From assembly GCA_000474255.1 (NCBI GenBank), contig BATO01000042.1, forward strand, positions 1 through 51,204: a stretch of DNA of 51,204 nucleotides. The letters run 5' to 3'. Each line of letters opens with the position of its first letter. Position 1 is the first letter of the stretch. Below are positions 1 through 51,204 of this stretch, in pieces. The DNA comes from Aquipseudomonas alcaligenes MRY13-0052. Its GTDB lineage: Bacteria; Pseudomonadota; Gammaproteobacteria; Pseudomonadales; Pseudomonadaceae. A model generated the notes under the pieces. That model was not told the DNA's origin. It saw only the letters and a list, made by a program, of their open reading frames with translations, and did not search any database. The translations under genes and the position numbers were made by a program.

Positions 1-4
1 ACCC

Positions 5-112
5 GTAGGATGGGTAGAGCACCGCGAAACCCATCGATCCGAGGCCCCATCACACACCGTGATTATTGGCCGCCCCGGCAGCATGGGTTTCGCACAGCTC
101 TACCCACCCTAC
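5..112. repeat. REP-type inverted repeat pair
   Basis: The arm at 5-20 (GTAGGATGGGTAGAGC) is mirrored at 97-112, and a second arm (GAAACCCAT against ATGGGTTTC) lies inside it. This is the usual layout of a paired Pseudomonas REP element. The 120-418 stretch that follows has no convincing gene but carries a leftward terminator and a possible small RNA. Confidence 0.6.
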
Positions 113-138
113 CCAAGCCTTCCCACCAAATCGCAGGC

Positions 139-169
139 AAAAAAAACCGCCGATGACCAGAACGGCGGT
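139..169 (-). terminator. Leftward Rho-independent terminator
   Basis: Read on the minus strand, a 7-bp stem (ACCGCCG / CGGCGGT) is followed directly by eight T residues. On the plus strand the stem is followed by TAAAG, so it works only leftward. No minus-strand gene lies just upstream: the next gene to the right, at 419, runs the other way. The terminator therefore has no obvious owner. Confidence 0.7.
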
Positions 170-303
170 AAAGCGTGGAGCACGGAGCAATCAATAACCG
201 ACGCCCAGCAAAGGCGACGGAATGACTATCCGCCCTTCCCCTTCTTACGGCTTGTCCGCTGCTGCCAGATCGTTGCGCCTGCGTGACAGCCCGCCTCACT
301 GCA
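139..303 (-). ncRNA. Candidate small RNA, about 160 nt, minus strand
   Basis: A clear leftward terminator ends this stretch. On the same strand a TTGACT hexamer (332-337) lies 17 bp before a weak -10-like hexamer (310-315), which would place a start near 303. The interval has GGA-containing segments such as AGCGGACAAG and GGGCGGAT but no ribosome binding site with a believable reading frame. No known RNA family was recognised. The call rests on the promoter-terminator pairing alone. Confidence 0.3.
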
Positions 304-418
304 CGCTGGGTCATGTTCGCGTGGCAGGCAGAGTCAAGCCCTGGCCAGGGCCCGACCCTAAGCTGGGGGCACGCCCTACGCGGGCGAACCCTCCCGCTGC
401 CCGAACCAGGAGCCGATC

Positions 419-1915
419 GTGTCCAATGCCCTGATCAACACCCTTCCCAGCGTCGACGCCTTCGTCGACCGCACCCACGCCTCGTTCATCGACGGCCAAC
501 AACACCAGCCCGCACAAGGCACCCAGCGCGAGGTGCACAACCCCGCCAGCGGCGCGGCGCTCTCGCGCATCCTGCAGGCCGACGCGCCGCAGGTGGATGC
601 CGTGGTCGCCTCCGCCCACCGCACCTTCCGCTCGGGCGTCTGGAGCGGCCTGGCCCCCGCCGAGCGCGAGCGCGTGCTGCTGCGCTTCGCCGACCTGGTG
701 GAAGCCCACGGCGAGGAACTGGCGCAGCTGGAAACCCTCAACCAGGGCAAGTCCATCCACCTCGCCCGCGCGGTGGAGGTCGGCGCCTCGGTCAACTACA
801 TGCGCTACATGGCCGGCTGGGCCACCAAGATCGAAGGGCAGACGCTGGATGTGTCCATCCCCGTGCCGGCCCAGGCGCGCTTCAACGCCTACACCCGCCG
901 CGAGCCGGCCGGGGTGATCGCCGGCATCGTGCCGTGGAACTTCCCGATGATGATCGCCCTGTGGAAGGTGATGCCGGCCCTGGCCTGCGGCTGCACCATC
1001 ATCATCAAGCCGGCGGACGAAACCCCGCTCACCGCCCTGCGCCTGGCCGAGCTGGCGATCCAGGCCGGCATCCCGGCGGGCGCCTTCAACGTGCTGGTCG
1101 GCGGTGCCGATGCCGGCGCCGCGCTGGTGGCCCACCCGCTGGTGAACAAGGTGTCCTTCACCGGCTCCACCGCCGTGGGCAAGCAGGTGGGCCGCGCGGC
1201 GCTGGACAACATGACCCGCTTCACCCTGGAGCTGGGCGGCAAGAACCCCATGCTGGTGCTCGCCGATGCCGATATCGAGCAGGCCGTGGCCGGTGCCATC
1301 GGCGGTGGCCTGCTCAACCAGGGCCAGGTCTGCGCGGCGGCCTCGCGCCTCTACGTGCACGCCAGCCGCTACCAGGACTTCGTCGAAGCCCTGACCGCCC
1401 AGGTGGCACAACTGAAGGTCGGCGCCGGCATGGACCCGGACGCCCAGGTCAACGCCCTGGTCTCCCGTCGCCAGCAGGCCAGCGTGCTGCGCTACCTGGC
1501 CATCGCCCGCGAGGAAGGGGCGCAGTTCTGCACCGGTGGCGGCCAGCCCGACCTGCCCGGCTACTTCGTGCAGCCCACGGTGCTGGGCAAGGTCACCCAG
1601 GGGATGACCTCGGTGCGCGAGGAAATCTTCGGCCCGGTGCTCTCGGTGCTGCCCTTCAACGATGTCGACCAGGCCGTGGACATGCTCAACGACAGCCCCT
1701 ACGGGCTCACCGCGAGCATCTGGAGCAACGACCTGGGCCGGGTGATGGACCTGATACCGCGCATCGAAGCCGGCACCGTCTGGGTCAACAACCACGTCCC
1801 GGTGGACCCCAACCTGCCCTTCGGCGGCTACAAGCAGTCCGGCATGGGCCGCGAGTTCGGCAAGGCCGCCATCGAAGGCTTCACCGAGCTGAAGTCGGTG
1901 TGCATCACCTACTGA
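419..1915 (+). CDS. Aldehyde dehydrogenase, phenylacetaldehyde dehydrogenase-like
   Basis: This is an NAD(P)-dependent oxidoreductase of the ALDH superfamily that oxidises an aldehyde to its acid in the cytosol. At 498 residues it has the normal family length. The PWNFP motif is at 172-176, the FTGST nucleotide-binding motif at 247-251, the catalytic Glu271 in LELGGKNP and the nucleophile Cys305 in GQVCAA. The N-terminal half resembles phenylacetaldehyde dehydrogenases (PadA/StyD/FeaB type), but substrate cannot be read from sequence and betaine-aldehyde-like enzymes are an alternative. The start is GTG, chosen because AGGAG lies 7 nt upstream. It stands alone: no pathway partner lies beside it. 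Confidence 0.9.
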   Translation: MSNALINTLPSVDAFVDRTHASFIDGQQHQPAQGTQREVHNPASGAALSRILQADAPQVDAVVASAHRTFRSGVWSGLAPAERERVLLRFADLVEAHGEELAQLETLNQGKSIHLARAVEVGASVNYMRYMAGWATKIEGQTLDVSIPVPAQARFNAYTRREPAGVIAGIVPWNFPMMIALWKVMPALACGCTIIIKPADETPLTALRLAELAIQAGIPAGAFNVLVGGADAGAALVAHPLVNKVSFTGSTAVGKQVGRAALDNMTRFTLELGGKNPMLVLADADIEQAVAGAIGGGLLNQGQVCAAASRLYVHASRYQDFVEALTAQVAQLKVGAGMDPDAQVNALVSRRQQASVLRYLAIAREEGAQFCTGGGQPDLPGYFVQPTVLGKVTQGMTSVREEIFGPVLSVLPFNDVDQAVDMLNDSPYGLTASIWSNDLGRVMDLIPRIEAGTVWVNNHVPVDPNLPFGGYKQSGMGREFGKAAIEGFTELKSVCITY

Positions 1916-1964
1916 TGCACCGCGCCATCGCCCGGCCCGCCATGGCTCGGGCGATGCACCTCGC

Positions 1965-3644
1965 CTACCCCCGCAGCAACCAGAACAGCGCGAACACCCA
2001 GCGCTGCCACCCGGCGTCGGCCGACTTCAGCACCCCCGTGGCAACGCCGTAACGCCAAGCCCAGTGCAGCGCGCGCTTGAGGTCGCGCAACGGGCTTTGC
2101 CGGTTGCGGTAGACGTCGATCGCCAGCAGCCCCATGGCATCGACGTTCCCCGCCTCGGCCGCGCGCACCAGGTGCAGCTCCGCCGCCTCCCAGTCGATGG
2201 GGTCGGTGCGCAGCGCCAGCTCGCCACAGAAACCGTGCATGAACGCCAGCACCCGCGGGTCGCCCTCCTCGGCGAAGCATTCCAGGTAGACCTCGGCGTG
2301 GTTCAACGCCTCCAGCCACAAGCGCTCCGCCGCTTGGGCATCCTCCTCGGCGTCGGCCTGTGCGGCCAGCAACTCCACCAGCGCCCGAGTCGCCGGGCCA
2401 TGGCCATCCGACGCGGCGGAACGCCACGACACCCGCGCCGCCTCCGGGTCCGCCGGGCAGCCCAACCCATCGCGACGGCAGATGCCCAGCAGGTGCAGCC
2501 CCTCGGTATGCACCGCCTGGTTGCGCCCGCTCAGGAGCAGCAGCCGCTCCAGCGCGGCGAAAGCCCGTGCACCGTCCACCGGCCCGGCGTCGGCATCCAG
2601 CCACAGGCGCGCCTGCAGCAACAGCAGCGCGTAGACCTCGTCCAGCTGATGATCCAGCGCCTGCGCCCGCTCCACCCAGCCACGCGCCTGCAGCAGCTCG
2701 TCCGTGCTGCCGGCCCTCTCGAAGGCGAGCTGCGCCAGCCGCAACCAGGCCGCCGCCGTGGGCTCGGCGGCCCCCTCCAGGCCACAGGCGCGCCGCGCCC
2801 AGTCCATGGCCTGGGCCGGGTCATCGGCCAGACGGGACAACGCCAGTGCCGCAGCGGGGTCGCCCGCCTGGTAACGGCGCGCCCATTCCCCAGGGGAAAC
2901 GGGCGGCGGCGCCGGCTCGTCCAGTTCCAGCTCGTGTTCCGGCTCGTGTTCAGGGCCGGGGTCGAGCGCAATGTCGTGCTCATCGAGCCCGACCGGCAGC
3001 GGCTCGGCTTCGGCAGGCGCCTCCAGTTCGGCAAAGGGCACCTGCAACCCGGCGAAATCCTCGAGATGGGCCAGTGCCCGGAACCAGGGGTGGTCCAGCG
3101 TATCCAGGCCAAAGGCCCGCACCCACTCGTCGAGGTTCTCGTAATCCAGCACCAGGGTGACGTCATGCAGGTCGACCGTGCCCCCCTGCAACGCCTGCAG
3201 GCGCGTGTCGGCGTTCCACTTCCAGAAGCCGATGCGCGAAGCGGTGTTGGCATCGAAGGGGCCGGAAACCGCATCCAGGTCGCCCTGCAGCCACAACGTC
3301 TGCAAAGGCCCCTCGCTGGCTTCAGCGGCACGCTGCAGGAAGGCCGCCACCGCGTCCAGGCAAAGCCCGATGGCGGGCACGCGATGGTGCTGGGGGTGAC
3401 GGCGGATATAGGCGTCGAACTGCGCCCAGTTGTCCTGCGCCGTTTCCAGCGACAGGCGCAGGCCATTGCCGGGCGTCTGCACCTCCACCTGCGCCGGCGT
3501 GATCGCCGGCACCACCTCGGCACCCGCCAGCAGCAGGCACCAAAGCGGCGACACGTACGCATCCGTCGCCAGGCAACGGGGCTCGATGCCCTCGCCACCC
3601 AGGTAGAGCCAGGCGGCGGAAGGCCGTTCCGATTCCATGTGCAT
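1965..3644 (-). CDS. Sel1/TPR-like repeat protein of unknown function
   Basis: This is a soluble protein of about 559 residues with no signal peptide. The N-terminal ~230 residues do not resemble a family I know. An acidic Pro/Glu-rich linker follows (PEHEPEHELELDEP), and the C-terminal ~300 residues are alpha-helical repeats with Sel1-like spacing (for example GICRRDGLGCPADPEAARVSW and VRAAEAGNVDAMGLLA). Such repeats usually scaffold protein contacts. The frame stays open to a GTG at 3716. I chose the ATG at 3644 because GGGAA sits 6 nt before it; 3638 is also possible. It is divergent from the TerD-like gene, and function is not assignable. Confidence 0.65.
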   Translation of the reverse strand: MHMESERPSAAWLYLGGEGIEPRCLATDAYVSPLWCLLLAGAEVVPAITPAQVEVQTPGNGLRLSLETAQDNWAQFDAYIRRHPQHHRVPAIGLCLDAVAAFLQRAAEASEGPLQTLWLQGDLDAVSGPFDANTASRIGFWKWNADTRLQALQGGTVDLHDVTLVLDYENLDEWVRAFGLDTLDHPWFRALAHLEDFAGLQVPFAELEAPAEAEPLPVGLDEHDIALDPGPEHEPEHELELDEPAPPPVSPGEWARRYQAGDPAAALALSRLADDPAQAMDWARRACGLEGAAEPTAAAWLRLAQLAFERAGSTDELLQARGWVERAQALDHQLDEVYALLLLQARLWLDADAGPVDGARAFAALERLLLLSGRNQAVHTEGLHLLGICRRDGLGCPADPEAARVSWRSAASDGHGPATRALVELLAAQADAEEDAQAAERLWLEALNHAEVYLECFAEEGDPRVLAFMHGFCGELALRTDPIDWEAAELHLVRAAEAGNVDAMGLLAIDVYRNRQSPLRDLKRALHWAWRYGVATGVLKSADAGWQRWVFALFWLLRG

Positions 3645-3920
3645 CGCACGTTCCCGGTACAGCGGGCCCGGCCGATCCATGGCCCGCACAAAGGGGCCAA
3701 TCATGGCGTGAAGCACGGGCGCTCACCAGCCGTGGCACAGAAGAAATCGCCACGATGCGAAAGCGTCGAGCGTTCGCCTGCAAACGGCGATTCATTTTTC
3801 CCGCCACCTGCAATATCCTCCACGCCGTGGCTATGGGCGTCCTTCCTTCTACCTCTGAAACTAGGGTGCCCGCTTCCCACCCGCCCACCTCACGGTGGGC
3901 TTTTCATTTCAGGGGCAGAT
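3645..3920. other. Divergent intergenic region with leader and attenuator-like hairpin
   Basis: This 276-bp gap separates two divergent genes. On the plus strand a possible promoter is TTCATT at 3791-3796 and TATCCT at 3814-3819 with a 17-bp spacer. About 65 nt later, at 3883-3904, comes a strong hairpin followed by TTTT. It ends only 6 nt before the AGGGG ribosome binding site of the next gene. No coding frame was found. Confidence 0.5.
3883..3904 (+). terminator. Terminator hairpin in the 5' leader of the TerD-like gene
   Basis: GCCCACC-TCAC-GGTGGGC followed by TTTTC forms a 7-bp GC stem with a T run on the plus strand only. No plus-strand gene precedes it within the gap, so it terminates a leader, not an upstream gene. 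This is the layout of transcription attenuation or a riboswitch expression platform, but no known riboswitch consensus was recognised upstream. Confidence 0.55.
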
Positions 3921-5984
3921 GTGAACGGAATCTTCCTGCGCCGCTGCCGCAAGTTCGCGGTCAGCCCCGGTGAAGGCGGCGCCAGCCTGGCCCAGGTGGC
4001 CATGGTGCAAAAGGAAACCGAGCAGCTCGGTTTCGTGCTCTCCGAGGCCCTCGCCGAGCGCCTGCTGACCCTCTCGCCGGAGCAGCTCGCCCGGGTGCTG
4101 CGCGACCTGCGCCGCCACCTGGCCCCGATGACCGGCGCACACCGTGAACACCGCCCGCTGTTCCCCGACTTCCCGGCCGGCAGCCTGGCCCTGGACGAGG
4201 CGCAGCTGTACCAGCGCGCCGTCCTCCACTACCTCACCTTGCAACGCCTGCGCCTGCAGGATCCGAGCCTGCCGGCGCCCCTGCTGCACCACCGCCAGCC
4301 GCTGGAGATCGACCTCGGCACCCAGGAAGAATTCGAGCGCATCTGCACCCGCCTGGCCGCCTCGCGCACCTCGCTGTCGGCGGACGACAAGGCCGACCTG
4401 CAGTGGTTCGTGCGCCAGTACCGCGACAAGGTGCTGGACCTGCTGCCGGAAGAAATCCCCTTCAAGGAAAACCTCGCGCTGATCGCCGCCTGGCTGCTGC
4501 GCTTCGTCCCCGGCGAGCGCGCCGAGCGCTTCGTCGACCAACGCATCGGCACCGCCACCGATGTGTTGCGCCTGGCCGTGGCGCTCTGCGATGGCGATGT
4601 CTCCCTGGCCGAGCCCTGCCGCTTCAAGGGCTTCAAGCGTCGCGAACGGCGCCGACTGCTGGCACTGCTGGAAGCCTGCGGCGACCCCACCGAAGACATG
4701 CGCCGCTGGCCCGAACGCTGGAAGCGCCTTGGCGAAGGCCTGCACCCCGGCGACTACCGCAGCCAATGCCCGCGTACCTGGCAAGCCTTCCAGGTGTTGC
4801 GCGAGGGCCTGCCGTTCAGCGGCTTCAATGGCCAGGTGGAGCGGGACCTGGAAACCGGCCGGGTCGAGGCCGCCAGCCAGCGCCTGGCCACCCGCCCCGG
4901 CGAGATGGCCCGGCGCCTGGACCACCTGCTGCGCACCAGCCCGCAGCCGGATGCGGTGCTCAAGCAGTTCGCCGAGGTCGCCCAGCAGGTCGCCACGCCG
5001 GTGCTGTTGCAGGCCCTGGCGCAGTTCGAGCATCGCGGGCACGCGCCCCTGCGCACCTTCTTCCCCAAGGGCGATGCCGCCCGTGCCTGGACGCTCCCGG
5101 ATCGGCGCGCGCCCATCGCCCCCGAGCACCTGGCCGATGCCATCGCGCTGATCCGCGCCACCCTGGTGGCCCGCTTCGCCAGCCGCCCGCCGCTGGGCCG
5201 CTGCTACCTGGCACCGGAGCTGGCCGACCGGGTGGTGCCCCTGGCCCAGCGTTCGGCCTCGCGCTCGCTGCGTACCCTGGTGCGCGGCAGCCGCATGCCG
5301 CTGCCCGAGTCGCGCTACATCCGCCTGTTCCTCTGGTGGACCAACGGCCACAGCCGCACCGACATCGACCTGTCGACCGCCTTCTTCGATGGCGACTTCG
5401 TCTACCGCGACCTGGTGGCCTACTACAACCTGCACGGCTACGGCGGCCACCACAGCGGCGACATCGTCGACGCCCCGCAAGGCGCTGCCGAGTTCATCGA
5501 CCTCGACCTGCAGCTGCTGCGCGACAAGGGCCTGCGCTTCGTGGTGCCCTGCGTCAACAGCTACACCAACCAGCCGTATTGCGACCTGCCGGAATGCTTC
5601 GCCGGCTGGATGGCCCGCAGCGACGTGGACTCCGGCGAAGCCTTCGAGGCCCGCACCGTGGAAGACCGCCTCGACCTCTCCGCCAACCAGCAGACCTGCC
5701 TGCCCTTCATCATCGACCTGGAGCAGCGCTGCATCCTCTGGACGGATATCGGCCTGGGCGGCTACCCGCGCTGGAACAACGTCGCCAACAACCTCAGCGG
5801 CATTTCGCTGATGCTGCGCGCCATGACCAGCCTCGCCGCCCCGGACCTGCACACCCTGTTCGCGCTGCATGCCGAGGCACGCGGCAGCCGGGTGGACAGG
5901 CCCGAGCAGGCCGATACGCTGTTCGGCCTGCGCGAGGGCATCACCCCGTTCGACACCGACCGCATCCGCGCCGAGTTCCTCTGA
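3921..5984 (+). CDS. MXAN_6230/SCO0854-type protein with TerD-like C-terminus, no RING
   Basis: This 687-residue cytosolic protein matches, from memory, the MXAN_6230/SCO0854 family. That family has an N-terminal segment starting near LLRRC, a helical middle and a C-terminal TerD-like domain. The C-terminal third shows the hallmarks RLFLWWTNGHSRTDIDLS, HSGDIVDAPQGAAEFIDLD and DLEQRCILWTDIGL, where Asp pairs in TerD folds bind calcium. Most members carry a CxxC RING insert after about residue 110, and none is visible here. The start is GTG, with AGGGG 5 nt before it. TerD-type proteins are linked to envelope and metal or phage stress. A TerC-family gene lies 1.7 kb away. The exact role is unknown. 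Confidence 0.7.
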   Translation: MNGIFLRRCRKFAVSPGEGGASLAQVAMVQKETEQLGFVLSEALAERLLTLSPEQLARVLRDLRRHLAPMTGAHREHRPLFPDFPAGSLALDEAQLYQRAVLHYLTLQRLRLQDPSLPAPLLHHRQPLEIDLGTQEEFERICTRLAASRTSLSADDKADLQWFVRQYRDKVLDLLPEEIPFKENLALIAAWLLRFVPGERAERFVDQRIGTATDVLRLAVALCDGDVSLAEPCRFKGFKRRERRRLLALLEACGDPTEDMRRWPERWKRLGEGLHPGDYRSQCPRTWQAFQVLREGLPFSGFNGQVERDLETGRVEAASQRLATRPGEMARRLDHLLRTSPQPDAVLKQFAEVAQQVATPVLLQALAQFEHRGHAPLRTFFPKGDAARAWTLPDRRAPIAPEHLADAIALIRATLVARFASRPPLGRCYLAPELADRVVPLAQRSASRSLRTLVRGSRMPLPESRYIRLFLWWTNGHSRTDIDLSTAFFDGDFVYRDLVAYYNLHGYGGHHSGDIVDAPQGAAEFIDLDLQLLRDKGLRFVVPCVNSYTNQPYCDLPECFAGWMARSDVDSGEAFEARTVEDRLDLSANQQTCLPFIIDLEQRCILWTDIGLGGYPRWNNVANNLSGISLMLRAMTSLAAPDLHTLFALHAEARGSRVDRPEQADTLFGLREGITPFDTDRIRAEFL

Positions 5985-6002
5985 GCCCGGCGCGGGGCCG
6001 CT

Positions 6003-6698
6003 TCAACGCAACGATTCGAACTGCCCCGTGCCCTCGTTCCAGGCGAAGGCCACGCCCGCGCAGCGGTAGCGCTTGCCCACCCGCAACTGGGTAGCGCCCT
6101 GCTCCACCGCCAGCTGCACGGTTTCCACATCCTCGCTGCGGCAACCCGGCAGGCTCAGCGTCTGCACGCGCTTGCCGGTCTTCTTCGCATACACCTCGAT
6201 GGCCGACGCCGGGCCACCGTCCTTGGCCAGCGGCACCTGGAAGTAGAAGCGTTCGGTGGAGGCCGCCTGCAACACCGCCGTGGTCGCCCCCGGCCAGGCT
6301 TCGTCGGAGCGCAGCATGGCCACGTGCGTCATGTGGATGGACAGGCGCTTGCCGGTGCGGTAGTCGGTCCAGGTGCCATTGAGGGTGGCATCGCGCTTGT
6401 AGTAGCCCGAGAAGAACACAAGGATGCGCGCAGCCGGCAGCCCGCCGGCGTCCAGTTCGTCCATGCCGATGCCGTTGTTGGGCTCGTTGTTGCTGAACAC
6501 CGGCTTGAGGCGGATCGGCGTGCGGTAGCGGTCATAGAAATACACGCCGCGGATGACGCGGTTCTGCTGGAACGTCACCAGGGTGACCGCCTGCTTGCCG
6601 AGGGTGCCCTGGTAGACATCCACGGCACCGGCCAGGCCGGGTCCACACAGGACCACGAGCAGCACCAGCCGCAGCCAATAACGGAACAGGCGGCTCAT
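6003..6698 (-). CDS. Secreted protein of unknown function
   Basis: This 231-residue protein has an N-terminal signal peptide (Arg-containing start, hydrophobic core to about residue 23, likely cleavage after GLAGA). The mature part is beta-rich with two Cys residues near the C-terminus (LPGCRSED and KRYRCAG) that could form a disulfide. I do not recognise a catalytic motif. Its ATG overlaps the stop of the preceding secreted gene (ATGA), so the two are translationally coupled. Its fold pattern (a small mature domain reporting on YYKRDATLNGTW-type turns) resembles that of its neighbour, so both may act in the periplasm. It converges with the TerD-like gene across 18 bp. Confidence 0.75.
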   Translation of the reverse strand: MSRLFRYWLRLVLLVVLCGPGLAGAVDVYQGTLGKQAVTLVTFQQNRVIRGVYFYDRYRTPIRLKPVFSNNEPNNGIGMDELDAGGLPAARILVFFSGYYKRDATLNGTWTDYRTGKRLSIHMTHVAMLRSDEAWPGATTAVLQAASTERFYFQVPLAKDGGPASAIEVYAKKTGKRVQTLSLPGCRSEDVETVQLAVEQGATQLRVGKRYRCAGVAFAWNEGTGQFESLR

Positions 6699-7609
6699 TG
6701 GGCTGCCTCCCCGGCCGCTTCAGCCACCACCCGTTGCCCTGCGTCCAGGCGGTAGAAGCCTGCCTGGAAGGTGCCGGGCCGGAAGCGTTCGCCACCTTCG
6801 GGGCGGTATTCGAAGCGCCCGCGCTGGTGGGCATCGGGGTACAGCGAGCCGCTGCCGGCCATCTCGGTCAGGCCCGCGTGCAGGGCGTAGCGGCCGGACG
6901 CCGGGTCGTACAGGTAGTACTGCACCGTGCCGCTGGTCAGGGCCTGGTCGCTATCGCGGATGCGCTTGGGCACGAAGGAGAAGTCGATGAAATCGTCATC
7001 GTCCAGGTAGGCCAACCGCAGCGTGTCGGTGCCATAGAAGTAGGCATCCAGCCCCTCGATCACCTGCCGCGTCGCGCCGCTCGCCTTATCGGTGATGGTG
7101 ATACGGTCGAAGACCGGCACCGCTTCATTGGCCGCCTTGCGTGCATGCACGCGGAAGCTCATGCCCTGGCTGGTGCCCTGCTGCAACAGGTCGGCCTCGT
7201 AGACCGCCCTGGAGCCGTCGCGGAACACCTGCTTGCGCTCCAATTGCAGCACGCGCTCCTCGCGGGTGCGCAGGTCGATCCAGCGCCCTTGCAGCACCTG
7301 CTGGTCGAGGGCGAAGGGCTGCAGCTCGATCGCCGCCGGCGGCAGTGGCGTGCCGTCGCGCAGGTTGATCAGCAGCGGCTCACTGGGGTCATAGGGCGTC
7401 GTTTCCAGGGTCAGGTGATCGGCCGCCGCCGAGGTTTCGACGAACCCGGCCATGCCGTCCCAGGCGCTGTCGAACTGGAGGATGACCTCCAGTTGCATAT
7501 CCCCCGCCGTGCCGCGGTACACCGTGCTGGGCAGGGTATGGGCGCTCGCCGTGGTGGCGACGAACAGGGCCGCCCACGAGGGCAGGTGCTTCCATGCTGA
7601 AAGGGCCAC
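6695..7609 (-). CDS. Secreted protein of unknown function (XAC2610-like C-terminus possible)
   Basis: This 304-residue protein has a signal peptide ending near ATTASA. The C-terminal ~150 residues (from VPVFDRITITDKASG through FIDFSFVPKRIRDSD) look like the calcium-loop, integrin-repeat-like domain seen in XAC2610-type periplasmic proteins. That is an impression, not a proven match. The start is GTG with AAGGAG 6 nt upstream. It is the first gene of a two-gene unit with the overlapping gene downstream. A strong terminator of the terC-family gene lies only 36 bp before its start, so its promoter must sit in or before that terminator, or expression relies on read-through. Confidence 0.75.
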   Translation of the reverse strand: MALSAWKHLPSWAALFVATTASAHTLPSTVYRGTAGDMQLEVILQFDSAWDGMAGFVETSAAADHLTLETTPYDPSEPLLINLRDGTPLPPAAIELQPFALDQQVLQGRWIDLRTREERVLQLERKQVFRDGSRAVYEADLLQQGTSQGMSFRVHARKAANEAVPVFDRITITDKASGATRQVIEGLDAYFYGTDTLRLAYLDDDDFIDFSFVPKRIRDSDQALTSGTVQYYLYDPASGRYALHAGLTEMAGSGSLYPDAHQRGRFEYRPEGGERFRPGTFQAGFYRLDAGQRVVAEAAGEAAQ

Positions 7610-7644
7610 GCAGTGCTCCTTGCGAAAAAAGGAGCGCAGCCTAA

Positions 7645-7681
7645 CAAAAAGCCCCCTCGGCGCGTCAGTGCGCGAGGGGGC
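7645..7681 (-). terminator. Rho-independent terminator after the TerC-family gene
   Basis: On the minus strand GCCCCCTCG and CGAGGGGGC pair over a 12-nt loop and are followed by TTTTT. It starts 19 bp past the stop codon of the TerC-family gene. Confidence 0.85.
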
Positions 7682-7699
7682 GGGTGTGACGCCGCGCCA

Positions 7700-8704
7700 T
7701 CAGCTCGCGCGGTTTTCCTCGATGGGCTGCGGCGCCTGGCCACGGGTCTTGTACAGCGACAGCAGCACGCCGCCGACCAGCAGGCCCAGGGTCACGCTGA
7801 GGGAGATCACCGCCGGGATCTTGCCGATGATGCCCACCAGGAAGATCTTCGTGCCGATGAACACCAGCACCAGGGCCAGGGCGTACTTCAGGTAGGCGAA
7901 GCGATGGATCAGCGCCGCCAGGGCGAAGTACAGGGCACGCAGGCCGAGGATGGCGAAGATGTTCGAGGTGTAGACGATGAAGGGGTCCTGGGTGATGGCG
8001 AAGATCGCCGGCACGCTGTCGATGGCGAACACCAGGTCGGCGCACTCGATCAGCACCAGGGCCAGGAACAGCGGCGTGGCCCAGAGCACGGTCTTGCCGG
8101 TGGCATCCGCCTGGCGCACGAAGAAGCGCTGCCCGTGCAGGCTATCGGTCACGCGCATGCGCCGGCGCAGGAACTTCACCAGCGCGTTGTTCTCCAGGTC
8201 CGGGTGGTCATCCACCTTGGAGAACAGCATCTTCACGCCGGTGATGGCCAGGAACACGCCGAACACGTAGAGGATCCAGCTGAACTCGTGGATCAGCGCC
8301 GCACCCAGGCCGATCATCACGGCACGCAGCACGATCACCCCCATGATTCCCCAGAACAGCACCTTGTGCTGGTACTCCCGGGGGATGGCCAGGAAGCTGA
8401 AGATCATCGCCATGAGGAACACGTTGTCCATCGACAACGATTTTTCGATGAGGAAGCCGGTGAGGTAATCCATGCTGGCGTCGCCGCCCTTCTGGAAGAA
8501 CACCCAGAGGCCGAACAGCAGGCCGGCGGTGATGTAGCCGGCGGAGAGCAGCAGGCTTTCCTTGACGCCGATCTCGCGGTTATCGCGATGCAGCACGCCC
8601 AGGTCGAAGGCCAGCAGGGCGAACACCACGGCGAAGAAGACCAGCCACAGCCAGGTGGCGGTGCCGAGGAAGTCGGAAAACAGGAACGTATCTAGGGCGG
8701 TCAT
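7700..8704 (-). CDS. TerC/Alx-family integral membrane protein
   Basis: This is a polytopic inner-membrane protein of 334 residues, about nine hydrophobic segments. TerC signatures include FAFDLGVLHRD-like (ALLAFDLGVLHRDNREI), the EKSLSMDNVFL motif in an early helix and the later IECADLVFAIDSVPAIFAIT motif. The paired Asp/Asn residues in these helices form the ion site. Members such as Alx and MeeF/YceF export manganese or feed metals to secreted enzymes. The start at 8704 (MTALDTFLF) is favoured by GGAGG 7-8 nt upstream; the frame extends 16 codons further. A GCGGT-ATTA-ACCGC hairpin (8754-8767) lies in the leader, but I could not find the yybP-ykoY manganese riboswitch core that precedes E. 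coli alx. Confidence 0.92.
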   Translation of the reverse strand: MTALDTFLFSDFLGTATWLWLVFFAVVFALLAFDLGVLHRDNREIGVKESLLLSAGYITAGLLFGLWVFFQKGGDASMDYLTGFLIEKSLSMDNVFLMAMIFSFLAIPREYQHKVLFWGIMGVIVLRAVMIGLGAALIHEFSWILYVFGVFLAITGVKMLFSKVDDHPDLENNALVKFLRRRMRVTDSLHGQRFFVRQADATGKTVLWATPLFLALVLIECADLVFAIDSVPAIFAITQDPFIVYTSNIFAILGLRALYFALAALIHRFAYLKYALALVLVFIGTKIFLVGIIGKIPAVISLSVTLGLLVGGVLLSLYKTRGQAPQPIEENRAS

Positions 8705-9060
8705 TGGAGCCCCTCCTTGCAGTCGAAGTTGTACAGACTGTGATTCCGACATCGCGGTATTAACCGCCAGAGGGGCCCGGCTTCACGGCAGATAAATTAC
8801 AGAATCCCGGGGCAGGCGCTCAACGAGCGGGCTTTTGCAAAGTGTTTCCTGCGCGTCATGCGAAAGCCCCGCCCGTAACCGGGTGATCTTGACTGCGCAC
8901 AGCCCTGCATGAAGGCTGGAATTGAGCATGAGGCCACCTCGTTGTCGTCTATTGACAGCACTCTGACGCTGGCTAGCCTCAATCGCCTCCGTTGTTGCAT
9001 TCCCTCAGCCAACAGGCCAGAAAGCGCAACGAACGCCCACCCCATGAACAAGGAAGTGTC
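8705..9060. other. Divergent intergenic region, 356 bp
   Basis: The region separates the TerC-family gene (minus) from the C58-like gene (plus). It contains the 8754-8767 hairpin near the TerC side and a good sigma-70-like promoter facing right. I see no gene, REP element or terminator in it. Confidence 0.5.
8952..8979 (+). promoter_or_regulatory. Candidate sigma-70 promoter for the C58-like gene
   Basis: A perfect TTGACA (8952-8957) and TAGCCT (8974-8979) are separated by 16 bp. This would give a leader of about 75 nt before the ATG at 9061. Confidence 0.45.
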
Positions 9061-9651
9061 ATGACCATCGCACGCCATAAGGTCAACCAGTCCAGCGCCC
9101 TCGCCTGCACCGGGAACAATGCCCGGGGCGTTTGCCTCGAAGCCTGCCGCCGCTGGGTCAGGGCCGTTCTGGCGGGCCATCTGACACCCGGTGAAACCAT
9201 CTACGACATCATCGGCCCGGAGACCATCCAGGAACTGCTGGAGAGCCACAGGCAACGCAACAAGAAAAGCGACAACAGCATGGAGGGATTCGGCCTGACG
9301 GTGACCAAGCGGGAAGGCGGCGGCCCCTTCAAGAAATTCACCGGGCTGCGCACGCGCCAGGATGTGATCGACCATGTACTGGCGATCCCGGGCGCCTACA
9401 TCTATGTGGTGGATGGCGCCGATGGCGGGCATGCCCTGGCGTTCAGCAGCCTCGACAGGGAGCACGTGCTGTTCCTCGATCCCAATGTGGGCGAGTGGGA
9501 GCTCATCAATGAAGACCAGGCGTCGATCCGCAACTGGTGGAAGGACTTCTGGGCAGGCAAGGGGTCCGAATTCAAAGGCCTGGTCAGCTACAAGAAGGAG
9601 TACCACAAGGGCGGCCGCGAGCTCTGGCAGTACAAAGTCGTGACGCTTTGA
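9061..9651 (+). CDS. YopT-like (C58 family) cysteine protease candidate
   Basis: This 196-residue soluble protein has no signal peptide. Three motifs match the papain-like YopT/AvrPphB fold in order: Cys25 in ARGVCLEACRRWV, His124 in GGHALAF and Asp140 in FLDPNVGEW. The His-to-Asp spacing of 16 equals that of YopT (258/274). YopT proteases cut prenylated Rho GTPases or host kinases when delivered by type III secretion. Bacterial relatives are also found as toxin domains. No delivery domain or chaperone gene is next to it, and the protein is little more than the catalytic core. The start has AGGAAG about 6 nt before the ATG. The fold call is an inference from motifs, not from a search. Confidence 0.6.
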   Translation: MTIARHKVNQSSALACTGNNARGVCLEACRRWVRAVLAGHLTPGETIYDIIGPETIQELLESHRQRNKKSDNSMEGFGLTVTKREGGGPFKKFTGLRTRQDVIDHVLAIPGAYIYVVDGADGGHALAFSSLDREHVLFLDPNVGEWELINEDQASIRNWWKDFWAGKGSEFKGLVSYKKEYHKGGRELWQYKVVTL

Positions 9652-9732
9652 ACCGTTGAAGCCGCCGCACCACCGGCGGCCCTCCCCGTGCTAGATTTCG
9701 CGACCATTCCAGCGAGGCCCAGGGAGGCGGCG

Positions 9733-10122
9733 ATGACCACGGATATCCATCAGGGCGGTTGCCTGTGCGGCCAGGTGCGCTTCGAGGTGCAGGGCCCACT
9801 CGAAAACCCGCACACCTGCTCGTGTCAGTTCTGCCAGCGGCACAGCGGTGCGCTGACGGTGGCCTGGGTGGAAGTGCCGCGCGAACGGCTGCGCTGGACC
9901 GGCCCCGCCGGTGCCCCGGCGACCTACCGCTCCTCCGACTATTCCAGCCGGGCCTTCTGCGCCCACTGCGGCAGCTCCCTGGGCGCCATCGACGACGAGC
10001 CGACCATCGCCCTGCTGGTGGGCTGCCTCGACCACAAGGATTCCCCCGCGCTGATGCCCACCTATGAATCCTTCGAGGATGGGCGCCCCGCCTGGTGGCA
10101 CGCGGGTGCGCGGCATGACTGA
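9733..10122 (+). CDS. GFA-family zinc-binding protein
   Basis: This 129-residue cytosolic protein has the GFA (glutathione-dependent formaldehyde-activating / CENP-V) fold. Zinc ligands appear in order: GGCLCGQVRFEV, CSCQFCQRHSGA and FCAHCGSSLG. Members are small, and many act as S-(hydroxymethyl)glutathione synthase-like or lyase enzymes; the substrate here is unknown. AGGGAGG lies 6-7 nt before this ATG, which decides the start over an in-frame upstream codon at 9688. The next gene begins inside its last codons. Confidence 0.88.
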   Translation: MTTDIHQGGCLCGQVRFEVQGPLENPHTCSCQFCQRHSGALTVAWVEVPRERLRWTGPAGAPATYRSSDYSSRAFCAHCGSSLGAIDDEPTIALLVGCLDHKDSPALMPTYESFEDGRPAWWHAGARHD

Positions 10123-10579
10123 AGCCAGTGCCGCGACCCCGGGGAGCCTCGCCTCGCTGATCTGGTTCTGGTACGGCGAGGAGGAATATCGCCGGCTGAT
10201 TCTCCTCGGTGAACTGGGCCCGGCGCTGCAGTTCCTCGCCGGAGACGCCGAGTGGCAGCTGGCGAACATCGGCTGCTGCGCCGACTGCGATCTCTGGTCC
10301 TCCTACCTCGATCACCTCGAGGCCTTCGTCGAAGGCTTCCCGCCACGGCTCCAGCCCCGGGCACATGGGCAGCTGCAGGCGCTGCTGGCCGCCTGCATGA
10401 CCCTGAGCCACGGCGCCTACGTCAACCTGGAAGGCAACAACTTCGAACACCCGGAATGGGCGCCGCTGCGCACCGCGGCGCAGGGGGCCCTGGCGCTGCT
10501 GGGCTGGCAGGAGATCGAGGCCGACATGCCGGCGCTGGTGGAGGACTGCCGCGCGGCCCTGGAGAAGTGGCCGGGCTAG
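10115..10579 (+). CDS. Hypothetical protein overlapping the GFA gene
   Basis: This 154-residue cytosolic protein is acidic and Leu/Trp-rich. A notable CCADCD cluster occurs near residue 50. I do not recognise the family. The ATG at 10115 overlaps the end of the GFA gene by 8 bp, which implies coupled translation and a shared transcript. Starts further upstream in frame (10064) would overlap more. Codon usage is like that of its neighbours. No function is proposed. Confidence 0.65.
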   Translation: MTEASAATPGSLASLIWFWYGEEEYRRLILLGELGPALQFLAGDAEWQLANIGCCADCDLWSSYLDHLEAFVEGFPPRLQPRAHGQLQALLAACMTLSHGAYVNLEGNNFEHPEWAPLRTAAQGALALLGWQEIEADMPALVEDCRAALEKWPG

Positions 10580-10581
10580 TT

Positions 10582-11280
10582 CTACAGGACGGTCAGGCCC
10601 AACCCCGACAGCAGCATCGACGCCTGGGCGCGGGAAATGATGGCGCCGTGGAACAGCTTGGCATCCACCAGGCGCAGGCCGTCGAGGCTGGCCTCGCGCA
10701 GGTCGGCCTGGTCGAAACGGGCGTTGTTGACCCGCGCCAGGGACAGGCTGCCACCCTCGACGAACACCGCCTTGCGGAAGTCGCAGTAGCTGAGATCGGC
10801 TTCGGCGAAGTCGAGGTTGTACAGCTCGCCCTTGTAGAACGACAGCCCCGAGAGGCAGGCGCTGCGCAGCACGCAGTCGTGGAACACCATGCCCAGGGTG
10901 GAGGTATCGCTGAAGTTGGCGCCGGTCAGCTTGCAGCCTTCGAAGCGCGCCTGGGCCAGCTTGCTGCGCTGCCAGCGGCTGTTGTTCAGGTCCGAACGCA
11001 GGAAGCGCGCATCGGTGAGTTGCGCCGAGCGGAAGACCGCCTCCGGCGCGCGGCAGCTGATCCACTCGGTGGCTTCGAGCATGGCGGCGGTGAGGTCGGC
11101 AGCGGCAAACAGGCAACGCTCGAAGCGCGCGCCGGAGAGCTCCATGCGCGACAGGTCCTGCCCGCTGAAATCCACCCCGTTGAAATGCAGCGGCAGGCTC
11201 TGCCCACGCAGCAATTCGGCCAGCGATTGCTGCTCCAGCTCATCCGGGCCCACCTGTAGATAGCCGTCCACAACCTGCAT
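10582..11280 (-). CDS. Pentapeptide-repeat protein (Qnr/Mfp-like fold)
   Basis: About 232 residues are made almost entirely of A(D/N)LXX-type pentapeptides, which form a right-handed quadrilateral beta helix. Examples are ANFSDTSTLGMVF and ADLSYCDFRKAVF. A break near residues 95-110 and a C-terminal helical cap resemble Qnr-type topoisomerase-protection proteins, and the length is near that of Qnr (about 218). Other pentapeptide proteins have no DNA-mimic role, so resistance cannot be claimed. The frame starts at 11313, but I prefer the ATG at 11280 (MQVVDGYLQV). A perfect 18-bp palindrome lies 54 bp upstream, consistent with its own regulator. It converges with the gene before it. Confidence 0.8.
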   Translation of the reverse strand: MQVVDGYLQVGPDELEQQSLAELLRGQSLPLHFNGVDFSGQDLSRMELSGARFERCLFAAADLTAAMLEATEWISCRAPEAVFRSAQLTDARFLRSDLNNSRWQRSKLAQARFEGCKLTGANFSDTSTLGMVFHDCVLRSACLSGLSFYKGELYNLDFAEADLSYCDFRKAVFVEGGSLSLARVNNARFDQADLREASLDGLRLVDAKLFHGAIISRAQASMLLSGLGLTVL

Positions 11281-11333
11281 CGCACCGCCCCGGAATCGTC
11301 GAAAAGGCGCCATGGTCGGGGCTCCGCGACGCC

Positions 11334-11351
11334 CCCGTCAATATTGACGGG
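11334..11351. promoter_or_regulatory. Perfect 18-bp palindrome, putative operator
   Basis: CCCGTCAAT-ATTGACGGG is a perfect palindrome with no mismatch. It lies 54 bp upstream of the pentapeptide-repeat start. Unlike the REP elements nearby it is not followed by a second arm. Its size and symmetry fit a homodimeric repressor site. Confidence 0.5.
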
Positions 11352-11392
11352 AACGCCCCTGCTGTGAACAAAGCACCCGCCATGACCTATGC

Positions 11393-11457
11393 GTAGCCCG
11401 GGCGTAGGGTGGGCCGGGCGGCGCTCCGCTTCAGCCCACCAAAGATGGCCCTTCTAC
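11393..11457. repeat. REP-type palindrome overlapping the ABC transporter stop
   Basis: The GTAGCCCGGGCGTAGGGTGGGC core is followed by CTTCAGCCCACC. The TAG stop codon of the leftward ABC transporter falls at its right edge (11454-11456), so this element marks the end of the iron cluster transcript. Confidence 0.6.
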
Positions 11458-13133
11458 ACCGCCACCGCTTCCGCCAACGGCGCCGACTCCAGGTTCAGCG
11501 ACCGTTGGAACAGGCGTTGCACCGTCGGCTGGTGGCTGATGCCGATCACCGTGGCCCTGGGCAGCGCCTGGCGGATCAGTTCCAGCAACCGGCAGGCACT
11601 GGCGTCGTCCAGCTGGTTGGTGGCTTCGTCGAGGTAGAGCGTGTCGGGCTGGTACAGCAAGGCGCGGGCGATGCTCAGGCGCTGCTGCTCGCCACCGGAC
11701 AGCTCGCGGCTCCATTCGCGCTCATCCCCCAGCCGCTCCGTCAGCGCGTCCAGGCCCACCGCCTGCAGCACCTCGCGCAGGCGTGCGTCCTCCGGCAGGG
11801 CCGTGGCGGGATAGGCCAGCAGGTCGCGCAACGGCAGGCTCGGCAGGTAAGGCTGTTGCGGTAGCAGCAGGCTGCGCCCTTCGGGCAGTTGCCAGTCGCC
11901 CCGGCAATAGGGCCAGAGCCCCTGCAGGGTGCGCAGCAGGGTGGATTTGCCCAGGCCGCTGCGACCCTCAATGCGCACCCACTCGCCCTTAGCCACCGAG
12001 GCATCTACGCCGGCCAGCAGCAGGCTGCCATCGGGGCGCAGCACGTCCAGCTGGCGCACGCAGAGCGCCTCGCCGCAGCAGGGTTCGCGCACCTGCACGC
12101 GGCTGCGTTCGATGGACTGCTGGAACTGGCCGAGGCGCTCCACCGTGGCGCTCCACTCGGCCAGGCGCCAGTAGGCGTCGATAAACCAGCTGAGGGAGTT
12201 CTGCACCGCATTGAAGGCGCTGCGGATCTGCATCAACCCGCCGAGGGTGATGGTCTTGGCGAGGAAGGCCGGCAGCGCGGCGAACACCGGGATGATCAGG
12301 CTGACCCGGTCGTAGCCCACGGTGAAGAAGCTCAGGCTGCGCTGACGGTCCATCAGCCGCCGCCAGTTGTAGGCGATGCGTTCGAAGCGCTCGCCCAGGT
12401 GGCGCTGCTCCACTGCTTCGCCGCGGTACAGGGCGATCTGCTCGGCGTGGTCACGGCGGCGCAACAGGCTGGCGCGGAAGTCCGCCTCGCGGTGCTGCTG
12501 CTCGTAGTTGAGGCGCTGCAAGGGGCGGCCGATGCCATGGGTGATGGCCGTGCCGACGATTGTGTAGATCACCGCGATCCACACCAGGTAGCCCTCGACG
12601 GTGAAGCTGTGGCCCCAGAGCGTGAAGGTCTGGGTGCCCGACAGCCCCCAGAGAATGGAGAGAAAGGCACCCACCTGGGCCATGTTGGCGATGAAGGACA
12701 CCAGCAGCTCGACGCTGCGGTCCACCAGCAGCCGGATGTCTTCGGCGATGCGCTGGTCGGGGTTGTCCGGCTCGCCGTCGAAGCCCAGGCGGTAGAAGGC
12801 CTGGCCCTGCATCCAGGCGCCGATGGTGCTGGCGGTCATCGCCCGGCGCCAGCGCAGCACCAAGGCCTTACGCAGCCAGTCGAGGTACACGACTATCACC
12901 ACGTAGCTGCCGATGTAGAGCGCGTACTCGCCCATCAACCTATACAGGTCGTCGGTGCGGAAGGCGCCCAGGGTGTCGTAGAACACCTTGCTCCAGGCGT
13001 TGATCAGCACGTTGATCTGCACCACCAGCAAGCCGAGGCCGATCACCGTCAGCAGCATCAGCCAGGCCTGCCATTGCCGGCGATCGCCCCAGAAGGGCCA
13101 CGCCAGCGTGAAAAAGGTGCGCAGGGTCTTCAA
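11454..13133 (-). CDS. YddA/SbmA-BacA-type ABC transporter, fused permease and ATPase
   Basis: This 559-residue half-transporter matches E. coli YddA (561 residues) in size and layout. The N-terminal ~350 residues hold about six membrane helices of the SbmA/BacA type (from LRTFFTLAWPFWG, with the conserved AWSKVFYDTL stretch). The C-terminal ATPase has Walker A GRSGLGKST, the signature LSGGEQQRLSIARALL and Walker B TLYLDEAT. Relatives import or export peptides and vitamins. The start is TTG at 13131-13133. It overlaps the TGA of the M16 gene (TTGA), with GAGGA 7 nt before it, so translation is coupled. Its place after an M16 protease and a TonB receptor suggests it handles peptides or the cargo released in the periplasm. 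FusD of Pectobacterium is the equivalent. Confidence 0.85.
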   Translation of the reverse strand: MKTLRTFFTLAWPFWGDRRQWQAWLMLLTVIGLGLLVVQINVLINAWSKVFYDTLGAFRTDDLYRLMGEYALYIGSYVVIVVYLDWLRKALVLRWRRAMTASTIGAWMQGQAFYRLGFDGEPDNPDQRIAEDIRLLVDRSVELLVSFIANMAQVGAFLSILWGLSGTQTFTLWGHSFTVEGYLVWIAVIYTIVGTAITHGIGRPLQRLNYEQQHREADFRASLLRRRDHAEQIALYRGEAVEQRHLGERFERIAYNWRRLMDRQRSLSFFTVGYDRVSLIIPVFAALPAFLAKTITLGGLMQIRSAFNAVQNSLSWFIDAYWRLAEWSATVERLGQFQQSIERSRVQVREPCCGEALCVRQLDVLRPDGSLLLAGVDASVAKGEWVRIEGRSGLGKSTLLRTLQGLWPYCRGDWQLPEGRSLLLPQQPYLPSLPLRDLLAYPATALPEDARLREVLQAVGLDALTERLGDEREWSRELSGGEQQRLSIARALLYQPDTLYLDEATNQLDDASACRLLELIRQALPRATVIGISHQPTVQRLFQRSLNLESAPLAEAVAV

Positions 13134-15943
13134 TGGGAAGTCCTCAGTACCGGCGCCGGGGTCAGCAGCACCTGCACCCGGTTGGCCGGGTCCGCCAGGC
13201 GCGTGGCCAGGCCCTTGAGTGCCTCCACCTGCAGGGCGTCCGCCACTGCCGACTGCTGGGCGAGGTAGTGCGGGTCCTGCCATTTGCGTTCGCTGAGCAC
13301 CAGGCGGCGCAGCTGGGTTTCCGCATCGTCATGGCGCAGCCCTTCCTGGCGCACCAGCTCGCGACGCAAGGGCGCCAGGGATTTTTCGTCGATATGCCGG
13401 GGCAGCTCGGCCAGGGTGCTTCGCGCCAGTTCGCGCAGCTCGTCCAGCCGCGCCGGGTCGCAGGAGAAGCTCAAGCGGCTCTCGATGCGCTGGCTGTAGG
13501 GGTTCAGTTCGGCATCGAAGTTGAGGCTGTAGATGCCCCCCGCCTCGCCCCGCAGCGCCTGCTTGAGGCGCTGCCGCGCCAGCTCCCGCAGGGCGGCGAC
13601 GCGCGCGGCGTCCTGGGGGTTCCATTCGTGCGCCTGGTAGCTCAGCAAGCGCAGGCTGGCGCGGGGTTCCAGGGCCATTTCCAGCTCGCCCTGGCGCTGC
13701 CCCGGTTGCTGCAGGGCGGAACGGCTTTGCAGCGGCTGCCCACGGGGAATGCTGGCCAGCTCGGCGCGCACCCAGCCCTCCAGCTGCTCGGCCGGTACAT
13801 CGGCCATCAGGTAGTAGGTAACGGGCGCACGGACCAGGCGCTGCCAGTCCGCGTCCAGGGTGTCGCGGTTCAGCGCGGCCAGTTCGTCGCGGCTCGGCAG
13901 TACCCAGCCGTCATCGCCATGGCTGAGGCGGCGCTGCAGGTCGTCCTGGCGTTCGCGCACGCTGTCGCGGCTGCGCTGAATGCGCTCGCCCAGGTCCGTG
14001 CGCGCCGCTTCGAAGGCCTGCGGATCGATGCTCGCCTGCTGGCTGAGCCGGTAGACCTGCAGCAGTGCCTGCACATCCACCGGCGCGCTCGACTTGCCGG
14101 CCGGCGTCGGCAGGTGGCCGAGGTCGATTTCCAGGCGCTGGGCCTGCTGCTCCAGGGCGAAGGAAACCCGCTGTTCGCTGCGCCACAGCCGCATGGCCTC
14201 CGGGCTCCAGCCCGCCGGCCCGCTCTGCCCGGCCAGTTGCGCGGCCATCTGCACACGCCAGGGCTGCATCCCCTCGACCATGAAGCCGGCGGAGGATTCG
14301 GCCTTGAAGCCCACACCGCCCTTGGCACCAGGCTTGCGCAGCCAGACCAGGCGATCACCGTTGCTCAGTTGCCAATGCTCCACCTGCTCGGCCGCGAAGC
14401 TGCGCCGCGAGACGATCTCGCCAGGCGCGCCGGGGCCGGGCACCTCGGGATGGGTGACCACGGGCTCGACCTCCGGCTGCCAGGGCTGAGGCCGCGCCAG
14501 CGGCTGCACGGCCAGTTGCGCGTTCAGGCGCTGCACCTCGGCGACCGTGGGCAGGCGCAGGGGCGTGAGGCCGGGCGCACTGAGCTGCAACACCTGGTCG
14601 GGGCTGTCGACCCAGGTGCGCAGGCGCTGGTTGATCTCATCCAGGCCGACGCTGTCGAGCACGCCGAGGTAGGCACGGGCGATCACATGCTTGCGCTGCA
14701 CCGGGCGACCCAGCACAGCGGCGTCGTTGAGTTCGTTGATCCAGCTCTGGAAGTCACGGGTATCGGGCCGTTCGAGCATGCCCTGGGCGGTGCTGCGCAC
14801 CCGGGCCTTCTGAGCGTCCATGTCCGCCTCGCTGATGCCGAAGCGGCGCAGGCGCTCGACCTCGCCCAGCAATTGGCGCAGCGCCGCATCATGGCTCTCG
14901 CCGGTCACCCCGGCGGCCACGCCCAGTACGCTGGAGTGGTTGCCGATCTGGGTCTTCTGCAGGCTCAGGCTGCGCACCCCAGGCTGCAGCGGCTGGCGCC
15001 GCAGCTGGGCGAGCATGGCCGACAGGGTGAGGCGGTCCACCAGGCGCTCGCGCAGCCCGTCCGGCCCTTCGGCACGGCTGGCCGGCTCGTGCAGGCGGAA
15101 CAACAGGGCCACCTGGTTGCTGCCACTCTGGCTGTCCTGCAGGTGGAAGATCTTCAATTTCCCGTCCAGGGGCAGCTCGCGGTGCTCGCGGCTCGGCACC
15201 GCCTGCCCGGGCACCTGGCCCAGGGCCTGCTCGATGGCTGCCGCGACGCGCTGCGGGTCCACGTCGCCGACGATGCTCAGCACCATGTTGCCTGGCTGGT
15301 ACCAGCGCTGCTGGAAGGCCTTGAGCGCCTCCACCTGTGCCGCACGGATGGCCGCCTCGTTGCCGATGGTGCGGTGCTCCGGGTAGCGCGAACCGACGCG
15401 CTGGGAGGCGGTGCGCTGGTCGTTCATGCGCTGGGCGTTGCCCAGGCCGCCCCGCCATTCCTCCACCACCACCGGGCGCTCGCGCTCCAGGTCCTCGGCG
15501 CGGTAATCCCCGGCGAACACCAGGGTGGCCAGGGCATGCAGGGCCGGCTCCAGCTCCGCCGCGCCCTTGGCCGGGCTGAGCAGGTACTGGGTGCGGTCGT
15601 AGCTGGTCACGGCGTTGTAGTTGCGGGCCTGCTGCCAGCCCAGGGCCTCCATGCGCTGGCGTACGTTCACGCCCTGCCCGCCCCGGCTGTAGAAGGCCAG
15701 GTGCTCCAGCAGGTGAGCCACGCCGACCTGGTCGTCCGCCTCGTCCACCGAGCCGGCGCGCACCGTCAGGCGCACATCCAGCCGCCCGGCTTCGGAGCGG
15801 TCCTCGACCACCCGGTACTCCAGGCCATTGTCCAGTTCGCCACGCAGCACGCGGTCATCCCAGGGCAACCGCTCGCCCCCGCCCAGGCTCGCGCAGCCGG
15901 CCAGCAGCAGCGGGCCGAGCAGGCCCGCGATCATCTTCTTCAT
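13130..15943 (-). CDS. M16-family zinc metallopeptidase lipoprotein (PqqL/FusC-like)
   Basis: This 937-residue pitrilysin-family protease is close to E. coli PqqL (931). It has a lipobox (LLLAGC, Cys17), so it is membrane-anchored in the periplasm. The inverted zinc motif HLLEH is at 77-81, and the downstream Glu ligand lies in VVVEEWRG (161-162). The full two-half, four-domain length suggests a clamshell protease acting on unfolded or bound peptides. It starts 30 bp after the receptor stop and overlaps the ABC gene, making a receptor-protease-transporter operon. FusC cleaves imported ferredoxin to free iron, and that is the leading hypothesis here. The substrate is unproven. Confidence 0.88.
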   Translation of the reverse strand: MKKMIAGLLGPLLLAGCASLGGGERLPWDDRVLRGELDNGLEYRVVEDRSEAGRLDVRLTVRAGSVDEADDQVGVAHLLEHLAFYSRGGQGVNVRQRMEALGWQQARNYNAVTSYDRTQYLLSPAKGAAELEPALHALATLVFAGDYRAEDLERERPVVVEEWRGGLGNAQRMNDQRTASQRVGSRYPEHRTIGNEAAIRAAQVEALKAFQQRWYQPGNMVLSIVGDVDPQRVAAAIEQALGQVPGQAVPSREHRELPLDGKLKIFHLQDSQSGSNQVALLFRLHEPASRAEGPDGLRERLVDRLTLSAMLAQLRRQPLQPGVRSLSLQKTQIGNHSSVLGVAAGVTGESHDAALRQLLGEVERLRRFGISEADMDAQKARVRSTAQGMLERPDTRDFQSWINELNDAAVLGRPVQRKHVIARAYLGVLDSVGLDEINQRLRTWVDSPDQVLQLSAPGLTPLRLPTVAEVQRLNAQLAVQPLARPQPWQPEVEPVVTHPEVPGPGAPGEIVSRRSFAAEQVEHWQLSNGDRLVWLRKPGAKGGVGFKAESSAGFMVEGMQPWRVQMAAQLAGQSGPAGWSPEAMRLWRSEQRVSFALEQQAQRLEIDLGHLPTPAGKSSAPVDVQALLQVYRLSQQASIDPQAFEAARTDLGERIQRSRDSVRERQDDLQRRLSHGDDGWVLPSRDELAALNRDTLDADWQRLVRAPVTYYLMADVPAEQLEGWVRAELASIPRGQPLQSRSALQQPGQRQGELEMALEPRASLRLLSYQAHEWNPQDAARVAALRELARQRLKQALRGEAGGIYSLNFDAELNPYSQRIESRLSFSCDPARLDELRELARSTLAELPRHIDEKSLAPLRRELVRQEGLRHDDAETQLRRLVLSERKWQDPHYLAQQSAVADALQVEALKGLATRLADPANRVQVLLTPAPVLRTSH

Positions 15944-15973
15944 CAGGAAATCTCGGTCGTTCTTATGGAGGGG

Positions 15974-18862
15974 TCAGAAGCGGTAGCCGACTTCGAGCCA
16001 GTACTGGCGGCCGACTTCGTAGCTGGTGGAACCGGATCGCGTGACGATGGGGTTGACCTTGTCCATCACGTTGGTCACGTCCACCGCGGCGAATACCGCC
16101 TGGTCGGCGCCGGTGGGGACTTCCCAGTAGACGCGGGTGTCCCAGGTCGGTGCAGCCGGCACCGAGGCGGCGTCATAGACGTCGTATTCAACGCCATTGA
16201 TGGTTTGCTGATCCCCAGTGAAGACAATCTGGTCGTACTTGCCGCGGTAGCGGAAGAAGTTGCTCCAGATGATGTTGAGCGCAGGGATATCGGTGATGGT
16301 GGTCAGCCGCGCGGTCCAGGGGCGGTTGAAGTCATCGGAAGGCAAACCGCTCCAGGCCATGATCTTGCCGTCGTAGATCACATCCTCGTCGGACTCTTCG
16401 GCGTCAGTGATGATGCGCTCATAGCCCTGCATGTTGCTCTGGGTCTGGCTCCAGTTCATGGCGAGCTGCAAGGAGGTGGCAGTGCCGAAGCCCTTCATCT
16501 TCCAGTCCGGCGTGACCGTGAAGGTGACGTTGTCACTGCGGCTCTTGCCGATGTTGGAAAACACGTAGTAGTTGCGGATCAGGGTGACGCCGTCGCCCGG
16601 CTCCAGGTCGAGCGTGTTGGCGCTGGCACGGAACACCTGGTCACGCCCTTCGCGGCGAACGTACTTGAGGTCGAAGGTGGTGTCGTACCAGCGCTGGGTC
16701 ACGCCGAGCGCCAGCTCGTCATCGTAGGGAATGTCCAGCTGGCGGAACGAGTTCTCGTTGACGCCGTAGTTCACCCAACCACCGAAGTCGGTGATCTGGT
16801 TGCCTGTGCTGGCCAACCGCGTGCGACGCCAGCGCAGCGCCTCGCGATCATTCATCAGGCGATAGGCGAAGAGATTCCTGCCGTAGTAGCGGTTCAGTCC
16901 ACCGGTGAGCAGCGTGCTGCGATCACCGAACAGGTCGTACTCCATGGAGAAACGCGGGGCGAAGGTCTTCTTCGCCATGTAGTCGTCACCGTCGAAGCGC
17001 AGGCCCGGGCGCAGCGTGAGTTTCCCCAGCTCGATCCTGTCCTGCATGAACAGCCCGTAGCGGTTTTCGGTCTGCTCGACCTCCCCTTCGCGGTAGTAGT
17101 TGAGAAAGCGGAAATACTGGCGGACCGGAGCGCCCTCTGCGTTGACGCTGACCGAGCAGTAATCGTCGTCCTGAATGCCGCTGAGCGTCCTGCAGGTGAG
17201 GTTGCCACTGGTGTTTGCGGCCAGGCTGAGCGTCGTGGCGGTATAGATATCGGACGAGCGCTCATAGCGGCCGGTCTTGGTTTCGAGCTCGAGCCCGGTC
17301 TGGAAGTTATGCGTCACTCCCGCCCAGGTCAGCGGCAGCCAATCGGCCTTGAACACATAACTGGCGCCTACCTGGGTCTGTTCCAGATCGCCGTTCCCGC
17401 CCTCGAAGCTGGTAGCAGCCGCAGAGAGAACGCCATTGCGATAAGGATTACCCCAGTTCTTGTCCTGCGACCAACGCCAGTTCTTGAAGACGTTGCTGTC
17501 CGAGGTGCGCGTGCTCTCAAGGTTGGTGTAGGCGAACGTGTGCGTGTAGTTGGCGGCGTCCCCCAGCCATTTGGCGACCATGCCCGCCTGGTACCCCCCT
17601 TGGTGAATCTGGGAGCCCGAGTTCTTGACGTTGGAGCGGAAATACTCCGCCTCCTGCGGCGCATGGGTGAGGCTGAAGCTCATATCGAGGCGGTCATTCA
17701 CTGCCCAATAGGACTTGAGCATGAAGTTGTCGATCTCGCGCCGCTGGTCTTTCTTCACCGAATCGCCCTGGCTCTGAAAACCGCCGTCATAGGCGAACAG
17801 CGGAATGACCGAGGTCTTGCGCGAGAACGCGGCCATCACACCGAAGTCATCGGTCAGGTGCCCTTCGACCATCCCCCTCAGGGTGAGCTTCTCGAACTCC
17901 GGTTGGTTCTGCGCGTCACTCGACTCCTCGAAGGCTGTCTTGTCTTCGTCGGCGATGTGGAATTTGGTCCATTCCGAACGGGTCATCCCGGCGGATAGCT
18001 TGCCGTGCAACTCCTGGCTGGGACGACGGGTCTTGGCATCCACGACGCCACCGTTGAAGCCGCCGAATTCCGCCGGCACGTTACTGTCGTAGACGGTCAC
18101 GGACTCCAGCAGGTCGGCGTCCAGCGCAATGCCGTGGGCCCGGCTTGGCAGTCGTTCGAGGTGAGTCAGGTCTCCCCAGGAGTGCTGCCCCGGGTCGAGG
18201 TCGTTGTTGATCGAGACGCCATCGATCATGAAGTTGTTCTGGTAGAACTTGGCCCCGTTGATGCTGATGTCCGCCGGGTCGATCTCGCCGCCGGTGTTCG
18301 AGCTTTTCTGCTCGGTGCTGAACTGCACGCTGGGGTGCATCTGCAGCAGCGTGGTGATGTCGCCGTTGGCGCCGGGGAAGGCTTCGATGGCGCGGCGATC
18401 GATCACGGTCTCGCCCTGAAAGCCGCTCTCGGGTGGCGCCCCCAGCACCACGGTATTGCCCAGTTCGATCACGTCCCCGCCCGCGCTTTGCAGTGCATGG
18501 AAGATGACATTGCCGTATTGGAAGCTCCAACCGATGCCGCTGTCCTGCAGCAGCTTCTCCAGGGCCTGTTCGCTGGTGAGCGAGCCCTTCACCGGGCGCG
18601 ACAGCTGGTTCGCCAGCAGCGCGGAATCCATGGTCAGTTGCAGCCCGCTCTGCTGGCCGAAGGCGATCAGCGCGGCGGCCAGGCTCTGGGCCGGGATGTC
18701 GAAGGCGTGGGCCTGCTGCAGGACGTTCTCGCTGGCGGCCGCTTCGGCGGCCTGGGCCATCACGCTGCCCAGGGCGCAGCAAAGGCCGAGGGCCCCCGCT
18801 CCGGCGGCCCGGCCGAGTTTCCTGCGTAGTGCGCTACTGAGGCTGTTGGACTGCTGTTCCAT
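15974..18862 (-). CDS. TonB-dependent receptor with STN signalling domain, FusA/YddB-like
   Basis: This is a 962-residue outer-membrane beta-barrel, longer than most siderophore receptors (~700-800). After a signal peptide, the STN domain (about residues 60-130; FDIPAQSLAAALIAFGQQSG) contacts the FecR protein. The plug follows from about 140 (TVVLGAPPESGFQGE), then the barrel ending in YWLEVGYRF. The start at 18862 is set by GGGGAG 4-5 nt upstream; the frame extends 11 codons further. An upstream FecI-type promoter (18934-18961) controls it. With the protease and transporter behind it, it is the counterpart of FusA or YddB. The ligand is unknown: an iron protein such as ferredoxin is a reasonable guess, not a finding. 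Confidence 0.85.
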   Translation of the reverse strand: MEQQSNSLSSALRRKLGRAAGAGALGLCCALGSVMAQAAEAAASENVLQQAHAFDIPAQSLAAALIAFGQQSGLQLTMDSALLANQLSRPVKGSLTSEQALEKLLQDSGIGWSFQYGNVIFHALQSAGGDVIELGNTVVLGAPPESGFQGETVIDRRAIEAFPGANGDITTLLQMHPSVQFSTEQKSSNTGGEIDPADISINGAKFYQNNFMIDGVSINNDLDPGQHSWGDLTHLERLPSRAHGIALDADLLESVTVYDSNVPAEFGGFNGGVVDAKTRRPSQELHGKLSAGMTRSEWTKFHIADEDKTAFEESSDAQNQPEFEKLTLRGMVEGHLTDDFGVMAAFSRKTSVIPLFAYDGGFQSQGDSVKKDQRREIDNFMLKSYWAVNDRLDMSFSLTHAPQEAEYFRSNVKNSGSQIHQGGYQAGMVAKWLGDAANYTHTFAYTNLESTRTSDSNVFKNWRWSQDKNWGNPYRNGVLSAAATSFEGGNGDLEQTQVGASYVFKADWLPLTWAGVTHNFQTGLELETKTGRYERSSDIYTATTLSLAANTSGNLTCRTLSGIQDDDYCSVSVNAEGAPVRQYFRFLNYYREGEVEQTENRYGLFMQDRIELGKLTLRPGLRFDGDDYMAKKTFAPRFSMEYDLFGDRSTLLTGGLNRYYGRNLFAYRLMNDREALRWRRTRLASTGNQITDFGGWVNYGVNENSFRQLDIPYDDELALGVTQRWYDTTFDLKYVRREGRDQVFRASANTLDLEPGDGVTLIRNYYVFSNIGKSRSDNVTFTVTPDWKMKGFGTATSLQLAMNWSQTQSNMQGYERIITDAEESDEDVIYDGKIMAWSGLPSDDFNRPWTARLTTITDIPALNIIWSNFFRYRGKYDQIVFTGDQQTINGVEYDVYDAASVPAAPTWDTRVYWEVPTGADQAVFAAVDVTNVMDKVNPIVTRSGSTSYEVGRQYWLEVGYRF

Positions 18863-18933
18863 CTGGCTCCCCGCGCGGGCAAATCGGCCCGCCAATCAGT
18901 GAATGCGAATTGATCGCAGTTGCTGTGCGAGGC

Positions 18934-18961
18934 AAAGGACGGGACAGCTCGGAAATTTTTC
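18934..18961 (-). promoter_or_regulatory. FecI-type ECF promoter upstream of the receptor
   Basis: On the minus strand GAAAAA is followed 15 bp later by GTCCTTT. From memory, the fecA promoter is GGAAAT, 16 bp, GTCCTTT. The match and position, 72 bp before the receptor start, fit transcription by the neighbouring sigma factor. Confidence 0.6.
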
Positions 18962-18999
18962 AGAAAAAGTGAAAAAAGTTTTCAGAGGCGCTGCTGGCG

Positions 19000-20004
19000 T
19001 CATTCGCCGCGGGAAATCACCAGCAGGTAGGGGCTCCAGGATTCGACCCTGCCGCCATGGGGTTGGGCCATGGCGCGCAGGGCCGCTTCGGGGTTGCGCA
19101 GGTCGTAGACGCCGGTGATGCGCTGCTCGGCCAATTGCGCGTCGCGCAACAGCACCGTGCCCGGCAGGTAGGGCTTCAGTTGCTCGACCATGTCGCCGAA
19201 ACGCGCGTTGTCGGCGATCAGCTGGCGGTTGCGCCAGGGCGCCACCTGTCCCACGGGCAGGGTGCCGCGTTGGGCCTGGCGGTCGCCGCCATAGGCGAGG
19301 GTCTGCCCTGCCGTAAGCGCGGCGGCCAGTTCGTGCCCGGCATCGCGGTCGGCGACCCGCACCGAGCCGTGCACCACGGCCACGGCGCTGCGCGCGCTGC
19401 CGAGGTCGACGTTGAAGGCGGTGCCGGTGACCTGCACGTCGAGCGCGTCGGCCAGCACATGGAAGGGTCGCGCGCTGTCCTTGGCCACCTCGAAGAAGGC
19501 CTGGCCACGGAGCAGCTTCACGTCACGGCGCTCGCTGGAGAAGACCACGGCGATGGCGCTGTCGCCGTCCAGTTGCAGGCGGCTGCCATCCGGCAGGTCG
19601 ATGGATTTCAACTCGCCCCGGGCGGTGCGGTAGTCAGCCTCCAGCGGTGTGCGCAGGCCAGCCCCCAGGCCCAGCACCAGGCAGGCGGCGATGGCACCGG
19701 CCAGCCAGCGACGGGCATGGCGACGACGCTGCGGTGAGCGTGTCGGCAATGGAATGACCTGTGCTTCAGGCTCGGCAGCGGGCGGCACCGCCGGCCAATC
19801 CTGGCGGGTGGTGGCCTGCAGCTGGCCGGTGAGGCGCCAGAGCCGTTCGGCCTTGCGGAAGGCTTCGGCGTTGTCCGGCTCGGCGTCGTGCCACGCCTGG
19901 AACTCCGTCGCCAACGCCGCATCACCGGGTGCCTGCTGCAGGCGCAGCAGCCAGTCCAGGGCGATATCCCGGCGGGCTTGGGTTTCGGCGTGGGGCATGG
20001 ACAT
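19000..20004 (-). CDS. FecR-family anti-sigma regulator
   Basis: This 334-residue protein has the FecR layout. An N-terminal cytosolic sigma-binding region has the RDIALDWLLRLQQAPGDAA signature and the WHDAEPDNAEAF motif. One membrane helix lies near 115-135 (LAGAIAACLVLGLGAG), followed by a periplasmic domain ending in a C-terminal STN-like receptor contact. It transmits receptor occupancy to the sigma factor. The frame is open upstream to overlap the sigma gene at 20112, but the ATG at 20004 has GGAG 5 nt before it and starts right at the conserved domain. It is followed by the receptor promoter, not by a coupled receptor gene. Confidence 0.88.
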   Translation of the reverse strand: MSMPHAETQARRDIALDWLLRLQQAPGDAALATEFQAWHDAEPDNAEAFRKAERLWRLTGQLQATTRQDWPAVPPAAEPEAQVIPLPTRSPQRRRHARRWLAGAIAACLVLGLGAGLRTPLEADYRTARGELKSIDLPDGSRLQLDGDSAIAVVFSSERRDVKLLRGQAFFEVAKDSARPFHVLADALDVQVTGTAFNVDLGSARSAVAVVHGSVRVADRDAGHELAAALTAGQTLAYGGDRQAQRGTLPVGQVAPWRNRQLIADNARFGDMVEQLKPYLPGTVLLRDAQLAEQRITGVYDLRNPEAALRAMAQPHGGRVESWSPYLLVISRGE

Positions 20005-20104
20005 CCAGTCTCCGTGGGCTGAAACGGCGCGAGAGGGTCGCACATTGCGGCCATCCTCGGCAAAAGACGTTTCTCCGACGTGTTTTTTCAGAAATTCATC
20101 GACC

Positions 20105-20617
20105 TCAGCCATCGGCCTGCTCCAGACGTGCGGAACAGTAGGCCAGCGCGTCGTGCACCAGTTGATGGACCAACCCCACCGACACGCCCAGGGCGGTGGC
20201 CACCTGTTGCAGGGTGTAGCCACCCAGGCGGTGCATCTCGAAGGCGGTGCGGGTGCGCTGGGGCAGTTCGGCCAGGGCCTCGCTGATCAGTTGCAGCTCG
20301 TCGATGCCGGCCACTTCGCGCTCGGGGGACGCCGTCTCGGCCGGCAGCTCGGCCAGCACGGCATCGCCGTCGGGCTGGCGCCGTTCGGTGGCCAGGCGCC
20401 GGGTCAGGTCGAGGGAGAGGTTGCGCACGATGCGGTACAGGTAGCCCACCGGGTGGCCGATGGCCTGGGCATCCGGCTCGCGGCCATCGAAGCGCAGCCA
20501 GGCTTCCTGGACCACGTCCTCGGCGCGCGCACGGCAGCCGACAATGGGCGCGGCGTAGTCCACCAGTGCGGCGCGATGGGCGAGATAAAGGGAAAGTTTG
20601 TCTGCGGGCAAGATCAC
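20105..20617 (-). CDS. ECF sigma factor, FecI family
   Basis: This 170-residue sigma-70-family factor has regions 2 and 4 only. Region 2 includes RAEDVVQEAWLRF. Region 4 includes LPQRTRTAFEMHRLGGYTLQQVA and a helix-turn-helix with VSVGLVHQLVHDAL, typical of FecI/PvdS iron-starvation factors. The start is GTG (20615-20617) with no strong ribosome binding site visible. A high-scoring Fur box lies 38 bp upstream, so it is expected to be made only when iron is scarce. It likely transcribes the receptor through the FecI-type promoter downstream. Its own operon partner is the FecR gene. Confidence 0.9.
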   Translation of the reverse strand: MILPADKLSLYLAHRAALVDYAAPIVGCRARAEDVVQEAWLRFDGREPDAQAIGHPVGYLYRIVRNLSLDLTRRLATERRQPDGDAVLAELPAETASPEREVAGIDELQLISEALAELPQRTRTAFEMHRLGGYTLQQVATALGVSVGLVHQLVHDALAYCSARLEQADG

Positions 20618-20655
20618 TGCACTGCTGGCTGGCCGGATTGGGCGGTTCGACTCAA

Positions 20656-20672
20656 ATGATAATCGTTATCAT
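20656..20672. promoter_or_regulatory. Fur box upstream of the ECF sigma gene
   Basis: ATGATAA-TCG-TTATCAT is a 17-bp near-perfect palindrome that agrees with 15 of 19 positions of the GATAATGATAATCATTATC consensus. It lies 38 bp upstream of the sigma GTG in the 94-bp gap after oxyR. Confidence 0.85.
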
Positions 20673-20711
20673 ACATGTCGCCCCGCCCCTCCACCAGAGC
20701 CCGCGCGCCGA

Positions 20712-21617
20712 TCAGCCGTCTTCCCTACCCGGCCCACGGGATACCGAACACAGCCGCACCGAGTCAGCCAGCACGTCGATGGCGCGCGGCCTGGGGAAGC
20801 TGGCGCGCCAGGCGATGGCCACCTGGCGGAACGGCACCGGCGCGCTGAAGGGGCGGATGGCCACGGAGCCCGGCGAGTAGTGGTGGCCGCTCACCGCCGA
20901 ATGGGGCAGCACCGAGACGCCGAGCCCGGAGGCGACCATGTGGCGGATGGTTTCCAGGGAGCTGGATTCCACGCTGGCACGCTGGGTGGCCGGGCACACC
21001 TCCAGCACCCGCTCGCGGAAGCAGTGGCCCTCCCCCAGGATCAGCAGTTCGGCATCCTCCAGCGCCTCGGCCGAGAGACGCTGCTCGGCCGCCAGCGGGT
21101 GGTCGGCGGGCAGCAGCACACAGAGGGCTTCGTCGTAGAGCACCTTGGTCAGCACATCGGGCTCGGAGAACGGCAAGGCGACGATGATGGCGTCCAGCTC
21201 GCCTTCCCGCAGCCGCTCGCGCAGCACGTGGGTGAAGTTCTCCTCGATGTACAGCGGCATCTGCGGGGCCACGGTGTGCAGCTGGGGGATCAGGTGCGGG
21301 AGCAGGTAGGGCCCGATGGTGTAGATGGCGCCGACCCGCAGCGGCGAGGACAACTGGTTGCGCCCGGCGTGGGCCATTTCCAGCACGGCATTGGCCTCGG
21401 CCAGCACCTTGTGCGCCTGCTCGATGATGCTTTCGCCGATGGGGGTGAGGTAGACGGCGCCCTTGCTGCGCTCGAAGAGCAGCACGCCGAGGTAGTCCTC
21501 CAGGCGCTTCATGCCCACGGAAAGGGTCGGTTGGCTGACGTGGCAACGCTCGGCGGCGCGGCCGAAATGCTGTTCCTGCGCCAGGGCAACGGCGTAGCGC
21601 AATTCGGTAAGGGTCAT
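20712..21617 (-). CDS. oxyR: OxyR, peroxide-sensing LysR-type regulator
   Basis: This 301-residue protein has an N-terminal helix-turn-helix (HFGRAAERCHVSQPTLSVGM) and a regulatory domain. The redox pair is at Cys199 and Cys208 in GEGHCFRERVLEVCPA, at the same numbers as in E. coli OxyR. Peroxide oxidises them to a disulfide and activates transcription. It is divergent from katB, its classic target, across a 204-bp gap. In P. aeruginosa oxyR is next to recG instead, so this linkage is different. The four-part OxyR operator (ATAG-N7-CTAT) was not identifiable by eye in the gap. Confidence 0.93.
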   Translation of the reverse strand: MTLTELRYAVALAQEQHFGRAAERCHVSQPTLSVGMKRLEDYLGVLLFERSKGAVYLTPIGESIIEQAHKVLAEANAVLEMAHAGRNQLSSPLRVGAIYTIGPYLLPHLIPQLHTVAPQMPLYIEENFTHVLRERLREGELDAIIVALPFSEPDVLTKVLYDEALCVLLPADHPLAAEQRLSAEALEDAELLILGEGHCFRERVLEVCPATQRASVESSSLETIRHMVASGLGVSVLPHSAVSGHHYSPGSVAIRPFSAPVPFRQVAIAWRASFPRPRAIDVLADSVRLCSVSRGPGREDG

Positions 21618-21821
21618 GGGTCGTCCTGCGTGCGAGCCGCTTGCGCGGCCTCCTGGTGAAATCGGGGTGGGGCTTGTACCCGAGAACTCTAAGCAGGCGG
21701 CGCGCGTAGGACCTTTAATATTTCCTAATCGCCAGGCTGACCAAATCCTATTATCCGCCCCCTCCCGCGCTCCCTATGGTTCAGGCCGCAACACCCGAAC
21801 CAGAGACATCAGGAGACGCAA

Positions 21822-23348
21822 ATGTCCAGATTCCAACGCACCGCCCCCGGCCTGCTGGCGGCGGCATGCCTGTTCAATCTTTCCATGGCTGTGGGTGCAC
21901 CACTGACCCGTGACAACGGCGCCCCCGTAGGCGACAACCAGCACTCTCAGACAGCCGGGCCGAATGGTTCCGTGCTGCTGCAGGACGTGCAGTTGATCCA
22001 GAAGCTGCAGCGCTTCGACCGCGAACGCATCCCCGAACGGGTGGTGCACGCCCGGGGTACCGGCGCCCACGGCGAGTTCGTCGCCTCGGCGGACATCGCC
22101 GACCTGACCGTCGCCAAGGTCTTCCGCAACGGCGAGCGCACCCCGGTGTTCGTGCGCTTCTCCTCGGTGGTGCACGGCAACCACTCCCCGGAAACCCTGC
22201 GTGACCCGCGCGGCTTCGCCACCAAGTTCTACACCGCCGACGGCAACTGGGACCTGGTGGGCAACAACTTCCCCACCTTCTTCATCCGCGACGCCATCAA
22301 GTTCCCGGACATGGTCCACGCCTTCAAGCCGGACCCGCGCACCAACCTGGACGACGACTCGCGCCGCTTCGACTTCTTCTCCCACGTGCCGGAGTCCATC
22401 CGCACCCTCACCCTGCTCTACTCCAACGAAGGCACCCCGGCCGGCTACCGCTTCATGGACGGCAACGGCGTGCACGCCTACAAGCTGGTCAACGCCAAGG
22501 GCGAGACGCACTACGTGAAGTTCCACTGGAAGACCCTGCAGGGCATCCGCAACCTCGACCCGAAGGAAGTCGAGGCCGTCCAGGGCAAGGACTACAGCCA
22601 CATGACCACCGACCTGGTGAACGCCATCGCCAAGGGTGACTACCCGAAGTGGGACCTGTACATCCAGGTGCTCGAGCCCAAGGACCTGGCGCGCTTCGAC
22701 TTCGACCCGCTGGACGCCACCAAGGTCTGGCCCGACGTGCCCGAGCGCAAGATCGGCCAGATGGTGCTCAACCGTAACGTCGACAACTTCTTCCAGGAAG
22801 CCGAGCAGGTCGCCCTCGCGCCCTCCAACCTGGTGCCGGGCATCGAGCCCTCCGAAGACCGCCTGCTGCAGGGCCGCGTGTTCGCCTACGCCGACACCCA
22901 GCTCTACCGCGTGGGCACCAACGGCCTGTCGCTGCCGGTGAACAAGCCCCGTGGTGCGGTGAACAACGGCAACCAGGACGGCAGCATGAACGTCGGCCAC
23001 ACCAGCAGCGGCGTGAACTACGAGCCGAGCCGCCTGCAGCCCCGCGAAGCCACCGCCAGCGCCCGCTACGTCGAGACGCCGCTGCAGGGCAGCACCCAGC
23101 AGCGCGGTATCCAGAGCGAGCAGAACTTCAAGCAGGCCGGTGACCTGTACCGCTCCTACGGCAAGAAGGACCAACAGGACCTGGTCAACAGCTTCGGCCA
23201 GTCCCTCGCCGGCACCGACAGCGAGAGCAAGCACATCATGCTGTCCTTCCTCTACAAGGCCGATGCCGACTACGGCACCCGTGTCACCAAGGTGGCCGGT
23301 GGCGACCTGGCCAAGGTGAAAGCCCTGGCCGCCAAGCTCACCGACTGA
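21822..23348 (+). CDS. katB: Periplasmic heme catalase KatB
   Basis: This monofunctional catalase decomposes hydrogen peroxide. It has 508 residues with a signal peptide (LLAAACLFNLSMAVGA). The catalytic His76 lies in PERVVHARGTGAHGEF, Asn in NNFPTFF and the proximal heme Tyr in RVFAYADTQLYRVG. The start has AGGAG 6-7 nt upstream. It is followed by ankB, as in P. aeruginosa. A TATTAT hexamer at 21749-21754 is a possible -10. The leftward partner is oxyR, so peroxide induction is expected. Confidence 0.95.
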   Translation: MSRFQRTAPGLLAAACLFNLSMAVGAPLTRDNGAPVGDNQHSQTAGPNGSVLLQDVQLIQKLQRFDRERIPERVVHARGTGAHGEFVASADIADLTVAKVFRNGERTPVFVRFSSVVHGNHSPETLRDPRGFATKFYTADGNWDLVGNNFPTFFIRDAIKFPDMVHAFKPDPRTNLDDDSRRFDFFSHVPESIRTLTLLYSNEGTPAGYRFMDGNGVHAYKLVNAKGETHYVKFHWKTLQGIRNLDPKEVEAVQGKDYSHMTTDLVNAIAKGDYPKWDLYIQVLEPKDLARFDFDPLDATKVWPDVPERKIGQMVLNRNVDNFFQEAEQVALAPSNLVPGIEPSEDRLLQGRVFAYADTQLYRVGTNGLSLPVNKPRGAVNNGNQDGSMNVGHTSSGVNYEPSRLQPREATASARYVETPLQGSTQQRGIQSEQNFKQAGDLYRSYGKKDQQDLVNSFGQSLAGTDSESKHIMLSFLYKADADYGTRVTKVAGGDLAKVKALAAKLTD

Positions 23349-23358
23349 CCCACCCAAC

Positions 23359-23382
23359 GCCGGCCCGCACACGCGGGCCGGC
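23359..23382 (+). promoter_or_regulatory. Perfect hairpin between katB and ankB
   Basis: GCCGGCCCGC-ACAC-GCGGGCCGGC has 10-bp perfect arms, 10 bp after the katB stop and 15 bp before ankB. There is no T run, so it is more likely an mRNA-stability or partial-attenuation stem than a terminator. Confidence 0.55.
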
Positions 23383-23397
23383 TTACGGAGGCCCGAG

Positions 23398-23928
23398 ATG
23401 AAATACACACTTCTCACCCTGCTGCTCTGGGTCGGCCTGGCCCAGGCCGAGCCATCACCCGACCCGGCCACCATCAAAGCCGAACTGGCCCAACGCTATT
23501 TCGACGCCGCGCGCGAAGGCCGCCTGGATGTGCTCCAGGCCTTCATCGACGCCGGCTACGACCTGAACACGCAAGACACCAAGGGCTACAGCGCCCTGAT
23601 CCTCACCGCCTACCACGGCCACGCCGAAGCGGTGGACGCCCTGCTCGCCGCCGGCGCCGATCCCTGCCTGCAGGACGCCCGCGGCAACACCGCGCTGATG
23701 GGCGCCATCTTCAAGGCCGAGCTGGGCATCGCCCACCGCCTGATGAACGCCGTCTGCCCCACCGACCAGCGCAACGCCGCCGGGCAGACCGCCGCCATGT
23801 ACGCCGCGCTGTTCCAGCGCACCCAACTGCTGGATCAGTTGCGCGAGCAAGGCGCCGACATGCAATTGAAGGACGCCCTCGGCAACGATGCCGAAAGCCT
23901 CGCGCGGGGGGAGATCCGTACCCGCTGA
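23398..23928 (+). CDS. ankB: Ankyrin-repeat protein AnkB
   Basis: This 176-residue protein has a short signal peptide (LLTLLLWVGLAQA) and about four ankyrin repeats. Examples are GYSALILTAYHGHAEAVDAL and GNTALMGAIFKAELGIAHRL. It sits after katB, and in P. aeruginosa AnkB supports KatB activity in the periplasm. GGAGG lies 7 nt before the ATG. Its expression is probably partly set by the strong hairpin before it. Confidence 0.9.
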   Translation: MKYTLLTLLLWVGLAQAEPSPDPATIKAELAQRYFDAAREGRLDVLQAFIDAGYDLNTQDTKGYSALILTAYHGHAEAVDALLAAGADPCLQDARGNTALMGAIFKAELGIAHRLMNAVCPTDQRNAAGQTAAMYAALFQRTQLLDQLREQGADMQLKDALGNDAESLARGEIRTR

Positions 23929-24019
23929 CAGCGGTCCGGAGCGCGCGCCGTTAAGCAGGTAAACATCCACGCCCTGGTGCAACCAGACCTCGGGGCATAC
24001 AGCCGCCACTCACTTCGGA

Positions 24020-24090
24020 CGTAGGGTGTGCTGCGCGCACCTGGAGCTCGCCGGAAACACCGAGCGGCGGTGCGCACGGCACACCCTACG
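24020..24090. repeat. REP-type inverted repeat
   Basis: CGTAGGGTGTGCTGCGCGCACC and its mirror GGTGCGCACGGCACACCCTACG flank about 27 bp. The arms match except near the inner loop. Confidence 0.6.
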
Positions 24091-24208
24091 GCACGCGTTC
24101 ATCCTGTCGAGCCCTCAATTCAAATCGTCACAGGCAGCACCGATGACTCATGACCACGCTCAAATGAATTCGCACCTGCAAAGGTGGGCTCGGCGCGGGC
24201 GGATGGGC

Positions 24209-24230
24209 GTAGGGTGGGCTTCAGCCCACC
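24209..24230. repeat. REP-type palindrome, single
   Basis: GTAGGGTGGGCTTCAGCCCACC, a compact hairpin of the same family as the neighbouring elements. Confidence 0.55.
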
Positions 24231-24578
24231 GATTCCCCATGCACGTGGCCGACCAAAACCCCTCGCCCCTCCCCACGCAAACGCCTTTCCGGCATATCGA
24301 CAAGCACGAAAAGTTCGGTTGCGCGGGGCTCTGTAGCGGCGCCCTTACAGGGCTTCCGAGCGCTCCGACAACCGGTCGCTCCGCACGGCCTGCGGGCGAT
24401 GGGCGGCGCTATGCAGGGCCTGGCGCAGTCGCATACTCACCGGGCCATGCGCACGTGGTACGCATGACACGACCCTAAAAAGGAACCTTCCAGGGGTGTC
24501 GTACCGGCGTCATGCAATGGCTCGCGTGGTTCGGAGTACGGGCAGGGTGCGCCCCTTGTTGAATAGGAGTGTTCAACG

Positions 24579-26676
24579 ATGTCCAGCCTCGACAAAACCC
24601 CACCCATGCCTGATGTATTGCCGCCCGAGCAGGAAGACGCCCGAACGGCCAGCGCCCTCCCCCCTATCAGCGAACTCCCCAGGCAGGTGCCCGGCCCGAT
24701 CATCGTGCCGCCGCTGCGCAGCATCCGCCCCGGTTGCTGGCTGCTCAACTACAAGCCCACCGGTGCGCCGCTGGTGTCCTATGACGGCACCCTGCGCGTG
24801 GAATCCCACAGCGCCGGCCGCACCGCCAGCGGCGACCTCTACCAGCGGCCAACCCTCTTCCTGCCGCTGCCCATCGCCTCGCCGATCCCGCTGCTCGGCA
24901 GCCGCCCGGAAACCAGCCTGAAGCCCATCCTCCTGGCCGGGCCCAATCCCGCCTCGGGCATCCCGATCCTGTCGCGCTCGCGCTACCGCTACTACATCCG
25001 CGTCACCTCGCTGCCGGAGAACTTCTACCTGGGCAACAGCTTCAACCTCGGCTTCGAGCTGTGGCGCTTCACCGCCCCCAACAACTGGGCGTTGGACTCC
25101 AAGCTGACCACGCAGATGGTGCGCATGGCAGGGCCGGCGGGCTATCCCTCGCCCTCCGACTACGCCGAGGGTGATGTGAAGAACGCCGCCAACGCGGTGA
25201 TCGGACGCATGACCATGGGCTGGCTGTCGAGCTACTACCGCCGTTGCACCGTGGAGATCGACACCGTCTCCGGCTCCGAGCAGCCGACCAACAGCGGCCT
25301 CGGGCACACCTGGCAGACGGTGATGGACGCCGTGGGCTGGCAGGTGGCGGTGAACCTCAGCGACACCAACGTCGCCGAGGCCAGCGGCAACTCCTGGTCC
25401 GACGCCGAGATGCATGCGGCGATGCTGGCGCGGCGCGCGGTGGTCAACCTCGACACCGAATGGCGCTACCACGTGCTGGCGGTGAAGAACATCGATTCCA
25501 CCCCGCGCGGGATCATGTACGACAACGGCGGCACCGACTCCAACAACGTGCCCCGCGAGGGCATCGGCATCGCCTCCCACTGGACCATCGCAGCCGGCTG
25601 GGGAACGGTCAGCGGCAAGCGCTTCGGCACCGCCGCGGCGCCCTACTTCCGCACCGCCGTGCACGAGATCGGCCACGCCATGGGCCTGTACCACAACTCG
25701 GCGGACTTCGGCTTCATGTGCACCAGCGACGTGATCGCCGCCGCCGGCACCCCGGCCACGCCCTTCCCCAGCAACATCCAGTGGTCCTTCCACCCGGACA
25801 ACCTCAAGCAGCTGCGCCATTACCCCGACCCCTTCGTGCGCCCCGGCTCGGTGGCCTTCGGCAGCGCCTCCACGGCGATGCCGAGCATCACCCCGACGGA
25901 CCTCGAAGCCGAGGTGCTGGGCCTGGACCTGGACGTCACCCCGCTGCTCGGCGAACTGCCCCTGGGCGCGCCGGTGCGAGTCGGCATCGCCCTGGTCAAC
26001 CGAGGCGACCAACCGGTGCGGGTACCGGCCAACCTGAGCCTGAAGAGCGACTTCGTCAGCGGCAGCGTCATCGACCCCGACCGGCACTACGCGCAGCTAC
26101 CGCACCCTCGTGCATTGCATCGAAGACCAGCCCTACGCCCTGCTGCAACCGGGTGAGCGCATCAGCGAATCCATGACCCTGATGCGCGGCGCCGAAGGCG
26201 CGCTGTTCGGCGTCCCCGGCGTGCACGAGGTGAAGGTGGAAGTGCACTGGGAGATCGACGGCATGGTCGCCCATGCCGCCGGCAGCGCCACGGTGATGGT
26301 CACCGCAGCGGTCGAGGCACGCCACGCCGAAGCCGCCCATCGGGTGCTCTCGACGCCCGACGCGCACCTGGTGCTGGCCATCGGTGGCGACCACCTCACC
26401 GAGGGCCTGGACGCCATCCAGGCGGCGCTGGATTCGCCGGTGCTCAAGCCACACTTCGCCGCCATCGCGGCCAAGCGGCTGGCCAAGCGTTTCCACAAAC
26501 GCAAGGCCGATCCGAAGAACGCCAGCGCATTGCTTGACTACGATACGGTGATGAGCGACGCCGAACGCAGCAAGCTGACCACCCTCATCAGCGATGCCGG
26601 TGGTGTGCTCAAGGACCTCGGCAAGGCGCCGAAGGCCCGAGCCAGGCCCACCAACCTGGCGGCCGGCGCCAAGTAG
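24579..26676 (+). pseudogene. Zincin metallopeptidase gene broken by a +1 frameshift
   Basis: Frame one (24579-26156) encodes 525 residues of a matrixin-like protein with HEIGHAMGLYHN at residues 362-373 (HExxHxxGxxH zinc site) and a downstream Met (FMC, five to six residues after the last His region). Frame two resumes the conserved sequence and ends at 26676. One extra C near 26082 explains it: in the original frame the codons read DPD, then shift. With that base removed the protein continues DPDGTTRSYRTLVHCIEDQP and totals about 698 residues. AGGAG precedes the ATG by 8-9 nt. The first frame has no signal peptide. The break could be a real lesion or a sequencing error. Confidence 0.72.
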
Positions 26677-26739
26677 GGGCGACAGGACCGGTGCGAGGTG
26701 CCCCCAGGCACCCCGCACCGGCAACCACCGGAGCACGAC

Positions 26740-27039
26740 ATGACCGACCTGGAAAACCAACTGCTGGGGCAATGGCGCAAGAGCCAGTCCCCACCCTGCG
26801 CCGCCAAGTACGCCAGCAGCCTGCGCTTCGACGCCAACGGCCTGTACAGCGGCACCCCCGACGCCCCCGGTGGTTTCACCTGGTGGGACAGCGGCACCTG
26901 GCACATCGAGAGCCCAGGCCGCGTCACCCTCTCCACCGCCAACGATGCGCTGGTGAGCTACGGCTACAGCCTCGACGCCGACGGCCTCACCTTCACCGAT
27001 CCCAGCGGCTGTCGCTTCAGCTACCGACGCGAGCATTGA
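26740..27039 (+). CDS. Small hypothetical protein
   Basis: This 99-residue soluble protein begins MTDLENQLLGQWRKSQ and reads like a small lipocalin- or META-type beta barrel (GQW at residue 10, then alternating strands such as TWWDSGTWHIESPGR). The start at 26740 has GGAG 6 nt before it. It follows the metallopeptidase gene by 63 bp and may be its partner or inhibitor, though nothing in the sequence shows this. Confidence 0.65.
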   Translation: MTDLENQLLGQWRKSQSPPCAAKYASSLRFDANGLYSGTPDAPGGFTWWDSGTWHIESPGRVTLSTANDALVSYGYSLDADGLTFTDPSGCRFSYRREH

Positions 27040-27050
27040 GCCGCGCCCCC

Positions 27051-27111
27051 GTAGGTCGGGTGAAACCCGACATCCCGGCATCACTTTGCCCGCGGGTTTC
27101 ACCCGCCCTAC
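27051..27111. repeat. REP-type inverted repeat
   Basis: GTAGGTCGGGTGAAACCCG and GCGGGTTTCACCCGCCCTAC form outer arms around a short spacer. It lies between the small hypothetical gene and the monooxygenase. Confidence 0.6.
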
Positions 27112-27223
27112 ACCCGGACAAAACCCCCGCGTGCCCGACAACCCGCCAAAGGGCCGGCGGGCAGGCCGGAGAAAGCCTGCTATGACTTGCTCCACACAAG
27201 AACAACAAGAAGGAAGGCCGACC

Positions 27224-28717
27224 TTGAACGACCATCACGACGTGCTGATCATCGGCGCCGGGCTCTCGGGCATCGGCATGGGCTGCCACCTGGTGCGCGA
27301 GGCACCGCAGATGGACTTCGCCATCATCGAGCGGCGCCAGGCGGTGGGCGGCACCTGGGACCTGTTCCGCTACCCCGGCATCCGTTCGGACGCCGACATG
27401 TTCAGCTTCGGCTTCGCCTTCCGCCCCTGGGACCAGCTCAAGACCCTGGCCGACGGCGACACCATCCGCCAATACATCGAAGACACCGCCCGCGAGCACG
27501 GCGTCGACCGCAGGATCCGCTTCGGCCAGGCCTGCACCGAGGCCTCCTGGTCCAGCCGTGAGCGGCTGTGGACGGTCAAGACCCGTGACGAGGCCAGCGG
27601 CGCGCAGCGGGTGTTCACCGGGCGCTTCCTGGTCTCCTGCGTCGGCTACTACGACTACGACCAGGGCTACCAGCCCGACTTCCCCGGCATGCAGCGTTTC
27701 CAGGGCCGCCTGATCCACCCGCAGCACTGGCCGGAAGACCTCGACTACAGCGGCAAGCGCGTGGTGGTCATCGGCAGCGGCGCCACCGCCGTGACCCTGG
27801 TGCCGGCCATGGCCGAACGCGCCGGCCACGTCACCATGCTGCAACGCTCGCCCAGCTACATCATCAGCGTGCCCGGCAAGGACGTGGTCTCCGCCGCCCT
27901 GCGCCGCGTGCTGCCCGAGCGCTGGGTCTACGCCATGGCGCGCACGCGCAACATCTGGCTGCAGCGGGTCATCTACAAGGCCGCGCGGCGCTGGCCGGAG
28001 AAGGTCCGCGCCTGGCTGCTGGGCAGCGTGAAAAGGCAGCTCGGCGGCAAGGTCGACATGCGCCACTTCACCCCCAGCTACATGCCCTGGGACGAGCGCC
28101 TCTGCGCGGTGCCCGACGGCGACCTGTTCGCCGCCCTGCGCCAGGGCCGCGCCTCGGTGGTCACCGACCGCATCGCCACGTTCACCGAGCAGGGCATCGC
28201 CCTGGAATCCGGCGCCGAGCTGCCGGCGGACATCATCATCAGCGCCACCGGCCTGCAACTACGGGCCCTGGGCGGCATCGACATGGTGGTGGACGGCCAG
28301 CGCAAGAGCCTGTCCGACCGCCTCACCTACAAGGGCGTGCTGGCCCACGGCATCCCCAACATGGGCTCGATATTCGGCTACACCAACGCGCCCTGGACGC
28401 TCAAGGCCGATATCGCCTCCAGCTACCTGTGCCGCCTGTTCAACCACATGGGCAAGCACGAGCTGGAGGTGTGCACACCCCGCGCGCCGGAGGGCGAGAT
28501 GGAGCCGGGCAGCGTCATGGGCGCCCTGCAGTCGGGCTACGTGCAGCGCGGCGGGGACCTGCTGCCGCGCCAGGGCCGCCACCTGCCCTGGCGGGTGCTC
28601 AACCACTACGAGCGCGACCGCGAGATGCTGCTGCGCCAGCCCATCGCCGACCCGGCCCTGGAGTTCGAGCCGGCCCGCGAACCGGTCGGTGCGCCCCTGG
28701 CCACCAACGCTGGCTAG
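27224..28717 (+). CDS. FAD-dependent monooxygenase (FMO/Baeyer-Villiger type)
   Basis: This 497-residue flavoprotein has the N-terminal FAD site GAGLSG (about residues 10-15, in DVLIIGAGLSGIG) and a second Rossmann motif VIGSGATAVTL for NADPH. The segment between them (VGGTWDLFRYPGIRSDADMF) fits cyclohexanone-type and flavin-containing monooxygenases. The start is TTG at 27224, chosen because AGGAAGG lies 6 nt before it. An ATG at 27182 is possible but would add 14 residues before the FAD motif. The next gene is a secreted unknown 100 bp on, so it is probably transcribed alone. The substrate cannot be inferred. Confidence 0.85.
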   Translation: MNDHHDVLIIGAGLSGIGMGCHLVREAPQMDFAIIERRQAVGGTWDLFRYPGIRSDADMFSFGFAFRPWDQLKTLADGDTIRQYIEDTAREHGVDRRIRFGQACTEASWSSRERLWTVKTRDEASGAQRVFTGRFLVSCVGYYDYDQGYQPDFPGMQRFQGRLIHPQHWPEDLDYSGKRVVVIGSGATAVTLVPAMAERAGHVTMLQRSPSYIISVPGKDVVSAALRRVLPERWVYAMARTRNIWLQRVIYKAARRWPEKVRAWLLGSVKRQLGGKVDMRHFTPSYMPWDERLCAVPDGDLFAALRQGRASVVTDRIATFTEQGIALESGAELPADIIISATGLQLRALGGIDMVVDGQRKSLSDRLTYKGVLAHGIPNMGSIFGYTNAPWTLKADIASSYLCRLFNHMGKHELEVCTPRAPEGEMEPGSVMGALQSGYVQRGGDLLPRQGRHLPWRVLNHYERDREMLLRQPIADPALEFEPAREPVGAPLATNAG

Positions 28718-28817
28718 GCCGGCTAGGCCAATCGGCAGAAATGCGAACCGGTCAGCCACTCCGCCCCCCGCAGCGGCGGCTAGAATGTCGGCCTTTCTCC
28801 CACACGGAACCGTCGAC

Positions 28818-29648
28818 ATGGAGCGTTACCGCCGCCTCGCCTCCTGGGCTCCCCGCCTCGCCCTGCTCGCCTGCGCCTGCCTCGCCGGCCAGGTCCAGGC
28901 CCGCGACCCGCAACCCTGCGCCGCACCGCTGATCGACGCGCTGGCCAAGCAACTGGGCCAGCACGATTGGGCGATGCCCGACGCCTACAACGAAGGCCCA
29001 TTGGTGGCTGCCGCCTGCAAACCCTGGCCGGACGACAAGGCCCGCTCGGTGGTCGCCCTCGCCTACGTCCGCCCGGGCGATGAAGGCATCTCCGCCGGCG
29101 AACGCAGCCTGGCCCTGCTGGTGGCCAAGGTGGACGGCAAGAGCGGCGCATTCCTGGAGCGCTACGACGCGACCCTGGACGAAGACGCCGTCACCGAGGT
29201 GAGCGCCGGCAGCCTGTGGCTGGACACCGCCCGCTACCACCTGGCGCCGGGCGTGCGCGCCTTCGGCCTGGTGTTCGACAGCACCGCCCGCGGCGCCAGC
29301 TGCCCGGACGGCGGCTCGGACCAAGAGCTGACCCTGTTCGCCCCGGACGGCAAGGCCCTGCGCCCGGTGCTCAGGGCCTACCTCAGCGAATGGACCACCA
29401 TCAAGGGCACCCTCTGCGTCAACGACCCGGACTTCATGACCGAGAGCGCCAAGGTCACCCTCGACATCGCCAAGACCCGCAGCAACGGCTTCGCCGACCT
29501 GGTGCTGGCCGCCAAGGTGACCGGCGACTCGGCCGCCGGGGAGAAGTACCTGCGCACCGAGCGCAAGACCCTCAAGTACGACGGCAAGCAGTACCCCCAC
29601 GAAACCTTCCCGCGCTTCTGGGAGCAGCCGGCCAGCACCGCGCAGTAA
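28818..29648 (+). CDS. Secreted protein of unknown function
   Basis: This 276-residue protein has a signal peptide (LALLACACLAGQVQA). The mature region has Cys residues in QPCAAPL, AACKPW, ASCPDG and TLCVND, which could form two disulfides. I do not recognise the fold. The frame is open further upstream, but the ATG at 28818 is the first that places a normal signal sequence. A transcription terminator follows 8 bp after its stop. Confidence 0.7.
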   Translation: MERYRRLASWAPRLALLACACLAGQVQARDPQPCAAPLIDALAKQLGQHDWAMPDAYNEGPLVAAACKPWPDDKARSVVALAYVRPGDEGISAGERSLALLVAKVDGKSGAFLERYDATLDEDAVTEVSAGSLWLDTARYHLAPGVRAFGLVFDSTARGASCPDGGSDQELTLFAPDGKALRPVLRAYLSEWTTIKGTLCVNDPDFMTESAKVTLDIAKTRSNGFADLVLAAKVTGDSAAGEKYLRTERKTLKYDGKQYPHETFPRFWEQPASTAQ

Positions 29649-29655
29649 CCGGCGC

Positions 29656-29690
29656 CATCACCCGGGCTGGCGTCCGGGTGATGGTTCTTG
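29656..29690 (+). terminator. Rho-independent terminator
   Basis: CATCACCCGG and CCGGGTGATG form a 10-bp stem over an 8-nt loop, followed by GTTCTT. It ends the transcript of the secreted protein. Confidence 0.7.
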
Positions 29691-29786
29691 GCAGTTCTGC
29701 CTGTGGCGTCAAGGACGGGCTTTTCGCTAAGTTCGCCCGGGTCCGCACGGCCCCGGCCGCGCCATCACCCGCCAAGGAACGCCGTC

Positions 29787-30461
29787 ATGTCCGTAGCCGA
29801 AGCCCTCAAGCAACGCATCTCCGTCCGCGCCTTCACTGCCGAGCCCGTCGACGCCGCCACCCTGCGCGAACTGCTGGACACCGCGCGCTGGTCGCCCTCC
29901 GGCGGCAACCTGCAACCCTGGAAGGTCATCGCCGTGAGCGGCACCGCCAAGGCCGCGGTGGAGCGCGTCGCCCTGGAAACCCTGATGAAGAACCCCGTGG
30001 GCGAAGCCGGCGACCACCCCATCTACCCGGAAGGGCTGACCGAGCCCTACCGCACCCGCCGCTACGCCATCGGCGAGGCGCTCTACGCCAAGCTCGGCAT
30101 CCCCCGCGAAGACAAGGCCGCGCGCCTGCGCGCCATGTCGCGCAACTTCCAGTTCTTCGGCGCGCCGGTGGGGCTGTTCTTCGTCATCGACCGCTCCATG
30201 GGCCACGGCCAGTGGGCGCACCTGGGCATGTTCATGCAGTCCCTGGCGCTAGTGGCCGAGGAACGCGGCCTCGCCACCTGCATGCAGGAAGCCTGGAGCA
30301 TGGTGCGCCAGAGCCTGCACGCCCACTTCGAGCTGCCCGAGCACGAGCTGCTCTATTGCGGCATGGCGCTGGGCCACGCCGACCGCTCCGCGCCGATCAA
30401 CCAGTTGCGCTCCGAGCGCGCCCCGGTGGACGAGTTCGCGGTGCTCAAGGGCTTCGACTAA
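29787..30461 (+). CDS. Nitroreductase-family FMN oxidoreductase
   Basis: This 224-residue flavin enzyme of the nitroreductase fold has RISVRAFTAEPV near the N-terminus (FMN phosphate contact), ARWSPSGGNLQPWKV and the C-terminal GMALGHAD segment. Enzymes of this type reduce nitro groups or quinones with NAD(P)H; the natural substrate is not evident. AAGGAA lies 8 nt before the ATG. It is followed by the pfe locus but is not part of it by orientation or spacing (73 bp). Confidence 0.85.
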   Translation: MSVAEALKQRISVRAFTAEPVDAATLRELLDTARWSPSGGNLQPWKVIAVSGTAKAAVERVALETLMKNPVGEAGDHPIYPEGLTEPYRTRRYAIGEALYAKLGIPREDKAARLRAMSRNFQFFGAPVGLFFVIDRSMGHGQWAHLGMFMQSLALVAEERGLATCMQEAWSMVRQSLHAHFELPEHELLYCGMALGHADRSAPINQLRSERAPVDEFAVLKGFD

Positions 30462-30522
30462 GGTCGCCGAGCGGTAGCCCCTGCGACCATCGCGCGATTG
30501 TCAGGCACCCCCGGGGAATGAG

Positions 30523-30543
30523 ATATTTCCAAATGTGAAATAT
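30523..30543. promoter_or_regulatory. Perfect inverted repeat overlapping the pfeR start codon
   Basis: ATATTTC and GAAATAT are perfect 7-bp arms with a 7-nt spacer. The GTG start of pfeR (30535) lies inside. The octamer TCTCAAAT at 30544-30551 follows at once and recurs in the pfeA upstream region at 33008-33015. This fits a PfeR binding site used for autoregulation, but the binding site was not tested. Confidence 0.45.
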
Positions 30544-31257
30544 TCTCAAATCGAATTCCCCGCCTCCTCCCCCCGCCTGCTGCTGGTCGAAGACGACCCC
30601 CGGCTGCGCGAGGACCTGGACGCCCACTTCCGTCAGCGCGGCTTCGCCGTCACCACCTGCAGCACCGGCACCCTGGGCCTGGATGCAGCCGAGACCGGCC
30701 ACTTCGACCTGGTACTGCTGGACATCATGCTGCCCGGCCTCGACGGCCTGCAGCTGCTGGAAGCCCTGCGCAGCCGCCAGGACACCCCGGTGATGCTGAT
30801 GTCGGCGCTGGGCGCCGAGCAGGACCGCATCACCGGCTTCACCCGCGGCGCCGACGACTACCTGCCCAAGCCCTTCAGCCTCGCCGAGCTGGACGCGCGC
30901 ACCGACGCCCTGCTGCGCCGCGTGCGCCTCGACCGCCGCCAGCCGGTGCAGCGTGCGGACACGCCGCTGCAGTTCGACGAGCAGGCCCAGGACGTCCGGC
31001 ACCAGGGCCGCAACGCCGGGCTGACGCCTTCCGAGTACCGCCTGCTGGCCACCCTGCAGGCGCATCCGGGCGAGGCCCTGAGCAAGCCCTTCCTCTACCG
31101 ATGCGTGCTGCACCGCGCCTACACGCGGCTGGATCGCGGGCTCGACGTGCACGTCTGCAACCTGCGCCGCAAGCTCGCCGATATCGGCCTGCATAGCCTG
31201 CAGATCCAGGCCGTGCGCGGCCAGGGTTACCTGCTGGTCGAGACGGACCGCTCCTGA
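30535..31257 (+). CDS. pfeR: PfeR response regulator, OmpR family
   Basis: This 240-residue regulator has a receiver with Asp63 (LVLLDIMLPGLDG) and an acidic pair at DD (VEDDPRL), then a winged-helix DNA-binding domain (LTPSEYRLLATL, DVHVCNLRRKL). It pairs with the sensor downstream by a one-base overlap (TGATG). The GTG start at 30535 falls within an inverted repeat. No in-frame start exists upstream, so the operator may overlap the coding start. In P. aeruginosa PfeR activates pfeA in response to enterobactin. Synteny with pfeS, pfeA and pfeE supports the name. Confidence 0.88.
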   Translation: MKYSQIEFPASSPRLLLVEDDPRLREDLDAHFRQRGFAVTTCSTGTLGLDAAETGHFDLVLLDIMLPGLDGLQLLEALRSRQDTPVMLMSALGAEQDRITGFTRGADDYLPKPFSLAELDARTDALLRRVRLDRRQPVQRADTPLQFDEQAQDVRHQGRNAGLTPSEYRLLATLQAHPGEALSKPFLYRCVLHRAYTRLDRGLDVHVCNLRRKLADIGLHSLQIQAVRGQGYLLVETDRS

Positions 31258-32609
31258 TGCGCCGCCATCCCCTGCTGTGGAAGCTGGCGCTTCTGCAGGT
31301 CGGCTTCTGCCTGCTGCTCACCTGGCTCATCTACACCTGGGGCCTGTCGGTGGAGCGCAGCACCTACTTCCTGGCCCCGGCCGACCGCGACTACCTGGCC
31401 CAGTACGCGCTGCAGGCCGAGCAGGCCTGGGAGAACGAAGGCGCGGCCGGCGTCGCGCGCTTCCGCCAGGACCTGGCCAGCCGCGAAGACACCTGGGTGG
31501 CGGTGCTCGGCCCGCGCCTGGAAAGCCTCGACGGCACGCTGCTGAACGCCGAGGAATCCAGCCACCTGACCTTCATGCGCAAGCTCGACTGGCCCATGAG
31601 TCGGCGCCTGCAGGACGAGCTGCCCTACGTCAGCATCGAGTTCCCCGAGCACCCGGAGAACGGCCGCCTGGTGCTCCAACTGCCCGAGCGCCTGCTGCCC
31701 AGCGGCCTCACGCCCTGGACCCACCTCTTCACCCACGGCGTGGTGCCGACGCTGCTGGCGGCCCTGCTCGGCCTGCTGATCTACCGCCACCTCGTGGTGC
31801 CGCTGAACCGCTTGCGCGACCGCGCCGATGCCCTGCGCGCCGACGAACTGGACACCGCGCCCCTGGGCACGCCCCTGGCCGACCGCCGCGACGAGCTGGG
31901 CGAGCTGGCCGAGGCCCTGGAGCACATGGCCGAGCGCCTGCGCCTGAGCCTGGGCCAGCAGCGCCTGCTGCTGCGCACCCTGTCCCACGAGATGCGCACC
32001 CCGCTGGCCCGGCTGCGCATCGCCCACGACAGCGAGCTGCCGCCCGAGCAGCTGCGCCAGCGCCTGGACCGCGAAATCACCGATATGCAACGCCTGCTGG
32101 AAGACACCCTCGACCTGGCCTGGATGGACACCGAGCGCCCGCAGCTGCCCACCGAAGCGGTGCAGGTGCTTTCGGTCTGGGAAGCCCTGCGCGAGGACGC
32201 CTGCTTCGAAAGCGGCTGGGACGCCGCACGCCTGCCCTGCACCCTGGATGCCGACTGCCGCGTGCAGGTGCACCTCGACAGCCTCGCCCAGGCCCTGGAG
32301 AACCTGCTGCGCAACGCCATCCGCCACTCCCCTGAAGGCGGCAGGGTAAGCCTCGACGGCGAGCGTGAGGGCGACTGCTGGCACCTGCGCCTGCGCGACC
32401 AGGGCCCCGGCGTCGCCGAGGGGGACCTGGAACGCATCTTCCTCCCCTACCAACGCCTGGAAGGCGGCACCGGCGAAGGCTTCGGCCTCGGCCTGGCCAT
32501 CGCCCGCCGCGCCATCGAACTGCAGGGCGGCCAGCTCTGGGCCAGCAACGCCCACCCCGGCCTGTGCCTGCACCTGCGGCTGCCGGTGGCGCGATGTTCC
32601 CTCCTGTAG
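31257..32609 (+). CDS. pfeS: PfeS sensor histidine kinase
   Basis: This 450-residue inner-membrane kinase has two helices (about 9-28 and about 165-182) around a periplasmic sensor loop, a HAMP region and the H-box LSHEMRTPLARL. N-box (ENLLRNAIRHS) and G-boxes (DQGPGVAEG, GEGFGLGLAIA) make a complete kinase. It overlaps pfeR by one base. The stop codon is supplied by a REP palindrome: TAG at 32607-32609 is the first part of GTAGCCCGGG, so the C-terminus ends at the repeat boundary. Confidence 0.9.
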   Translation: MRRHPLLWKLALLQVGFCLLLTWLIYTWGLSVERSTYFLAPADRDYLAQYALQAEQAWENEGAAGVARFRQDLASREDTWVAVLGPRLESLDGTLLNAEESSHLTFMRKLDWPMSRRLQDELPYVSIEFPEHPENGRLVLQLPERLLPSGLTPWTHLFTHGVVPTLLAALLGLLIYRHLVVPLNRLRDRADALRADELDTAPLGTPLADRRDELGELAEALEHMAERLRLSLGQQRLLLRTLSHEMRTPLARLRIAHDSELPPEQLRQRLDREITDMQRLLEDTLDLAWMDTERPQLPTEAVQVLSVWEALREDACFESGWDAARLPCTLDADCRVQVHLDSLAQALENLLRNAIRHSPEGGRVSLDGEREGDCWHLRLRDQGPGVAEGDLERIFLPYQRLEGGTGEGFGLGLAIARRAIELQGGQLWASNAHPGLCLHLRLPVARCSLL

Positions 32610-32698
32610 CCCGGGCTTCAGCCCGGGAGCGGCACCGTGCAGGAAACCCTGGGCTGAAGCCCAGGCTACGGAACTGCCGGCCACATGACGCAATGGCC
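32600..32698. repeat. REP cluster copy A, including paired palindromes
   Basis: GTAGCCCGGGCTTCAGCCCGGG at 32606 and CTGGGCTGAAGCCCAGGCTAC ending at 32669 form one paired unit. The whole ~99-bp block is repeated at +222 with a few changes (copy B). Confidence 0.7.
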
Positions 32699-32711
32699 CT
32701 ACGCTCGACCT

Positions 32712-32819
32712 GTAGGAGTGAATTCATTCGCGATGCGATTTCGCGGTTGAAACCGCTCCCACACCCGGCGCCCCGCACGACCCAATCGCGGGTTTCACCC
32801 GCCCTACACGGCAGGGTGC
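32712..32819. repeat. Other repeat palindromes between REP copies
   Basis: A GTAGGAGTGAATTCATTCGCG element with the partner CGCGGTTGAAACCGCTCC is followed by GCGGGTTTCACCCGCCCTAC. They are typical short Pseudomonas intergenic palindromes and carry no gene. Confidence 0.5.
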
Positions 32820-32821
32820 TC

Positions 32822-32920
32822 CCTCCTGTAGCCCGGGCTTCAGCCCGGGAGCGGCGTCGTGCAGGAACCCCTGGGCTGAAGCCCAGGCTACGGGGCTGCC
32901 GGCCGCATCATGCAATGGCC
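32822..32920. repeat. REP cluster copy B, direct repeat of copy A
   Basis: The same paired palindrome as copy A (cores at 32828-32891) and the same flanks (TGCCGGCC, CAATGGCCC). It lies 222 bp from copy A, which points to a recent duplication or repeated insertion. Confidence 0.7.
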
Positions 32921-32932
32921 CGGCACCCCGCT

Positions 32933-32955
32933 GTAGGAGCGAGCTCTGCTCGCGA
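32933..32955. repeat. Short REP palindrome
   Basis: GTAGGAGCGAGCTCTGCTCGCGA, the common Pseudomonas repeat, last in the cluster before the pfeA promoter. Confidence 0.6.
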
Positions 32956-33072
32956 ATCCCCCCAACACGGACCCTCACGAAGTGTTTAGAAAGTTAATGC
33001 GCTTTACTCTCAAATAACAATTAATATCATTCGTGATCTTCGCGCATCCCAAGGCATTACCGGAGATCGTCC

Positions 33073-36265
<3,193 letters not shown>

Positions 36266-36415
36266 TGCCCCACTACGAAGCGGCCTGGTGCCCCCCAGGC
36301 TGCTCGCCGAGGCTCTAGGCCGCTACTTCCCCAACCGCCGAGCGGCCCTGGCGCGTCACCGACCCGCTGCTAGATTGAAGCCAGTCCGGGAATGGATGAA
36401 CGCTCAGGAGGAAAG

Positions 36416-37480
36416 ATGGCTAATCAGGTGTTCGCGAACGGGCTGGAGATTTCCTGCAAGGCGGCCGAGGGGAAGTCCGTCGCCTGCTTCCCCGATGTGT
36501 GCTTCACCCCGCCACAAACGCCCGCGACACCACCCGGCGTCCCCATCCCCTACCCCAACACCGGAATGGCCAGCGACACCTCGAACGGGTCGCGCACCGT
36601 GAAGATCTCCGGCAAGGAAGTGATGCTCAAGGACAAGAGCTACTTCAAGACCAGCTATGGCGACGAAGCCGGCTGCGCCCCGAAGAAAGGCGTCATCACA
36701 TCGAAGATCAAGGGCAAGGTGTATTTCACCGCCTGGTCCATGGATGTGAAGTTCGAAGGCCAGAACGTGGATCGCATGTCCGACCTGACGACCCACAACC
36801 ACGGCTCGCAAGGCAACACCGTCCCCTGGCCCTACCTGGACGAAGTGGCGCTTGCCCTGGATGACCACCCCTGCGCGAAGTCCGGCGATGCCAAGAAGGT
36901 CAACGACAATTGCAAGAAACCCATCGCCAGCGACTGTTCCGATGACTGCTGCAAGGCCCGCCGCTGTGTGCTCGTGCCTTTCAGCCCGAACAGCTGCGTG
37001 GGCTGTGGAGACAAGACACCGCACCACCCCATTCCCGTCGCCGAGCTTTCCGAACAGCGCAAGGCCGGCGAGGCCCGCGGGCAACCGCGCTACCCCAAGT
37101 ACTCCGAAGGCGCCGCCCCCTGCGTCTGCGTGGAAGGCAAGGACCATGACTCGCGCAACCCGGTCTCCACCGAGCTGGACGAGCATGGCCGGGTGGGCGC
37201 CAAATTTGCCCAGTTGCGCAACGACCGGATTCCCAAAAAGTCCAAACTGGGCGACCCATACGACTTCAGCATCGCCCTGGACTGCGGAGCGCAAGCCGTC
37301 TCGTCCGCCATGGGCTGCGACGAGGCCTGCGTACGCAAACAGCTGGAGGCAGGCCACACGAAGCTGGAGGTGAAGCCCACCGACAAGGCCTTCAAAAGCA
37401 AGCAGAAGGCCAATGTTCCGCTGTTCAAGAAGCCGAAGATCGCCGCCGCGCCCCTGGCGACGCCGGCGCCCCCCAAATAG
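36416..37480 (+). CDS. PAAR-like (DUF4150) / Tox-GHH2 type VI effector candidate
   Basis: This is a 354-residue protein. Residues 1-135 are a DUF4150 PAAR-like tip domain, with CFPDVCFTPP, GVPIPYPNTG, GDEAGC and DLTTHNHGS. A Cys-rich linker follows (CSDDCCKARRC). From about 183 a GHH2-type HNH/endo-VII nuclease is proposed. It has RRCVLVPFSPNSCVG, then TPHHPIP with His203-His204, and KYSEGAAPCVCVEGKDHD. The usual Gly before HH is a Pro here. AGGAGG lies 5 nt before the ATG. The gene is alone with its partner downstream: no VgrG, Hcp or Tss gene is near, so it is an orphan effector that would need a remote spike. Confidence 0.75.
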   Translation: MANQVFANGLEISCKAAEGKSVACFPDVCFTPPQTPATPPGVPIPYPNTGMASDTSNGSRTVKISGKEVMLKDKSYFKTSYGDEAGCAPKKGVITSKIKGKVYFTAWSMDVKFEGQNVDRMSDLTTHNHGSQGNTVPWPYLDEVALALDDHPCAKSGDAKKVNDNCKKPIASDCSDDCCKARRCVLVPFSPNSCVGCGDKTPHHPIPVAELSEQRKAGEARGQPRYPKYSEGAAPCVCVEGKDHDSRNPVSTELDEHGRVGAKFAQLRNDRIPKKSKLGDPYDFSIALDCGAQAVSSAMGCDEACVRKQLEAGHTKLEVKPTDKAFKSKQKANVPLFKKPKIAAAPLATPAPPK

Positions 37481-37483
37481 GAC

Positions 37484-38419
37484 ATGGATCGATCGATGAC
37501 CCGCCAACCCGACTACTTCTTCCTCGATGGCGTGCCGCTGGGCTCGGGCGATGTGGCGCTTGCCGCGCAATACAACGCCTACCCGGATGTGGACGCCTCA
37601 CGTGTCCTGCTGAAGCTGCAGGGCCAGTGGACCTACATTGATTTCGACGAAGACCTGATCCGCTCCCTGGCGTTCGACCCGGCCAGCGGCACCCTGTACA
37701 TGCTTGGCAAAAGCGGCGTGATGTACAGCCTGGGCGGCAAGGGGCCCGACTTTTCCGCGGCAGCGATAGCCGGAACCTTCAGCCAGCAGGAGGTCGTCGA
37801 CCCGGAGGAGCGCGGCGAGCTCTTCAGGGTTCGCGCGCTGGATGGCCGCGTGCTGGTGTGTGGCCTGGGAGGCCAGCTGCTCGAACTGAGGAACGGCAAC
37901 TGGCTGGACCTGAGCTTTGCGGCCCCGATCGCCGAATCACCGGACTTCGAAGATGTCGGCCTGGATGCCCAGGGCCTGCCCATCGCCGTGGGCTGGGCGG
38001 GCGCGGCCTATCGCAGAACGCCTCGAGACTGGCAACGCATCGACTGCCCCACCAACGCGATCCTCTCCACCATCGTCGCCGACGGCCCCGGACGGCACCT
38101 GCTGTGCGGGAACAACGGGATTGTGCTGGAGATGGACGACAGCAGTATCTGGGACCTGTCCGTGGACGCGCCCCTGGGCAATCTCTGGTCGGTCACACGC
38201 CATGCGGACCTGATCTACGCCTGCGAACCCGGTCGCCTGCTGGTGCGTGACCGGGACAAGTGGCAGCCGGAAATCGTCAGCCAGACCATCGCCTCCCCCT
38301 CGTTCCATCGCCTCATTTCCACCGGCTCGGAGCTGTGGTCATTCGGCGCCGACCATGTCTTCGTGAAACGAGCGGACGGCACCTGGGAGCAGTTCCCGGT
38401 CCTGGGCAACGAGCTGTAG
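37484..38419 (+). CDS. Putative immunity protein to the PAAR-like effector
   Basis: This 311-residue soluble protein without signal peptide reads as about six repeats of a beta-propeller type (GKSGVMYSLGG, GLGGQLLELRNGNW, GWAGAAYRR, GNNGIVLEMDD). It begins 3 bp after the effector stop, on the same strand, which is the normal place for cognate immunity. The propeller form is unusual for an immunity protein but occurs next to some GHH2 effectors. The start is the ATG at 37484; another ATG at 37496 is possible. Function is inferred from position only. Confidence 0.6.
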   Translation: MDRSMTRQPDYFFLDGVPLGSGDVALAAQYNAYPDVDASRVLLKLQGQWTYIDFDEDLIRSLAFDPASGTLYMLGKSGVMYSLGGKGPDFSAAAIAGTFSQQEVVDPEERGELFRVRALDGRVLVCGLGGQLLELRNGNWLDLSFAAPIAESPDFEDVGLDAQGLPIAVGWAGAAYRRTPRDWQRIDCPTNAILSTIVADGPGRHLLCGNNGIVLEMDDSSIWDLSVDAPLGNLWSVTRHADLIYACEPGRLLVRDRDKWQPEIVSQTIASPSFHRLISTGSELWSFGADHVFVKRADGTWEQFPVLGNEL

Positions 38420-38431
38420 CAGCACGCCGTT

Positions 38432-38533
38432 GTAGCCCGGGCTTCAGCCCGGGCACAGACCGTAGGTTGGCGCCGAGCGCAGCGAGGCCCAACGCCGCCC
38501 GGTGCTACCGGGTGATGAGGCGTTGGGCCTCGC
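38432..38533. repeat. REP palindrome and a second inverted repeat
   Basis: GTAGCCCGGGCTTCAGCCCGGG at 38432-38453, then GCGAGGCCCAACGCC (38482-38496) mirrored at 38519-38533. Both are intergenic hairpins in the convergent gap. Confidence 0.6.
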
Positions 38534-38543
38534 TTATCGCGCG

Positions 38544-38768
38544 TCAGAGATACCGCAGCGGATCGCCACTGAGCAGCGGGTAGATCCGCTCCTCTTCCAG
38601 CGAACCGTCCTCGCCGTGAATCTTCACCGACGATTGCAGGTGCCCGACCTGGGCGGCGGCCATGCAGATGACGTCCGCCTTGCTGTCGGAGCTGAACAGG
38701 TTGTCCAGGCTGCCGAAGCGGCGGCACGCCCATTCCTGGTGGTCCTTGACGATAAGGAAGTGCTCCAT
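38544..38768 (-). CDS. DUF2188-like small protein
   Basis: This 74-residue acidic protein shows the DUF2188 pattern: an N-terminal strand with W at residue 13, then a helix and the closing VKIHGEDGSLEEERIYP, matching the usual HGRDGKI-E end. Such proteins are small, often in stress operons, with no known biochemistry. It starts 11 bp after the stop of the gene before it, with GAGG about 9 nt upstream, so the two form an operon. Confidence 0.7.
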   Translation of the reverse strand: MEHFLIVKDHQEWACRRFGSLDNLFSSDSKADVICMAAAQVGHLQSSVKIHGEDGSLEEERIYPLLSGDPLRYL

Positions 38769-38779
38769 GGCGTGGGCCC

Positions 38780-39118
38780 TCAGCAGGAGGCGCGCGTGGG
38801 GCGCGGGTCATCGCCATGGGCGGTGAGCGCCCGCGCGGCGAAGGGAGAAGCGAGGTCGTGAGCCGGCCGTTCAGGGGCGAGCCAGCTGGCACCCTGCCCC
38901 GGCTGACGATCACCGCTGGCCTGCACATCGTGCACCAGCTCGCGGATCAGACCGCCGACCTGAGCCCGCGACAGCACGCTCTCGCAATCGATGACCCGGT
39001 GGAAGGCCGGCTGGGCCTCGCCGCCGATGGTCAATGACAGGCGACCGTCCGGGCGGGTGGTGAGGGACACTTCCCGACCGGGAAAGGCTTCGATGATTTC
39101 TCTGACACAGACATTCAT
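38780..39118 (-). CDS. Hypothetical protein, first gene of a two-gene operon
   Basis: This 112-residue protein starts MNVCVREIIEAFPGREVSL. The C-terminal part is Pro/Ala-rich and likely disordered. I do not recognise the family. The start at 39118 is well supported by AAGGAG 6 nt before it. A candidate sigma-54 promoter lies 31 bp upstream. The longer frame upstream is not needed. Confidence 0.7.
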   Translation of the reverse strand: MNVCVREIIEAFPGREVSLTTRPDGRLSLTIGGEAQPAFHRVIDCESVLSRAQVGGLIRELVHDVQASGDRQPGQGASWLAPERPAHDLASPFAARALTAHGDDPRPTRASC

Positions 39119-39148
39119 GGGCGTTCTCCTTCTTGTAGCGAGAGAAGG

Positions 39149-39164
39149 AGCACGCAACATGCCA
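39149..39164 (-). promoter_or_regulatory. Candidate sigma-54 promoter
   Basis: On the minus strand TGGCATG-TTGC-GTGCT fits the -24/-12 consensus TGGCACG-N4-TTGCW at 10 of 12 defined positions, with GG and GC in place. The start would fall about 20 nt before the ATG, leaving room for the AAGGAG site. Confidence 0.45.
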
Positions 39165-39295
39165 GCTTGGCCTTTTCGTAAAGGCCCTTTTAAAACAACG
39201 AGTTGCCAAACAATCCTGTGACGGGGCGAATTGCAATCTGCAAGATCGCCCCGCGCAGCCCTCGGCATTTTGCATTGGCCACCGGGGCCGCCAGG

Positions 39296-39321
39296 AAAAC
39301 CCCGGGCCCACTGGCCCGGGG
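39296..39321 (-). terminator. Rho-independent terminator of the GH76-like gene
   Basis: On the minus strand, CCCCGGGCC-AGTG-GGCCCGGGG ends in TTTTC, 8 bp after the stop at 39330. Confidence 0.75.
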
Positions 39322-39329
39322 CACAGCCA

Positions 39330-40469
39330 TCATTTGATGGTTTCGTTCCCCAGACCCAAGGCCAACGCGGCGTTCAGGGCGTCCTGCCCGGCGGTCTGCA
39401 GGATCAGGTCGCACAGTTGTGGGTCCTTGCCAGAGAGGGTCTCGGGCTCCCAGACGCCCGGGCGGCGGCTCCAGTTGAACCTGAACTGGCAAGCGCCACC
39501 ACTGCCCTGGGTGGCCGTGGCCCAGACGGAAGCGGCGTTGTTCCTGACGAAATCCTTGTAGACCGCGCTGCCTCCCGACGCACCGTAGAGGCCCTGCATG
39601 CAGCGCATGAAGACGCCCTTCCCGGTGGCGTAGTCGGCAATGAAGCCTTCGAGCGCGCCGCTGATCTCGTATTCGTGGAGGATGCCGTCGTTGTCGATCA
39701 TCCGCTTCAGCACGGCGGCCGCTACCTTGTGGGAAACCTCACTCCCCGACCCCATCGCCAGGACGAATTGCCCCTGGTCGCCGGTCCAATGCCACTCAGG
39801 GTTGGCCGCATTCCCACGAGGCCGCTCCAGCACCAGGTCCTGCGCGGTCCGCAGCGACCCGGGGATACCGAGCCACTTGTCGAACCACTGGAATTCAGCC
39901 GTCGCCATCTCCGCATACTTTGGCGCGTCGGGATCGTTCGGGTTCAACTGGGCCAGGCCCCGGGAGAGCAGCAGGAACCCCAGGTTGGTGACGGTATTGC
40001 GACCCGACATGGGTTGGTCGGGGTCCTTGAGGTTGAACGTGCCACCCCTGACAGGCGCACTGCCCGCCGCATGATCCTCACCGCCCTCGTTGTAGCTGTC
40101 ATCCGACCAATGCCCGGCGAGCTTGTCCCAGCAGTGCTTCGTGGCGCCGATGATGCCTTCTCGCAGTTGATCGTCACGGGGGGCTTGGTAGCCCAGCGCT
40201 TCCCAGTTGTACAAGGCGATAAGGAATGCATTTCCCCACCAGCCGTAGTCGTCCACCCACCAGTCGACCCTGGCGTTCAGGTCCTGGTAGATGCCATAGG
40301 CCTTGCGCAGGATCCCGCCGTCGTCGTGCTGCTTCGAATTGACGAGATAGTCGAGGCAGCAATGCAGCGTGTTGCCGGCGAACCAGAAGTTCCCCGGGAA
40401 GACCTCGGGCTGGTAGAGGTTCAGCAGGCTTTTGTAACCGGCCGAAGCGGCCTCGTTGAATGTGGTCAT
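39330..40469 (-). CDS. GH76-like alpha-mannanase-fold protein
   Basis: This 379-residue protein has the (alpha/alpha)6 pattern of glycoside hydrolase family 76, which cuts alpha-1,6-mannans. The adjacent catalytic Asp pair is at 73-74 in WWVDDYGWWGNAFL. Other matching parts are NTVTNLGFLLLSRGL and WHWTGDQGQFV. No signal peptide is visible, so it would be cytosolic unless exported in another way, unlike most GH76 enzymes. The ATG has AAGGAAA 5-6 nt before it. It is monocistronic with its own terminator. The substrate is unknown; it may be a GH76-type toxin or catabolic enzyme. Confidence 0.7.
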   Translation of the reverse strand: MTTFNEAASAGYKSLLNLYQPEVFPGNFWFAGNTLHCCLDYLVNSKQHDDGGILRKAYGIYQDLNARVDWWVDDYGWWGNAFLIALYNWEALGYQAPRDDQLREGIIGATKHCWDKLAGHWSDDSYNEGGEDHAAGSAPVRGGTFNLKDPDQPMSGRNTVTNLGFLLLSRGLAQLNPNDPDAPKYAEMATAEFQWFDKWLGIPGSLRTAQDLVLERPRGNAANPEWHWTGDQGQFVLAMGSGSEVSHKVAAAVLKRMIDNDGILHEYEISGALEGFIADYATGKGVFMRCMQGLYGASGGSAVYKDFVRNNAASVWATATQGSGGACQFRFNWSRRPGVWEPETLSGKDPQLCDLILQTAGQDALNAALALGLGNETIK

Positions 40470-41318
40470 GGCGCTTTCCTTGCATGAGATGGGATGGGAG
40501 CCGGCGACTCCCGTGCCCTCCAGCGGCGCACGACTCCCCCGCGGGGGAGCACTCCTTGCGCATCGCGGGGCATGGGGGAAATACGACTCGAACGGCGACC
40601 AGGCACGGCAGAAAGAAACGAAGAAGAGCGCTGCCGCAGGTTGCGGACAGGCCCATTCCTGCCGGGTACGGGGATTGAAAGAACGTCGAAAGCATTGGCT
40701 CTGTCTGCGTTAAGTGTTGCTAGAAGAATGGAGTCCAGCTGATTGCCGAGTTTTGTTGAGGCTTTTCGTTTCGCCCCCCCGGGCGAGTTTCTTTTGGCAA
40801 TCGCCCCAAAAGAAACCAAAAGGGCTTGCCCCTCCATACGGGTCTGGCTTCGCCAGACTCCCCTCGCTCCATCATCGCTCCAGGGGCACGCCGCGAAGGG
40901 CCATCCCTGGCCCATCGCGGCTCTCGCGACATCCATGTCGCTCAACCCCTTCCACGACGATTCGCTCGGCCTCCTGGGAAGGGGCGTTTGGCGGCTGCTC
41001 CAACCTTCTTCGCCCAGCGCACCACCACGTGGTGCGCACGTACTTTCGTAGGATGGGTAGAGCGGAGCGAAACCCATGCGGTGGAAGTGGCAGAAGTCCA
41101 TAAATGCCCGGAAAGCACCGTGCTTGAACGCTTTCTTTAAAACCACAACAGCTAACGCAGACAGAGCCAAAGCATTCGCCAGCCTGAGCAGCGTAGATCA
41201 GCCGGACAGCCGGGCGAGGTCGCGTTCCGCATAAGCGCAACGGGCGTTATGTCCGACCACGCAAAACCTCCAATCCCCACGGAGCGCTCTACACCGGGCT
41301 TATAAAACTGTGGCGCAT
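40470..41318. other. Intergenic region carrying a repeat-bounded element
   Basis: No gene is supported. Most of it is the 496-bp element described separately. From 41181 to 41318 it is the znuD upstream DNA. Frames at 40743-41051 and neighbours are not convincing, as they span several hairpins. Confidence 0.5.
40685..41180. mobile_element. 496-bp element with long inverted ends, no transposase
   Basis: The ends pair over about 35 bp (40685-40719 against 41146-41180) with five mismatches. The core TTGGCTCTGTCTGCGTTA is a perfect 18 bp. Inside are more palindromes: TCGCCC-CCCC-GGGCGA (40771-40786), TTTCTTTTGG...CCAAAAGAAA (40788-40815), GTCTGG-CTTCG-CCAGAC (40842-40858), then a GTAGGATGGGTAGAGC unit near 41048. 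The CAAAAGAAACCAAAAGGGCTTGCCCC-type interior is one I recall as a common intergenic sequence in Pseudomonas. No coding frame with a ribosome binding site occurs. It looks like a MITE-like or structured-RNA element. The identity is not established. Confidence 0.5.
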
Positions 41319-41346
41319 GAATTGTTATGTTGTAACATTACAATTC
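41319..41346. promoter_or_regulatory. Zur box upstream of the TonB receptor
   Basis: A 28-bp palindrome has 13-bp arms and a GT centre (GAATTGTTATGTT / AACATTACAATTC) with one mismatch. It fits the Zur operator pattern GAAATGTTATA-N-TATAACATTTC. It lies 22 bp before the ATG, a repressor position. Confidence 0.8.
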
Positions 41347-41368
41347 AACTCCACAGGAACCGCCTCCG

Positions 41369-43405
41369 ATGTCCGCTCGCTTCCTCCGCCTCCACACCCC
41401 CATCGCCGCGGCCTTGCTGATGGCGCAACATGCGTTCGCCGCCCAGCCCATGGTCCTCGAGCAGCAGGTGATCACCGCCAACCCGCTGAAAAGCGAAGCC
41501 CTCGCCTCGCCCACCAGCGTGGTGGAAGGCGACCAGCTGAGCCTGCGCAGCGCCGCGCAGCTGGGCGAAACCCTCAACGGCCTGCCCGGCGTCTCCTCCA
41601 CCTATTTCGGCCCGGCCGCCAGCCGCCCGGTGATCCGTGGCTTCGACGGCGACCGCATCCGCATCCTGCGCAACGGCGTCGGCGCGCTGGACGCCTCCTC
41701 GCTCTCCTACGACCACGCCGTGCCCTATGACGCGGCCAACGCCGAGCGCATCGAAGTGGTACGCGGCCCGGCGGCGCTGCTGTACGGCGGCAGCGCCGTG
41801 GGCGGCGTGGTCAACACCTTCGACAACCGCATCCCCAGCGAGGCGGTGGACGGCCTGCACGGTGGCGGCGAGCTGCGCTACGGCGGCGCCGATACCACCC
41901 GCAGCGCAGCCGGCAAGCTGGAGGCCGGCGACGGCAACTTCGCCCTGCACCTGGACGCCAACTCGCGGCAGTTCAACGACACGCGCATCCCCGGCTACGC
42001 CCGCTCCCGCGACCAGCGCGCCCAGGACGGCGACGACGGCAAGCACCGCGTCAACAACAGCGACGGCCGCCAGGACGGCGGCGCGGTGGGCGGTGCCTAC
42101 CACTGGGATCACGGCTACGTCGGCCTCTCCTACGACGAGTACGACAGCAACTACGGCTCGCCCGCCGAAGACGCCGTGCGCATCGACATGGAGCAGCGCC
42201 ACTACGCCATGGCCTCGGAGATCCGTGACCTGGAAGGCCCCTTCAGCTCCCTGAAGCTGGACTTCGGCCACACCACCTACGAGCACCGCGAGATCGAGGA
42301 CGGCGAAGTCGGTACCACCTTCAAGAACGACGGCTACGAAGCCCGCCTCGAAGCCCGTCACGCGCCCATCGGCCCGCTGGAAGGCGTGGTCGGCGTGCAG
42401 GTGGCCAGCAGCCGCTTCGAGGCCCTGGGCGAGGAAGCCTTCGTGCCGCAGACCGACACCGACAGCGGCGCCCTCTTCGCCCTGGAAAGCTGGCAGGCCA
42501 CCGAGCGCCTGGAGCTCACCCTCGGCGGGCGCCTGGAACACACCCGCCTGCGCCCGGACGCCGCGGGCAACGAGCGTTTCGAAGGCGCCGACGACAGCCA
42601 CAGCTTCACCGCCGGCAGCCTGTCGTTTGGCTCCATCTACCGCCTCACCGACATCTGGTCCCTGGCCGGCACCCTCAGCTACACCGAGCGCGCGCCGACC
42701 TTCTACGAGCTCTACGCCAACGGCCCCCACGCCGCCACCGGCACCTACGAGGTGGGCGATGCGGATGCCGAAAAAGAGAAATCCTGGTCCACCGACCTGG
42801 CCCTGCGCTTCGACGACGGCACCCACAAGGGCAGCGTCGGCGTGTTCTACAGCCGCTTCTCCAACTACATCGGCCTGCTGGGCAGCGGCCGCTACCTCGA
42901 CGAGGACGGCCAGGAAGTCGCCCCGAGCGACGACGATGCCCTGCCGGAATACCTCTACAGCGGCGTGAAGGCCGACTTCTGGGGCGTCGAGGCGCAGGAC
43001 CACTGGCGCCTGGCGCAGACCCCGTACGGCGAGTTCGCCCTGCAGAGTTCCGCCGACTACACCCGTGCCAAGAACAAGGAGACCGGCGAACCGCTGCCGC
43101 GCATCTCACCCCTGCGCCTGAACAGCGCCCTGCTGTGGAATTACCAGAGCTGGCAGGCCAGCGTCGGCGTCGAGCACGCCAGTGCCCAGCGCCGGGTCCC
43201 GACCGAAGAGCGCGGCACCGACGGCTACACCACCCTCAACGCCAGCCTCGGCTACCGCTTCGACCTGGCGGAAAGCGAGTGGCTGGTGTTCCTCAAGGGC
43301 GACAACCTCAACGACCAGACCGTGCGCTACGCCAGCTCGATCCTGCGGGATCAGGTGCCGGCGGCCGGCCGCAGCGTCGAGGCCGGGGTACGGGTCGCGT
43401 TCTGA
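41369..43405 (+). CDS. znuD: ZnuD-type TonB-dependent zinc receptor
   Basis: This 678-residue outer-membrane receptor has a signal peptide (AAALLMAQHAFA), a plug from about residue 30 (LEQQVITANPLKSEALASP, with GVSSTYFGPAASRPVIRGFDG) and a barrel ending RSVEAGVRVAF. P. aeruginosa PA0781 and neisserial ZnuD are the likely relatives. The Zur palindrome in front supports zinc or zinc-complex import, induced in zinc shortage. His-containing loops (HWDHGY) could bind metal. AGGA lies about 11 nt before the ATG, a weak spacing. A heme receptor is the main alternative, though the Zur box argues against it. Confidence 0.85.
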   Translation: MSARFLRLHTPIAAALLMAQHAFAAQPMVLEQQVITANPLKSEALASPTSVVEGDQLSLRSAAQLGETLNGLPGVSSTYFGPAASRPVIRGFDGDRIRILRNGVGALDASSLSYDHAVPYDAANAERIEVVRGPAALLYGGSAVGGVVNTFDNRIPSEAVDGLHGGGELRYGGADTTRSAAGKLEAGDGNFALHLDANSRQFNDTRIPGYARSRDQRAQDGDDGKHRVNNSDGRQDGGAVGGAYHWDHGYVGLSYDEYDSNYGSPAEDAVRIDMEQRHYAMASEIRDLEGPFSSLKLDFGHTTYEHREIEDGEVGTTFKNDGYEARLEARHAPIGPLEGVVGVQVASSRFEALGEEAFVPQTDTDSGALFALESWQATERLELTLGGRLEHTRLRPDAAGNERFEGADDSHSFTAGSLSFGSIYRLTDIWSLAGTLSYTERAPTFYELYANGPHAATGTYEVGDADAEKEKSWSTDLALRFDDGTHKGSVGVFYSRFSNYIGLLGSGRYLDEDGQEVAPSDDDALPEYLYSGVKADFWGVEAQDHWRLAQTPYGEFALQSSADYTRAKNKETGEPLPRISPLRLNSALLWNYQSWQASVGVEHASAQRRVPTEERGTDGYTTLNASLGYRFDLAESEWLVFLKGDNLNDQTVRYASSILRDQVPAAGRSVEAGVRVAF

Positions 43406-43454
43406 CCCACGGGCGACGGGGCCGTTGCGGCTCCGTCGTCATGCCCTCATCGCG

Positions 43455-44381
43455 TCACGCGCCCGGGTGGGTCATCACCGGCGCGTGGCGCTCCATCAGT
43501 TCGGCGACCCAGTCGATGAACACCCGCAGCTTGGCGCTGATGTGCCGGTTCGGCGGGAAGGCCACGTACATCGGCATCGGGTCCAGGCGCCAGTCCTCGA
43601 ACAAGGGCACCAGCGCGCCGCTGGCCCGGCTGGCAAGGGCCATGTATTCCGGCAGCCAGAGCACGCCCAGGCCCGCCAGCCCGGCGGCGAGGTAGGCGTT
43701 GCCATCGTCCACCGCCAGCACGTAGCGGCCGTTCACGCGGAGTTCCTCATTGCCCTTGCGCATGGCGTAGGGCACCGGCTTGCCGGTGCGCGCCCAGAGG
43801 AAACCGACGATGCGGTGGGGCGAATCCTCCAGCTCGCGCGGGTGCGCCGGCACGCCGAGGCGCGCGAGGTAATCCGGCGCCGCGTACACGCCCAGGCGCA
43901 GGTCACCGACCCGCCGCGCCATCAGCGACTGGTCGCGCAACTCGCCGCCGCGCACCACGCAATCGACGTTCTCGCCGATCACATCGACGATGCGGTCGCT
44001 CACACCCATGTCGATCTGGATGTCCGGGTGCCGCGCGTGGAACTCGGGCAGCGCCGGCACCAGGATCATGCTCGCCAGCGGGCTGGGCACATCCACCCGC
44101 AGACGGCCCCGGGGCGAAGCCGAGGCACTGGAAAGGCTGGTCTCGGCGTCGTCCATATCGGCCAGCAGGCGCACCACCCGCTCGTAATAGGCGGCGCCAT
44201 CGGCGGTCAGCGCCACCCGCCGCGTGGTGCGGTTGAGCAGCTTCACCCGCAGGCGCGCTTCCAGCTGCTGCACCAGTTGGGTGACGCTGGTCTTGCTCAT
44301 GTGCAGGGTGTCGGCGGCGCGGGTGAAGCTGCCGGCCTCCACCACCCGGGCGAAGGCCTGCATCGCATCGAAACGGTCCAT
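43455..44381 (-). CDS. LysR-type transcriptional regulator
   Basis: This 308-residue regulator has an N-terminal helix-turn-helix (FARVVEAGSFTRAADTLHMSKTSVTQ) and the substrate-binding fold with the usual LysR pattern. It is divergent from the RidA gene across 141 bp. A TGTTTG-N7-CAAACA palindrome (44405-44423) lies just before its start and is the likely operator. The probable target is the RidA gene or itself. The effector is unknown. Confidence 0.85.
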   Translation of the reverse strand: MDRFDAMQAFARVVEAGSFTRAADTLHMSKTSVTQLVQQLEARLRVKLLNRTTRRVALTADGAAYYERVVRLLADMDDAETSLSSASASPRGRLRVDVPSPLASMILVPALPEFHARHPDIQIDMGVSDRIVDVIGENVDCVVRGGELRDQSLMARRVGDLRLGVYAAPDYLARLGVPAHPRELEDSPHRIVGFLWARTGKPVPYAMRKGNEELRVNGRYVLAVDDGNAYLAAGLAGLGVLWLPEYMALASRASGALVPLFEDWRLDPMPMYVAFPPNRHISAKLRVFIDWVAELMERHAPVMTHPGA

Positions 44382-44404
44382 CGGCGCTCCAGATTCCAGC
44401 GGAT

Positions 44405-44423
44405 TGTTTGGGATTCACAAACA
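44405..44423. promoter_or_regulatory. LysR-type operator candidate
   Basis: TGTTTG-GGATTCA-CAAACA is a perfect 6-bp dyad with a 7-bp centre and fits the T-N11-A rule. It lies 24 bp before the LysR start. Confidence 0.5.
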
Positions 44424-44522
44424 GTGAAGGACAAGCTTGCGCGTTTATCGCCCCCGCGCAAGCTCCTACAGTCGCCTCCATCGTTGATCTCGGGTCCCAT
44501 CGACCCACCTTGGAGGTACTGC

Positions 44523-44915
44523 ATGACCCAGCGCGACGTCGTTTTCCCGCCCGGCCGCCAGGCGCTCTATGAGCGCAACCGCTACTCGCCGGCCATCCGT
44601 TCCAATGGCTTCCTGTTCGTCTCCGGGCAGGTGGGCAGCAACCCCGACGGCTCCCCCGAGCCGGACCTCAAGGCCCAGGTGCGCCAGGCCTTCACCAACC
44701 TCAACGCGATCCTCGGCGAGGCCGGCTGCAGCTTCGACGACGTGGTCGACGTCACCGTGTTCATGGTCGACCCGCAGGCGAAGTTCGAAGCCATCTGGGA
44801 GGTGGTGCCGAAGTTCTGGGGCGCCGCGCCGCACCCGACGCTGACCGCCGTGGGCGTGACCTGGCTCTATGGCTTCGACTTCGAGATCAAGGTGATCGCC
44901 AGGTTGCCAGGCTGA
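44523..44915 (+). CDS. RidA/YjgF-family protein
   Basis: This 130-residue protein has the RidA fold (VSGQVGSNPDG, then NLNAILGEAGCSFDDVVDVTVFM and the C-terminal end EIKVIAR). RidA proteins hydrolyse reactive enamines or imines; several have other substrates. The conserved Arg normally in the C-terminal active loop is not clearly found here, so activity is uncertain. GGAGG lies about 7 nt before the ATG. It is the presumed target of the divergent LysR regulator. Confidence 0.85.
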   Translation: MTQRDVVFPPGRQALYERNRYSPAIRSNGFLFVSGQVGSNPDGSPEPDLKAQVRQAFTNLNAILGEAGCSFDDVVDVTVFMVDPQAKFEAIWEVVPKFWGAAPHPTLTAVGVTWLYGFDFEIKVIARLPG

Positions 44916-44925
44916 CCGCCACGTC

Positions 44926-46575
44926 TCAGGGTTCGTCCCGCTCCCGCGCGGGGGCGGCGAACCACTGCTCCCGCGGCACCCACTTCTCCTGCTGCGGGTC
45001 GCCCAGGTAGTGCGGCGACATGATCTGCACGCCGTACTCGTTGAATACATCCTGGACATTGGCGTGCAGCTCGCTCAGCAGCTCGGCGCGGGGCCGCGGC
45101 TCGCTGGGGATGGCCTGCGCCACCAGGCGGTATTCGGGGTAGAAGTCCGACAACGCTGTCTGGAACACCTGCGGGGCCGGCTGCTCGAGAATGCCCGCCG
45201 TGCGCCGCGCCGCCTCCAGCAGCATCGCCTCCACCTGGCGCCAGGGCGTGTCGTAGCCGATGGTTACGGTGGTATCGACCACGTAGCCGGGGCCCTGCAC
45301 GGCGCGCGAGTAGTTCTTGGTCACGCTGCTGGTGATCATCGAGTTGGGGATGGTCAGCACCTCGCCCAGCCCGGTACGCACCCGCGTGGTGAACATGCCC
45401 AGCTCGGTGACCGTGCCCTCGTGCTCGCCGATGCGCACGAACTCGCCCACCCGCAACGTGCGCGTGTAGGTGAGGATCAGCCCCGCCGCCGCCTGCCCCA
45501 CCACGCTGGAGGCGCCGAGGGAAATCATCAGCCCCACCAGCACCGAAAGCCCCTTGAACGCCTCGGTACCCGCCCCCGGCAGGTAGGGATAGGCCATGGC
45601 CAGGGCGAACAGCCAGATCGCCAGCGAGGTCAGCCGGGTGGTGGTGGGCAGCGTCTCCTGGTTCAGCCAGCTGAGGGTTCCCGGCGTCGCCATCCGCCGC
45701 AGCACGCGTCGGCTGAACGCCGTCACGCCCCGGGCGATGAAGAAGATCGAAATGGCCAGGATCAACCCCGGCACCGCACCGATGATGCCCTGCAACAGGT
45801 AGCCGGCCACCTCCAGCAGGTAGCTGTTGAGGCTCTCGCCCCAGGGCCGCGTATAAGGGAAACGCGACAGCACGAAGCTCAGCCACTCATAGGTCAACAG
45901 CAGGATCAAGGCCCAGCGGATCGCCCAGAACACCCGGCCCACCAGGGGGTACAGGTAGCGCAGGTCGAGCACCGGCGTCTGCCCGACGCGAAAGGCCTGG
46001 GCATGGCGCGTCATCACGCCAGGCAAGCGCTCCAGCAGCCTGCTGCGGACGAACTGAATGGCCTTGAGTGCGGCGACGAACAACAGGGTCGCCAGCGCGG
46101 AATACCCCGCCGCCTCGGCGATGAAACGCAGGCTGCGCGCCTGCTGCGTCTCGGTCACCACCAGGCGCAGCTTCTCGGCGGCGTCCTGGGCGGCCTCACG
46201 AACGGAATGCGCCACCAGCGGGTCGACATCCTCCGGCGCGACGATAAAGGCACGGCGGTCGCCGAGCAGCACCAGGTAATCGTCACCCACGGCGTCGACC
46301 CGGACGTCGAGCCGCTCGGTGCCTTCCAGCGCCTCGCCGATCACCGCCTTGGCTCGTCTGGCCCGCAGCTCCGGGCCCTCGCCCAGCACCACGGCGCGGA
46401 ATACCAGGATGCTGCGATTCACCACCTTGAGTTCAGCGGTCTGGGCGCCGCCTTCGGCCGCCGGCTCCACCCCCTGCGCCAGGGTTGGCGCCAGTGCGCA
46501 CAGGCACAGCGCCAGCCAGCCCCAAAACCCGCCGCGCCATGCGCTCGGCCCCACTGCCTTGTGGCTACTTCCCAT
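44926..46575 (-). CDS. MscS-family mechanosensitive channel
   Basis: This 549-residue channel has a signal peptide or first helix, a periplasmic N-terminal domain (to about residue 155) and several helices, then the MscS core. The pore helix has GASSVVGQAAAGLILTYTR and the beta domain has VGEFVRIGEHEGTVTELGM and the TIPNS motif. It releases ions or solutes when membrane tension rises. Its long N-terminal part is more like MscS-like YbdG/YnaI variants than MscS itself (286). It converges with the RidA gene across 10 bp. Confidence 0.88.
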   Translation of the reverse strand: MGSSHKAVGPSAWRGGFWGWLALCLCALAPTLAQGVEPAAEGGAQTAELKVVNRSILVFRAVVLGEGPELRARRAKAVIGEALEGTERLDVRVDAVGDDYLVLLGDRRAFIVAPEDVDPLVAHSVREAAQDAAEKLRLVVTETQQARSLRFIAEAAGYSALATLLFVAALKAIQFVRSRLLERLPGVMTRHAQAFRVGQTPVLDLRYLYPLVGRVFWAIRWALILLLTYEWLSFVLSRFPYTRPWGESLNSYLLEVAGYLLQGIIGAVPGLILAISIFFIARGVTAFSRRVLRRMATPGTLSWLNQETLPTTTRLTSLAIWLFALAMAYPYLPGAGTEAFKGLSVLVGLMISLGASSVVGQAAAGLILTYTRTLRVGEFVRIGEHEGTVTELGMFTTRVRTGLGEVLTIPNSMITSSVTKNYSRAVQGPGYVVDTTVTIGYDTPWRQVEAMLLEAARRTAGILEQPAPQVFQTALSDFYPEYRLVAQAIPSEPRPRAELLSELHANVQDVFNEYGVQIMSPHYLGDPQQEKWVPREQWFAAPARERDEP

Positions 46576-46671
46576 GTGCTCTACACCCCGGACGATGGCT
46601 CGACGCTGGGAGAGTAGAACAGCTTCGTGCGCCTGTCGGCGGCTCCCGTTCTAGGCTGCCGTAACGCAGCC

Positions 46672-47670
46672 TCAGTCGGCGTTCTGGCGCCCCGCCCCCA
46701 CCGGCACGACGGCAGGCACTGCGAGCGCCGCGTCCTCGGCCACGACGGCCTTTGGCGGCGCCGCCTTGAGCCGCGACACACCGAACAGCACCAGCACCAG
46801 CCCGACCAACTGGTAGGCCGAGATGGCCTCGTTCAGCAACGCCCACGACGCCAGGATGGTCAGCACCGGCCCCAGGTTGCCCACGGCGGCGGTGTGGGTG
46901 GTGCCCAGGCGCTGGATCGCCAATGCCATCCAGTAGATCGGCAGCACGGTGGAGAGCAGCGCCATCAGCGCGGTGTACAGCCATACCGAAGCCGGCAGCC
47001 TGGCCAGTTGGGCGAAGTCGGCCGCAACGCCATAGTGCGCCAGCACCATCAGCGCCGAGGCACCGCCGGCCAGGCCGGCCAGGCGCATGGAGCCGATGCG
47101 TTTCACCATCACGCCGGTGCCCAGGTAATAGAGCGCATAGGTCACCGCACTGGCGAACACCCAGGCGGCGCCGATCATCACCTGCGTGCCCATGTCGGTG
47201 CTGCCGATGTCGTGCATCAGCGCGACCCCGAGCCCCAGGTAGCACAGGCCCATGGCGAGCAAGGTGCGCCGGCTCGGCCGCTCGCGGAAGATCAGCGCCT
47301 GGAACACCAGCACCAGCGTCGGGTAGGTGAACAGGATCAGCCGCTCTAGGCCGGCGCTGATGTATTCCAGCCCGTAGAAGTCGAACAGGCTGGACAGGTA
47401 GTAGCCGAACATCCCCAGCAGCAGCACGCGAAACCAGTCGCGGCCGGACAAGGCCACCTCACCGGCGCCACGGCTCAGCCACAACAACCAGGCGAACAGG
47501 GGCAACGCCAGGCCCATGCGCATCGCCAGGAGGGTCACCGCATCCACGGGCGCAGCCGCATAGGACAGCTTGACGAAGATCGCCTTGAGGCTGAATCCGG
47601 CGGCCGAAAGCACGGCGAAGAGGCTGCCGTTGGCGGCGCTGCGTTTATAGAGGGAGAGCAAGGCGTTCAT
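46672..47670 (-). CDS. EamA-family (DMT) inner-membrane exporter
   Basis: This 332-residue protein has ten helices in two EamA repeats. The first is near SAAGFSLKAIFVKLSY, and the second near LLSTVLPIYWMALAIQRLG. Members export amino acids or metabolites; the substrate is unknown. The ATG at 47670 is preferred over a TTG at 47688, although neither has a strong ribosome binding site. It is divergent from a LysR gene, which may regulate it. Confidence 0.85.
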   Translation of the reverse strand: MNALLSLYKRSAANGSLFAVLSAAGFSLKAIFVKLSYAAAPVDAVTLLAMRMGLALPLFAWLLWLSRGAGEVALSGRDWFRVLLLGMFGYYLSSLFDFYGLEYISAGLERLILFTYPTLVLVFQALIFRERPSRRTLLAMGLCYLGLGVALMHDIGSTDMGTQVMIGAAWVFASAVTYALYYLGTGVMVKRIGSMRLAGLAGGASALMVLAHYGVAADFAQLARLPASVWLYTALMALLSTVLPIYWMALAIQRLGTTHTAAVGNLGPVLTILASWALLNEAISAYQLVGLVLVLFGVSRLKAAPPKAVVAEDAALAVPAVVPVGAGRQNAD

Positions 47671-47772
47671 CAGGTATCCGGTCTGCAAGGTGGCTACCGT
47701 TATTCTGAAGCGAAGGCGCCAGCGCTAGAATCGCTTTTTACCGAACGGCCCCTTCGTCAAAGGAGAACGCCC

Positions 47773-48660
47773 TTGCACTTCGACCTCGCCGACCTGCGCC
47801 TGCTCACCGCCATCGCCGCCACCGGCAGCCTGAGCAAGGCCGCCGCCACCTTTCCCGTGGCCGTCTCGGCGGCCAGCACCCGGCTGCGCCAGTTCGAGGA
47901 ACGCTGCGGGCTGGCCCTGTTCGTGCGCAAGGCCGATGGCATGAGCCTGACACCCACGGGGCGGCTGGTGCTGGAAGGCTGTCACGGCGTGCTGCACGAG
48001 GCGCAGAAGCTCAAGGACACCCTGCAGGAGCTCGCCGGCCAGCGCCGCATCACCCTGCGCCTGGCGGCCAGCACCGTGGCCAACAGCACCTTCCTGCCCG
48101 CCACCCTGGGGCCCTTCCTCGCCGATTACCCGGAAGTGGACCTGCAGCTCACCGAACTGAACAGCCGCGACGTGCTGCGGGGCGTGCAGGCCGGCGAATT
48201 CGACATCGGCGTCTACGACGGCAACCTGCCCACCGGTGGGCTGGTCTCGATGCCGTTCCGCGACGACCGTCTGGTGCTGCTGGTGCCTCAGGACCACCCG
48301 CTGGCCGGCCGCCGCCAGGCGCACATGCGCGAGGCCCTGGGCTTCGCCTTCGTCTGCCTGCCGCCGGAGCGCGCCATGCAGCGCTTCATCGAGGAGATGG
48401 CGCTGAACTACGCCGTGCCGCTGAAGGTGCGGGTGCGTGCGCCGAGCTTCGACGCCATCGCCCAGCTGGTGGCCCAGCGCGCCGGCATCGCCATGCTCCC
48501 CGAAGCGGGCGCCACACGCCTGGCGCAGGAACTGCCGGTGGCCATCGTCAGCCTGGAGAACACCTGGGCGACACGGGAATTGCGCTTGTGCATCAAGGGC
48601 CAGGAGGCGCTGTCATCCCATGCACGGCAGCTGCTCGCCCACCTGGCCACGCCTGCCTAG
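47773..48660 (+). CDS. LysR-type transcriptional regulator
   Basis: This 295-residue regulator has an N-terminal helix-turn-helix (ATGSLSKAAATFPVAVSAAS) and an LTTR effector domain. The start is TTG at 47773 with AAAGGAG about 7 nt before it. The divergent EamA exporter gene across 102 bp is the likely target, a common LysR/EamA pairing. The inducer is unknown. Confidence 0.85.
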   Translation: MHFDLADLRLLTAIAATGSLSKAAATFPVAVSAASTRLRQFEERCGLALFVRKADGMSLTPTGRLVLEGCHGVLHEAQKLKDTLQELAGQRRITLRLAASTVANSTFLPATLGPFLADYPEVDLQLTELNSRDVLRGVQAGEFDIGVYDGNLPTGGLVSMPFRDDRLVLLVPQDHPLAGRRQAHMREALGFAFVCLPPERAMQRFIEEMALNYAVPLKVRVRAPSFDAIAQLVAQRAGIAMLPEAGATRLAQELPVAIVSLENTWATRELRLCIKGQEALSSHARQLLAHLATPA

Positions 48661-48681
48661 CAGGCCCGCAGAAGGCGCGCC

Positions 48682-50535
48682 CTAGATGAAGCGCCCGACG
48701 CGATTGCGCCCCGCCTTCTTCGCCTCGTAGAGCGCCGCGTCGGCGCGTTGCAGCAGGGTTTCGGCGGCCTCGCCCTGCCCCGGCACCATGGCGGCGACAC
48801 CGATGCTGACGGTGACCCGGCCGAAGGTGGATAGCTCATGGGGCAAGGCCAGCTCCTCGATGGCCTGCACCAGGCGCTGGGCGATGCCCTGGGCGCCGGC
48901 CGCATCGGTCATGGGCACGAGGAAGACGAACTCCTCGCCGCCATAACGCGCCACCAGGTCGCTGGAACGGCTGACGGTGCTGGCCAGCACCTGGGCGATG
49001 CGTTGCAGGCAGGCGTCGCCCGCCGGGTGGCCATAGTGGTCGTTGTAGCGCTTGAACCAGTCGACATCGAGAATCGCCAGCGCCAGGGGCTCAGCCGTGC
49101 GCTGGGCGCGGTGCCATTCCTGCTGCAGCACCTCGTCGAAGTGGCGGCGGTTGGCGATGCCGGTCAGGGCGTCGGTCAGGCTCAGGGTCTCCAGCTTGCT
49201 GTTGAGCGCCTGCAACTCGTCGGTGCGCTGGGCCACGCGCAGCTCCAGCTCGCGCTCCGAGCCCTGCAGTGTCTCCACCAGCTTTTCCTGGGCCTGCAGC
49301 AGTGCCTCCTGCACCCGCGCCTTGTCGCGGCGCATCACGTTGAAACGGTCCGCCAGGGCGAAGGCCAGCACGATCATCTCCATGGCCGAGCCCAGCTGGA
49401 TGCCGTCCACCGTGAACATGTTGGTGGGCATCAGGCCCATGGCCCGCAGCGTGGTCATGGCACCGCCGAACATCAGCAGGGCGAAAGCCGCGAGGAAGAA
49501 CCAGGCGCTGCGCTGGCGCTTGATCACCCCGGCCAGGGCCACGCCCAGCACCACCACGGCCGTGGCCAGGTTGAAGTAGACCGCCAGGCGCGAGAACAGC
49601 GGCAAGGCGATGGCGTAGAGCAATGGCGTCACCAGGTAGAGCGCGACCATCGCCAGCAGCAGCCGGTCCACCCTCGGCATCAGCTGGTCGGTGCGCAGCA
49701 TGCGCCGGGTGAACAGCAGCATCGCGCTGAGGGCCAGGGACACGCCCGAGTAATAGGCGACGTTGGAGTTGAGCGGCAGCCCGGCGATGGCCCAGTCCGG
49801 CGCCAGGCCGTTCTTGATCGCCAGGGTGAAGGCGGTGCAGGAAACGAAGGCCACGTAGAGCAGGTACACCCGGTCGCGCAGGGCCACGAACAGCATCAGG
49901 TTGAACAGCACCATGGCGGTGGCGATGCCGAAGTACCAGACCTTGCTCACGTAGTCGTCGCGCTCGTAGGCATGGAAGGCCTCCACCGGCCACAACTGCA
50001 ACGGCACCAGCAGTCCCACGCTGGACGCCACGCGCAGGTAGATCACCTGCTCGGAATGCGCCGGCAGCAGCAGCGGGAAGACGAAGTTGCGGTTGGCGTA
50101 TGCCTTGCTCGAGGGCGCCACGTCGCAGCCGGTGGCGGTGGCGTGGTAGACGCCATGAGCATCCGGGATATGCGCCTCGACATGGGAAATGCGCGGGTTC
50201 TCCACCACCAGCATGCGCCGCAACGGCGTATCACCCGGGTTGTGCAGCACCAGGCGCAGCCAGAAGGCCGAGCGGGTGAAACCCAGCGCCAGGGCATTGC
50301 CGGGCGGCTGGTCACCCTGGAAGCGCGCCGCCAGCGCGGGGGCCTGCACATCGGCCAGGGTGAAGGACCGCTCCGGGTCTTCCAGCAGCGACACGTAGGG
50401 AGTCAGGGACAGCGCGGCCTTGTCCACCGCCGCGGCATCGACCACCCGCTCGCCCGCGCCGGCCGGCAGCGCCAGTAGGGTCAGTACGAACAGAAGCCAG
50501 GAAGACAGCTGACGGGAAAGGCGGATGGCATGCAT
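48682..50535 (-). CDS. 7TM-DISM diguanylate cyclase (GGDEF)
   Basis: This 617-residue inner-membrane cyclase makes cyclic di-GMP from two GTP. A signal peptide precedes a periplasmic 7TMR-DISM extracellular domain (carbohydrate-binding-like, residues ~35-170), then seven helices (about 185-385), a coiled coil (RVQEALLQAQEKL) and the GGDEF domain. The active motif is GGEEF at 532-536, and a product-inhibition site RSSD lies five residues before it, so feedback control is likely. The start at 50535 is ATG with only a weak ribosome binding site; the frame extends 32 codons further. The signal sensed is unknown. Confidence 0.9.
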   Translation of the reverse strand: MHAIRLSRQLSSWLLFVLTLLALPAGAGERVVDAAAVDKAALSLTPYVSLLEDPERSFTLADVQAPALAARFQGDQPPGNALALGFTRSAFWLRLVLHNPGDTPLRRMLVVENPRISHVEAHIPDAHGVYHATATGCDVAPSSKAYANRNFVFPLLLPAHSEQVIYLRVASSVGLLVPLQLWPVEAFHAYERDDYVSKVWYFGIATAMVLFNLMLFVALRDRVYLLYVAFVSCTAFTLAIKNGLAPDWAIAGLPLNSNVAYYSGVSLALSAMLLFTRRMLRTDQLMPRVDRLLLAMVALYLVTPLLYAIALPLFSRLAVYFNLATAVVVLGVALAGVIKRQRSAWFFLAAFALLMFGGAMTTLRAMGLMPTNMFTVDGIQLGSAMEMIVLAFALADRFNVMRRDKARVQEALLQAQEKLVETLQGSERELELRVAQRTDELQALNSKLETLSLTDALTGIANRRHFDEVLQQEWHRAQRTAEPLALAILDVDWFKRYNDHYGHPAGDACLQRIAQVLASTVSRSSDLVARYGGEEFVFLVPMTDAAGAQGIAQRLVQAIEELALPHELSTFGRVTVSIGVAAMVPGQGEAAETLLQRADAALYEAKKAGRNRVGRFI

Positions 50536-50788
50536 GCGGCCAGGTACCAGCAGAGCCCAGGGGAGCCACGGATGGCGGCCGCATCGAACGCAGGCCGTCG
50601 CACCGTGACAGGGCGGAAGTCTACAAGACAACCCTCGAACCCGGCGAGCACCGGGCCGCAGCCGCCTCCCCTCAGCGAATGTGCAGGGGGTCTCAGCGCG
50701 GTATCACGAAGGCGCGGCGCCTGGCCCCGAGCCTGTATGTTCGCTGGCAGAACCACCTTGCCTGGCCCCCTGGAACGGAGAAGACCCC
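50536..50788. other. Divergent intergenic region, 253 bp
   Basis: It separates the cyclase (minus) from the zinc-ribbon gene (plus). I see no clear hairpin, repeat or gene. The promoters of both genes must lie here. Confidence 0.4.
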
Positions 50789-51040
50789 ATGAAGGAACTG
50801 GAAGCCTGCCCCGCCTGCTCGGCGCTCTTCACCGCGCGCAAGGCGCTCGTCGCCAGTGGCGTGGGCGTCAACCAGAACGCCTTCGCCGCCAGGATGCAGG
50901 TGCGTTGCCCCGAGTGCCGGCACGTCTTCACCGCCCGCACCCTGCACCTGTTCGGCTTCCTCTCGCCCAATGGCCTGCGCTGGGTGGTGCTGGGGCTCGT
51001 GGTGGCCTGTGTGGTGTTGGCGAAGGTGCTGCCTCACTGA
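50789..51040 (+). CDS. Small membrane protein with zinc ribbon
   Basis: This 83-residue protein has two CPxC knuckles, Cys7/Cys10 and Cys40/Cys43 (ACPAC and RCPEC), a zinc-ribbon spacing, and one C-terminal helix (about 63-81; WVVLGLVVACVVLAKV). The topology suggests a cytosolic ribbon held at the inner membrane. I do not recognise a named family. GGAG lies about 9 nt before the ATG. A longer frame upstream lacks a site. Confidence 0.7.
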   Translation: MKELEACPACSALFTARKALVASGVGVNQNAFAARMQVRCPECRHVFTARTLHLFGFLSPNGLRWVVLGLVVACVVLAKVLPH

Positions 51041-51046
51041 CCCCTT

Positions 51047-51108
51047 CCCGGACTGAAGTCCGGGCTACGGCACCCCCTACCCGGTAGCCCGGGCTTCAGC
51101 CCAGGGGG
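51047..51108. repeat. REP-type paired palindromes
   Basis: CCCGGACTGAAGTCCGGGCTAC (51047-51067) and GTAGCCCGGGCTTCAGCCCAGG (from 51084) face each other, the same family as at 32606 and 38432. Confidence 0.65.
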
Positions 51109-51152
51109 TAGTGACCGGTAGCCAACGCTGCACTCACTTGAGGTGCGCACGG

Positions 51153-51204
51153 TGTTTAGCCGGGATACATGGGGTAACGCTTGTCGGGGGACATGGGTAA
51201 CGGG
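51153..51204. mobile_element. Possible end of an insertion sequence
   Basis: The last ~50 bp begin TGTTTAGCC and contain two near-identical copies, ACATGGGGTAACG (51167-51179) and ACATGGGTAACG (51191-51202), 24 bp apart. Repeated internal end motifs after a TGT start resemble IS21-family termini. The element continues outside the window, so this is tentative. Confidence 0.3.

Follow-up and report, generated by a model that had tools for sequence, protein, structure and literature searches.

A gene cluster in Aquipseudomonas alcaligenes MRY13-0052 raises the question of whether an import system of the Fus type, the machinery with which certain bacteria that rot plants obtain iron from a protein of the plant, can be placed under the control of the molecule that it imports. 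The cluster lies in a window of 51,204 nucleotides (contig BATO01000042.1), which is the whole stretch of DNA that was analysed. Five minus-strand genes (11454-20617) encode FecI-, FecR-, FusA-, FusC- and FusD-like proteins (Table 1), so that the components of FecI/FecR signalling, a sigma factor, FecR and an STN-bearing receptor, are encoded together. An earlier note, made from the sequence alone, had described five adjacent genes with these domains, and their place, strand and Pfam domains were all borne out. The TTG/TGA overlap that it saw between the protease and transporter genes is also real, and an overlap of the NTGA type recurs in 48 of the 51 other Pseudomonas-type loci described below.

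Table 1. Features of the cassette and its surroundings, in positions of the window
Feature	Position	Strand	Details
fecI-like ECF sigma factor gene	20105..20617	-	170 aa, GTG start; Sigma70 r2/r4 (Pfam)
fecR-like anti-sigma/regulator gene	19000..20112	-	370 aa; DUF4880 + FecR (Pfam); overlap with fecI of 8 bases
FusA-like TonB-dependent receptor gene	15974..18862	-	962 aa from ATG; Plug (Pfam)
Receptor parts			STN, about aa 41-128; plug and barrel from about aa 146
TonB-box-like stretch NTVVLGA	18437..18457	-	receptor aa 136-142
FusC-like M16 protease gene, lipoprotein	13130..15943	-	937 aa; Cys17, HLLEH; Peptidase_M16 + M16_C
FusD-like fused ABC transporter gene	11454..13133	-	559 aa, TTG start; ABC_membrane_2/SbmA_BacA + ABC_tran
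Fur-box-like site before fecI	20652..20670	-	
ECF-type promoter-like motif before fusA	18938..18963	-	CTGAAAA-N15-CGTC
Second conserved block, presumed fusA leader	18898..18920	-	
Accessory island	10580..20729		about 10.15 kb; pentapeptide-repeat gene and five-gene cassette

Among solved structures, the receptor is closest to FusA (4zgv; 322 bits, 9e-95), which it matches across residues 136-961, the 826 residues of plug and barrel; YddB follows with 252 bits (1e-73). The best siderophore receptor reaches 35 bits, and its match is confined to the STN part. Identification as an ordinary siderophore receptor, an outcome that the earlier note had named as fatal to its Fus-like reading, was rejected on these scores. 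The signalling domain claimed in the same note scores 18.5 bits, under the Pfam cut-off of 28.4; among solved structures, it nonetheless matches the signalling domains of FpvA (5e-8), HasR (4e-7) and, weakly, PupB (0.011).

The protease is similarly nearest to Pectobacterium FusC, with 603 bits as compared to 159 bits for E. coli PqqL. In a tree of 23 rows it lies inside a Pseudomonas clade (support 99), and the enterobacterial Fus proteases are sister to that clade (joint support 98); PqqL and four other M16 proteins, named as the outgroup by the analyst, stand apart, and several branches are long. The expected M16 lipoprotein with an HLLEH zinc site is confirmed by zinc residues that are invariant in all 56 FusC rows and by Cys17, which is present in 51 of 52 Pseudomonas-type rows; no cysteine is found there in any of the 4 enterobacterial rows, and a strict lipobox pattern occurs in 34/52 and 0/4, respectively. 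The transporter is 55% identical to the protein of the Dickeya locus and 39% identical to YddA. Known members of the SbmA/BacA-like group, to which it belongs, move peptides.

The receptor, protease and transporter had been described as equal in kind and order to both fusA-fusC-fusD and yddB-pqqL-yddA. This proves partly right. The kinds are the same, and the order is that of Fus in Pectobacterium and Dickeya, with which the window also shares the zinc site and FusC R180. However, the E. coli genes run yddA-yddB-pqqL in the direction of transcription, and fusB, present in the four enterobacterial Fus loci, is missing here. Beyond the absence of fusB, the window differs from Fus in the STN domain of its receptor, in the presence of fecI-fecR and in the lipoprotein-type cysteine of its FusC. 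The E. coli set comprises proteins of the same kinds (26% identity for the receptor, 23% for the protease, 39% for the transporter), and Fur control is common to both, as far as it can be predicted for the window, but it is clearly less alike than Fus and has no FecI, FecR or STN at its locus. Because the FusA, FusC and FusD scores are higher and the E. coli order differs, the comparison with FusA/C/D is the better one. Membership in the YddB/PqqL group was rejected on the protease scores, the tree placement, the 23% identity to PqqL and the gene order.

The distribution of the signalling genes was followed in a scan of named genomes in which two peptide patterns, derived from aligned Pseudomonas-family proteins, served as queries and the 80 best matches were retained; for both reasons it favours the Pseudomonas group and yields no frequencies. 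It gave 73 loci, of which 56 (L057-L112) were analysed, and 17 distant ones (L113-L129, 21-31% identity) were left out of the counts. The 56 consist of 51 Pseudomonas-type loci, four enterobacterial loci (Dickeya, Klebsiella, Tatumella and Erwinia) and one from Roseibium (L112, 30% identity) that was placed in neither class. Most Pseudomonas-type loci are from Pseudomonas itself; others are from Stutzerimonas, Pseudothauera, records labelled Pantoea, a Paucimonas MAG and a gammaproteobacterial MAG.

An STN match precedes the plug in all 51 Pseudomonas-type loci at E <= 1e-4 (50 of 51 at 1e-10). The fecI-fecR pair is inside the flank examined in 45 of them and elsewhere in the genome in the other six, where FecR has 54-56% identity and the next best match 38% or less. 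In two of these six (L145 and L146), one contig carries fusA with fecI-fecR upstream of it, and gaps of 9 and 14 kb separate fecR from fusA. The coordinates in three more fit the same upstream arrangement if the same contig is assumed, and in the last (L148) fecR is near the end of another contig. STN, FecI and FecR matches are found in none of the four enterobacterial loci. FusD accompanies FusC in 49 of the 51 loci (it is missing in L093 and L096); the protease, by the selection of the loci, and the ABC gene therefore stay with the receptor in related genomes, a co-conservation on which the Fus-like reading had been made to depend.

Several loci show local peculiarities. In the P. cichorii/viridiflava group, the stretch between fecR and fusA (L145:2539-9102) holds genes for TonB, ExbD, ExbB, a phytase and another TonB-dependent receptor, and similar genes are located at L146:7184-11722. 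Possibly the L145 block serves phytate uptake and was inserted as a set into the cassettes of strains associated with plants. In P. dryadis, the main cassette is directly preceded by an additional FecR-STN-FusA set (L106:21-3990), which is 41-47% identical to the window. Four loci (L088, L104, L105 and L110) have short receptor frames (313, 284, 770 and 560 aa, respectively, from stop to stop), the result of sequencing error or decay.

The control regions are conserved as well. The Fur box reported before the sigma gene corresponds to a site with 4 mismatches in 19 bases, as compared to 8 for the best of 50 shuffles, and sites with at most six mismatches to the 19-base Fur consensus precede fecI in 49 of 52 regions and in 21 of 2600 shuffled regions. 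As a second control, 20 random 170-base windows were taken per locus; in 12 of 52 loci, one or more of them likewise had six mismatches or fewer. The case for a Fur box in the leader of fusA was considered and dropped as weak (14 of 52 regions with seven mismatches or fewer, against 126 of 2600 shuffles, on one strand). Eight promoter patterns, chosen by eye, were counted before fusA: TGAAAA (shuffle mean 1.3) and GAAA-N14-20-GTC (shuffle mean 1.7) are each found in 50 of 52 regions, CTGTC is modestly enriched (18 of 52, shuffle mean 8), and GAAAT, TGTC, GTCC and GAAAAATT show no excess in the 52 regions. Of 51 loci, 47 have the exact form TGAAAA-(10-17)-CGTC close to the receptor start, the spacer being 15 in 46; elsewhere the pattern occurs 44 times in 2.27 Mb, both strands counted. 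In L075 and L110 the motif is visible in the region before fusA and the receptor start is placed elsewhere; in L093 and L096 the form of the motif is altered. A similar pattern has five matches in the window's own genome, including the fusA site, and one in the reversed control. Since fecA transcription needs a region downstream of its start, as stated in the available part of PMC9249621, the second conserved block in the presumed fusA leader may be the counterpart of that region. The association in 51 of 51 loci, the promoter-like motif and the Fur-like box together provide good support, at the level of sequence, for the coupling of the importer to FecI/FecR that the earlier note had claimed.

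The dedicated TonB homologue FusB, with its RRxxYP motif, is absent from the window cassette. A protein with the FusB motif RRVNYP is encoded in all four enterobacterial loci (two of the four were checked as TonB_C) and in 0 of the 51 Pseudomonas-type loci. The window's own genome has seven TonB_C matches, of which five show the YP motif, none of these five with RR. The aspartate of the FusA TonB box that pairs with FusB is an asparagine in the window receptor, at a position that varies in the Pseudomonas-type group. In Pectobacterium, FusB is required for ferredoxin import and the general TonB is no substitute, according to the portions of PMC7593965 that were available, and import without FusB would therefore need another mechanism.

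Different parts of the cassette also have different closest relatives. The plug and barrel are closest to those of loci from P. fuscovaginae, P. chlororaphis and P. morbosilactucae (66-68% identity for the barrel, at most 56% for others), whereas FecI, FecR, STN, FusC and FusD are closest by identity to Pseudomonas sp. MF4836 or the cichorii group. Trees were made from 27 of the 52 rows with a fast model, and the groups were picked after the identities were seen. In these trees, a grouping of the window with fuscovaginae/chlororaphis is rejected by FecI+FecR, FusC and FusD (p-AU 0.008, 0.0005 and 0.001), and a grouping with MF4836/cichorii is rejected by the plug and barrel (p-AU 4e-43). With FusC, a tree other than the MF4836/cichorii grouping is best (p-AU 0.119), and with FusC+FusD this grouping has a support of only 81. 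STN alone, which is too short to decide, rejects neither grouping (p-AU 0.345 and 0.316). One FecR row of these trees (L062) has 22% identity to the window in the comparison of identities and 49% in tblastn, so its extracted frame is probably partly wrong. The receptor barrel differs in ancestry from its neighbors, and the conflict of plug and barrel with FecI+FecR, FusC and FusD, which the trees and AU tests support, indicates that barrels have been exchanged between cassettes. Judging from identity, STN likely stayed with FecR during this exchange.

On this evidence, the cassette is likely to be a protease-associated import system of the Fus type that is subject to cell-surface signalling. 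When iron is scarce, as the Fur-like box suggests, Fur would leave the fecI promoter, and FecI and FecR would be made. Outside the cell, an iron-bearing protein or large peptide would be bound by the large receptor, whose STN domain would signal to FecR; FecI would then become active and drive fusA-fusC-fusD from the TGAAAA-N15-CGTC promoter, a step suggested by the anatomy of the locus and its conservation. If the remaining steps resemble those of Pectobacterium Fus, the ligand would be pulled in by a general TonB and not by a dedicated FusB, the membrane-anchored FusC would cut it, and the cofactor or peptides would pass through FusD. It is probable that the importer is switched on by the very molecule that it captures. 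The FecI-FecR-FecA, FoxI-FoxR-FoxA and HasI-HasS-HasR systems likewise combine an ECF sigma factor, a FecR-like regulator, a receptor with a signalling domain and a Fur-like box. In the window, however, this set is joined to an M16 protease and FusD, and the presumed ligand is the protein that is itself taken in. By analogy, HasR with HasA is a precedent for a FecI-type system triggered by a protein: in the account given in the available part of PMC9249621, HasR answers to the heme-carrying protein HasA, and heme rather than the protein is taken up.

Other explanations of the cassette turn in part on what the ligand is. Import of plant-type [2Fe-2S] ferredoxin as in Pectobacterium Fus, with FecI/FecR merely added, would be a special case of the import system just proposed, and we consider it unlikely. 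FusA and FusC are the closest solved relatives, and several carriers are named for plant hosts or plant disease in their record titles. In the crystal structure of FusC, as given in the accessible text of PMC6071955, ferredoxin is bound by arginines 180, 332, 796 and 798, one of which is kept in the window, where the residues are R, Q, S and N. R180 is found in 52/52 Pseudomonas-type and 4/4 enterobacterial rows, and R796 in 40/52 and 3/4, which is consistent with ferredoxin. However, R332 is found in 1/52 Pseudomonas-type rows (Q or V in 51/52) as compared to 4/4 enterobacterial rows, and the FusB on which ferredoxin import in Pectobacterium depends is not encoded at the locus. R798 is present in 21/52 Pseudomonas-type rows and absent from all four enterobacterial ones, which makes the arginine test a weak one, and an imported protein, let alone ferredoxin, is only weakly constrained by these residues as the inducer. 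These residue patterns are suggestive rather than decisive; as the ligand, we favour an iron-bearing protein or large peptide, and plant ferredoxin would at most be one ligand among others.

A ligand of a different kind, a small molecule or peptide siderophore, would leave the protease with another role, such as clipping a signal or a peptide carrier. The membership of FusD in a group of peptide movers fits this explanation, and most known receptors linked to FecI/FecR answer to siderophores, citrate or heme (PMC9249621, in its available part). Nevertheless, the match to FusA extends across plug and barrel, siderophore receptors match at the STN part alone, and a FusC-type protease is kept with the receptor, so a siderophore seems improbable. 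It is far harder to accept that FecI, FecR and STN are a neighbor or relic that does not control the importer at all. The six genomes where fecI-fecR are not beside fusA, two of which could be read through and have 9 and 14 kb of other genes in between, are what one would cite for a relic; yet fecI, fecR and STN persist in those same six genomes along with the promoter-like motif before fusA, the association holds in 51 of 51 loci, and the four enterobacterial loci are without STN, FecI and FecR together.

Protease-associated import systems, including a FusC-bearing Pseudomonas cluster, are described in the main text of Grinter 2019 (PMC6793856), and the kind of system is thus already known. 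The window cassette probably belongs to the 'Pseudomonas' cluster of that paper, in which FusA homologues occur with FusC in Pseudomonas. FecI, FecR and STN occur 0 times in its main text, and the coupling may be drawn in its context figure or table. Among the matches listed for open-access PMC, no title or start of an abstract reports FecI/FecR or STN in a Fus-type locus. In P. plecoglossicida, a fusA termed a 'ferredoxin receptor' is raised by an iron chelator, and 'sigma' appears 0 times in the available text (PMC8981516). Judged against the main text of PMC6793856 and not its gene-context figure or table, the substrate-sensing control and the absence of FusB look new. It may be, and we suggest this tentatively, that these cassettes constitute a second, FusB-free class of importer, in which the prey protein is sensed via FecR/FecI, a housekeeping TonB is used, and barrels are swapped while the regulators and the protease-transporter half stay, which would let evolution re-aim the system. 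Few protease-associated import systems have a known prey protein. Should the present reading be right, the cells carry their own reporter, a ligand-switched promoter, and screening protein extracts against it could reveal the substrate. The absence of FusB likewise offers a way to test whether a folded protein can be imported only with the help of a TonB that grips it.

The cassette is located on an accessory island. In the closest congener searched, the site is empty: window 9040-10579 and 20730-30463 align to stretches 21 bases apart, so 10580-20729 is an addition in the window's species. For a second congener, the alignment covers the right side of the island only. Within the genus, 2 of 18 genomes encode the protease, and both belong to the window's species. 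In a family sample of 398 genomes, 27 match at E <= 1e-30; 24 of these have a full-length FusC (47% identity or more), one match is partial (G282), and two are at 26-27% (G305 and G308). A low G+C content of fusA was dropped as a sign of foreign origin, since the receptor-minus-protease difference, -0.089 here, deviates by about 1.5 SD from the mean of 48 other loci. Among 72,556 plasmid records, five have a FusC relative, with 26-35% identity, and none of the five is from Pseudomonas. These plasmids (NC_014840.1, NZ_CP044010.1, NZ_CP043499.1, NZ_CP045340.1 and NZ_AP025505.1) are large and are from Pantoea, Rhizobium and Vibrio.

The island also holds a pentapeptide-repeat protein gene (10582-11313, minus strand), which is found in 2 of the 18 genomes of the genus and has matches in 0 of 56 other FusC loci. 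At 8992-9651 on the plus strand, a 219-aa frame has a weak match to Peptidase_C58 (YopT-like; E 3e-6, 27.5 bits against a cut-off of 23) and scores below the cut-off of the NCBIfam model; a congener (L161) aligns across it. Nearby, at 8737-8788 on the minus strand, there is an Rfam match to terC RNA with 47.8 bits.
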